NCBI GenBank assembly: GCA_029261965.1
Contig: JAJDAH010000365.1
Span: 1-39,773, forward strand
Direction: 5' to 3'
Source: Polyangiaceae bacterium
GTDB taxonomy: Bacteria > Myxococcota_A > Polyangia > Polyangiales > Polyangiaceae
Length of the DNA stretch: 39,773 nucleotides
In this document: positions 1-39,773 of the stretch, piece after piece
Layout: each line of letters starts with the position of its first letter
Position numbering within the stretch: the first letter of the stretch is position 1
Translations under genes and position numbers: made by a program
Notes under the pieces: generated by a model
Seen by the model: only the letters and a program-made list of their open reading frames with translations
Database searches by the model: none
What the model was told of the DNA's origin: nothing

Positions 1-1
1 G

Positions 2-150
2 GCAACCGGCGGCGCCGCGGGCGCTGGAACCGGTGGGGCGGCAGGCGCTGGAACCGGTGGCGCAGCGGGCGCGGGAACTGGCGGCGGCGCGGGCGCAGGC
101 ACGGGCGGTGCTGCTGGAAACCCGGGAACCGGCGGCGGCGCAGGCGCGGG
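2..150 (+). repeat. 24-nt imperfect tandem repeat coding for GTGGAAGA units
   Basis: Imperfect copies of a 24-nt unit (ACCGGTGGGGCGGCAGGCGC-like) run in frame from the window edge. Further on they decay into shorter MGGAA-coding units that reach about position 240. The period is a multiple of three, so copy-number changes keep the reading frame. The repeat encodes the flexible linker of the Cys-rich protein. Confidence 0.8.
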
Positions 151-2338
151 CATGGGCGGCGCGGCCATGGGCGGCGCGGCGGGCATGGGCGGCGCCGCGG
201 GCATGGGCGGCGCCGCGGGCGCGGCAGGCTCGGCGGGCGCCGGTGGTGCCCCGATGTGCACCGCGAACAGCGAGTGCGACGATCTCGCGCCCTGTAACGG
301 TGTCGAAACGTGCAACCCGAGCGATCCCAACGCTTCGGCGTTCGGCTGCGCACCCGGCACGCCAGTCACTTGCGCTCCAGACGCGTTCAGCTGCACGGCA
401 GAAGTCTGCAACTCACAGACCGGCCTCTGCGAGCCTGTCAATCAAGACACGCTTTGCACGAACGGCGACTTCTGCGACGGACCCGAGGTTTGCGACCCGC
501 AGGCGCTGGGAGCCGATCCGACGACCGGGTGCCTCGCGGGCACGCCGCCCGCTTGCGACGACGGCGTGGCCTGCACCGTCAACGACTGCGACGAGGTGAA
601 CGACGTATGCACCTTCGCGCCGAGCAACGCCTTTTGCGACGACACGTTCTTCTGCACGGGCGTCGAGACTTGCGACCCGATCGGCGGCTGCCAGGCCGGC
701 ACTCCTTTGACCTGTGACGACTCGGTCGGCTGCACCATGGACAGCTGCGACGAGGGCAACGACGTCTGCGTGAACGCCCCGGATCCCACCGGCTGCCAGA
801 ACGGACTCGCCTGCGACGGTGCGGAGGTTTGCGATCCCGTCAACGATTGTCAGCCCGGCACCGCCGTCAACTGCCCGAACACGGACGGAATCGCCTGCAC
901 CATCGAGTTTTGCGAGGAGCCGACCGGAACCTGCGCTCAGAATCTCGACAGCAGCTTGTGCGCGCCCGGCGAGCTCTGCACCACCGGTGGCTGTTCGGCC
1001 AACAGCCCCTGCCCAGCCATTCCCGGCACATGCAGCGATGGCGATGCGTGTAACGGCCTCGAGTTCTGCGACATGGGCGTCATGCCGAACGTCTGTCGCC
1101 CGGATCCGGCTCCGCCGGCGCCATGCAACGACTTTGCGAGCTGTACGCTCGACACCTGCGACCCCGGCACAGGCGCATGCAACTTCCAGCCCTTCAGCTC
1201 GGTCTGCCAGAACGGCGACCTCTGCGATGGCACGGAGGTCTGTGACCCCTCCGCCCCCGGCGCCAACCTCGCCGGTTGCATCGATGGCACCCCGCTCGTT
1301 TGCGACGACGGCGTGCCCTGCACTCTAGATCAGTGCTCGGCAACCCAGGGTTGCACGGCCGCGCCAAACAACGCGGCGTGCGACGACATGATGGTCTGCA
1401 ACGGCACCGAGGCGTGCCAACCCGGGCCGGGCGCCGATCCCAACGGGTGTGTCTCGACGCCGTTCACCGGTTGCCCCGACGACGGCATCGCCTGCACGAT
1501 CGAGACCTGCGACGACGCGCGCGGAGGCTGCGTGTCCGACCCCGACAACGGCCTGTGCCCGTGCGCCCAGACCTGCGACGCCTCGCAAGGCGGCTGCGGC
1601 CAGTTCTGCGTGACCGCGATGTGCGAAAACAACACGTGGGCCTGCGGCAACTGCCTCGACGACGACGGCGACTGCCAGGTCGACACCCAAGACCAGAACT
1701 GCTTCGGCCCCTGCGACGACAACGAAGAAGGCTTCAAGGGCAACATCCCTGGCCAGAACGAGGCCGGCAACTGTCGACCGGATTGCTACTTCGACGACGA
1801 CTCCGGGACGGGTAACGACGAGTGCATCTGGAGCTACAAGTGCGACCCGAACTCGGTGGCCCCGAACTACGACCCCTCCGGCCGCAAGCAGTGCGAGTTC
1901 ACCGGCGGCAACATCCCGAGCACCTCGCTCACCTGTACGACCGCTCAAACGATGCAGGACCCGGTCTGCCTCACCAGCTGCGGCCCGCTCACCCCGAACG
2001 GCTGCGACTGCTTCGGCTGCTGCGAGGTCCCGCTGCCGGCCGGCGGCACCCGCACCCTGTTCCTCGGATCCGAGAACTCGGACGGCGACGGCACGTGCAA
2101 CATCGACGTCATCGACAACACGACGCTCTGCAGGCCCTGCCTCCAGGTCCAAGCCTGTCTCAACGCCTGCGAGACCTGCGAGGTGTGCATCGGCAAGCCG
2201 ACGCCTCCGCCGTCGTGCGACCCGGGCGATCAGTGCCCAGGCGGCGAAACGCCGTGCGGCCAGCCGGGTCAGTCGCCCTGCCCCTCCGGGTTCTTCTGCC
2301 TGACGGGCTGCTGCCAGCCGAACCCAGGTGGCGGCTGA
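2..2338 (+). CDS. Cys-rich repeat surface protein (5' end cut by window)
   Basis: The reading frame is open to the left edge, so the true start and any signal peptide lie outside the window. The visible part starts with about 80 residues of Gly/Ala/Thr/Met-rich low complexity, built on an eight-residue unit like GTGGAAGA. It continues with a long cysteine-rich region. Seven units of roughly 45-60 residues can be counted, each marked by a C-[NDT]-G-x-E-x-C motif (CNGVETC, CDGPEVC, CTGVETC, CDGAEVC, CNGLEFC, CDGTEVC, CNGTEAC). Most are followed by a GTP..C and a CDDGVACT-like motif. The C-terminal 250 residues are Cys-rich without the regular unit and end in a Gly-rich tail. Such proteins are typical predicted secreted or lipid-anchored proteins of Polyangia; the disulfide-rich fold is inferred. 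No enzymatic motif is visible. Function unknown, perhaps adhesion or matrix. It lies 19 nt upstream of another Cys-rich protein. Confidence 0.85.
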   Translation, partial: ATGGAAGAGTGGAAGAGTGGAAGAGTGGGAGAGTGGAAGNPGTGGGAGAGMGGAAMGGAAGMGGAAGMGGAAGAAGSAGAGGAPMCTANSECDDLAPCNGVETCNPSDPNASAFGCAPGTPVTCAPDAFSCTAEVCNSQTGLCEPVNQDTLCTNGDFCDGPEVCDPQALGADPTTGCLAGTPPACDDGVACTVNDCDEVNDVCTFAPSNAFCDDTFFCTGVETCDPIGGCQAGTPLTCDDSVGCTMDSCDEGNDVCVNAPDPTGCQNGLACDGAEVCDPVNDCQPGTAVNCPNTDGIACTIEFCEEPTGTCAQNLDSSLCAPGELCTTGGCSANSPCPAIPGTCSDGDACNGLEFCDMGVMPNVCRPDPAPPAPCNDFASCTLDTCDPGTGACNFQPFSSVCQNGDLCDGTEVCDPSAPGANLAGCIDGTPLVCDDGVPCTLDQCSATQGCTAAPNNAACDDMMVCNGTEACQPGPGADPNGCVSTPFTGCPDDGIACTIETCDDARGGCVSDPDNGLCPCAQTCDASQGGCGQFCVTAMCENNTWACGNCLDDDGDCQVDTQDQNCFGPCDDNEEGFKGNIPGQNEAGNCRPDCYFDDDSGTGNDECIWSYKCDPNSVAPNYDPSGRKQCEFTGGNIPSTSLTCTTAQTMQDPVCLTSCGPLTPNGCDCFGCCEVPLPAGGTRTLFLGSENSDGDGTCNIDVIDNTTLCRPCLQVQACLNACETCEVCIGKPTPPPSCDPGDQCPGGETPCGQPGQSPCPSGFFCLTGCCQPNPGGG

Positions 2339-2357
2339 GACTCGACGGAGACACTGC

Positions 2358-3017
2358 GTGACAAAAACGAGGTCGTTTCGACACGTCCTGGCGCTGGGAC
2401 TCGTCTTCGTCGCCACCAGCCTCGGGTTCGCGGGGTGCGGCGACAGCACCGGTGACGAGCTCGCTTGCGTCGGCGAGCGGTGTCAGCTCGCCTGCGAAGG
2501 CGGGGGCACGTGCAACGCCCAGTGCACCCAAGGAGCGGACTGCGATCTGGATTGCAACGGCGAGGAATGCAACCTCGACTGCGCGTCGAAATCCGAGTGC
2601 ACGTCCGACTGCACGGAGGCCGGTGGCTGCAACGCCGACTGCCAAGGTCAGTCGACCTGCGACGTCGACTGCACCGGGACCGGCGACTGCGATCTCGATT
2701 GCGCCGGCGGCTCGAATTGCAACATCGAGTGCCAGGAGAATTGCGGTGGCGGCTGCTCGGGCAACTCCGATTGCAACCTGACTTGCGATAGCGACTGCGG
2801 CATCGGATGCACGGGAAACACGACGTGCTCCGTCACCTGCAAGACCGGGTGCTTCATCTGTTGCCAGGGCAGCGCCGATTGCGCGCTCAACTGCGAGGAC
2901 TCCGAAGTCACCGAGTGCGACGCGGGGAACACCACGATCTTCGTTTGCGGGCTAGAATGCCCCACGCTCGACAAGTGCGATTTCGGCGACTCCGAGCCCG
3001 CCGAAAACGATCTTTAG
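2358..3017 (+). CDS. Lipoprotein with short-period cysteine repeats
   Basis: A 219-residue predicted lipoprotein. I chose the GTG start because a GGAG lies 8 nt upstream and the product then begins with a clean signal peptide: VTKTRSFRH, a hydrophobic stretch, then lipobox FAGC with Cys27. The rest is almost entirely short cysteine repeats with the pattern C-x3-C-x(5-7) and frequent CDLDC, CNADC, CDVDC and CNLTC motifs. The period is about 10-11 residues and runs from residue 42 to about 190. Acidic Asp/Glu residues between the cysteines could bind metal; this is inference only. It follows the large Cys-rich protein by 19 nt and is probably co-transcribed with it. No catalytic motif seen. Function unknown; a disulfide-stabilised solenoid is the most plausible fold. 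Confidence 0.85.
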   Translation: MTKTRSFRHVLALGLVFVATSLGFAGCGDSTGDELACVGERCQLACEGGGTCNAQCTQGADCDLDCNGEECNLDCASKSECTSDCTEAGGCNADCQGQSTCDVDCTGTGDCDLDCAGGSNCNIECQENCGGGCSGNSDCNLTCDSDCGIGCTGNTTCSVTCKTGCFICCQGSADCALNCEDSEVTECDAGNTTIFVCGLECPTLDKCDFGDSEPAENDL

Positions 3018-3069
3018 GTCGACCAGCCCTCATTTGTGACAAGCTTCGTGCTCTCGCGAGGAGCGCCTC

Positions 3070-4089
3070 ATGAATTCGAAGTTTGTCTTGGTTTTGGTGG
3101 CCTCGATCACCCTGGGCTGCGGCACGGATGGTGGGTCGGATGACGGCAGCGGCGGCGGTGGAGCCGCTGGCGGCACCGCCACGGGGGGCACGACGGCCGC
3201 GGGAGGCACCGGGGCAAGCGCTGGCGCAGGAGGCGCTTCGGGCGCTTCGGCCGGCGGCGCTGGCGGAGCCGCCACTCGGGATCTCACCTTCGCCGTGATC
3301 GGAGACTTCGGAGACGCTTTGCTCGATTCGCTGTCGATTGGCGGCCTCTCCCAAGTCGCAGGCCTCGTGAACAGCTGGGAGCTCGACTTCGTCATCACCA
3401 CCGGCGACAACAACTACCCAAATGGCGCCGCCTCCACGATCGACGCCAACGTCGGGCAATTCTTCCAGCAGTACATCGGCAACTACCAGGGGACCTACGG
3501 GCCGGGGGCTGACACGAATCGCTTTTGGCCGACGCCGGGAAACCACGACTGGCGCGCCACCGATCTCCAACCGTACATCGACTATTTCGATCTCCCGGGC
3601 AACGAGCGGTACTACGACGTCGACCTCGGCCTCGTTCATTTGTTCGCGATCGACAGCGAGGGAGAGGAGCCCGACGGATCGAGCGCGGACTCGGTGCAGG
3701 GCATGTGGCTGCAAGATCAACTCGCCGCGTCCACCGCCTGCTTCAAGATCGTCTACTTTCACCGGCCAGCGTATTCGTCGGCTCGGCACGGCTCGAGCCA
3801 GGGCATGCAGTGGCCCTTCGAGCAGTGGGGCGCGGACGCCGTGCTCGCCGGCCACGATCACGTCTACGAGCGGCTCCGGGTCGGCGGGATCCCCTACTTC
3901 GTCAACGGCTTCGGTGGCTCGCTCAAGTACGAGCTGAGCGCCGAGCTTCCGGAATCGGAGTTCTTCTTCAACGCCGAGTTCGGCGCGCAGCGTGTCATCG
4001 CCACGCCTACGGGGATCACGTTCGAGGCTCACGCCGTCGATTCGGGCATCATCGACACCCACCGGATCGACAAGACCTGCGACCAGTAG
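3070..4089 (+). CDS. Purple-acid-phosphatase-like metallophosphoesterase lipoprotein
   Basis: A 339-residue exported calcineurin-like phosphoesterase. Residues 1-17 form a lipoprotein signal (ITLGC, Cys17). Residues 18-70 are a Gly/Ala/Thr-rich linker, and the catalytic domain runs from about 71 to the end. Metal-site blocks are visible in order: GDFGD (78-82), TGDNNY (111-116), GNHD (157-160), the His of FHRPAYSS (His231) and GHDHVYER (261-268). This block set, with NNY and the HRPAYSS loop, resembles tartrate-resistant acid phosphatases rather than cyclic-nucleotide phosphodiesterases. It is expected to hydrolyse phosphate monoesters outside the inner membrane. An AGGAG at 3059-3063 lies 6 nt before the ATG. 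The DyP peroxidase gene starts 8 nt after its stop, which suggests an operon. The exact substrate cannot be read from the sequence. Confidence 0.9.
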   Translation: MNSKFVLVLVASITLGCGTDGGSDDGSGGGGAAGGTATGGTTAAGGTGASAGAGGASGASAGGAGGAATRDLTFAVIGDFGDALLDSLSIGGLSQVAGLVNSWELDFVITTGDNNYPNGAASTIDANVGQFFQQYIGNYQGTYGPGADTNRFWPTPGNHDWRATDLQPYIDYFDLPGNERYYDVDLGLVHLFAIDSEGEEPDGSSADSVQGMWLQDQLAASTACFKIVYFHRPAYSSARHGSSQGMQWPFEQWGADAVLAGHDHVYERLRVGGIPYFVNGFGGSLKYELSAELPESEFFFNAEFGAQRVIATPTGITFEAHAVDSGIIDTHRIDKTCDQ

Positions 4090-4097
4090 CCGCCGCC

Positions 4098-4970
4098 ATG
4101 AGCACACCGCAGCCCGGGATCCTCCCGCCCGTTCCCCGCCTCGCCCGCTATTTGAGCTTCCGTCTGCCTATCGGGCCACGCCCACGCGAGACGGCCGAAG
4201 CGTTGGCGGCACTTCGGGTGAACGAGTCACTAGTCATCGGTCTCGGTGAATCCACCATCGACTTGCTCGACGGGAAGATCGACGGCCTCCATGCGTTCCC
4301 CAACCACGCCGATTCGAAGCACCCCATGCCGTCGACTCTCGGGGCGCTGTGGATCTGGCTACGCGGCGACGACCGCGGCGAGCTCGTCAACGAGAGCCGG
4401 AGAGTTCGCGGCGCGCTCGCCGCCGGCTTCGTCCTGGACTCCGTCATCGACGCCTTTCAGTACCGAGACAGCCGCGACCTGACCGGCTACATCGACGGCA
4501 CCGAAAACCCCGAGGGAGATGCAGCAATCCACGCCGCTTTCGCGACCGGGCCGCTCGCCGGCTCGAGCTTCGTCGCCGTGCAACAGTGGGTGCACGATCT
4601 CAGTCACTTCGAGTCCCTCCCTTCAGCCCATCAGGATCACATCATCGGGCGTAGAAAGAGCGACAACGAAGAGCTCGCGGACGCGCCGGATTCCGCGCAC
4701 GTCAAACGCACCGCTCAGGAGAGCTTCGATCCGGAAGCGTTCGTGCTCAGACGCTCGATGCCGTGGGCGGACGCGACGAGCGCGGGCCTCGTGTTCGTCG
4801 CGTTTGGGCGCACGCTCGACGCGTTCGAAGCGCAGCTCCGACGCATGGTCGGCCTCGACGACGGCGTACCCGACGCGCTGTTTCAGTTCAGCGAGCCCAT
4901 GACCGGCTCGTACTACTGGTGCCCGCCCGTCGTCGGGCACAAGCTCGACCTCGGCGCTCTCGGACTTTGA
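4098..4970 (+). CDS. DyP-type heme peroxidase (YfeX-like)
   Basis: A 290-residue dye-decolorizing peroxidase of the cytoplasmic YfeX-like type. The hallmark GYIDGTENP lies at 130-138, with catalytic Asp133. The proximal heme ligand is probably His201 (SAHVKRT), and the distal pair Arg218/Ser220 lies in LRRSMPW. The C-terminal FSEPMTGSYYW is also typical of the family. The length fits the family (about 290-310). There is no Tat or Sec signal, so it should act in the cytoplasm, oxidising substrates with hydrogen peroxide. The ATG at 4098 is chosen because family similarity begins there; the open frame continues far upstream only as a shadow inside the phosphatase gene. No encapsulin gene is adjacent, and the C-terminus (HKLDLGALGL) looks like the end of the fold, not a clear encapsulin-targeting tail. 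Confidence 0.9.
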   Translation: MSTPQPGILPPVPRLARYLSFRLPIGPRPRETAEALAALRVNESLVIGLGESTIDLLDGKIDGLHAFPNHADSKHPMPSTLGALWIWLRGDDRGELVNESRRVRGALAAGFVLDSVIDAFQYRDSRDLTGYIDGTENPEGDAAIHAAFATGPLAGSSFVAVQQWVHDLSHFESLPSAHQDHIIGRRKSDNEELADAPDSAHVKRTAQESFDPEAFVLRRSMPWADATSAGLVFVAFGRTLDAFEAQLRRMVGLDDGVPDALFQFSEPMTGSYYWCPPVVGHKLDLGALGL

Positions 4971-4973
4971 GTG

Positions 4974-5795
4974 CTAGCTCGCCCACCTGGGCAGGACCGT
5001 GGCCGCGCAGTCAGGACGGAGCTCGTCGTAGTGCGCCTGGATGCACTTGTGCACGCGCCCCACACCCGGTTTGACCTTCGAGCAGTGCTCTCGAACGTCA
5101 TGGCGGCAGGCATGCGTGTAGCTGCCCTCGGCCTTTTTCAAGTGCGCCTGGCATTTGTCGCTGAGGCCACTCCGCTTCTCCATGCACGCGAGCATGCCCC
5201 AGCCCGGGGTCGTCTTGCCGCAGTGACGATCGATTTCGGGACCACACGCGTTCCGCCAATCCGTCACGAGGCGCTTCACGAGTCGCAGGTGGCCGTTGCA
5301 TGACCGCGACTTCGCCTTCTTCGACGAGATGAGGCACTCGAGCACGCGTCCGCCGCCGGGCTTCACGCCAGTACACAACTCGGCGATGTCGTCGACACAG
5401 CCCATGAGCGCGCCGAGGGGCTTGTTCTTGAACTTGACCTTGCAACGTGAGCTCAATTGGCTGACGTTTTTTCGCAAGCAAGCCACGACCCGCGCACCGT
5501 GCGGCGCGTCCCCGCAATATTTGTCGATGTCCCGGCCGCAGGTGTGTCGCCAGGCGACGACCGAATTTCGCATGGGCTTGATCGCCGTCCGGCATTCGGC
5601 GCCGAGGACCTTGTCCTTCTTCGTCAGGCATTCGAGGACTCGTCCGCCGCCGGGTTTGATCCTCTTGCAGAGCTTCGCCGCGTCATCGACGCAGGCAGCG
5701 GGAATGTGCGTGGAGCCCGCCGTTGCGGGATCGGCCAACAACGCCACCCCCGAGAGCAGAATCGCCGAAGCAAGGAATTTACGAGCAATCGCCAT
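4974..5795 (-). CDS. Exported GLG1-type Cys-rich repeat protein
   Basis: A 273-residue secreted protein with an N-terminal signal peptide (MAIARKFLASAILLSG..., likely cleaved after DPATA). Five repeats of about 40-55 residues follow, with pattern C-x6-C-x(9-11)-C-x(9-11)-C. Each contains a D-[DI]-x-x-[LHY]-C element (CVDDAAKLC, CGRDIDKYC, CVDDIAELC, CGPEIDRHC, CRHDVREHC) and a GxGRVxxC element. This matches the cysteine-rich repeat of Golgi apparatus protein 1 / cysteine-rich FGF receptor (Cys_rich_FGFR, PF00839). The protein is strongly basic. I chose the ATG at 5795 because it gives the signal peptide; the open frame upstream lacks one. It converges on the DyP gene with a 3-nt gap. Function in bacteria is not established; extracellular binding is inferred. 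Confidence 0.85.
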   Translation of the reverse strand: MAIARKFLASAILLSGVALLADPATAGSTHIPAACVDDAAKLCKRIKPGGGRVLECLTKKDKVLGAECRTAIKPMRNSVVAWRHTCGRDIDKYCGDAPHGARVVACLRKNVSQLSSRCKVKFKNKPLGALMGCVDDIAELCTGVKPGGGRVLECLISSKKAKSRSCNGHLRLVKRLVTDWRNACGPEIDRHCGKTTPGWGMLACMEKRSGLSDKCQAHLKKAEGSYTHACRHDVREHCSKVKPGVGRVHKCIQAHYDELRPDCAATVLPRWAS

Positions 5796-5903
5796 CGTGC
5801 ACCCCGATATCTTACGCCCCAACCGCGGAAAAATGCCCCCGTAGCCCGGTGAAAATTCGCACACTCGCTCGGAATTCGGGTCGGTTCGCCATGGCACGCG
5901 ACT

Positions 5904-5920
5904 CGTGGCCGGGGGCCACG
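5904..5920. promoter_or_regulatory. Perfect 7-bp inverted repeat, operator-like
   Basis: CGTGGCC-GGG-GGCCACG is a perfect dyad with a 3-nt spacer. It lies in the 164-bp divergent region between the GLG1-type gene and the barrel gene, 40 bp upstream of the latter's start. It could be an operator for either gene or an mRNA hairpin. No known motif is recognised. The rest of the gap shows only AT-rich promoter-like patches, for example near 5935-5947. Confidence 0.4.
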
Positions 5921-5959
5921 CAGCGACTTTTGTGGCATAAAGCGTTTTGGAGGGTGGGT

Positions 5960-6868
5960 TTGGCACCGAGCAACCGATCGAGCGATTTCAATCCACGTGC
6001 GTTGTCGAGCCTCGCTGGCGCACTGGCACTCACGTTCACCTCTGGACACGCCGGGGCGGCCGACGAGGAGCCTAGCGGCGAGCAGCCGCTGCCTCCGCGC
6101 GCCGACGACGCAGACGCCACCGAGGATCTCGGCAAAACGAGCGATCCGGCGCCGCTACTCGGTGCCCTCTTGACGCTCCCGATACGAGCACAGTACGGAC
6201 CGCAGCCTACCCATGGAGGACCGCCGCCTCACGGACCCCCGCCCAGCTATCCTCCGCCGCAGGGCCATGCTCCGCCCCCGACGTACGGTGCCCCGCCATC
6301 CACCGGCTCGACCTCGTTCACCGCGCCTGGCACCCACCCCGGGTTTTTCACCGTGTCCGCTGGTCGCGCCTACAGCGTGCGAGGGGTGCCGGCGATCACC
6401 GCTTCACAATTTCCGACCCAGCCCACGCCCAAGTTCGAGCAGTCGCTCGGCTACCACTTCAATGGCGGCAGCGATGGGCTCGCCGCTGGCGCCGTGCTCC
6501 AGCAGGAGTTCGGTGCCGCGTTCAACTCGTTTGTCATCGGTGGCCGCCTGCAGATAGACGCGCCGCTGTCGGCCAACCACGGCGTCTATCTGACCCCGAG
6601 CTTCACTCTCGGCTTTCGCATTTTGAGCGACGTCGACCGTGGCGACGGGTACAGCTACAGCTACTCCTACGGAGACGGTCCGCCGTTCTTCTTGGCGAGC
6701 TTGCAGTTCGGTCTCGCCGGGAAGGTCCTGCTCGCGGACAAACTTTTGTTGACCTTCCGCCCGGCCACGGTGCACGTCTCGGCGCCGACTCCCGACGAAC
6801 TCGGCGGAGATCCCGATCCGGTGATCCTGAGCCTCGACGTGATGGCCGGCATCGGCGTCACGTTCTGA
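5960..6868 (+). CDS. Predicted outer-membrane beta-barrel protein with Pro-rich linker
   Basis: A 302-residue exported protein. The start is taken as TTG at 5960, because GGAGGG at 5949-5954 sits 5 nt upstream; an in-frame GTG at 5954 overlaps that site, and an ATG further upstream would give an over-long leader. Residues 1-35 form a signal peptide (NPRALSSLAGALALTFTSGHAGAA). A spacer rich in Pro/Gly/Tyr follows at about 80-115 (PPPHGPPPSYPPPQGHAPPP). The last 190 residues have alternating hydrophobic and polar strands, including a SYSYSYGDG turn, and end in a terminal Phe (GVTF). That ending is the classic C-terminal signal for BAM-dependent barrel insertion. No specific family is recognised. 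It is probably a small outer-membrane barrel with a flexible periplasmic or surface segment. Confidence 0.7.
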   Translation: MAPSNRSSDFNPRALSSLAGALALTFTSGHAGAADEEPSGEQPLPPRADDADATEDLGKTSDPAPLLGALLTLPIRAQYGPQPTHGGPPPHGPPPSYPPPQGHAPPPTYGAPPSTGSTSFTAPGTHPGFFTVSAGRAYSVRGVPAITASQFPTQPTPKFEQSLGYHFNGGSDGLAAGAVLQQEFGAAFNSFVIGGRLQIDAPLSANHGVYLTPSFTLGFRILSDVDRGDGYSYSYSYGDGPPFFLASLQFGLAGKVLLADKLLLTFRPATVHVSAPTPDELGGDPDPVILSLDVMAGIGVTF

Positions 6869-6877
6869 GCCCGGGTT

Positions 6878-7510
6878 TCACGACGAGTAGTCGTACTCGA
6901 AGAGCTCGACGTCCTTTCGGTAGAGCGAGCGCACGCGCGCGACGAGCTCGTCGTCGTAGTACGAACGATAATCGCGCTCCACCAGCGACTTCGCGGGCGA
7001 CAACACCTGCGCACGCAGCGACAGCTCGCCGCGGAGCTCGTCGAAATCCTCCTGGAGGCGCTCCGCCCGGCAGAGCCGGTCGACGATGACCGCCCCGCGC
7101 TCGTCGGTGACAAATTCGTGCTGCGGACGGATCAAAACGCGGTTGCGATTGCGAGCATTGTCGAGCACCTCGGTCATGCACACCGCAGGCTCGTGCTCGA
7201 AGCGACCGTTCCGTCCCGCGGTCAGCGCGCAGTAGGCGACGAACCGTTCCCACGGATTCCGCACCACGGCGAACGTGAGGTACTCGCGCCACGTCTCCGC
7301 CCCCACCTCACGCCGCAGCACCCACGCCGGAGCGTGGCCCGGACCGACGCGCACCAAACCCGCGTCGGGCCGACGGGGACTCGGTCGGAGCTTCATCTGC
7401 TCTTCGTCCTCGGGGCCTAGCTCGGCCCGCAGCGCCTCGCGAACCCGAAAGCTGCCGGTTTTGGGGACCGCGACGAAAATGAACCGGCGCGAGTGCGAGA
7501 TGATGCTCAT
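6878..7510 (-). CDS. Sulfotransferase family protein
   Basis: A 210-residue protein of the Sulfotransfer_2-like group, which transfers sulfate from PAPS to an acceptor hydroxyl or amine. The PAPS 5'-phosphosulfate loop is VPKTGS (15-20), where most members have PKTGSTS or PKCASTS. The 3'-phosphate site is VVRNPWERF (82-90). The C-terminal block YYDDELVARVRSLYRKDVE followed by FEYDY is the usual family ending. I chose the ATG at 7510, where the FIFVAVPKTGS strand-loop begins ten residues in; the longer frame upstream has no family similarity. There is no signal peptide, so it is cytosolic. It lies 74 nt downstream of the TonB receptor on the same strand. The acceptor is unknown; small bacterial members modify carbohydrates, lipids or small metabolites. 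Confidence 0.8.
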   Translation of the reverse strand: MSIISHSRRFIFVAVPKTGSFRVREALRAELGPEDEEQMKLRPSPRRPDAGLVRVGPGHAPAWVLRREVGAETWREYLTFAVVRNPWERFVAYCALTAGRNGRFEHEPAVCMTEVLDNARNRNRVLIRPQHEFVTDERGAVIVDRLCRAERLQEDFDELRGELSLRAQVLSPAKSLVERDYRSYYDDELVARVRSLYRKDVELFEYDYSS

Positions 7511-7584
7511 CGATGAAAAAGGGCGACGTACCGAGCATGCGAGCCCAGTACGCGGCGCGGGGCCGAGTATCCCACGAAGCCGCG

Positions 7585-9876
7585 CTAGAACCCGCCTTCG
7601 ACGCCGATGCTCGGGATCGTTATGGGGCCGATTTGTCGATCCTCCGAGACTTCCGAGCCGAAGGTCTCCTTGCTCAGTGTCGCGTTCAACACCTCGACCA
7701 CGAACGCCAACCACCCCTTCTCCCAAACGATCCACTTTTTTTCGAGCCGGAGATCCACCCGATAAAACGGCGGGCTCCTGCTGGGGTTACTCGGCCTCAG
7801 GCCGACGATGAGATTGTTCGCTGGCTGGATCTTCGGAGCGCCCGAGTAGACGAGTAGCCGCGTTCCCGCTCTCCAGTTCTTCCCCAAGTCGAACGCCACC
7901 GCGCCGTTGGCGACGTGGGTACGGTCGAACGCCGACGGGAAGCTCTCCCGACCGATGCTGCGGGTCGATTGCGACAACGTGTAGCCGACGAAGCCGCCCA
8001 CCCGTTCGGTGAGCGAACGCCGAAGGAAAAATTCGAGCCCAATCGCGCGCCCGGTAGACCGTTGCTCGAGCCGGTCGTTGATCTCCTCGAAATCCCCGTT
8101 GAACGTGCCGAGGGCATCGGTCATGTCCAAAAAGACGTTGTTGAACGCCGTCGCCGTGGCGGTGAACTTCGCCGGTAAGTCGACTTCGACGCCGGCGGCC
8201 GTCTGGTAGCTCTTCTGAAGTCCGTCGTTCAACGTCGCCGGCACGATGCCCGGAATCGGCACGATGAACGAAGGCGGCTGGTGCACGATCCCGTACGAGT
8301 GCACGATGCGAAAGTCGTCGGTGACGCTGAAGCGCGCCGAGATGCGCGGATCGATCCCCACCGCGGACTCTCCGCCTTGGGTGAACAAATCCACCCGGAG
8401 ACCGGGCGTGAGTTCGATCCACGGAAGAACGTTCATCGGCAAGTCGAGGTAGCCGCCGAAGGCGATGTCGCTTCGCGCGGGGAAGATGCGTTCGAGTTGG
8501 ATCGGCTCGGGGTCCTCGGGATCCGAATATCGCAGCTCGCCGGTCCCGAAAAAATCGACCGTGGTGTCGACGCCCGCGCGAACCACGACGTTCTTGCTGG
8601 CACGATGTCGAACCTCGACGCGGCCCCCGACGACCTTGTCCGTCGCGTTCCGGCGCTGGTCGAACTTGGTCTGGTCGAACCCGAACGTCGCAGCGACCCG
8701 AACACTGCTGTCTTTGTCGTAGAAATGGTCGTATCGGAGGTCCGCCCGATAAAACTCGGATCCGAAGATGGTCTTGCTGATCCCCTGTTTGGTCTCACCC
8801 AACAGATCGAACGACCCGAAGCTGAACAGCGTGAGTCGATTCTTCGGCGTGAGATCGTAGGAAACTCGCGTTTGAAAATCGCGATAGTCGAGCGTCACCC
8901 GAGGAACGAAGAGCGAGAACAAAGCCGCGGTGTACGAGTAGCGCCCACCGACCAGAACGGTGCCACGGCCGTCGGCGAAGCCCGACTCGACGATCGCCCC
9001 GGCGTCGTAGAGCCGGATGTTGGCTTCCCCGTGGAGCTCGGGCCGCGGCGGCTTGGTCTCACCGGCGACGATGCCGCCAGCGAAACGACCGTAGCTCGCC
9101 GGGTAGCCGCCCGAATACAAGTCGACTCGATCGATGAGCGCCGGGTGAACGACCGAAGGTCCGAGCGCGATGTGATAGAGATACGGCACCCGAACGTTGT
9201 CGAGGAAGTAGCCGACGTTGCCGGGCGGCGCTCCACGAACGTAGAAAAACGGCAGCCCGGACACGACCGGCGTGACGCCGGGCAACATTTCGATCGCGCG
9301 AAACGGGTCGCCGAACGCGCCGGGTAGCTGTCGCACCTCGGCGCGGGTGATCGTCTGCACGTTCGGCGCGAGTCGGTCCTCTTCGACCAACACCTCGAAG
9401 TCCTCCGCCTCCGGTGGCGCCACCGGGCCTTCCTCTTCCACGACGGCCGACGGCTTTTTCGGCGCTCGCGCGACAGGAGTGCGTGTTGGAGTGCGTGTTT
9501 CGGACTCGACGACCGGCGCCTTGAACGCGACCTCGAACCGAATCGTCGCGGCAACGGGTTGACCCGCGCGCGTCGCTGGCTCGAACCGCCAGGTCTTCGC
9601 CGCTTCGACCGCGGCCGAGCCGAAAGGCTCTTCCCCATCACTCACGCGAGCATCGCGCACGGTCCCGTCGAGGTTGACGGTCACCGAGAGCACCACTAGC
9701 GCCTCGCCCTTGGCGCCCTCGGGGTAGGCCACGAGCGCGGGACTCGCCAGCTTCGGCGGGACGAGAACGGGTTGGGCGGCCGGCGCGGGCCGCGTCGTCG
9801 TCGGCAGCGGCTGCGCCTGGGCCCGGCCGACGCCAAGCACGAGCACGAGCACGGCCAGCGTCATGGCGAGCACCAT
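7585..9876 (-). CDS. TonB-dependent receptor with N-terminal TonB C-domain
   Basis: A 763-residue outer-membrane receptor. The ATG at 9876 gives a signal peptide (MVLAMTLAVLVLVLGVGRAQA) and has TGGAG about 6 nt upstream. Residues about 36-118 form a TonB C-terminal domain (GTVRDARVSDGEEPFGSAAV, then KTWRFEPATRAGQPV). A Pro/Glu-rich linker runs from 119 to 165. The plug follows at about 170-290 (NVQTITRAEVRQLPGAFGDP, FFYVRGAPPGNVGYFLDNV, DLYSGGYPASYGRFAGGIV). The remainder is the barrel, ending in GGF with an aromatic last residue. Receptors carrying their own TonB domain are frequent in Myxococcota. The plug motif GAFGDPFRAIEMLPGV fits receptors of unknown ligand; nothing here identifies a siderophore. 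It may be co-transcribed with the sulfotransferase downstream. Confidence 0.9.
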   Translation of the reverse strand: MVLAMTLAVLVLVLGVGRAQAQPLPTTTRPAPAAQPVLVPPKLASPALVAYPEGAKGEALVVLSVTVNLDGTVRDARVSDGEEPFGSAAVEAAKTWRFEPATRAGQPVAATIRFEVAFKAPVVESETRTPTRTPVARAPKKPSAVVEEEGPVAPPEAEDFEVLVEEDRLAPNVQTITRAEVRQLPGAFGDPFRAIEMLPGVTPVVSGLPFFYVRGAPPGNVGYFLDNVRVPYLYHIALGPSVVHPALIDRVDLYSGGYPASYGRFAGGIVAGETKPPRPELHGEANIRLYDAGAIVESGFADGRGTVLVGGRYSYTAALFSLFVPRVTLDYRDFQTRVSYDLTPKNRLTLFSFGSFDLLGETKQGISKTIFGSEFYRADLRYDHFYDKDSSVRVAATFGFDQTKFDQRRNATDKVVGGRVEVRHRASKNVVVRAGVDTTVDFFGTGELRYSDPEDPEPIQLERIFPARSDIAFGGYLDLPMNVLPWIELTPGLRVDLFTQGGESAVGIDPRISARFSVTDDFRIVHSYGIVHQPPSFIVPIPGIVPATLNDGLQKSYQTAAGVEVDLPAKFTATATAFNNVFLDMTDALGTFNGDFEEINDRLEQRSTGRAIGLEFFLRRSLTERVGGFVGYTLSQSTRSIGRESFPSAFDRTHVANGAVAFDLGKNWRAGTRLLVYSGAPKIQPANNLIVGLRPSNPSRSPPFYRVDLRLEKKWIVWEKGWLAFVVEVLNATLSKETFGSEVSEDRQIGPITIPSIGVEGGF

Positions 9877-10021
9877 GTTGCGCTCCAGGTGGCGGTGGGT
9901 TCTCGTCAAGGGGGGCACGATGCAGAGATAGAGCGTCCGAGAAAAATCACCGACCAGGGCGAAGCTACCCAAATCATGGAGTGTCGACGAGCTGCTCGAG
10001 CGGCTCAGGTTTCTCAGCAAA

Positions 10022-10036
10022 CGCCGCCTGACGGCG
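10022..10036 (-). terminator. Weak hairpin after exporter gene
   Basis: CGCCG-5 nt-CGGCG forms a short GC-rich stem just past the stop of the exporter. On the minus strand it is followed by GTTTGC. There is no long U-tract, so termination strength is doubtful. It lies in the 172-bp gap upstream of the TonB receptor, which also holds that gene's ribosome binding site and presumably its promoter. Confidence 0.35.
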
Positions 10037-10048
10037 ATTTCAGCCGCT

Positions 10049-11512
10049 TCAGTGCCCGGTCACCCGCTCCATCGCGCCGTTGCGCACCTCGATTCGTGGA
10101 TAGGCGAGCGCAACCAGGAAAGCCGCTCCAGCCAGCACCGCGAGCACCTCGAACACCGTCGTCAGTCCGGAGCCGAGCGCTCGCGCGACCTCGGCGGCAC
10201 GCGCGGGTTCGAGCGCCGGACCTCCGCCGGCCAGGAGCTTTTCCGCGCGCGACGCGAGCTCGGGATCGGCCGCGAGGGCCGCGCGCAGCACTTCTCCCAA
10301 CACGCCCACCGAAAGGGCACCGCCTACCGTGCGCGTCATCAACATCGCACTCGTCGCGACGCCTCGCTGCTTCCACTCGACGCTGTTCTGCACCGAGATG
10401 AGCAAGCTCGTATTGGCGAAACCCATGCCCATCCCGAACGCCGCCATCGACACACGGAGCATCCACTGCTCGGGCACGCCGGTGCCGACCGCCAGGGCGA
10501 GGCCCACCATCGCGCTCGTGGCGACGAGCAAACCCACGCGCACTAACGGCCGAAAGCCGACCCGAGGAATCAGTCGCCCCGCCACGGCGCTCGACAGAGG
10601 CCACGCGATCGCCATCGGGGCAATCGCGCTCCCAGCTTCAGTCGGCGTACCGCCGAGAACCCCTTGCACGAACAAAGGCACGAACGTCAAAGAGCAGACC
10701 AACGCCCCGCCGACGAGCGCACCAATGACACACGCCACGGCGATCAAGCGATCTCGAAACAAATCGAACGGCATCATCGGATCCTCCGCGCGCCGTTCGA
10801 TACCCACCCACAGCGCAAACAAGACCAAGGCGACCGGAAACAAGAAGAACCGACCGCGCGCGGCGAGCAGCAACACGACGAGGCTCGCCGTGAGCGACAG
10901 CGCCCCCAGCACGTCCAAGGGTTTCTTCGAGCGCTCGACGTTCTCGTGGAGCACGGCGACGAGCAGCGCCGCCGAAACCAGGCCGAAGGGGACGCTCAAG
11001 TAGAACACCCAATGCCAGCTGAGCTCGGCCACGACGAGCCCGCCGACGAAGGGTCCCGCGATGCCGGCCACCGCCCAGACGCCGCCCATCACCCCCATCA
11101 TGCGTCCGCGCTCCTCGACATCGAAGATGTCGCCGACGATCGTCAACGACGTCGACTGCATCGTGCCGCCACCGAGCCCCTGCAGCCCACGAAACACGAT
11201 GAGCATGAGCATCGAGTCCGCCTGACCACACGAAGCCGAACCGACGACGAACAGACCGATACCGAGCAGCACGACGCTTTTGCGTCCGTACAGATCGCTC
11301 ACCTTCCCCGCGATGGGCATCGCCGTCGTGGCGGCGAGCATGTACGCGGCAAACACCCACGCGTAGAGATCCACGCCGCCCAGATCCCCGACGACGGTCG
11401 GCATTGCCGTCGATACGACCGTCACCTCCATCGCCGCCATGAAGATGGCGAGCATCAACGCGACGACGGTCAGGGGGCGATGAGTTCGGCGCATCGAAAT
11501 GCCGGCGCCCAT
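10049..11512 (-). CDS. 14-TM MFS multidrug exporter (DHA2, EmrB/QacA type)
   Basis: A 487-residue major facilitator with about 14 predicted membrane segments. Family motifs are visible: AMEVTVVSTAMPTVVGDLGG in TM1 (the DHA2 signature region), KVSDLYGRKSVVLLG (motif A loop), FRGLQGLGGGTM (motif B) and GVWAVAGIAGPFVGG with SWHWVFYLSVPFG (motif C and TM5-6 loop). Members export drugs, dyes or endogenous metabolites using the proton gradient. It follows the kinase-cNMP gene by 23 nt on the same strand, so co-transcription is likely; in that setting it may export the product of the neighbouring isoprenoid-type locus, which is inference. An ATG at 11494 is an alternative start. No strong Shine-Dalgarno is seen at either, consistent with translational coupling. 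Confidence 0.9.
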   Translation of the reverse strand: MGAGISMRRTHRPLTVVALMLAIFMAAMEVTVVSTAMPTVVGDLGGVDLYAWVFAAYMLAATTAMPIAGKVSDLYGRKSVVLLGIGLFVVGSASCGQADSMLMLIVFRGLQGLGGGTMQSTSLTIVGDIFDVEERGRMMGVMGGVWAVAGIAGPFVGGLVVAELSWHWVFYLSVPFGLVSAALLVAVLHENVERSKKPLDVLGALSLTASLVVLLLAARGRFFLFPVALVLFALWVGIERRAEDPMMPFDLFRDRLIAVACVIGALVGGALVCSLTFVPLFVQGVLGGTPTEAGSAIAPMAIAWPLSSAVAGRLIPRVGFRPLVRVGLLVATSAMVGLALAVGTGVPEQWMLRVSMAAFGMGMGFANTSLLISVQNSVEWKQRGVATSAMLMTRTVGGALSVGVLGEVLRAALAADPELASRAEKLLAGGGPALEPARAAEVARALGSGLTTVFEVLAVLAGAAFLVALAYPRIEVRNGAMERVTGH

Positions 11513-11535
11513 GCGCCGGGAGAAACGAGAGCTCG

Positions 11536-12870
11536 TCAGCCTCGAGTCATTCCCGACGCCCGCACGCGATTTTCGAGGTCACGGAAGCGCTGAGCCAACG
11601 CTCTCACCAACGTGCTCGCCCATCCATCGACACCGAGCCCCTCGGCCATCGTCTGCTTGTCGAGCACGAGCACGGTGACCTGATCGATCGCGCGCACCGT
11701 TGCGGCGCGCGGCTCTGCGAGCAAGAGCGCCATTTCTCCGAAAACGTCTCCGGCCTCCATCGTGCCGAGAGGCTCCTGGCCGCCGCCGTCGATTTTGCGC
11801 GACGCTTCGCAACGCCCATTCGCGATCATGTAGGCGGCGTCGCCGACGTCGCCCTCGCGAATGATGACGTCGCCGGGTTGAAACGTCTTCGTCGGAAGGT
11901 GCAAGCCGCCACGGAGGAAACCGTGCACGTCTTGCTGCAGCTCGACGACCGTTTGATAACGATCCTCGGGAGCCGGCGCCGTCGCGCGAGTCACGATCGA
12001 GACGAGTCGCTTCGAGATCGTGATACCCGTCGCCGCTTGTTCGATGGGGACGACTCGACCGTTTTTGGCGTTGTCCAAGAGTTCGTCCACGTCACGGAAC
12101 TTTCCGTACGGCGTTTTTCCAGAAATGATCTCGTAAAGCACCGCCCCGAGGCCGAACACGTCGCTGCGATCGTCCATCTCCGCCGGGTTTCCCCGCGCTT
12201 GCTCCGGAGCCATGTGCGTCGGAGTACCCACAGGTCCGTGCGCCTCCATCTGAGAACGAGAGCCGGACGCCGGACGCGTCTTGGTGAGCCGCGAGAGCCC
12301 CCAATCCATCAGGTACACCTGGCCGAAACCGGCGATCATCATGTTCTCGGGTTTGAGATCCCGATGGATGACCCCTCGATGGTGCGCGTAGGCCACCGCG
12401 TCGCAAATCTTGAGGAAGATCTCGAGCCCTTTTTCGAGTCGATCGGGAGAACCCGGCGCCCGGAACGGATCCCTCAGCCAGTCGTCGAAGCCCATCCCCT
12501 GGACGAGCTTCATCGTGAAGTACGGCACGCCATCGTCCGATATCGCCAGCTCGTGCACCGGCACGATGTTCGGGTGCTCGAGCTGCCCCGTCATTTGCGC
12601 CTCGGCGATGAAACCCTCGCGGTACATCGGGACCTTCGCCAGCTCTTTGTCGAGCCGTTTGAGGGCCATGTGCCGCAAGAGATTGCGGTCCGTCGCCGGG
12701 TGAATGCGACCCATCGCGCCGCGACCAAGCTCGGAATACACCTTCAGGTGCGCCGGCGTCGGGATGGCCTCCGCACGAATCGTCGCCGGATCGATCTCGT
12801 TGGCGCCGCCGATCGGAATGCCCTCGATGACGCGGACCGGATCCGCGTCCTGGTTCTCATCTTCACTCAC
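11536..12870 (-). CDS. Ser/Thr protein kinase with C-terminal cyclic-nucleotide-binding domain
   Basis: A 444-residue soluble Hanks-type kinase with start GTG (GAGGAG 7 nt upstream). Kinase domain about 43-320: glycine loop GRGAMG (49-54), ATP-anchoring Lys71 (ALKRL), catalytic HRDLKPEN (169-176, Asp171), metal-binding DWG (189-191, where most kinases have DFG) and APE (221-223). Residues 325-420 form a cNMP-binding domain with QPGDVIIREGD and the phosphate-cassette region GDVFGEMALLLAEPRAATVRA split over 374-394. The conserved GE-x(6-8)-R-A-A is intact, so cAMP or cGMP binding is plausible. There are no membrane segments. The order kinase-then-cNMP is the reverse of eukaryotic PKG. It lies between a helical/beta-domain protein gene upstream and the exporter downstream, and 8 kb from a class III cyclase that could make its ligand. 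Confidence 0.92.
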   Translation of the reverse strand: MSEDENQDADPVRVIEGIPIGGANEIDPATIRAEAIPTPAHLKVYSELGRGAMGRIHPATDRNLLRHMALKRLDKELAKVPMYREGFIAEAQMTGQLEHPNIVPVHELAISDDGVPYFTMKLVQGMGFDDWLRDPFRAPGSPDRLEKGLEIFLKICDAVAYAHHRGVIHRDLKPENMMIAGFGQVYLMDWGLSRLTKTRPASGSRSQMEAHGPVGTPTHMAPEQARGNPAEMDDRSDVFGLGAVLYEIISGKTPYGKFRDVDELLDNAKNGRVVPIEQAATGITISKRLVSIVTRATAPAPEDRYQTVVELQQDVHGFLRGGLHLPTKTFQPGDVIIREGDVGDAAYMIANGRCEASRKIDGGGQEPLGTMEAGDVFGEMALLLAEPRAATVRAIDQVTVLVLDKQTMAEGLGVDGWASTLVRALAQRFRDLENRVRASGMTRG

Positions 12871-12934
12871 GGAAAGCTCCTCGCCTACGGCGGCCAGAGC
12901 CTACCACCGGTACGCCGAGGTGTGCTTCGTGGCT

Positions 12935-13504
12935 TCAGTTGTGCTCCCAGAGCACGTGGAGAATCGCTAGCGGAACCTTCTCCACCCCGTCCTTCTCGAC
13001 ATAGATGACCCCGGAATACTGACCCGCCGGCGGCTTGCCCTTCATCTGCCCGACGTTGACGAGCTGAACGGTGAGAAACCGGAGATCTTCTTCGAACGCG
13101 AGCTGGATGTGGTCCGCCGGGAACCTTCCCGTCGTCGCGCCGTCTCTCGAGACACCCACGAGATCGGTCACCATCGGCTTCTTGTCGGCGCCAACCAGCT
13201 TCCAGACCGGAACCTTCGCGACCTCCCCCGCCGTATTCGGCGGAGCGACGATGACCGCCGTCGGGACTGCGGACTGCCCGCGCAACGGCCAGGTGAACGG
13301 AAACATCCAAAGTTCCATCGCCGACTGCGCGGTCAGCTCCCAGCAGTTGATGGAATCGCGCACGACGTGACCGACGCCGTAGTCGTTCGGACTACTTTTC
13401 ACCCCGTCGAGCAGGTCCTGATAGGCCTGTTGGTGCTCTCCGTAGACCCTCTGGTATTCGCCGAGCATGCCAGACCAGAGATCGAGCCAAGGAAACGTCC
13501 TCAT
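12935..13504 (-). CDS. Helical plus beta-domain protein A (unknown)
   Basis: A 189-residue protein, not recognised. The ATG at 13504 has GGAGG about 7 nt upstream. Residues 1-75 are amphipathic helix-like and rich in Trp/Tyr (WLDLWSGMLGEYQRVYGEHQ, DSINCWELTAQSAMELW), which recalls phasin-type helices. Residues about 85-189 look like an all-beta domain ending in LTVQLVNVGQ, then PAGQYSGVIYVEKDG, then VPLAILHVLWE. This ending parallels the C-terminus of the 276-residue protein at 18145-18975 (LTIRIRVPDG, PEGVYSGMILDP, PKGTVSLRV), so I infer the two are distant paralogues. There is no signal peptide or TM segment. The gene sits between the unknown 372-residue gene (43 nt) and the kinase (64 nt), probably in one operon. 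A structural or granule-surface role is speculation. Confidence 0.75.
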   Translation of the reverse strand: MRTFPWLDLWSGMLGEYQRVYGEHQQAYQDLLDGVKSSPNDYGVGHVVRDSINCWELTAQSAMELWMFPFTWPLRGQSAVPTAVIVAPPNTAGEVAKVPVWKLVGADKKPMVTDLVGVSRDGATTGRFPADHIQLAFEEDLRFLTVQLVNVGQMKGKPPAGQYSGVIYVEKDGVEKVPLAILHVLWEHN

Positions 13505-13547
13505 AACGAGCCTCCATTTCGTCCATCGTTGCGCATGAGAATCGATC

Positions 13548-14666
13548 TCACGGGTACTTCGCGCTCACACCCTTGACCACCATCAGGTCGAACCATTTCC
13601 CGAGGATCGCCGGTGCGAGGTAGTTGCTGCCCTGCCCCATCATGTCGAGAGCCGGTTCGTCGGCTCGGTTGGGGGCGCGATCGGAGTAACGCAGCGTTTT
13701 CGTCGAAATCACCCGCGTGAAGGCGAACTTTCCCGACTTGTCGCTGATCTCGGTTGCCAAGAGCCCACCCTGATCGATGTCGATCCCGCCACGCATCGCC
13801 TGGATGCCGACTCGGCTGTCGCGGCAGGCGTAGAGATCGAACGCGCAGTGGACCTGCTTCGTGGCTTCGTACTTTTTCGCCTCTTCGCTCGACAGCACTT
13901 GCTTGAAGGGCGGCTCGGTCGTCACCCCGAACTCCATGTTGAGGAAGTTCTCGTACGCCGCGATGGACCATCCGAGCCAGTTCACCTGGAGATGCTCGAA
14001 GAACACGCCCTTCCAGCCGGCTTCGGGGTTTCTACACACCTCACACTTCGGAGCGTTGAAATCGAACCGCCCCTCGCGGGTCGAGACCAGAAACGCTTCG
14101 GGCCAGAACGAATTGGCCGTGACCGACCACGTGCGCGGGTTGAGCACGGCCACGAAGTCCCGATCGAGCTTTCGCAATGTGTCCACCCTCGCCGCCACGG
14201 TCGTCGTCAGCTGCCACGGGTTGTAGTCGACCTCGAGTCGATGGGTCTCGGGGTTGATGGACGCGAGGTGCTCGTAGTCGTCGTGGTAGCCCGCAGCGAT
14301 CTCGGGCAGGCTCGCGATGATCTCCCTCAGGTGCGGATGTCGCTTGTGCAGCCCGCTGAGCTGCTCCGACGTTTCGCGACTGGGGCGACGGGCGAGAAGC
14401 CACGCGGCGAGTTCCGGCGAGGTCGCCGCATGTTCAATCGTCGCGTCGAGCCGCTTGGGCGCTTGCTCCACCACCGGAGGAAGGTGCCCATCGAACACGC
14501 CGGTCTCCATCCGAGCGGGCTCGAGCTCGCTGAGGTGGGTGGCAAGAAAGCCTTGGCGCGTGAGCGCCGCTCGGTCCTCGGCGTCCGTGCGCGCACCAGC
14601 GAATCGCCGTTGCCGCGGCGAGGACCCGCTCAGCGGGTTGAACACGCGTGGAGTTGGAAAAACCAA
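13548..14666 (-). CDS. Unrecognised 372-residue protein of the isoprenoid-type locus
   Basis: Not recognised. The frame opens at TTG 14666; no strong ribosome site is visible, so the true start may lie somewhat downstream. Residues 1-60 are charged and probably unstructured. Residues 60-180 contain helical stretches (ETSEQLSGLHKRHPHLREII, NPWQLTTTVAARVDTLRKLD). Residues 205-372 look like a mixed alpha/beta domain: KCEVCRNPEAGWKGVFFEHL (207-226, with Cys208 and Cys211 as a CxxC), SIAAYENFLNMEFG, then a beta-rich end. The W-x-G-V-x-F-E and helix arrangement resembles START/SRPBCC lipid-binding folds, but this is a weak impression. There is no signal peptide. It is the first gene of the leftward set, divergent from the reductase, with a 195-bp shared control region. 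Confidence 0.7.
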   Translation of the reverse strand: MVFPTPRVFNPLSGSSPRQRRFAGARTDAEDRAALTRQGFLATHLSELEPARMETGVFDGHLPPVVEQAPKRLDATIEHAATSPELAAWLLARRPSRETSEQLSGLHKRHPHLREIIASLPEIAAGYHDDYEHLASINPETHRLEVDYNPWQLTTTVAARVDTLRKLDRDFVAVLNPRTWSVTANSFWPEAFLVSTREGRFDFNAPKCEVCRNPEAGWKGVFFEHLQVNWLGWSIAAYENFLNMEFGVTTEPPFKQVLSSEEAKKYEATKQVHCAFDLYACRDSRVGIQAMRGGIDIDQGGLLATEISDKSGKFAFTRVISTKTLRYSDRAPNRADEPALDMMGQGSNYLAPAILGKWFDLMVVKGVSAKYP

Positions 14667-14692
14667 ACCGCGCTACCCGTTCTCGTTCTCAA

Positions 14693-14707
14693 TCCCCACT
14701 CTGGGGA
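14693..14707. promoter_or_regulatory. Inverted repeat in divergent control region
   Basis: TCCCC-ACTCT-GGGGA is a perfect 5-bp dyad with a 5-nt spacer, 27 bp upstream of the leftward start at 14666. It is one of at least three dyads packed into the 195-bp divergent gap. It could be an operator half or a 5'-leader hairpin. No known regulator motif is recognised. Confidence 0.35.
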
Positions 14708-14718
14708 CATCTAGCCAC

Positions 14719-14735
14719 GATGCCGGAGCGGCATC
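14719..14735. promoter_or_regulatory. Perfect 7-bp inverted repeat, operator-like
   Basis: GATGCCG-GAG-CGGCATC is a perfect dyad with a 3-nt spacer, close to the middle of the divergent gap. Its size and symmetry suit a dimeric repressor. It is the best candidate for a site controlling both arms. No regulator gene is adjacent. Confidence 0.45.
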
Positions 14736-14750
14736 AACGAGTAATCCCGA

Positions 14751-14762
14751 GCGGGATCCCGC
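14751..14762. promoter_or_regulatory. 12-bp perfect palindrome
   Basis: GCGGGATCCCGC is a gapless palindrome 16 bp to the right of the 14719-14735 dyad. A further GC-rich stem (CGGGC near 14779, GCCCG near 14792) follows. In GC-rich DNA such palindromes can arise by chance, but the clustering is noteworthy. Confidence 0.35.
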
Positions 14763-14861
14763 CTGTATTTGCGACCCCGCGGGCGTTCGAGAGCCCGCCG
14801 CGGGCGGCCGCAGTGTAAGGCGTGTTTTCGGCATCGGCGCTCGGTGATAGGGACGCAAGCG

Positions 14862-15917
14862 GTGTCGGGGCAAATTCTCATCTATGGGGCCAGCGGCTTC
14901 ACGGGGCGGCTCGTCGCCCAACGAGCCCGCGACTTGGGCTCGAGTCCCATCGTCGCCGGACGAAACGCCGCGACCGTGGTGCCGCTGGCAACCGAGCTGA
15001 AGCTCGACCACCGCGTGGCACCGCTGGATGACCCGTCGGCCATCGACGACATGCTCGCCGGCGTCAGCGTGCTCGTGAACACGGCGGGGCCGTTCCGTGA
15101 AACGGCGGTACCGCTCGCGGAAGCCTGCATCCGTTCCGGGTGTCACTATCTCGACGTCAGCGGGGAATACGACTCGATAGAGGCGGTCAGCCGTCGCCAC
15201 GGACTCGCTCTGCAGAAAGACGTCATGTTGATGCCCGCCGTCGGCTTCGACGTGGTCGCCACCGATTGCCTCGCCGCTCTAGTGGCGTCGGCGCGACCGG
15301 GCGCGCGTAGGCTCCATCTCGCGATCTCCGGCCTGACGTACGTGTCTCGGGGATCGGCACGTACGGCGATGAGCCACATTCTGCAGGCCTCGGTCGGAGT
15401 GCGCCGGGACGGCCAGATCCGGTTCATCCCCCCCGCATCGCTCGAGCGTGTATTCGACTTCGGAGCGGGCCCGTCCCCGTGCATCGCCGTGTCGTGGGGC
15501 GACGTCGCGACCGCTTACTTCACGACCGGCATTCCCGACACGACGGTCTTCTTCGAAGCCAACCCGCTCAACCGCTTCATGATGACGCACGCGCGGCTCT
15601 ATGGTCCCGCCCTGAACAACCCACTGTCACGCGCGTGGGCGGACGCCTTCACTCGACTGCTGCCCGAAGGTCCAACCGCGGAGCAGCAGGCCAACCATCG
15701 GATCACCGTCGTCGCCGAAGCCGAGAGCGACGGAGCTCCCTCGGCGCGCGCGCGCCTCAAAACGCCGGACGCGTACACCTTCACCGGCCATTCCAGCATC
15801 GCCGCGGCGCGGAGGGTGCTCGGCGGCGATCTGCAGCCGGGTTTTCAGACGCCCGCCCGCGTCTTCGGGTCGAACTTCGCGCTGCAACTCGCCGGAGTCG
15901 AGCGGGAGGCATGCTGA
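14862..15917 (+). CDS. Saccharopine-dehydrogenase-like NAD(P)-dependent reductase
   Basis: A 351-residue protein of the saccharopine dehydrogenase NADP-binding family. GTG at 14862 is chosen because AGGGA lies 8 nt upstream and the Rossmann strand begins at once: ILIYGASGFTGRLVAQRA with GASGFTG at 9-15. Further blocks are VLVNTAGPF, SGCHYLDVSGEYDSIEAV and MLMPAVGFDVVATDCLA. These are typical of the subgroup that includes mycobacterial trans-acting enoyl reductases and other lipid-linked reductases, rather than lysine-pathway enzymes. The expected role is NAD(P)H-dependent reduction of a lipid or polyketide-type substrate; the substrate here is unknown. It overlaps the next gene (TGATG), so both are co-translated. 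It is the first gene of the rightward set. Confidence 0.85.
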   Translation: MSGQILIYGASGFTGRLVAQRARDLGSSPIVAGRNAATVVPLATELKLDHRVAPLDDPSAIDDMLAGVSVLVNTAGPFRETAVPLAEACIRSGCHYLDVSGEYDSIEAVSRRHGLALQKDVMLMPAVGFDVVATDCLAALVASARPGARRLHLAISGLTYVSRGSARTAMSHILQASVGVRRDGQIRFIPPASLERVFDFGAGPSPCIAVSWGDVATAYFTTGIPDTTVFFEANPLNRFMMTHARLYGPALNNPLSRAWADAFTRLLPEGPTAEQQANHRITVVAEAESDGAPSARARLKTPDAYTFTGHSSIAAARRVLGGDLQPGFQTPARVFGSNFALQLAGVEREAC

Positions 15918-18106
15918 TGGCGAACGAATCGCGCGAGCGGCCAATCCGCGTGGCCATCGTGGGCGGCGGCTGCGCCGGAGTCACCGCTGCCTACGAGCTG
16001 ACTCGTCCGGAGCTCGAGGGGCGCTACGAAGTCACCGTCTATCAGCTCGGGTGGCGCCTAGGCGGCAAAGGCGCTTCAGGCCGCGGCCCAGCCGACCGCA
16101 TCGAGGAGCACGGGCTGCACCTCTGGATGGGTTGGTACGAGAACGCGTTCCGCGTGATGCGAGAATGCTACGAGGAGCTCGGTCGCGATCCTGCCACCTG
16201 CCCGATCGCCACCTGGACCGACGCGTTCAAACCCGATCCGTTCTGCGGCGTGATGGATCTGACTCCCGACGGTCGATGGGTCCCATGGACGGCGACCTAC
16301 CCTCTGACCGAAGGCATGCCGGGCGACCCGACCGGCCCGGACCAAAAGTGGACGATGCGCGACTACGTGGTCCGCGCACTGACGCTCGTCCGCGTGACGC
16401 TCGAGGCGGTCGAGCTCAAAGAAAACCCGGGAGATCGGGATAGAGTGGAGTGGGGCGCCGACGAACGCGGTCGACCCGGCTGGGTGAAGTCGCCCGAGGC
16501 CGCCCTGCAACGCTTGCTCCGCCTCGTGCGCGCCGGCGAGCTCGCCACCCTGACCACCCTCATCGAGGCCTTTGGGATCCTCGAAGCGGCGATGCGCTCG
16601 CTGCCGATCTTCTCGGAGAATCTCGTCCTGAAGATCCTCGAAGCCGTCTCCATCGCATCGTCGGAACAACTCGCGATGCGCGTCCGCACCGACGACGAGC
16701 TCCGACGGCTCTGGGAAGTCGTCGACATCACGATGGCGGCCGTGCGCGGGATCTTCCGCTTCGGGCTTCTGACGGATCCGCGGGGGTTCGACGCCATCGA
16801 CGAATACGATTGTCGCGAGTGGCTGCGCCTGAACGGCGCCAGCGACCGCTCGGTGGACGGCGCATTTTTGCGCGCCATGTACGACTTGGTTTTTGCCTAC
16901 GAGGACGGCGACGTGAACCGACCACGCATCGCCGCGGGCCAGGCGATGCGATGCGCCGTCCGAGCGTTTTTGACCTACCGGGGCGCCATCTTCTGGAAGA
17001 TGCAGGCGGGAATGGGCGACATCGTCTTCGCGCCGTTTTACGAGGCGCTGAAGCGTCGCGGGGTGCGATTCGAGTTCTTCCACAATCTCGAGAACGTGCA
17101 GGTCCGTGGGCTCGCCAGCTCCGCGGAAGGTGACCGCCCGTACGTGCACGCTCTCGAATTCGACGTTCAAGCCGCGCTCGAAAGCGGCGACGAGTACCAC
17201 CCGCTCGTCGACGTGCACGGCCTCCCTTCGTGGCCCGCCGAGCCCGACTGGAAACAGCTCGAGAACGGCGAGCAACTGCAGACTGCAGGCGTGGACTTCG
17301 AGTCCTTCTGGAACCCCACACGCTCCGCCACCAAAGTCCTCCACGTGCAGGAGGACTTCGACTTCGTCGTTCTCGCCGTCGGCCTCGGCGCCATCGAACA
17401 TGTCTGCAGCGAGATTGTCGCCCTCGACCCACGCTGGCAACGCATGGTCGATCACGTCAAGACGGTCCCGACGCAGGCCGCTCAAGTCTGGTTGGATTCG
17501 AGCATGAGAGATCTGGGGTGGGACGCGCCGTCAATCAACATGTGCGGCTTCGTCGAACCGTTCGATACGTGGGCGGACATGACGCACCTCATTCCCGCAG
17601 AGAGCTTCCCCAGGGAGCCGAAGTCGCTGGCGTATTTCTGCAGCGTGCTCCGAGAGCCGCCGACCGAGCAAGACCACGCCGACCCCGACTACCCGGCCCG
17701 CCGACACGCCGAGGTCAAACGAAACACCGTTCAGTTTCTGAATCGCGACGTGGGACACATGTGGCCAAAGGCCGTGCGGTCCGGCGGGTTTCGGTGGGAG
17801 CTGCTCGTCGACGAAAAAGGACGGGGCGGCGAGGGCAGCTGTGACGAATCGAGAATCGACACTCAGTTCTGGACGGCGAACGTGAACCCCACCGACCGCT
17901 ACGCGCTGTCGCTGCCTGGCACGACGCGCTATCGGATCTCACCGCTCGACGACGCGTTCGACAACCTGACAGTTTGCGGGGACTGGACGAGTTGCGGGTT
18001 CAACGCGGGGTGCGTAGAAGCCGCGGTGATTAGCGGCCGGCTGGCAGCCCACGCCATTTCGCTATCCCCGTCCCTCGAAGAAATCGTGGGATTTGATCAC
18101 CCCTGA
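15917..18106 (+). CDS. Large FAD-dependent oxidoreductase (phytoene-desaturase/amine-oxidase fold)
   Basis: A 729-residue flavoprotein. ATG 15917 overlaps the previous stop (TGATG) and has GGGAGG 7 nt upstream; ATG 15911 is too close to that site. The FAD dinucleotide fold opens with VAIVGGGCAGVTAAYELT (12-29), followed by YQLGWRLGGKGASGR (42-56) and IEEHGLHLWMGWYENAFRVM (62-81). The C-terminal FAD signature LTVCGDWTSCGFNAGCVEAA begins near residue 684 and leads into SGRLAAHAI. This is the layout of carotenoid desaturases, hydroxysqualene dehydroxylase and related isoprenoid oxidases, but the protein is about 200 residues longer, with helical insertions around 150-330. The adjacent prenyl synthase supports an isoprenoid substrate by context. 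No phytoene or squalene synthase is present in the window, so the substrate remains open. Confidence 0.88.
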   Translation: MANESRERPIRVAIVGGGCAGVTAAYELTRPELEGRYEVTVYQLGWRLGGKGASGRGPADRIEEHGLHLWMGWYENAFRVMRECYEELGRDPATCPIATWTDAFKPDPFCGVMDLTPDGRWVPWTATYPLTEGMPGDPTGPDQKWTMRDYVVRALTLVRVTLEAVELKENPGDRDRVEWGADERGRPGWVKSPEAALQRLLRLVRAGELATLTTLIEAFGILEAAMRSLPIFSENLVLKILEAVSIASSEQLAMRVRTDDELRRLWEVVDITMAAVRGIFRFGLLTDPRGFDAIDEYDCREWLRLNGASDRSVDGAFLRAMYDLVFAYEDGDVNRPRIAAGQAMRCAVRAFLTYRGAIFWKMQAGMGDIVFAPFYEALKRRGVRFEFFHNLENVQVRGLASSAEGDRPYVHALEFDVQAALESGDEYHPLVDVHGLPSWPAEPDWKQLENGEQLQTAGVDFESFWNPTRSATKVLHVQEDFDFVVLAVGLGAIEHVCSEIVALDPRWQRMVDHVKTVPTQAAQVWLDSSMRDLGWDAPSINMCGFVEPFDTWADMTHLIPAESFPREPKSLAYFCSVLREPPTEQDHADPDYPARRHAEVKRNTVQFLNRDVGHMWPKAVRSGGFRWELLVDEKGRGGEGSCDESRIDTQFWTANVNPTDRYALSLPGTTRYRISPLDDAFDNLTVCGDWTSCGFNAGCVEAAVISGRLAAHAISLSPSLEEIVGFDHP

Positions 18107-18144
18107 GCCCACAACACCGTAGATTACGACCCCGGGAGACACGG

Positions 18145-18975
18145 ATGAGCGACGACGGACGGATGAAACGACCGAAGCTCGAGCGACAAGAGCCCGTACG
18201 CGGGTTCACGGGTCTGTTCGGGGCACGACCGGGTCGCAACCCTTTTGCCTGGCCACCAAGCGCACCGCCCGGCGGCGCGGGGCCGGAAGGTCCCGTCGGT
18301 CGCGGCGTCAACCTCGGCTACCGCGTCATCGACGACTACATCAAGCAAGGCGAGCAGGCCGCCCGCGCGTTTCAGCAAGGTGGGTACCGTCCCGAGACCG
18401 TGACGGAGGACATGCAGGCCATGACGGAGAGAATGGTCGGATACGCCACCGACTTCGCGGCGCTTTGGGTCGAGATGTTCGGGCTCGCCGCCGCAAACGG
18501 GGCGTCTCGCGGGCAGAGCCCGGAGCAGCCGATCCCGCCGTTTCGCACGACCGCCGCTCGACCCGAAACCGGCGGGACCGCGCCGGATCCGGGGCCAACA
18601 CCCAATACGCGGCCAGCGACCGACACGCGGCCGGCGACCGACACGCGGCCAGCGGCGGCAGCGCACGCGCCTTCGCCTCAGGCGCGCGAGCACACACGAG
18701 TGGCCGTCCAGGTGAGCTCGGCGGGACGAACCGAGGTGACGCTCGATCTGCAGCCGGGCGCGCACGAAGGACTCGTCGTGCACGACCTGCGCGACGCGGC
18801 GGGCGACAAACCTCGCATCGAAGAGATCACGGTGGAGAACGGCCAGGCCGACGGCCGCCTCACGATTCGGATCCGCGTCCCGGACGGCCACCCCGAAGGG
18901 GTCTACAGCGGGATGATCCTCGATCCCTCGACGAACCTCCCCAAGGGCACGGTCTCTCTCCGCGTGGAGGGGTGA
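18145..18975 (+). CDS. Helical plus beta-domain protein B (unknown, phasin-like N-terminus)
   Basis: A 276-residue protein, not recognised. The ATG has GGGAG 6 nt upstream. Residues 1-55 are basic and Gly/Pro-rich. Residues 55-125 are amphipathic helix-like (YRVIDDYIKQGEQAARAFQQ, TEDMQAMTERMVGYATDFAA, ALWVEMFGL), similar in style to phasins or PhaE-type proteins. Residues 130-180 are a Pro/Thr/Ala linker with NTRPATDTRPATDTRP repeats. Residues 185-276 form a beta-sandwich-like domain (VAVQVSSAGRTEVTLDLQPG, RLTIRIRVPDG, PEGVYSGMILDP). The end resembles that of the 189-residue protein at 12935-13504 in the opposite arm. There is no signal peptide or TM segment. It sits between the FAD enzyme and the prenyl synthase (7-nt gap to the latter). 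It may be a scaffold or granule-surface protein, by inference only. Confidence 0.75.
   Translation: MSDDGRMKRPKLERQEPVRGFTGLFGARPGRNPFAWPPSAPPGGAGPEGPVGRGVNLGYRVIDDYIKQGEQAARAFQQGGYRPETVTEDMQAMTERMVGYATDFAALWVEMFGLAAANGASRGQSPEQPIPPFRTTAARPETGGTAPDPGPTPNTRPATDTRPATDTRPAAAAHAPSPQAREHTRVAVQVSSAGRTEVTLDLQPGAHEGLVVHDLRDAAGDKPRIEEITVENGQADGRLTIRIRVPDGHPEGVYSGMILDPSTNLPKGTVSLRVEG
18607..18653 (+). repeat. 18-nt tandem repeat (about 2.6 copies)
   Basis: Units at 18607-18624 and 18625-18642 (ACGCGGCCAGCGACCGAC, with one base change), plus a partial third copy, encode TRPATD in the linker of protein B. The period keeps the reading frame. Confidence 0.8.
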
Positions 18976-18982
18976 ACATGCC

Positions 18983-20017
18983 ATGAACGAGGCGCCCTCG
19001 GATCTCGTGCGAGAAATGCTCGACGAGTACGGCGCGCTCGTTCGACCCGATCTCGAGCGCTATCTGGCGAGAGGAGAGCCTCGCCGGTATCTCTACGACA
19101 TCGCCGCGGACTACCCGCTCCGCGGCGGGCGCATGTTGCGTCCGAGTCTTTGCATCGCGACGGCCCGCGCGCTCGGAGGCGACGCCGAAGACGCGGTCAA
19201 CACCGCCGTCGCGCTCGAGCTCATGCACAACGCTTTCCTGGTCCACGACGACGTGGAGGACGACGGCGAAGAGAGAAGGGGGCGCCCCACACTCAACGCC
19301 CTGCACGGCGTCGCCGTCGCCGTGAACGTCGGCGACGCCTTGGCCGTCATGAGCCTCCGGCCACTCATCGACAACCGGAAGCGGCTCGGGCCGAGACTCA
19401 CGCTGAGGGTCCTCGAAGAAACCGAGCTCATGGCTCGTGAGTCGGTGGAAGGTCAGGCCATCGAGCTCGGCTGGCGTCGAGACAACGCGGTGGATCTCGG
19501 CGAGGACGACTACCTCCGGATGATCCTCAAGAAGACGTGCTGGTACACGACGATCTACCCGAGCCGAGTCGGCGCCCTGATAGCCACTCGCGACGGCGCA
19601 GACCTCGAGAGAATGGTTCGGTTCGGCTTCTTCTTGGGGGCTGCGTTTCAAATAGAGGACGACATCCTCAATCTGGTCGGCGACAAGAAAAAGTACGGCA
19701 AGGAGATCGACGGCGACATCTGGGAAGGAAAACGCACGCTCATGCTCATTCACACGATGGGGCGCGCCAGCCGAGAAGAACGCGACCGACTGCGCGCGGC
19801 GCTGGCAGCCCCCCGCTCCGAGCGACGCGGCGACGACGTCGAATGGATTCGCGGCCTCATCGACCGAAACGAGAGTGTGCAGTACGCGCGCCAAGTCGCG
19901 CACGGGCTCGCCGGCGCGGCGCTGCACGAGTTCTCACTGGTGTTCGGCGATCTCCCGGAATCCCGCGACAAACGCTTCATCGAAGGGCTGACGACGTGGA
20001 TGCTGAACCGCGCGTGA
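18983..20017 (+). CDS. Polyprenyl diphosphate synthase, short-chain type
   Basis: A 344-residue trans-isoprenyl diphosphate synthase, which condenses IPP with allylic diphosphates. The first Asp-rich motif is DDVED (89-93), preceded by ELMHNAFLVH and followed by RRGRPTLN. The second is FQIEDDILNLVGD, with DDILN (226-230) in place of DDxxD, followed by KYGKEIDGDIWEGKRTLML. Substrate Arg/Lys positions are kept (LRGGRMLRP near 46-54, EGKR). Phe at position -4 from the first motif and no insertion inside it suggest a C15-C20 product; this is a rule-of-thumb inference. GGAGGGG lies 10 nt before the ATG. It is the last gene of the rightward set. Its stop is 3 nt from the stop of the convergent ADC-like gene. 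Confidence 0.92.
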   Translation: MNEAPSDLVREMLDEYGALVRPDLERYLARGEPRRYLYDIAADYPLRGGRMLRPSLCIATARALGGDAEDAVNTAVALELMHNAFLVHDDVEDDGEERRGRPTLNALHGVAVAVNVGDALAVMSLRPLIDNRKRLGPRLTLRVLEETELMARESVEGQAIELGWRRDNAVDLGEDDYLRMILKKTCWYTTIYPSRVGALIATRDGADLERMVRFGFFLGAAFQIEDDILNLVGDKKKYGKEIDGDIWEGKRTLMLIHTMGRASREERDRLRAALAAPRSERRGDDVEWIRGLIDRNESVQYARQVAHGLAGAALHEFSLVFGDLPESRDKRFIEGLTTWMLNRA

Positions 20018-20020
20018 CGC

Positions 20021-20788
20021 TCACCGAGCCGGCATCGGCCAGCTGATCCGCCAGAGCACCTCATCGAGCGCGAACCCACACCCGGGCACCGATCGGTAGA
20101 CGCCAGCCGACAGCGAATCGACGGAAGCGACGACCGTCATCGCCAGATCGAGCTCCTTCGTGATCGCGCGAGAGAAGTCCCAATCGAACCGGCACGCGGC
20201 GTAGTCGCCGCTCCGCTTGCGACCCACCACCGGCGCGCGAAAAGGCGCCATCACCCTCTCGAGTCCATCGGGCACGGCTTCTTTGCCGACTTCGAAACCG
20301 AACCGCACGAGCGCGGGCCCCTTCGGCTCCGACACCAGATACTCCGAGTCGACCCATCCGAGATCCGCGATCTGCTTTCCCAGACCGTAGTTCGCATTGC
20401 CGAACATCATCGGCCCGAGGTGATCACAGTACATTCTGAAAACGAATGTGAACGTCTCGTGGCCGCCCTTGAACCGAACGCGCGGCACCGCGGAACACGT
20501 CTCGTGATACCGGACTCCGAGACGAATCGGATACGTCCCGACGATGGCGGTGCTGTCGTCGAAATCGCCGAACGCGACGGCCAAAGGATGGCTCGCCTCA
20601 CCCTCTGGCGACGCGAGCTCGAGCTCCGCGGGTAGGATCTGCGCCGCCGCACCCCGCGGGAGATCGATGAGCCCCACGCATCCACGAAACGTCGCTTGCC
20701 CGAGGTACGCAACTCCACTCCCTGCCGCCGCACCACCCGACGCCGCACCGCTTGGTGCCGGCGAGCTTGGACCGGACGCGACGGGCAT
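20021..20788 (-). CDS. Acetoacetate-decarboxylase-like protein
   Basis: A 255-residue protein that resembles the acetoacetate decarboxylase superfamily. The first 25 residues are a Ser/Gly/Ala-rich lead. The core runs from about 45: ILPAELELASPEG (family LPxxL... region), HPLAVAFGDFDDSTAIVGTY, then FTFVFRMYCDHLGPMMFGNA and NYGLGKQIADLGW. By position Lys138 in GLGKQ matches the Schiff-base lysine region (GYPKK in classic enzymes), but the flanking sequence differs, so decarboxylase activity is not assured; the superfamily also has aldolase-dehydratases. The ATG lies 3 nt after the cyclase stop (TGA-GCG-ATG), which implies translational coupling with the nucleotide cyclase. It converges with the prenyl synthase. 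The assignment is moderately certain. Confidence 0.6.
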   Translation of the reverse strand: MPVASGPSSPAPSGAASGGAAAGSGVAYLGQATFRGCVGLIDLPRGAAAQILPAELELASPEGEASHPLAVAFGDFDDSTAIVGTYPIRLGVRYHETCSAVPRVRFKGGHETFTFVFRMYCDHLGPMMFGNANYGLGKQIADLGWVDSEYLVSEPKGPALVRFGFEVGKEAVPDGLERVMAPFRAPVVGRKRSGDYAACRFDWDFSRAITKELDLAMTVVASVDSLSAGVYRSVPGCGFALDEVLWRISWPMPAR

Positions 20789-20791
20789 CGC

Positions 20792-23700
20792 TCAGGCGCT
20801 CAGCCGAACGGCCAGATCGCGCACCTTCTGGGCTTCTGGAGCATCCACTTCAGCGCCGAGCGTCGCCGCGGCCCGAGCCAACACCGAAGCCGCATCGTCG
20901 CTCCGACCATTTTCGTGCAACAGGCTCGCGAGCGCGGCCGCCGCGCGCAGCTCGAACGTCGTCGCACGCTGAGCACGAGCTACGCTCATCGACTCGCGAA
21001 GTGACTCGACCGCCGGGTCGAGGTCGCCAAGCGCCGCAGAGATCTCCCCGCGCAGCCTGAGGATCTCTGCGCGATAATTCTGATCGAGCGTGCCTTCGAT
21101 ACCAGCAACGGCCTCGTCGATCGTCTGCTTCGCCTTTTTTGCGTCACCGTTCGCCATCTGCGCGTCGGCCAGATGCGACAGATAGTACGAGTACGGCAGG
21201 CGTGCCCCGGAGGCTCGATACATCATGAGCCCGGTCTCGATCTGCCCAATCCCCATGGCCGCGTCGCCCGCGTGCGCCGCCGCCCAACCGGCAACGCAGG
21301 TCGCGGTGGCGAGCCAGTACCCGAGCTCGTTCTCCATCGACAGGCTGATTTGCTCGGCGGCTAGCTCCGCTGCTCGCCCCACGTCGCCGGCGTCGTGCGC
21401 GATCGCCGAAGCGAAGCTCAAGACCATCGCCAGCGCGTTCGGGTCGTGCGTCCCCCGCGCCAGCTCCACCGCCTCGCGCGCCTCCTGCATCGCTCGCGAA
21501 GTCAGGCCCATGAACACGTGCGACCACGCCGTGTAGGCGTGCCCGTAGAGCAGCAGCTCGGTCGAACCGAAGATCTGCCGCGCCGGGCCGCGCAAGCTCG
21601 GATCGTAACGCTCGACGACACCGCTCATGAGGTCCAGACAGCGCTCGAGATCGCCCGTGAAGAACGCATGAGTTCCGAGCGCGCTGCGGGCTGCGATCTG
21701 CGAGACGGGGTCGGAGTAAGTCTCCAAGCTCCGGTTGAACTGATCGACGAACCAGCGCGCTCCGTCCCTGTCCCCGTGCACGAGCGTCACCGCCCAGAGC
21801 CCCGAAACGACGGGCAGCGGCGCCTCGTCGAGGCCCGCGGAGATCTCCAGCGCTCGCCCGAACATCTCCGCGACGTCGGGTGCGGCGAACCCCTGGGTCA
21901 CGACGAGCGCGGACCCGTACATCGTTCTCAGCAGGAGCTCCTGTTGAGTGCGGGCCGGCGAATCGGGCAGCTTCTCGAGCTGCTCGAGAGCGCACTCGAA
22001 GTGCGAGCTGGATTCTGCGTACGCGGTCGAGTCCGTCGCGCGCTTGCCCGCCATCATCCAGTAGCCGAATGACTCCTGACAGAGGCCGGCGCCGCCGAAG
22101 TGCTGCGCCAGAAGCTCCGGGCGAGCTTCGGCGATCTGCGGGAAGGACCGCTGCAAGGCTTCAGCGATCTGGCCATGCAGGCGTTGTTTGTCTCCCCTGA
22201 GCAGTGAGCCGTACGCCGCGTCTCGAACCAGCGCGTGACGAAACACCAGCGTCGAATCAGGACCGTCGTCGCGCCGCTCGAGCAGCGCCGCCGCTTCCAG
22301 CCGAAGAAGCTCCGCGTCGAGCGCATCGGGTTCGAGCGGAGCAACGGCTCGGAGCAGCTCGAGAGGGAACTCTCGACCGATCACCGCAGCAAGCTGCGCG
22401 ACCGGCTTTCCCGTGCCAGTTCGATCGAGGCGCGCAGTGAGTGAATCACGCACCGTGGCCGGGATGTCCGCGTCGCTCAGCTCGCGGCTTCGGCCGCCCT
22501 CGAGCGCGCCGGACTCGGCGAGCGTCCGCGTGAGCTCTTCCACAAAAAGCGGGATCCCCTCGGTGCGGCTCATGACCCGCCGCAGCACGTCGAGCGGGAG
22601 CACCCGAGCGCCGGCGATGTTCGAAATGATCGACTCCGCCTCTTGTTGACTCACCTTCCCGAGGGCGATCTCCGTCGGCCCGGACCACGGCGGCCGAAAC
22701 TCCGAGCGGCAAGTGAGCACCCCCATCAGACGCCCATCGCGTGGCGCGCTGGTCAGCTGACCGAGCATTTCCAACGTAGAAGGATCCGCCCAGTGCAGGT
22801 CTTCGACGATCCAGATGGTCGTCGTGCCGGGCGGAGCGAAGAGCAAGCCGAGCACCTCCATCGTCCGCTGTCGACGCTGCTTGGGCGTGAGGTGGAGCTC
22901 GTCGCCCTCCCCTACGCCGAGGAGTTCGGCGAGCAACGCAAAAGCGCCCTCGGGAAGATCCTCGTGCCGAGCAAGGAGGCGCTCGAGGGCCGCCCGCTTT
23001 TCCGCCGCCGGAGAATCGCGGGAGAACGCCAGGGTGCGCGCAAGCCAGTCGGCAAACGGGTGAAGCGGCGTGTTCTGGTAGAGCGGGAGACACCGAGCCT
23101 GCACCGTCGTCGGATCGCCGTCGATGGTGCCGAGGAACTCGGCGAGCAGTCGGCTCTTTCCGATGCCCGCGTCGCCCTTGAGCAACGCGACCTGCCGCTC
23201 CCCCTGTCGCGCTTTCTGCCACGCCGTCTTCATCGCGGCGAGCTCGCGTTCCCTGCCGACGAACGGGGTCAATCCCGGCGCAGCCTCCAACCGACTCTGA
23301 GCGTCCGTCTCGCGAAGGGCGCGATAGATCGGCACGCGGCGGCGGATCCCTTTCAGATCGTGCTCGCCCGTGCTCTCGAGCTCGAAGAACCCTCGGACTA
23401 GGCGGTGCGTGTCTCCGGAAAGCAGCACCGTATTGGGCTCGGCCATCGACTGCACGCGCGCCGCCACGTTGGGCCCCTCTCCCAGCGCGAGGTGCTCGGT
23501 GCGGTTACCCTCCCGGAGCTCTCCGACCACGGCGGTGCCCGTGTGAATGCCGACCCGCACGCGCACCTCTGCCTCGGGGATCTCCTCCTCGAGCGCGCCC
23601 ATCGCCTCCACGAGGGCGAGGCCTGCGCGAACGGCTCGCGGACCGTCATCTTCGTGGGCGGTCGGATAGCCGAAGTAGGCGAGGATCCCGTCACCGAGAT

Positions 23701-24046
23701 ACTGGGCGACGTAGCCATCGAACCGCTGGACGACCTCGCCGCAGATCGCGTGGTACCGCCACATGAGCTGGCGCAGGTCATCCAGATCGAGCTGCTCGCT
23801 GAGCGCGGTCGAGCCCATCAAGTCGCAAAACAAGATCGTCAGATGCCGCTTTTCCGCGGTGAGATGGCTGACCGGGCGGCGGACGCTCGGGGCGATCATC
23901 GGCGCCCCACACTCGGCGCAGAAGTTCGCCGTGTCCGGAGAAACGGCCCCACATTGAGCGCAAGGACTCTTCAGCGCCAATCCACACTCCGCGCAGGCCA
24001 ACGCCGTCGCGGTGTTCTTGGTGTGGCAAGCGGCGCAGTGACTCAT
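20792..24046 (-). CDS. Class III nucleotide cyclase with zinc ribbons, AAA ATPase and TPR region
   Basis: A 1084-residue signalling protein. GAGGGGA lies 6 nt before the ATG. Zinc-ribbon cysteines come first: CAACHTKNTATALACAECG (4-22) and CAQCGAVSPDTANFCAECG (29-47). The class III cyclase domain is at about 66-245, with metal Asp75 (LFCDLMGST), Asp119 (YLGDGILAYFGYP) and the transition-state pair Asn193/Arg197 (GPNVAARVQS), so it looks catalytically intact. The AAA/STAND-like ATPase follows: FVGRERELAAM (262-272), Walker A GDAGIGKS (291-298) and Walker B-like TTIWIVEDLHWADPS. The C-terminal half is TPR-like helical repeats. This architecture is common in actinobacteria and myxobacteria. It probably makes cAMP in response to an unknown cue. 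It lies upstream of, and translationally coupled to, the ADC-like gene. Confidence 0.93.
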   Translation of the reverse strand: MSHCAACHTKNTATALACAECGLALKSPCAQCGAVSPDTANFCAECGAPMIAPSVRRPVSHLTAEKRHLTILFCDLMGSTALSEQLDLDDLRQLMWRYHAICGEVVQRFDGYVAQYLGDGILAYFGYPTAHEDDGPRAVRAGLALVEAMGALEEEIPEAEVRVRVGIHTGTAVVGELREGNRTEHLALGEGPNVAARVQSMAEPNTVLLSGDTHRLVRGFFELESTGEHDLKGIRRRVPIYRALRETDAQSRLEAAPGLTPFVGRERELAAMKTAWQKARQGERQVALLKGDAGIGKSRLLAEFLGTIDGDPTTVQARCLPLYQNTPLHPFADWLARTLAFSRDSPAAEKRAALERLLARHEDLPEGAFALLAELLGVGEGDELHLTPKQRRQRTMEVLGLLFAPPGTTTIWIVEDLHWADPSTLEMLGQLTSAPRDGRLMGVLTCRSEFRPPWSGPTEIALGKVSQQEAESIISNIAGARVLPLDVLRRVMSRTEGIPLFVEELTRTLAESGALEGGRSRELSDADIPATVRDSLTARLDRTGTGKPVAQLAAVIGREFPLELLRAVAPLEPDALDAELLRLEAAALLERRDDGPDSTLVFRHALVRDAAYGSLLRGDKQRLHGQIAEALQRSFPQIAEARPELLAQHFGGAGLCQESFGYWMMAGKRATDSTAYAESSSHFECALEQLEKLPDSPARTQQELLLRTMYGSALVVTQGFAAPDVAEMFGRALEISAGLDEAPLPVVSGLWAVTLVHGDRDGARWFVDQFNRSLETYSDPVSQIAARSALGTHAFFTGDLERCLDLMSGVVERYDPSLRGPARQIFGSTELLLYGHAYTAWSHVFMGLTSRAMQEAREAVELARGTHDPNALAMVLSFASAIAHDAGDVGRAAELAAEQISLSMENELGYWLATATCVAGWAAAHAGDAAMGIGQIETGLMMYRASGARLPYSYYLSHLADAQMANGDAKKAKQTIDEAVAGIEGTLDQNYRAEILRLRGEISAALGDLDPAVESLRESMSVARAQRATTFELRAAAALASLLHENGRSDDAASVLARAAATLGAEVDAPEAQKVRDLAVRLSA

Positions 24047-24128
24047 CGCGGTTCCCCTCGATCGGCGCCGAGGTTACCCGAATGCGCGCGCCGGTGTCAG
24101 TTGTTTGCGCCTCCGCTCGCCCAATCGC

Positions 24129-26030
24129 TCACGGTTCGATCAGGGCGAACCCCTCATCGAGTCGGTCCAGAGAGTCGAGCAGGTGCTCGAACGCCGCGCG
24201 GTCGCCGTCGATCTCCAGGTGGCCGCCTTTCATCTCCCGATCGATGCTCGACTGAAACCCCATCAGACGCGCCAGCGAGGCGCGGTCCACCTTCACGCTG
24301 ACCGCCGCCTGCTCGTCGCGAGTCTCCGGAAGGTGATGGATGCTCGCGTTGCCGATGCCGAGCACGTGGTCTTCCTCGAGATCGACGAACCGCACGTTGA
24401 TTCGCAACGACTCGTCACCGAAGCGGCTCGGATCGAAGCGCACTCCGAGCGTGTCGAAGATTTGCTCTGCAGTCATCGCGTGACCGTACTGATACCCCGC
24501 ACCCAAACCGACGGTCAGAGACCCGTGCCGCAGCTCCTGCGCCGCCATCAGGTAGGCGTTACGCCAAGTGGCCGACTCGGCCTGGTACCCGAGCTGTTCG
24601 AGCGCGTCGGCTTGCAGCTCGCGGGCTGCCTGGTTGCTGGGGTCCGCGAAGACGAGATGGTTCACCACCTGGGCGGTCCAGCGATACTCGCCGTGGGCAA
24701 AGGTCTCGCGCGCCTTTTCCAGAAGGGCATCGGCCCCGCCCATGAACTCGACGTACTTTTGGCCGGCTTCTACCGGCGGCAGTGGATGCAGCGTCGCCGG
24801 GTTGCCGTCGTACCAACCCAGGTAGCGTGTGTAAGTGGATTTGACGTTGTGTGAAACCGAGCCGTAGTACCCCTGCACGTGCGATTCGCCCTCGAAGCAG
24901 GTCGGCAGCTCCAAAACTTCGGCGATCTCGATTCCCGTCAGCCCTCGGTTGGCTAGGCGCATCGTCTGGTCGTGGATCCAGCGATAAACGTCTCGCTGAA
25001 GCTCGAGGAACTTCGCCACGTCCTGCTGGCCGAAGCGTGGCCAATGATGGGTCGAGAACATCGTGTCGGTGTCGCCACCGAACAGCTTCGCGGCCTCGCT
25101 GATGTACTTGCTCCACGCCAACGCATCGCGCATCTGCGCCCCGCGCAACGGGTAGAGGTTGTGCATGTTGTGAGTGCAGTTCTCCGCCATGCAGAGCAGC
25201 TTCTTGTCCGGGAAGAAGAAGTTCATCTCCGCCGGCGCTTCCGCCCCGGGCGTGTTCTGGAAGACGACGTTGATACCGTCGATCGAGAGCTCAGCGCCAG
25301 TCTCCGAGACTTCTTCGGTCGGCGCGATCAAGCCACTCTGCGCCATCGGCACGGCCTTTCCGAGGCCGCAATCCACGTGTCCCCTCGGACCAGCCGGAAG
25401 CGGCGCCCCGAATTGATAGAGCGCTCGACGCAGCATCGCGGGGCCGGCGATCACGTTCTCGGCGACTGCCTCGCGCAAGAAACCCACCGGGGCGACGATG
25501 CGCACGTCGCCCGCTGCCACCGCTTCTGGCGTGGTGACACCGTGCACCCCGCCGTAGTGGTCGACGTGGCTGTGGGTGTAGATGATCGAGGTGACGGGCC
25601 GCGCGCCCAAGTGCTCGTTCGCCAAGGCTAGACACGCCGCGGCGGTAGTCTCGGTGGTCAGCGGATCGATGATCAGCCAGCCCCGCTTGCCAGCGATGAA
25701 GGTGATGTTGGAGATGTCGTACCCGCGGGCCTGCCACACGCCGTCGGTCACTTCGAACAGGCCGTGAATCGCGTTGAGTCGAGCCTGTCGCCACAACCCG
25801 GGGTGCACCGTCTCCGGGGCGGTCTCCTCCTCTCGAAGGAAATCGTATTTGCTCGTGTCCCAAACCGACTCGATGCGGCCATCCGGCTGGGTCGCGATCA
25901 GTCCGCGGCTCGCACGCTCGAAGTCGCCAGGGTCGTCGAAGCTGAGCACCGCGGCAGCTTGCCCGTGGAGCTCGCGAGTTCGTGCCGTCGCGGCCCGCGG
26001 CGGGGCGTCCGTGTTCGAGTCAGTCACCAA
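24129..26030 (-). CDS. Alkyl sulfatase (SdsA1/YjcS-like, metallo-beta-lactamase fold)
   Basis: A 633-residue zinc alkyl sulfatase of the SdsA1/YjcS/BDS1 type, which hydrolyses alkyl sulfate esters to alcohol and sulfate. The zinc-binding motif is THSHVDHYGG (152-161: His153, His155, Asp157, His158). Further metal-site and family blocks are EMNFFFPDKKLLCMAENC, THNMHNLYPLRGAQMRD and STHHWPRFG. The C-terminal 120 residues form the SCP2-like sterol-carrier domain of the family (LRINVRFVDLEEDHVLGIGN). The length fits. No signal peptide is visible, unlike many secreted homologues. The start is TTG at 26030 or GTG at 26027, with AGGTG about 10 nt upstream of the TTG. Its gene lies upstream of the cyclase with an 82-nt gap and divergent from the GST gene. 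Confidence 0.92.
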   Translation of the reverse strand: MVTDSNTDAPPRAATARTRELHGQAAAVLSFDDPGDFERASRGLIATQPDGRIESVWDTSKYDFLREEETAPETVHPGLWRQARLNAIHGLFEVTDGVWQARGYDISNITFIAGKRGWLIIDPLTTETTAAACLALANEHLGARPVTSIIYTHSHVDHYGGVHGVTTPEAVAAGDVRIVAPVGFLREAVAENVIAGPAMLRRALYQFGAPLPAGPRGHVDCGLGKAVPMAQSGLIAPTEEVSETGAELSIDGINVVFQNTPGAEAPAEMNFFFPDKKLLCMAENCTHNMHNLYPLRGAQMRDALAWSKYISEAAKLFGGDTDTMFSTHHWPRFGQQDVAKFLELQRDVYRWIHDQTMRLANRGLTGIEIAEVLELPTCFEGESHVQGYYGSVSHNVKSTYTRYLGWYDGNPATLHPLPPVEAGQKYVEFMGGADALLEKARETFAHGEYRWTAQVVNHLVFADPSNQAARELQADALEQLGYQAESATWRNAYLMAAQELRHGSLTVGLGAGYQYGHAMTAEQIFDTLGVRFDPSRFGDESLRINVRFVDLEEDHVLGIGNASIHHLPETRDEQAAVSVKVDRASLARLMGFQSSIDREMKGGHLEIDGDRAAFEHLLDSLDRLDEGFALIEP

Positions 26031-26149
26031 ATCGTCGTATCACCTGCCCGGCGGATGGGAAGACGGATATTTTTCGGACCACGGACGCACGGCTTCCTCA
26101 CGTCGTCCTCCGAGCCATGTGCACGAGCCCCCTCGTTTTCAGCCGCCTG

Positions 26150-26165
26150 GCCTCCCTGCGGAGGC
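26150..26165. promoter_or_regulatory. Hairpin in sulfatase/GST divergent region
   Basis: GCCTCC-CTGC-GGAGGC forms a perfect 6-bp stem with a 4-nt loop. A second dyad, GCCCGA-CCC-TCGGGC, follows at 26218-26232. Both lie in the 240-bp divergent gap between sulfatase and GST genes. They may be operators or leader hairpins; no known motif is recognised, and the rest of the gap shows nothing clear. Confidence 0.35.
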
Positions 26166-26270
26166 GAAGCCGGGCTTGCCCCTTCACAGGCGCGCGGCGA
26201 GTTGCCAGCCTTCGACGCCCGACCCTCGGGCGATGTCACGCGCGCGTTTTCGCGTTCTGAGGAGAACCCA

Positions 26271-26870
26271 ATGGCAATGATCCTGTACGACGTTTCGGTC
26301 AGTCCGAACGGCAAACGTGCCCGCCTCGGGCTCGCTGAAACCGGCGAGGCGTACGAAACCAAAGAAGTCGATCTCTTGGGCGGCGAACAGAAGACGTCCG
26401 AGTACAAGTCGGTCCATCCCCTCGGACGCATTCCCGCCCTCGCCGACGACGGCGTTCTCGTTTGGGAATCAGGCGCCATCCTGCAGTACGTCGCCGAAAA
26501 GTTCCCGGACGCCCAGCTGCTCCCCGCCTCCCTGGCCGCCCGTGCGGAGGTGTACTCGTGGCTTCATTTCGCCGAAGCCCAGATGCACTCCTACATGGGA
26601 CCCATGGGGTTTCAGATGCTGCGCCGTGCGCCCGACCAGCGCGACGAAAAGGTTCTCGCCCGCGGGAGAAAACGTGTCCCGCAGCTCCTCCAGGCCCTCG
26701 ACGCGCAGCTCGCCGGAAAAGAATTCATCGTCGGCGACTTCTCGATCGCCGATTGCGCCAACGCCCCTTGGCTCGAGTTCGCGCCCCATGTGGGCATCGA
26801 CATGGAGCCTTTCAAGAACGTCACGGCGTGGTTGGAACGCATGAAGTCGCGGCCGAGCTGGCAGGCGTAG
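26271..26870 (+). CDS. Glutathione S-transferase family protein
   Basis: A 199-residue cytosolic GST. AGGAG at 26260-26264 lies 6 nt upstream of the ATG and decides this start; the open frame extends 500 nt further upstream but without similarity. The N-terminal thioredoxin-like domain (1-78) carries SVSPNGKRARLGLAETG, the cis-Pro region HPLGRIPALADDG and the glutathione-binding WESGAILQYVAEKFP. The C-terminal helical domain follows, with FIVGDFSIADCANAPWL (N-capping box region). Ser9/Ser11 near the N-terminus could activate the thiol. It probably conjugates or reduces electrophiles; the substrate is unknown. It stands as a single gene, convergent with the C39-like gene, with two terminator-like hairpins in between. 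Confidence 0.92.
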   Translation: MAMILYDVSVSPNGKRARLGLAETGEAYETKEVDLLGGEQKTSEYKSVHPLGRIPALADDGVLVWESGAILQYVAEKFPDAQLLPASLAARAEVYSWLHFAEAQMHSYMGPMGFQMLRRAPDQRDEKVLARGRKRVPQLLQALDAQLAGKEFIVGDFSIADCANAPWLEFAPHVGIDMEPFKNVTAWLERMKSRPSWQA

Positions 26871-26898
26871 AAACCCGAGGAGCGCACTCGTCGAGCAG

Positions 26899-26914
26899 TA
26901 GGCACTGATGCCTA
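26899..26914. terminator. Bidirectional terminator-like hairpin
   Basis: TAGGCA-CTGA-TGCCTA is a perfect 6-bp stem with a 4-nt loop, 29 nt past the GST stop and followed by GTTT. A second dyad, CCTCC-GCACGTG-GGAGG, lies at 26923-26939, just before the convergent C39-like stop. Together they fill the 81-nt convergent gap. Confidence 0.5.
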
Positions 26915-26951
26915 GTTTCGAACCTCCGCACGTGGGAGGAGCGAGGCGTCT

Positions 26952-27965
26952 TCAGGGCTCCTCGATCTCCAACACGACAACGCCGTCGAGAACCGCAACG
27001 TCGCCCTCTCGTTTGACGTGCATCCCACCGCTCAAGCGGTGGTAACCCGCGGCCTTGAAGGAAACGTTGCCGCCGGACGCGAGCAACCACCCCTCGGTGA
27101 GCGGCTCGAAGCGAACTTCTTCGTCGGCAAAGTCTTCACCGGCGTACGGCGCGGGATCGTGGACGATGAACACGTTGCCGTCGTCCGGGTTCTGCTTCGA
27201 CCCACGTCCGACGACGGTGAGCCAATGCCCGCCCTTTCTCGAAAGCGTTGCCCGAGTGCGCGGTACCGGTTGGTACCAGCCTACGTGTAGCCATGCCGCG
27301 CTTCGGGGGCGGAGGCCACTCGCGATGAACTCGAGCTTCGGGTGTTTGACGCCGGTCGAGTAGACGGGCTGGTGACCGCGCCAGCCCTGGTAACGCAGGC
27401 GCCGGATCTTGTAGCCGTTCTTCTTGACGTAGCGAGAGATGCCGATGAGCAACCCCGGCGGGCCCGTACCGCTGTGACGGTTGGTGCCCATGAACCAACG
27501 GCTCGAGAGGTGGCGAACCATTTCCGCCTGCCGCTCGCTGCGACTCTCGCCGGGGGGCAAGAGCTTCTCGAAACCGTTCTCGGCGAGCCACATCAACGAA
27601 TTCGACGCCGCGACGGGACCACAGAAAGACTTGCCCTGGCCCGGTAGCCGGAGACCAGGCTCGGTCTGCATGAGGTCCGGCGTCCCACTCACCCGCGGGT
27701 CCAACACCGGCGGCGCAATCTGCTCATCGCCTGCCTCGCGAACCGGCTCGCGCCCCTCGGCTGGCTCGCGCCCCTCGGCTGGCTCGCTCGGAGGCCTCTC
27801 CACCCCCGGCTCCACCCCGACGTCCAGCGATTTGACACGCTCGGAAACACCGGGGGCGGCCCGCGCGTACGCCACGAGACATGCCCCCACGGCGAGTACC
27901 CCACCGAAGGCCGCCGCCGCCCTCGCGAGCGGCAGTCGATTCGATCGCCGATGACTGGGGGCCAT
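26952..27965 (-). CDS. C39-like papain-fold peptidase with N-terminal membrane anchor
   Basis: A 337-residue protein. Residues 10-37 form one hydrophobic segment, a signal anchor or signal peptide. Residues 38-105 are a Pro/Glu-rich linker that includes two tandem EPAEGR units. The catalytic-type domain runs from about 105 to 337. Cys115 sits in GKSFCGPVAASNSLMWLA, the Q/G-x-x-CGP-A-A-x-x-N/M helix of C39 and related cysteine peptidases. His247 lies in RKGGHWLTVVGRG, and Asp270 in NVFIVHDPAPY could complete the triad. A Gln is expected before Cys; GQGK precedes it. The protein is probably exported and may cleave peptides outside the inner membrane; substrates are unknown. AGGG lies 6 nt before the ATG. 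It is divergent from the aldo/keto reductase gene. Confidence 0.75.
   Translation of the reverse strand: MAPSHRRSNRLPLARAAAAFGGVLAVGACLVAYARAAPGVSERVKSLDVGVEPGVERPPSEPAEGREPAEGREPVREAGDEQIAPPVLDPRVSGTPDLMQTEPGLRLPGQGKSFCGPVAASNSLMWLAENGFEKLLPPGESRSERQAEMVRHLSSRWFMGTNRHSGTGPPGLLIGISRYVKKNGYKIRRLRYQGWRGHQPVYSTGVKHPKLEFIASGLRPRSAAWLHVGWYQPVPRTRATLSRKGGHWLTVVGRGSKQNPDDGNVFIVHDPAPYAGEDFADEEVRFEPLTEGWLLASGGNVSFKAAGYHRLSGGMHVKREGDVAVLDGVVVLEIEEP
27745..27780 (-). repeat. 18-nt tandem duplication in linker
   Basis: Two identical 18-nt units (GGCTCGCGCCCCTCGGCT) at 27745-27762 and 27763-27780 encode tandem EPAEGR in the linker of the C39-like protein. Exact identity suggests a recent slippage event. 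Confidence 0.85.
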
Positions 27966-28052
27966 CCGTAGCCCTGGACCTACACGAGGAACGCGGCCGC
28001 GTCACCGCGGATTCCCCCGGTGGGTCGAAACATTGACGAACGTGCCCCCAGG

Positions 28053-28077
28053 CGCCAGCGCGCCCCCGGCGCTGGCG
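28053..28077. promoter_or_regulatory. 8-bp inverted repeat in divergent region
   Basis: CGCCAGCG-9 nt-CGCTGGCG is a perfect dyad in the 192-bp gap between the C39-like and aldo/keto reductase genes, 80 bp upstream of the latter's ATG. It is a candidate operator or leader hairpin. Nothing else is clear in the gap. Confidence 0.4.
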
Positions 28078-28157
28078 ACCACCCCAGCCGCCAGCTAGGA
28101 TCCGGGGCGAGCAGAACGCAGTCCGCGAAAAGCCGCAGTTCCGAGGAGCAGAAAACG

Positions 28158-29357
28158 ATGAGCGACGACCAGCAGGTGAGCCGACGAAAACTCCTCACTC
28201 TCGGAGGCGCGGCCTCCGCCGCGGCGATCGTCGGCCCCGCCATTCTGCCCGCGGAAGCCCTGGCCGCGAAACCCAAACGGCCGCAGGTTCCCCGACGAGT
28301 TCTCGGCAAGACCAAGCAGTCGATTCCCATCCTGCTCGTCGGCGGCGCCTCGGGCTTCAAAGGGAGCTTCGACTCGCGCATTTCGACCGCGCTCCGACAT
28401 GGCGCCAACTACATCGACACCGCACGGGTCTACGCGCAGGGAAAGAGCGAGCCCCACGCCGCGGTCACCATCCACAAGATGAAAGCTCGCGAGAAGACCT
28501 GGATCACCTCGAAAAGCCCGAGCTGGGACGCCAAAGGTTTCGCCAAGGACGTCGACCGCAGCTTGGTCGATCTCGAGACGACCTACGTCGACCTCTACTA
28601 CCTGCACGGCCTCGACGACATGGATCCGCTGAACGACAAGGCGCTCGTGAAGAAGGTCGAAGAGCTCAAGAAGGACGGCAAAATCAAGTATTTCGGTTTC
28701 TCGTGCCACTCGGGCAACGTGGTGGAGCTGCTTGAGGCGGCCGCCAAGCGCCCGTGGGTGGACTCGGTGATGTTTCGCTACAACTTCCGGCAGTACGGAA
28801 ACAAGAAGCTCAACAACGCCATCGATGCAGCGCACAAAGCCGGCGTCGGCCTCATCGCGATGAAAACCCAGGGCTCCGAAGCCAGCTTTCGAGACGCTTG
28901 GAAAAAGTTCGAGAAGACCGGCAAGTGGAACAAACACCAGGCTGTGCTCAAGGCCGTCTGGGCCGACGAACGCATCGCCGCTGCGGTGTCCCACATGGAC
29001 ACCCTGGCCAAAGTGAAGGAGAACATCGCCGCGGCCGTCGACAAACAGAAGCTCGGCCAACGCGATCTCGATGCGCTCGACCGCTACGCCGCCGCGACTC
29101 GCTCTCACGCCTGCGACGGCTGCGACCACCTCTGCGGACCCGCCGTGAACGCGCCCGTTCGCATCGGGCACACGATGCGCTACTTGATGTACCACGACGT
29201 CTACGGCGAAAAAGCGAAGGCCAAAGAGCTCTTCCGACAGCTACCGACCGAAGCCCGCCGGTTCGGCAGGGTCGACTTCGAGGGCGCCAACCGCGCGTGC
29301 CCCAACGGAATCGACGTCGCCGCCCACATGTCGCGAGCGCTCAAAGTCCTCGCGTAG
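28158..29357 (+). CDS. Tat-exported aldo/keto reductase with C-terminal Fe-S cysteine motif
   Basis: A 399-residue protein. AGGAG at 28144-28148 lies 9 nt before the ATG. The N-terminus has a twin-arginine signal ([20 protein letters not shown], 8-27, then AEALAA), so it should be exported folded. The aldo/keto reductase barrel (about 45-330) keeps the tetrad candidates Asp87 and Tyr92 (YIDTARVY), Lys119 (ITSKS) and His150 (YLHGLDD). The C-terminus carries C-x2-C-x3-C (Cys319, 322, 326: ACDGCDHLC) and Cys381 in CPNGIDV, the pattern of a 4Fe-4S cluster found in a subgroup of these enzymes. An exported redox role with both a cofactor barrel and an iron-sulfur centre is inferred; the substrate is unknown. 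Confidence 0.9.
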
Positions 29358-29440
29358 CGCGAGCCCGAAAGACCGCACCCGCAGGAAAGTCGCTCGCCCG
29401 AATGGGGGCGAAACGGCGTCGGGCACGCTTCTTGGCACAG

Positions 29441-29469
29441 TTGACACAGCGAGAACCCCGCCATAGACA
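29441..29469 (+). promoter_or_regulatory. Near-consensus sigma70 promoter for the RRM gene
   Basis: TTGACA (29441-29446), a 17-nt spacer and TAGACA (29464-29469) match the housekeeping promoter closely, with a perfect -35 box and 4/6 -10 box. It would give a leader of about 105 nt before the RRM gene start. The leader contains a small hairpin, ACCGG-CAGC-CCGGT, at 29490-29503. This is the best promoter match in the window. Confidence 0.6.
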
Positions 29470-29579
29470 GCACGCCCCGTTCGGGTTCGACCGGCAGCCC
29501 GGTAGAAACGGTTGGGGGCTGTGTCGAGAAGGCGACTCAGAAGGAGTCCGCCAACGATCGAGTGGAAGTGAGTGGAGAG

Positions 29580-29936
29580 ATGTCGAAGAGATTGTTCATT
29601 GGGAGCCTGAGCTGGGACACGACCGACGAGTCGCTCCGCCAGGCATTCTCTCGCTTTGGCGAGCTGACAGACGTCAAGGTCGTCACCGACCGCGAGACCG
29701 GCAGGTCGCGGGGCTTCGGTTTCGTGGCGTTCGCTGATGGCGCTGCTGCCGATACGGCCGCAGCCGAAATGGACGGCAGCGACCTGGACGGCCGCTCCAT
29801 CCGGGTCAACGAAGCGCACGAGCGTTCGCCGCGCGGTGGCGGTGGCGGTGGCGGTGGCGGTGGCGGTGGCGGTGGCGGCGGCCGCGGTGGTGGTCGTGGC
29901 GGCGGTGGCCGTGGCGGCGGGCGCGACCGCTGGTAG
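29580..29936 (+). CDS. RRM RNA-binding protein with Gly/Arg-rich tail
   Basis: A 118-residue single-RRM protein of the bacterial glycine-rich (Rbp) type. RNP2 is LFIGSL (residues 5-10) and RNP1 is RGFGFVAF (near 44-51). The tail is RSPRGGGGG followed by a long Gly run and RGGGRGGGGRGGGRDRW. I chose ATG 29580 because homologues start MSKRLF-like; in-frame GTG codons at 29562 and 29568 are alternatives, with AGGAG at 29542-29546 and GGAG at 29574-29577. It binds single-stranded RNA; cyanobacterial relatives are cold-induced. A strong promoter and long leader suggest high, possibly post-transcriptionally controlled, expression. It lies 57 nt upstream of the DUF4178 gene. Confidence 0.92.
   Translation: MSKRLFIGSLSWDTTDESLRQAFSRFGELTDVKVVTDRETGRSRGFGFVAFADGAAADTAAAEMDGSDLDGRSIRVNEAHERSPRGGGGGGGGGGGGGGGGRGGGRGGGGRGGGRDRW
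29835..29876 (+). repeat. GGTGGC microsatellite, seven perfect units
   Basis: Seven contiguous GGTGGC hexamers, followed by GGCGGC, encode the polyglycine tail of the RRM protein. Unit length keeps the reading frame, so slippage would only change tail length. Confidence 0.9.
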
Positions 29937-29993
29937 CGCGGGCCTAGGCGCCCGGGCCTCGGCGACGCCGGGGCCAGGCACGGCGGGGGACTC

Positions 29994-31256
29994 GTGGCGG
30001 TAGCTCAGGGCACCTGCCCCAACTGCGGCGCAGCCGTGCATTTCGGCATGGCCTCGTCGATGGCGAAGGTCTGCGAATACTGCCGGGCCACCATCGTCCG
30101 CAGCGACCGCGGACTCGAGAACCTCGGCAAGGTCGCCGACCTCGCCGCGGTCCCCTCCCTCATCGCCGTCGGGGACGCCGGCACCTTCGCTGGCCACCCC
30201 TTCGAAGTCGCCGGGCGGCTTCAGCTCGACCATGGCAAGGGCCCATGGGACGAGTACTACGTCAGCTACAGCGGCGGCCAGTCGTGGGGCTGGCTCGCCT
30301 ACGACGAGGGTAATTGGTGCGCGACCTCGCTGATGCCTGAGTGTCCGCTGCCGCCCTACGCTTCACTGTCAGTCGAAGGCACCGTCCCCCTCGGCCAGTA
30401 CGGCACGTACACCGTCGCCGAGGTTCGACAAGGCAAAGTCGTGTCCGCCGAAGGCGAGCTCCCCTTCCCCGTCAAACCCGACGAGATCTTCTTCTACGCG
30501 GATCTGAAGGGACCCGGAGGCGCCGTCGCCACGCTCGACTATGGCGACAACACCGAGGACATCGACCTGTTCGTCGGCAGGACGTTCGCCGAAGGCGAGC
30601 TCCAGATCACCCAGGCGGGCCCGCGGCACGTCGACGACACGAAAACTCAGCACATCAAGTGCCTCAGCTGCGCCGGGGATCTCCCGCTCATGAGCGGCGC
30701 CCGCGCCGAACGCCTGGGGTGCCCCTACTGCGGCGCCGTCAACGATCTCGCGGCGCTGCAAATCGTCGCCCAACAGGAGAGAGCCTTCGCGCAACCGGAA
30801 ATCCCCATCGCCACGCGAGGCACGTTCGACGGCATCGAGTACATCGTGATCGCCTATCTGCGGCGGAGCGTGAAGGTCGAAGGAGAACGGTACCCGTGGG
30901 AGGAGTACCTGCTCTTTGCCAAGCAAATCGGATTCCGCTGGGTCGTGAAAAACGAGGGCAACTGGATGTGGTCGGTGTCTATCAGCGCCGGAGACATCGA
31001 CGCGAGCGCCATGCCGAAGTCGGTGACCTACGCCGGCAAGACGTTCAAACGCACCAGCAACGGCAAAGCGCGCATCGACTACGTGCTCGGCGAAGTCTTC
31101 TGGAAATGCGCCGTCGGCGAGAAAGTCCGCCTCGACGACTTCGCGTGCGGCAAAGAAACGATGTCTCGCGAGCTGTCCGACGGCGAAGTGCAGTGGAGCC
31201 ACGCGAGCCCCGTGCCGTGGCCCGTGCTGGCGCACGGCTTCAAGCTCCAGAAGTGA
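29994..31256 (+). CDS. Double-DUF4178 protein with two zinc ribbons
   Basis: A 420-residue cytosolic protein. The start is GTG, with GGGGGA about 4 nt upstream. It has two similar halves. Each begins with a zinc ribbon: CPNCG...CEYC (Cys8, 11, 27, 30) and CLSC...CPYC (Cys223, 226, 243, 246). Each is followed by a beta-rich domain of the DUF4178 type (about 56-198: GHPFEVAGRLQLDHG, WDEYYVSYSGGQSWGWLAYD, EGNWC; and about 270-415: FDGIEYIVIAYLRRSV, YPWEEYLLFAKQIGFRWVV, NEGNWMW). The biochemical function of DUF4178 is not established. The halves probably arose by duplication. It follows the RRM gene and converges with a small lipoprotein gene. Confidence 0.8.
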   Translation: MAVAQGTCPNCGAAVHFGMASSMAKVCEYCRATIVRSDRGLENLGKVADLAAVPSLIAVGDAGTFAGHPFEVAGRLQLDHGKGPWDEYYVSYSGGQSWGWLAYDEGNWCATSLMPECPLPPYASLSVEGTVPLGQYGTYTVAEVRQGKVVSAEGELPFPVKPDEIFFYADLKGPGGAVATLDYGDNTEDIDLFVGRTFAEGELQITQAGPRHVDDTKTQHIKCLSCAGDLPLMSGARAERLGCPYCGAVNDLAALQIVAQQERAFAQPEIPIATRGTFDGIEYIVIAYLRRSVKVEGERYPWEEYLLFAKQIGFRWVVKNEGNWMWSVSISAGDIDASAMPKSVTYAGKTFKRTSNGKARIDYVLGEVFWKCAVGEKVRLDDFACGKETMSRELSDGEVQWSHASPVPWPVLAHGFKLQK

Positions 31257-31307
31257 CGCTCAGCCACGCCAGGAAGCTTCGACCCAAACGCCGGTGAGCG
31301 CCGGCGC

Positions 31308-31325
31308 GCCGCCAGTGTCGGCGGC
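31308..31325. terminator. GC-rich hairpin in convergent gap
   Basis: GCCGCC-AGTGTC-GGCGGC forms a perfect 6-bp stem in the 106-bp gap between the convergent DUF4178 and lipoprotein genes. A GCCGG...CCGGC stem precedes it. On the plus strand a G-run follows instead of a U-tract, so it is at best a weak terminator. Confidence 0.35.
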
Positions 31326-31362
31326 TGGGGGGGGTTGCGCGGGCTGGATGGGGCGCCGGAGG

Positions 31363-31755
31363 CTAGATGCCGCCCATGGCGCCGGTCCCGCCGGTGCCCG
31401 CGCCGCCGCTGCACATGCTGGTGTCGAACATGCAGGTCACCGGCGCGCAACGAAGCGTGCCGGTCGGCATCGCGTTCATCGTCGCGCTCGCGCAGGTCTC
31501 CACGCCGATGTTCACGCCGTCGCACATCTCACCGGGGTCGAGCACGTTGTTGCCGCAAGTGCCCATGGCGCCACACGAGCACGCGGCGAACGTGCCGTTC
31601 ACACACTGTTGCACGCCCGACATTCCCGACGCGCAAGTGCACTGTTGGAAGTCACTACCCGTGCATGACTCGCCCTTCTTGCTACCGCCGCCGCAGTTGG
31701 CCACGAACGCTGCCGCAAAAAGAATCGGGATGATGAGCTTGTTCCGAACGCGCAT
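31363..31755 (-). CDS. Small Cys-rich lipoprotein
   Basis: A 130-residue predicted lipoprotein. GGAG lies 5 nt before the ATG at 31755 and fixes the start. The signal peptide MRVRNKLIIPILFAAAFVAN leads to lipobox Cys21. The mature part has about 12 further cysteines, including the motif GNNVLDPGEMCDG (68-80), which is common in myxobacterial secreted Cys-rich repeats (DUF4215-like). The C-terminus is Gly-rich and ends GGAGTGGTGAMGGI. No enzymatic motif. Function unknown. It is divergent from the PilB-like gene across a 218-bp gap, in which I see no clear motif beyond a T-run near 31892. Confidence 0.8.
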   Translation of the reverse strand: MRVRNKLIIPILFAAAFVANCGGGSKKGESCTGSDFQQCTCASGMSGVQQCVNGTFAACSCGAMGTCGNNVLDPGEMCDGVNIGVETCASATMNAMPTGTLRCAPVTCMFDTSMCSGGAGTGGTGAMGGI

Positions 31756-31973
31756 GAGTTCTCCGGGGTTGAAGCGGTGACCCATACTGCACGAACGGCC
31801 CCCGCGATTCCAGCGTTCTCTACTCGGATCCACCTTGGTCGTCAGGGAAACCCGCGCGCCGGCGTTGGGCCTTAGTCCGCGCGCCGAAACACGCTTTTTT
31901 TCGGGCGGTCGGGCCATCGCGCCCCAGGCCGCGTTGGAAAGTTCCAGTCCCGTCGCCACCGCCGGGCACATCG

Positions 31974-34097
31974 GTGAACACCGCTGTCGCTCTTTCGCAA
32001 GTGATCACGGATCCAGGGGACCAGCCGCCCTTCAGCAACGGCGCCGACCGGCCGTTGACCACCGTCGTGAGCATGTCGAGCGAGGAAGCTTGCGCGGCCG
32101 GGGCGTCGTCCGTCCGCATTCGACGGACCAACGGGCAAGCCGTCGTGTCGCCGATCGCCGACATCGTGCTCGGCGAGCAAACCGTTCAACTCACGCGCGA
32201 GAACCCGATCTCGATCGCCCCGGGTCCTCGACTCGCAACGCGTCCCGCGGCTGACTCGGCGCCGGCACCGAGAAAGAGCGTTGCGGAGCCACCGGGGAGT
32301 CCACCCGCCGCCGCCAACGAAACCGGCGAGGCGCGAGGGCAAAGCAAGAAGCGACGACTAGGGCAGGTGCTGGTCGACGCGGGTCTCATCACCGACCAGG
32401 ACGTGCAGCGAGCCCTCGGGGTCCAGAAGATGGGCGGCGGGCGTCTCGGCGCCATCCTCGTCCGCCTCAAGATCGTCAGCGAAACCGACATCCGTCGAGC
32501 GCTCTCGGAGCAACTCGGCATCGAGGTCGCCGACCTCGCCGGGGTCGAGCCCGACGAAACCGTCCTGAAGCTGCTCCCCCGGGAGATCATCAAGAAGTAC
32601 GAGGCGATCCCGGTCAAAGTCGAAGGCAATCGACTGCTAGTCGCGATGAAGGACCCGTACAACTTCACCGCCATCGACGACATTCGCTTCTACACCGGCA
32701 TGAGCGTCGTCGTGCTCGCGTGCACGGAGGGGGACTACGCGCGTTTCCTTGAAGACCACCTGCAGGCTCAATCGCTCATCGAAGAGATCCTCGAGGGGGG
32801 CGACTTCTACGACAAGGCGGTGTCCTCGATCGATTCCGAGGTCGAACGGGCGGACGGCGTCGCCACGGACGAGGACATCGAGGAGCCGACCGAAGACGAG
32901 CTGGTTCACGACCTGCGGCTCGCCGGCGAGCACCCCCCGATCATCACGCTGTGCAACTTCCTTCTCGTCGAATCGATCCACCGCCGGGCGAGCGACATTC
33001 ACATCGAGCCGTACGAGACGTTTTTCCGCGTGCGTGTCCGCGTCGACGGTCGCCTGCAGACGCTCATTACTCCCCCGCAGCGCCTGCATGGCCCGATGCT
33101 CACGCGCATGAAGATCATGGCGGAGATGGACATCGCAACGCGGCGCATTCCGCAGGACGGTCACATCGCGATCGTTTATCGCGGCGAGACCTGTCACTAC
33201 CGCGTGTCGACCCTGCCGACGGTCTACGGCGAAAAGTGCGTCATCCGGCTCCTCAAGAAAGACGAGACCCTCGTCGACCTCGACAAGCTCAGTTTTGGAG
33301 ACGAGCTGCTCGGTCAGCTCAAGAAAGCGCTCGCCACGCCTCAAGGCATCCTATTGGTCACTGGCCCGACCGGCAGTGGGAAGACGACGACGCTCCACGC
33401 GGGGCTCAGCTACATCAACGATCCAGAAACCAACATCGTCACCCTGGAAGACCCGGTCGAAGCGAGCCTGCCCGGCATCAACCACGTCCAGATCCACGAA
33501 AAGGCCGGGGTCACCTTCGCCGCGGGACTGCGTTCGATCCTTCGCCAAGATCCCGACGTGGTGTTCGTCGGCGAAATGCGCGACCCAGACGTCGCGAAAA
33601 TCGCCGTCAAAGCCGCGCTCACGGGGCACCTCGTGCTTTCCACGCTCCACACGAACAGCGCCGCGGAATCGCTCATGCGACTCGAGGACATGGGCGTGCC
33701 TCCCTACCTCATCGCCAACGCGCTCCTCATGATCATCGCACAGCGTCTGGTCCGGAAGGTCTGCAAGCTTTGCCGCAAGCCCTACACGCCCTCGGACGAC
33801 GAAATGGTCGAGTTCAAGTTGACCGCCGAGATCGTCGCCGCCGGCAATCTCCAGTCCGGCTCGGGCTGCGACGCTTGTTACGGCACCGGGTATCACGGCC
33901 GCATGGCCGTCTACGAGGCGCTCATCATCGACAACGACTTGCGGAACGCGATCCGGAAGGGCGTCAGCCTTCAGGAAGTCGTGCGCCTCGCCGAGGCCAA
34001 CGGCATGAAGCTCCTGTTCGACGCGGGGATTGATTGCGCACTCTCCGGCTCGACGACCCTGCTCGAGGTGCGTCGCTGCCTCAGCGACGCGCGCTGA
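31974..34097 (+). CDS. PilB/GspE-type secretion or pilus ATPase
   Basis: A 707-residue hexameric-type ATPase of the type II secretion / type IV pilus family. Residues 1-120 are variable. The N-terminal MshEN-like domain lies at about 124-265 (LGQVLVDAGLITDQDVQRAL, LGAILVRLKIVSETDIRRAL). The ATPase core has Walker A GPTGSGKTT (464-472), the Asp-box region NIVTLEDPVE, and Walker B RQDPDVVFVGEMRD. The His box lies in LVLSTLHTNSAAE. The zinc tetracysteine motif CKLC...CDAC is Cys597, 600, 632 and 635. MshEN domains in some homologues bind c-di-GMP. The start is uncertain: GTG 31974 or ATG 32073. No pilC, pilT or secretin gene is adjacent, so it is an orphan here; its system cannot be named. Confidence 0.92.
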   Translation: MNTAVALSQVITDPGDQPPFSNGADRPLTTVVSMSSEEACAAGASSVRIRRTNGQAVVSPIADIVLGEQTVQLTRENPISIAPGPRLATRPAADSAPAPRKSVAEPPGSPPAAANETGEARGQSKKRRLGQVLVDAGLITDQDVQRALGVQKMGGGRLGAILVRLKIVSETDIRRALSEQLGIEVADLAGVEPDETVLKLLPREIIKKYEAIPVKVEGNRLLVAMKDPYNFTAIDDIRFYTGMSVVVLACTEGDYARFLEDHLQAQSLIEEILEGGDFYDKAVSSIDSEVERADGVATDEDIEEPTEDELVHDLRLAGEHPPIITLCNFLLVESIHRRASDIHIEPYETFFRVRVRVDGRLQTLITPPQRLHGPMLTRMKIMAEMDIATRRIPQDGHIAIVYRGETCHYRVSTLPTVYGEKCVIRLLKKDETLVDLDKLSFGDELLGQLKKALATPQGILLVTGPTGSGKTTTLHAGLSYINDPETNIVTLEDPVEASLPGINHVQIHEKAGVTFAAGLRSILRQDPDVVFVGEMRDPDVAKIAVKAALTGHLVLSTLHTNSAAESLMRLEDMGVPPYLIANALLMIIAQRLVRKVCKLCRKPYTPSDDEMVEFKLTAEIVAAGNLQSGSGCDACYGTGYHGRMAVYEALIIDNDLRNAIRKGVSLQEVVRLAEANGMKLLFDAGIDCALSGSTTLLEVRRCLSDAR

Positions 34098-34117
34098 GTC
34101 TTTCTCCATACGGCTGT

Positions 34118-34151
34118 GCTAATCGTGAGCCCGGAGCGGGCCACGATTAGC
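34118..34151. terminator. Long hairpin between ATPase and kinase genes
   Basis: GCTAATCGTG (34118-34127) pairs perfectly with CACGATTAGC (34142-34151). After a single bulged A, GCCC (34129-34132) pairs with GGGC (34138-34141) around a 5-nt loop. The 14-bp stem is the strongest hairpin noticed in the window. No U-tract follows. It ends 10 nt before the kinase ATG, so it could terminate, stabilise upstream mRNA, or hide the kinase ribosome site. Confidence 0.6.
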
Positions 34152-34161
34152 CGGACGACCA

Positions 34162-36174
34162 ATGGGGGAGCAGCAGCACAAGATCTTCGAGGCTCGTTGG
34201 AGCAAGCTCGAGCTCGATCGCCTGCGTGACCGTTCGGTCGATTCGACCATTGGCGCCGAGACCCTCGCCGCCGGCGCGGCAGCCGAGCCCGTGCCCAAGG
34301 GCGGCACGCTACTGATCGAGCCCGCGCCCGGTGCCGCCCACGACGCGACGCTGCCTTTGACCGAAACCCACGCCGATCCCTCGTCGCTCCCGCACCTGTC
34401 GATCGGCGCGCCGGTCGATCAAACTCTTCGAGTCGGCTCACGCGGCTCGAAAACTGCCGACCTCCAGGTGCGCGACCTGCTGGGCCAGGGCGGCATGGGC
34501 CAGGTGCATCTCGCCCGCCAGGTGTCGCTGGGTCGCGACGTCGCCATCAAGTCGCCCAAAGCCGGCGCGCCGGCCTGGGCCGCGTCCGCGCTACTGAGCG
34601 AAGGGCGAATCACCGGCTCGCTCGAACACCCTGGCATCATTCCGGTGCACGCGCTCGGCGTCGACGACGGCGGCCAACCCGTGCTCGTCATGAAACGCGT
34701 GGAAGGCGTGGAGTGGCGCGAGCTCTTGCGAAGTCCGGAGCACCCCCAGTGGACGCGATGGGCCTCGAACCCAAGCCAGCAACTGGTCGCTCACTTGGAA
34801 ATGCTGGCCCAAGTGTGCAACGCCGCGCACTTCGCCCACGACCGGGGAGTGATTCACCGCGACATCAAGCCGGAGAACGTGATGCTGGGCTCCTTCGGCG
34901 AGGTCTATCTCGTCGACTGGGGCATCGCCATCCGCGTGGACCGACAGCCGCCGGCCGGAGAAGGTCCGCTCGTCGGATCCCCGGCCTACATGGCGCCGGA
35001 AATGGTGCTCGGCAACCCGGTGGACGCGCGCACCGACGTCTACCTGCTTGGCGCCACGCTGTTCGAGGTTCTCTCGGGGACCATGCCTCACGACGGCGAC
35101 GACATGGAGACCGTCCTGCTCGACGCGCTTCGCTCGGATCCACCGGAGCTGCCGCCGTCCACCCCGGACGAGGTCAGCGAGATCTGCCGACGCGCCATGT
35201 CGGCGTCGCCCGGCGACCGGTACGAGAGCGCACTCGAGCTGAGGCACGCGATTTCCCGATACCTCCAGCACCGCGGTTCGATCGCGTTGACGGATTCCGC
35301 GCTCGAGCGCCTCGAGCAGCTTCGAGCGCAGCTCGGAGAAGGCGACGAGCCACCCGCCGACTTGGCGGAGGCTCACCGGACCGCGACCGAGGCCCGGTTC
35401 GGTTTCGTTCAAGCGCTCAGCGAGTGGGAGGCGAACGACAAGGCGCGCCAAGGGCTCGACGATTGCCTGGGGGCGATGATCGACCTCGAGCTCCGACAGG
35501 AAAACGCCAAGAGCGCTCGCGCCCTGCTGACGGAGCTCTCGAAGCCACGCGCCTCCCTCGAAAAGCGCTTGCTCGAGCTCGACAAGCGCCTCGAAGCGAA
35601 ACGCGCCCGCGGCGAGGAGCTCGAGCAAATCGCGCACGACCTCGACGAATCCGTGTCCGCGAGGCCGCGGGTCTTGGCGTCCTGGGGCGTCGCCGCCCTC
35701 GGGGTGCTCATCAGCGCCGCGGCGCTCTACAGCGAGAGCCAGGGCGGCGTTCGCGTTCGAGAGCTGGCGGGGTTCACGACTTTTCTTTTTGTCGTCACCC
35801 TCCTCGCAGCGGCGTTCTTGCGGCGCTCACTCTTGGTCAACGCGTTCAACCGGCGCGTCATTGGCGTCCTCCTGGTCAGCTTCGCAACCCTGAGCGTCCA
35901 TCGCATCATCGAAGCGGCCGCCGGCTCCCCGGTAGAGCGCGTCATCACCATCGATTCGCTCATCCTGACCGCGCTGATCGGCGCAGCCGCGGTCACGCTC
36001 GCTCGTTGGCTCTGGTGGCTGGCCGCCATGTTCGCCGGTTGCACGATCTACAGCGCCCTCGTGCCCGAACGAGCCCTGATCGTTTTTGCCCTCGCCACGG
36101 GCGTGGCCATCATCGTGCCCGCACTGCGCTGGTGGTGGGTCTACACCCGCCATGGCGAGCCCCCGCCGGAGTAA
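34162..36174 (+). CDS. Membrane-anchored Ser/Thr protein kinase
   Basis: A 670-residue Hanks-type kinase. Residues 1-100 are a low-complexity lead. The kinase domain is at about 102-370: glycine loop GQGGMGQV (108-115), Lys130 (VAIKSP), HRDIKPEN (232-239, Asp234), DWG (252-254) and APE (278-280). Residues 385-500 are charged and helical, probably coiled coil (ALERLEQLRAQLGEGDEPP, KRLLELDKRLEAKRARGEEL). From about 510 the C-terminus has roughly six hydrophobic segments (SWGVAALGVLISAAALY, TTFLFVVTLLAAAFL, VIGVLLVSFATLSVH, LILTALIGAAAVTLA, WLAAMFAGCTIYSAL, ALIVFALATGVAIIVPAL). This multi-span C-terminus differs from the usual single TM plus extracellular sensor. It may be co-transcribed with the PilB-like gene. 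The long hairpin just upstream may limit translation. It is convergent with TetR, 2 nt apart. Confidence 0.92.
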   Translation: MGEQQHKIFEARWSKLELDRLRDRSVDSTIGAETLAAGAAAEPVPKGGTLLIEPAPGAAHDATLPLTETHADPSSLPHLSIGAPVDQTLRVGSRGSKTADLQVRDLLGQGGMGQVHLARQVSLGRDVAIKSPKAGAPAWAASALLSEGRITGSLEHPGIIPVHALGVDDGGQPVLVMKRVEGVEWRELLRSPEHPQWTRWASNPSQQLVAHLEMLAQVCNAAHFAHDRGVIHRDIKPENVMLGSFGEVYLVDWGIAIRVDRQPPAGEGPLVGSPAYMAPEMVLGNPVDARTDVYLLGATLFEVLSGTMPHDGDDMETVLLDALRSDPPELPPSTPDEVSEICRRAMSASPGDRYESALELRHAISRYLQHRGSIALTDSALERLEQLRAQLGEGDEPPADLAEAHRTATEARFGFVQALSEWEANDKARQGLDDCLGAMIDLELRQENAKSARALLTELSKPRASLEKRLLELDKRLEAKRARGEELEQIAHDLDESVSARPRVLASWGVAALGVLISAAALYSESQGGVRVRELAGFTTFLFVVTLLAAAFLRRSLLVNAFNRRVIGVLLVSFATLSVHRIIEAAAGSPVERVITIDSLILTALIGAAAVTLARWLWWLAAMFAGCTIYSALVPERALIVFALATGVAIIVPALRWWWVYTRHGEPPPE

Positions 36175-36176
36175 AC

Positions 36177-36806
36177 TCAGCTCAGCGACAAGTCCCGAAC
36201 CAGCGCCAACGAGTACTCTTCGTAGACATCGACGAGCCGGCTCCGCGTCGGGTCCAAGAACCGCAGCAGCTGAGCCCCCTCGATGAACGACAAGATTTCG
36301 TTGGCCTTGACCGCGACGTCGACGTCTTTCCGAATCTCGCCTGCCTCTTGGCCGGCGCGCAGGATCCGGACGAAGTAGCGACGCAATCTTCGGGAGCGCT
36401 TGACGAAATACTCCCGAACGTCCGCGTCGCCGTCGAAGCTCTCGACTTCGAGAACCGTGAAGAGCTTGGCGTAGCCGGGCGAACGCTCGTTGATGCGCGC
36501 GATTTCGGCGAGGTTGCGAAGCGCGTCGAGCCCGCCGCGGTCGAACACCTTTCGGAAGTGCGGCTCCTGACGGCGGTCTCGCTCGTCGAGAACCGCCAGC
36601 AAGAGGTTCTTCGCCGTCCCGTAGTGATAGAGCACCGCGGCGTGAGTCACGCCGGCCCGTTCACCTATCGCCGTGAGCCCCGTGCCGCGAAACCCCGAGT
36701 CGGCGTAGAGCTCCATCGCCGCCTCGAGGATCGCCTGCCGACGTTCGAGCCCGCGTTTTTGAGGAGCGCGCTCGTTCTTTTTCTTGGAACCAGGGCTTGC
36801 CGCCAC
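36177..36806 (-). CDS. TetR-family transcriptional regulator
   Basis: A 209-residue regulator. Residues 1-19 are a basic tail (SPGSKKKNERAPQKRG). The TetR DNA-binding domain spans about 20-70: RRQAILEAAMELYADSGFRG, TGLTAIGERAGVTHAAVLYH and YGTAKNLLLAV, with the helix-turn-helix at about 43-63. The C-terminal helical ligand domain carries VLEVESFDGDADVREYF. The start is GTG at 36806. It lies 60 bp downstream of the diiron-protein gene on the same strand, with a candidate operator in the gap. It probably represses itself and perhaps neighbours in response to a small molecule. The ligand is unknown. Confidence 0.92.
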   Translation of the reverse strand: MAASPGSKKKNERAPQKRGLERRQAILEAAMELYADSGFRGTGLTAIGERAGVTHAAVLYHYGTAKNLLLAVLDERDRRQEPHFRKVFDRGGLDALRNLAEIARINERSPGYAKLFTVLEVESFDGDADVREYFVKRSRRLRRYFVRILRAGQEAGEIRKDVDVAVKANEILSFIEGAQLLRFLDPTRSRLVDVYEEYSLALVRDLSLS

Positions 36807-36821
36807 CTCGAGAGTCTAACA

Positions 36822-36843
36822 GGTCTGTCAGAGAGACATGACC
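36822..36843. promoter_or_regulatory. Candidate TetR-type operator
   Basis: GGTCTGTCAGAGAGACATGACC is an imperfect dyad: GGTC-T-GTC, a short centre, then GAC-AT-GACC. It lies 15 bp upstream of the tetR start. Size and position fit autoregulation by the adjacent regulator. Confidence 0.45.
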
Positions 36844-36866
36844 TCGGAGACTCGCCACCCGACCGC

Positions 36867-37967
36867 TCAGTCTGGCGGCGCGCCTTCGTTGATCCAGGCC
36901 TCGAGATCCGTCGGCAGCTCTTGGATGTTGTCCATGATGGTCCCCGCGGGCCCAGTCTGGGGCATCGCGGCGAACATCTCTCGGAAGTGCCCTTCGATGC
37001 GGTCGCTGAAGAGCCCCATCTTCTTGAGGGTCGGGATCACCAATCCGCTGATCGGCCCACGGCGCCCGCCCGCTTCTTTGATGAGGCCGTCGATCTTGTC
37101 GCGCTCGGTCGCCATCGCCGTCATGACGTCGGCGGGGTCGACCCCAGCCTCTTTCCATCGTTCGAGCATGCCGTCGAAGAACGTCGCCCCTCGACGGGTA
37201 TCGAGCAGCATCTGGGCCGCCTCGAACGCGAAGTCCTCGAGCTCCTTTTTCTCGGCGTCCGACAGCGAAGGCACGACCGCGCTCAAGTACTGGATGCCAT
37301 AGGCCGTGTGCCGCGCCTCGTCTCTCCCGACGTAGGTGAGCAGCTGCTTGAGCAGCGGCTCGTCGGTCGCGTTCCGCATTTCCCGAAACGTGTACAGGGC
37401 CAATCCCTCCACCACGATCTGCATGCCCACGCACTTCATCATCCAGCTCCCGGTGGCGAGCGTCTTGTCGAGCAGCTCCTTGAGGCCGGGGGCGATCGGG
37501 TAGACGTGGTCGAGCTTCTTGATGTAGGCGGCGAACACTTCGACGTGGCGCGCTTCGTCGAGGGTCTGCGTGGCGGCGTAGAATTTCCCGTCGGTGTGCG
37601 GCACGGCAGCCACGAGCTGGGAAGCGACCATCAACGCGCCTTGCTCGCCGTGAAGGAAGTTCGACAGCATGAACGCTGCCCCGCGGCGCGAAACCTCCCA
37701 GCGAGTCTCTTCGGACAGTCCTTGCCAGAAGTCGAGCGTGTTGAGTGGAATGCCGCCCATCGTGAAGCTGCTCGAAAACAGCTGGCGGTCGAGCTCAAGG
37801 TCCCACGGCAGATCGCGGACAGCGATCCACTGCAGGTTGAGCCCCTTGGCGTAGAGCGACCGGAGCTCGTCGATCTCGCTGTCGTAGTTCCAGTTGTAGA
37901 CGGCGTTGAGCGCGCCCTGGATTTCGTCACCGTCGGTCGGCGCTTTGGCCGAGAGCAGAGTTACCAT
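36867..37967 (-). CDS. Ferritin-like diiron protein
   Basis: A 366-residue helical protein of the ferritin / ribonucleotide-reductase R2-like superfamily. The diiron ligands can be traced as two repeats: Glu108 (FLHGEQGA) with Glu138 and His141 (TLDEARHVE), and Glu187 (IVVEGLALY) with Glu217 and His220 (GRDEARHTAYG). The ExxH pairs in DEARH are typical of oxygen-activating enzymes (R2-like oxidases, desaturases, N-oxygenases) rather than storage ferritins. I chose ATG 37967 (MVTLLSAK); the frame reaches a TTG at 38003, but the extra 12 residues look non-coding. No strong ribosome site is seen at either. It probably forms a unit with the TetR gene downstream. The substrate is unknown; the family often acts on fatty acyl or aromatic compounds. 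Confidence 0.85.
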   Translation of the reverse strand: MVTLLSAKAPTDGDEIQGALNAVYNWNYDSEIDELRSLYAKGLNLQWIAVRDLPWDLELDRQLFSSSFTMGGIPLNTLDFWQGLSEETRWEVSRRGAAFMLSNFLHGEQGALMVASQLVAAVPHTDGKFYAATQTLDEARHVEVFAAYIKKLDHVYPIAPGLKELLDKTLATGSWMMKCVGMQIVVEGLALYTFREMRNATDEPLLKQLLTYVGRDEARHTAYGIQYLSAVVPSLSDAEKKELEDFAFEAAQMLLDTRRGATFFDGMLERWKEAGVDPADVMTAMATERDKIDGLIKEAGGRRGPISGLVIPTLKKMGLFSDRIEGHFREMFAAMPQTGPAGTIMDNIQELPTDLEAWINEGAPPD

Positions 37968-38010
37968 GCTGTCGGCAGTACCAGTGCCGACCGGCGGCCT
38001 CAATCGACCG

Positions 38011-38586
38011 CTACCCCGGACAGTTCAGCGTGCCCGGCACGCCGCTGCCGGTGTTGGTGCCGGAGCAGCCCTCTTCATCCTCTCCGCCGAGGCAGTCCGT
38101 ATCGCCATCGCACTCGAAGTCCGCCGGAAGCCTCGAGCCGTCGTCGCACATGAACGTCGGGCAGCCTTCTTCGTCGGAGCCGTCCTCGCAATCGGGGAAC
38201 GTATCGCACTTGTCGCTGCTGATGTACGTCGTCGCGCCGTCGTCACAGGTGAACATCTCGGCGTTTCGAATGCAGTTGAACGAGCACGCGAGCGACTTGT
38301 CGTTCTCGTCGATCATCCCGCTGGTGTCGCAGATGAGCACTTCGAGCGTGCTGCACTTGGCTTTGGCGAAGCACTGGGCCTGGCATTCGTCGACGGAGTC
38401 GCTGAACGAGGAGTCGCTGCACTCACCGTCGCCCCCGCGCACCAAGTTGCAGCTACGGAGCTTGGACAGCACGTTCTCGCACAGCTTCTTGCCGGTAGCG
38501 CCGCTCTGACCGCCACTGTCGCTGCCGCCGCAGCTCACCACCGCAAAAAGCCCAACCACCAACAGTCCGCCAAAGTACTTCTTCAA
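38011..38586 (-). CDS. Lipoprotein with two LDL-receptor class A repeats
   Basis: A 191-residue lipoprotein. The start is TTG at 38586 with a strong GGGAGGTG about 5 nt upstream, so this non-ATG start is well supported. The signal MKKYFGGLLVVGLFAVVSC ends in Cys19. Residues 35-110 are a Cys-containing helical-looking segment. Two LDLa modules follow: 112-142 (FTCDDG...DKCDTFPDCEDGSDEEGC) and 145-174 (FMCDDG...ECDGDTDCLGGEDEEGC). The calcium-binding acidic box is complete in the first (DCEDGSDE) and altered in the second (DCLGGEDE). LDLa repeats bind ligands with calcium in animals; bacterial roles are unclear. It lies 74 nt downstream of another lipoprotein gene and may be co-transcribed with it. 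Confidence 0.85.
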   Translation of the reverse strand: MKKYFGGLLVVGLFAVVSCGGSDSGGQSGATGKKLCENVLSKLRSCNLVRGGDGECSDSSFSDSVDECQAQCFAKAKCSTLEVLICDTSGMIDENDKSLACSFNCIRNAEMFTCDDGATTYISSDKCDTFPDCEDGSDEEGCPTFMCDDGSRLPADFECDGDTDCLGGEDEEGCSGTNTGSGVPGTLNCPG

Positions 38587-38660
38587 GGAACACCTCCCGA
38601 GGGTTGCTTCATTCTAAGGCGGAGGGGCGGAGCAGCAAGAAAAACGGCTCCAGCCGCTCT

Positions 38661-39704
38661 TCACTGCTCGGTGAGCGTGCAGACGACCGGTTTGTGGTCG
38701 AAGTACACCGGTTCGAACACGGTTGCATGACCGTCGGTGAGCCCCGCCGTCCAGCAGCTTCCTCCAAAAGCATCACTCGCCACGTGATCGATGTTGAACA
38801 GACCTGCGTAGGAAGCCGGAGCCTCCGGTCCGACCTCGGAGACGAAGCGAAACGGCTTGTCCGGTCCGACGAAGTCGTTGAAACGTGCAGCGCTGATATC
38901 GAAATCGAAGTTTCTCCCGGGATCCGTGTTCAGATCACCGAGCACGACGTTGCGCTCGCCGTTCGCCCCCGGCGCTCCATCCCCCAGGTCGACGAACACC
39001 TGCTCGAACTGTCCGACGCGACAGCTCTGATCGTCGGGAAGGATGCCCGAGGTGCCGTGCACGTTGACCACCGTGACGGTGCCGCCACCGACGAGCTCGA
39101 TGACCCCACGGCCGACGCGCGAGCCGCTGCCGCAACCTTCCACGCCGCCGCCGTCGAGCCCTTCGAGACAAAAGTCATCGTCGCATCCCTGGAACTTGCC
39201 GAAGCTACGTTTCACTGCCGCGCACTTGTCGTCCTTGCCGAGGTGACACGCGACTTGCCACCCGTCCCCGAGCACGACTTGGGCCACGGTCGCGTCTCCC
39301 GGTGCCCAGCTCTCGCAAACGAAGCCGGGCAGAGCTTCCGGCGGCAGCGTCGGGCAAAGCCCGCTGAAGAACATTTCCTGAAAAACGACGACGTCGGGAT
39401 CGACCTCGGCGAAGAAGCTCGTGACGGCATCCATGGCCGGCACCCAGGCGAGACCGTCACCGTAGTGCTGATCGGAAATGTCCGCCTGCTCCGAGCCATA
39501 GCCGTCAGTGGTGTCCGCGTCGTGCGCCAGGCCGGGCGTCGTGCCGGTATTGAACGTGACGGCAACGAACGAAATTGGCGGAGACGTCGGCGGGGCATCC
39601 ACCCCGGCATCTGCCTCGCCGTCCGAGCTGGTCGGAGACGTCGAGCCGGAGCACGCCGTGCCGAGCAAGGAAAGACAGAAAGAAACGACCCGGGAGCGGT
39701 TCAC
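38661..39704 (-). CDS. Endonuclease/exonuclease/phosphatase-fold lipoprotein
   Basis: A 347-residue exported protein. The signal MNRSRVVSFCLSLLGTAC gives lipobox Cys18, then a Ser/Asp/Pro-rich linker to about 44. The EEP catalytic domain follows with metal-binding Asn52 (TFNTGT), Glu110 (VVVFQEMF), His216 (VVNVHGTS), Asp257 and Asn259 (LGDLNTD), Asp306/His307 (NIDHVAS) and Asp336/His337 (YFDHKPV). All the family's key residues are present, so phosphodiesterase or phosphatase activity outside the inner membrane is likely. Possible substrates include nucleic acids, phospholipids or inositol phosphates. Several extra cysteines (117-191) suggest disulfides. The start is GTG at 39704 without a clear ribosome site. 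The last 69 nt of the window upstream hold nothing recognisable except a G-run. Confidence 0.88.
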   Translation of the reverse strand: MNRSRVVSFCLSLLGTACSGSTSPTSSDGEADAGVDAPPTSPPISFVAVTFNTGTTPGLAHDADTTDGYGSEQADISDQHYGDGLAWVPAMDAVTSFFAEVDPDVVVFQEMFFSGLCPTLPPEALPGFVCESWAPGDATVAQVVLGDGWQVACHLGKDDKCAAVKRSFGKFQGCDDDFCLEGLDGGGVEGCGSGSRVGRGVIELVGGGTVTVVNVHGTSGILPDDQSCRVGQFEQVFVDLGDGAPGANGERNVVLGDLNTDPGRNFDFDISAARFNDFVGPDKPFRFVSEVGPEAPASYAGLFNIDHVASDAFGGSCWTAGLTDGHATVFEPVYFDHKPVVCTLTEQ

Positions 39705-39773
39705 GGCGGCTACGCGAGCATAACCGCGGGGGGGGGCTGCAGCGATGCGGTTTCGCCCGGCAGGCGGGTCGCG

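Follow-up and report, generated by a model that had tools for sequence, protein, structure and literature searches.

Ten genes of the locus

Ten genes lie between positions 10,049 and 24,046 of the window, by which is meant the whole stretch of DNA analysed (39,773 nucleotides, from a Polyangiaceae bacterium):

10049..11512, minus strand: MFS exporter of the DHA2 type (Pfam MFS_1, 180.9 bits); accessory, not conserved
11536..12870, minus strand: Ser/Thr kinase with a C-terminal cyclic-nucleotide-binding (cNMP-binding) domain (Pfam/NCBIfam)
12935..13504, minus strand: HB1, 189 aa, paired with U372 (no Pfam/NCBIfam match)
13548..14666, minus strand: U372, with a predicted START/Bet v 1-like (SRPBCC) domain at about residues 142-369 (AF2 model, Foldseek, VIA-align)
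14862..15917 (start approximate), plus strand: SDH, saccharopine-dehydrogenase-like NAD(P) reductase (PF03435, 42.6 bits)
15911..18106 (start may be 15917), plus strand: FAD, large flavoprotein of the phytoene-desaturase/HpnE superfamily (PF13450); core
18145..18975, plus strand: HB2, basic N-terminal motif, helical hairpin and beta domain (AF2 model); core marker
18983..20017, plus strand: IPPS, polyprenyl diphosphate synthase (polyprenyl synthetase, 191.9 bits, both Asp-rich motifs); core
20021..20788, minus strand: ADC-like single-domain protein (PF06314, 29.7 bits, cut-off 29.8)
20792..24046, minus strand: CYC, zinc ribbon, class III cyclase, AAA_16 ATPase and TPR (Pfam/NCBIfam; TIGR03903, 525 bits)

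All ten open reading frames (ORFs) showed coding-type codon-position GC which, together with the Pfam and NCBIfam assignments, agreed with the genes as placed in a first-pass annotation of this DNA. Along the minus-strand arm, from the MFS gene to U372, the gaps were 23, 64 and 43 nt; the divergent gap between U372 and SDH was about 195 nt, a value that depends on the starts. SDH and FAD overlap in a TGATG at 15915-15919, FAD is separated from HB2 by 38 nt and HB2 from IPPS by 7 nt, and gaps of 3 nt lie between the convergent IPPS and ADC genes and between ADC and CYC. The tight packing described earlier, with its TGATG overlap and gaps of 3, 7, 23 and 43 nt, was reproduced.

Scanning of 30 window ORFs showed no squalene or phytoene synthase, terpene cyclase, PKS or NRPS domain, as had been reported; one squalene/phytoene synthase (SQS/PSY) gene (PF00494) was found elsewhere in the genome, on another contig (C316). 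The exporter counted in the annotation is present and of the DHA2 type (220 bits with the EmrB-like model TIGR00711, cut-off 230), but it is not a conserved member of the locus, the only MFS match among the listed loci L063-L142 being in L065 (78 bits).

Conservation of FAD, HB2 and IPPS across phyla

Genomes were scanned with the FAD alignment alone, a query blind to neighbouring genes, and the best 80 of 557 relatives were kept; the partner genes were thus not built into the result. Within its own genome FAD was the sole match at E ≤ 0.001. A FastTree phylogeny of 109 FAD rows from the loci listed contained a clade of 63 rows (local support 98), into which every one of the 54 rows with both HB2 and IPPS fell, and the HB2-plus-IPPS label required 6 changes on the tree compared to 36.7 when shuffled. 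Long branches flagged in this tree meet outside the clade. The tree omits the FAD fragment of L123 (433 aa) and other FAD ORFs below 450 aa, though L123 was kept in the neighbour counts; L068, a record identical to L036, was excluded from the counts. Some rows are kin: L042 and L139 are one locus, and L086/L115 and L064/L066 are near copies.

Among the loci listed, HB2 was found near FAD in 56 of 64 clade loci, IPPS in 60 and an SDH-like reductase in 31, and none of the three was found near any of the 47 FAD relatives outside the clade. ADC-like proteins, single- or two-domain, were present in 45 of the 64. No match was obtained for ADC in 19 of the 64 or for the reductase in 21, at some of which the contig ends, and 22 had no cyclase or kinase match, part of them at contig ends. 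When only loci flanked on each side by 8 kb of sequence were considered (n = 31), IPPS was found in 31, HB2 in 27, a reductase in 27, ADC in 23 and a cyclase or kinase in 26. IPPS followed HB2 directly downstream on the same strand in 41 of the 54 listed loci with room for it; the outer neighbours varied from locus to locus. The neighbour thresholds were set by us and missed the Pfam-detected kinase domains of L065 and L118 and the 639-aa ADC of L122. The gap medians (0 and 1 nt) are biased towards overlap because the ORFs were called mechanically.

Co-variation with FAD was seen for IPPS (rho 0.59, 49 loci), HB2 (rho 0.62, 54 loci), SDH (rho 0.79, 26 loci) and the two-domain ADC (rho 0.49, 27 loci), with 0 of 500 permutations as high in each case. 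For the cyclase, co-variation with FAD was weak, 23 of the 500 permutations reaching as high a value, so the cyclase is not considered as fixed a member as the enzymes. These results show that FAD, HB2 and IPPS stay together as a fixed set from phylum to phylum. Their usual companions are an ADC-like protein, a large AAA/TPR protein with a cyclase or kinase, and an NAD(P) reductase that is either SDH-like or of an alternative, epimerase type. The annotation had named scattered homologues as the outcome that would count against its locus; what was found is that the core genes co-occur and the locus is conserved. That the genes are merely chance neighbours in a gene-dense genome is scarcely credible. 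Large myxobacterial-type genomes are rich in kinases and transporters, and in the loci listed neither the MFS gene, nor the cNMP-binding kinase outside L063 and L053, was found as a neighbour; for FAD, HB2 and IPPS, however, chance is refuted by the clade, order, co-variation and co-occurrence counts, and identical gene order is seen in several phyla.

By their names, the listed carriers belong to Myxococcota, Pseudomonadota, Acidobacteriota, Gemmatimonadota, Planctomycetota, Binatota and Actinomycetota, and include Archangium, Minicystis rosea, Methylotetracoccus oryzae, Rhodopila globiformis, Sulfitobacter and Erythrobacter. Myxococcota and Actinomycetota, first suggested as the range, are thus among the carriers, but the spread reaches far beyond them. 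Within the phylum Myxococcota, an HB2 match was found in at least 13 of 377 genomes, 3 of the 13 being weak (E 9e-5 to 5e-4), in a survey that scored 7 first-look candidates per genome in the rows listed. HB2 was single and located at the module in six of eight genomes; G404 has two copies, both at the module, and G406 only a weak match.

Partner and signalling proteins

The AF2 model of HB2 has helices at residues 50-122, where a helical hairpin is predicted (alignment of 38), and strands at 185-274. HB2, considered as a possible phasin or granule protein, had no Pfam or NCBIfam match; its structure gave no Foldseek match under E 0.001 and VIA Z values of at most 4.5, and the beta domain was without a significant match. 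Because no structural match was significant, no fold name is given to it. In L063, L064 and L069, U372 is followed by a small HB1-like gene in the same orientation. HB1 and HB2 had been described as two related helical/beta proteins, a claim that is weakly supported: profile-profile comparison of HB2 with four HB1-like proteins gave 94.7% over 40 C-terminal columns, but only 8.4% with the HB1 of the window alone, and BLAST between the two gave nothing meaningful.

Relatives of U372 were found in 7 of the 64 clade loci and 0 of the 47 outside (loci listed), mostly in Myxococcota, three of them weak (22.6-45.9 bits). Among 59 near genomes they occurred in the window's own genome only, and none was found on plasmids. 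A mycobacterial 475-aa neighbour was considered as an ADC or U372 and gave no profile match to either. The AF2 model of U372, built from seven rows with a mean pLDDT of 57.5, matched PYL2 best by Foldseek (E 4.9e-5) and reached a VIA-align Z of 12.2 over about 150 residues; for residues 142-369 or so, a START/Bet v 1-like fold is predicted. The fold would be common to PYL receptors, STARD proteins, aromatase/cyclases and BmCBP, from all of which U372 differs in its low identity (3-13%), a long N-terminal half beyond the domain and the absence of a Pfam match.

IPPS passed PF00348 as a full-length short-chain isoprenyl diphosphate synthase (191.9 bits, cut-off 27) with both Asp-rich motifs at their places, and its best NCBIfam match was IdsA_Meth (199 of 468 bits). 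The module enzymes carry Ala at position -5 in 46 of 51 cases and form a subfamily of their own, apart from own-genome paralogues: the IPPS of the window is 45-69% identical to 49 module IPPS elsewhere and 31-37% identical to three paralogues in its own genome. The ADC-like protein scored just below the PF06314 cut-off. At the place of the Lys-bearing motif of the acetoacetate decarboxylase superfamily it has GLGKQIA, whose Lys may correspond to the Schiff-base lysine of the G-x-P-K motif. It belongs to another subfamily (profile match 32%) than the large version of most loci, which has two tandem ADC-like domains. The first of these keeps G-R-x-x-x-G-[WF]-P-K in 13 of 17 proteins by pattern, and its GWPK/GFPK Lys is invariant in 12 aligned; the second lacks the motif by pattern and is followed by a long C-terminal extension. 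A search of the window's own genome, run without a positive control, found no two-domain ADC elsewhere.

CYC has D75, D119, N193 and R197, which we take to be the metal aspartates and the Asn/Arg pair of a class III cyclase. All four residues are kept in 23 of 35 assessable cyclases, and 12 differ at one or more (36 aligned rows, less one fragment that lacks these positions; profile from 14 rows passing a text pattern). Four of the five most degenerate cyclases have a kinase domain. CYC is the only full-length cyclase of its type in the window's genome (E ≤ 1e-20); in G000, G401 and G405 the single full-length copy is at the module, as are both copies in G402. The module copy was the best match in seven of eight genomes, the exception being G404. 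Proximity means little in Archangium G403 and in G400, because these have many cyclase matches (39 and 10, respectively). The cNMP-binding kinase has the motifs HRDLKPEN at 169, DWG at 189 and GEMALLLAEPRAAT at 378; at the chosen threshold it was found in 3 of the 111 listed loci, and similar kinases adjoin U372 in L063 and occur close to FAD in L053. The control by cyclic nucleotides proposed at first is only partly supported: the catalytic residues are intact in CYC and most other cyclases, but the departures in the remaining 12, the weak co-variation with FAD, the rarity of the cNMP-binding kinase and the clade loci lacking a cyclase or kinase match speak against it as a general feature of the loci. 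The conserved signalling feature is a sensor with an exchangeable output.

Known systems and a proposed function

FAD shares with the HpnE/phytoene desaturase superfamily the N-terminal FAD-binding motif and two matched stretches. Its best NCBIfam match was HpnE (TIGR03467), with 63 bits against a cut-off of 283.05 and a length of 731 aa here, and no hopanoid or carotenoid partners were found. The superfamily membership, the possibility that IPPS could feed GGPP and the SQS/PSY gene on C316 would suit a fragment of a carotenoid- or hopanoid-type pathway beside unrelated regulators. This reading is very improbable given the low HpnE score and the absence of SQS/PSY and terpene cyclase from the locus and from the clusters common to at least 3 of 62 listed loci. 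A carotenoid or squalene-hopene cluster was rejected, with no squalene or phytoene synthase in the 30 window ORFs scanned, in line with the annotation.

The TOMM kinase/cyclase fusion (TIGR03903) has the cyclase-AAA-TPR architecture in common with the module, including kinase-plus-degenerate-cyclase forms in four loci; CYC of the window, however, scored 525.5 bits compared to 705.75 and no kinase domain was found in it, and the window ORFs scanned contained no TOMM peptide-modifying genes. Family 2 encapsulins with polyprenyl transferase cargo (NF041163, NF041169) likewise combine a polyprenyl synthase with cNMP-binding domains. IPPS reached 176 of 450 bits with the cargo model, and an encapsulin cargo was rejected: of 24 shell matches in the window's own genome none exceeded the 400-bit cut-off, the best (46 bits) lying over the model's cNMP part. 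Archangium G403 has two encapsulin shell genes, at a distance of about 3.7 Mb from its module. Because each multi-gene system compared failed a defining feature, and with no published description found in the part of the literature that is openly accessible, the locus is probably a new, undescribed kind of system. A familiar lipid as product, if found, would lower this claim.

Chances are about even that the conserved loci encode a signalling-gated biosynthetic module in which a polyprenyl chain is built and modified. IPPS would supply a linear polyprenyl diphosphate of at least C20, whose oxidation level the FAD enzyme would alter; the ADC-like enzyme, with its family's lysine motif, would make or break a C-C bond, and the reductase would complete the product. 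HB2 may hold or carry hydrophobic intermediates, as may HB1 and the START-like U372 in seven loci. The AAA/TPR protein would perceive the stimulus; here CYC would produce a cyclic nucleotide that may be sensed by the neighbouring cNMP-binding kinase.

Among the listed relatives outside the clade, 27 of 47 have an ADC-like partner beside FAD and neither IPPS nor HB2; five FAD-ADC fusions were found at the chosen threshold, and in Azospirillum an outer-membrane transport protein is flanked by two FAD genes and an ADC gene. Since FAD is so paired, the chemistry need not be isoprenoid: FAD and ADC could be the core chemistry of a fatty acyl or polyketide-like lipid to which IPPS adds a prenyl group or anchor. 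We regard this as unlikely, though the strongest of the alternatives, since IPPS is present in nearly all clade loci and co-varies with FAD, and no acyl carrier, ketosynthase or acyl-CoA enzyme occurred in the clusters common to at least 3 of 62 listed loci.

A kinase or cyclase match was also found near FAD in 39 of the 47 outside relatives (loci listed), TIR-TPR and SLATT-like genes adjoin Erythrobacteraceae and sphingomonad loci, and presence in the Myxococcota is patchy. A stress or conflict response, with the AAA/TPR protein as a STAND-type sensor and FAD, ADC and IPPS making a toxic or signalling lipid on demand, would account for these observations, but appears improbable. The clusters behind the TIR and SLATT neighbours comprise four loci each. 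PADLOC returned only generic kinase and cyclase domains and two 17-bit FAD-motif matches, with no match to HB1, HB2, ADC or U372, and a scan of the ten proteins for Pycsar gave cyclase-domain matches of up to 63.7 bits and no effector, so that both catalogued defence and Pycsar were set aside.

To return to the polyprenyl module, its scans found a prenyl synthase and none of the usual prenyl-consuming enzymes, and FAD, HB2, IPPS, ADC, the reductase and the AAA/TPR sensor form a testable gene set for the product. A bolder and more tentative proposal, which we hold with less than even confidence, is that the product is a new polyprenyl-derived lipid in at least seven phyla, made by a locus that probably spread horizontally. 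A STAND-type sensor would switch this locus, and the sensor's output domain (an active cyclase, or a kinase plus a dead cyclase) would have been replaced repeatedly against a constant set of enzymes; the wider FAD-ADC family, cyanobacteria included, would then represent a general pattern of sensor-gated lipid chemistry. The module would link the cyclase- or kinase-AAA-TPR proteins, a large and poorly understood bacterial class, to a specific metabolic target.

Conservation of the FAD gene neighbourhood

The ten genes that the first-pass annotation had placed in 10049-24046 were all found, with families and spacing matching the description. The window spans one contig of 39.8 kb in full, from a draft genome of 9.6 Mb. 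Its phylum is Myxococcota, since the contig in the same-phylum genome G168 also appears as a metagenome bin classified in Myxococcota (L068). Flanking genes encode a TonB-type receptor and a sulfotransferase on one side and an alkyl sulfatase and an aldo/keto reductase on the other; clustering of neighbours over positions 1-32000 placed none of them in a recurrent cluster. Other features of the window are:

4974-5966, bacterial protein with four Cys_rich_FGFR repeats
7585-10020, single ORF in which a TonB_C domain precedes a TonB-dependent-receptor plug
24129-26030, alkyl sulfatase-type metallo-beta-lactamase protein adjoining the cyclase gene, outside the recurrent clusters
36177-38003, AurF-like di-iron oxygenase beside a TetR regulator
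Whole window, 70 TGATG against 49.7 expected (0/100 shuffles as high)

The large flavoprotein (FAD) was matched in 54 of 188 genomes of the phylum, 26 of them at E < 1e-30 and the remainder by short matches. It was also matched in 11 plasmid records, and all four inspected had an ADC-like (acetoacetate-decarboxylase-like) neighbour, a cyclase neighbour or both. A species-genome collection was scanned with a 10-row FAD alignment, and the best 80 of 557 loci, ranked by likeness to the window FAD, were taken; partner genes were looked for after the FAD scan, by clustering and HMMs. Carriers among the matches listed, several of them metagenome bins, belong to Myxococcota, Pseudomonadota (alpha, beta and gamma), Acidobacteriota, Gemmatimonadota, Planctomycetota and Binatota, with more distant ones in Actinomycetota.

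The neighbourhood search that had been proposed showed that two FAD partners, the small helix/beta protein HB2 and the polyprenyl diphosphate synthase IPPS, are conserved across phyla and, among the loci listed, confined to one FAD clade. In the FAD tree (109 rows) this clade comprises 63 rows with a local support of 98: 54 with HB2 and IPPS, five with IPPS only, one with HB2 only and three with neither, two of which (L094 and L112) stop at contig ends.

Neighbours of FAD among the loci listed (clade loci; loci outside the clade)
HB2: 56/64; 0/47
IPPS: 60/64; 0/47
Saccharopine-dehydrogenase-like (SDH-type) reductase: 31/64; 0/47
Epimerase-type reductase: 13/64; 3/47
Any ADC: 45/64; 27/47
Cyclase domain: 34/64; 13/47
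Kinase: 13/64; 15/47
U372, the 372-residue protein (three relatives are weak matches): 7/64; 0/47

Of the 54 clade loci whose sequence continues for 2.2 kb downstream, 41 have FAD, HB2 and IPPS in this order on the same strand. A full set of HB2, IPPS, ADC, reductase and cyclase or kinase occurs in 14 of the 31 loci with 8 kb on either side; in the remaining 17 one or more of the five is missing (ADC in eight, a signalling gene in five, a reductase in four), part of these being threshold misses. The presence of the module is patchy, also in the home phylum, where 13 of the 377 genomes gave an HB2 match, a weak one in three cases.

Comparison of identity matrices showed that FAD correlates with IPPS (rho 0.59), HB2 (0.62), SDH (0.79) and the two-domain ADC (0.49), with 0/500 permutations as high in each case, and with the cyclase at 0.22 (23/500 as high). 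These correlations support but do not prove co-evolution, because the permutations leave shared organism history in. The window IPPS shares 45-69% identity with 49 module IPPS elsewhere but 31-37% with the three other polyprenyl synthases of its own genome, as co-inheritance of the module predicts.

Signalling proteins

The cyclase protein of the window joins a class III cyclase to AAA and TPR regions. Several carriers have few full-length proteins of this type: the window's genome, G401 and G405 have one copy each and G402 has two, all at the module; a second match in the window's genome covers the cyclase domain only. The probability that random placement would put the three single copies within 44 kb of the module, as observed, is about 6e-7. 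Matches are numerous in G400 (10), G404 (6), G168 (8) and the Archangium genome G403 (39), and proximity to the module is therefore weak evidence there. In every one of these genomes except G404, the best match is nevertheless the copy at the module.

The four catalytic residues are intact in 23 of 35 assessable clade cyclases, including the window copy, and three or all four are altered in L064, L066, L081, L082 and L096. All of these except L082 have a kinase match in the same ORF, and 300-360 residues precede the cyclase region. These degenerate cyclases argue that the conserved signalling feature is a predicted AAA/TPR sensor carrying cyclase or kinase output. The left-arm cNMP-binding kinase has the canonical motifs of a kinase and of a phosphate-binding cassette; such a kinase was found in 3 of the 111 listed loci at the threshold used, and its counterpart in L063 lies beside U372.

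Related loci were seen elsewhere. In mycobacteria (L125, L130, L134 and L135) one comprises IPPS and an HB2-like gene, a 475-aa protein, a cyclase, FAD and SDH, adjoining an EccB gene in L130. A Qingshengfaniella plasmid (L032, 11986-18700) encodes a FAD-ADC fusion, then a cyclase protein and lastly a regulator of the Crp/Fnr type; this is a compact relative, and the regulator is its own likely cyclic-nucleotide reader. In cyanobacteria (L118, L120, L124 and L129) FAD lies with an ADC-like match and a 1,830-1,870-aa protein, which in L118 is a kinase-AAA-GAF-histidine kinase.

Accessory proteins and possible products

U372 adjoins SDH divergently in six loci and lies beyond the cyclase in L063; a small HB1-like gene follows it in L063, L064 and L069. 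Its C-terminal half was modelled with modest confidence as strand-strand-helix-helix-strands-long helix, a predicted layout resembling START/Bet v 1 proteins such as PYL receptors, STARD proteins, bacterial aromatase/cyclases and a carotenoid-binding protein. By alignment and predicted structure, HB2 consists of a helical hairpin and a beta domain behind a basic N-terminal motif, and structure comparison returned no named relative. The mycobacterial HB2-like gene, which matches the HB2 profile at 94% over 81 columns, lies directly upstream of IPPS.

The first-pass view that the locus matches no standard carotenoid or hopanoid cluster held on the features tested, on which HpnE, TOMM, encapsulin 2B and Pycsar membership were each rejected as well. 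A full-text search of open-access literature found no paper describing the gene set. One rival explanation is a non-isoprenoid lipid given prenyl addition; another is a defence or stress lipid made on demand. In some sphingomonad/Erythrobacteraceae loci the module has a TIR-TPR protein and a weak DUF4231/SLATT match as neighbours (L107, 17254-19215, and L110, 7741-9762; each cluster covers four loci). Conflict systems often contain domains of these types.

Of the mechanism, what is directly observed is that the gene set exists, is conserved and encodes catalytic motifs. A large ADC-like protein, frequently split or cut by contig ends, occurs in 36 of 62 clustered loci. The 17 exceeding 1,000 aa contain two homologous ADC-like domains (profile match between them at 100% probability) and a C-terminal extension, with a G-x-P-K motif in domain 1 of 13 by pattern, whereas the window ADC is single-domain and of another subfamily. 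Five loci have FAD-ADC fusions at the threshold used, suggesting a common reaction path for both.
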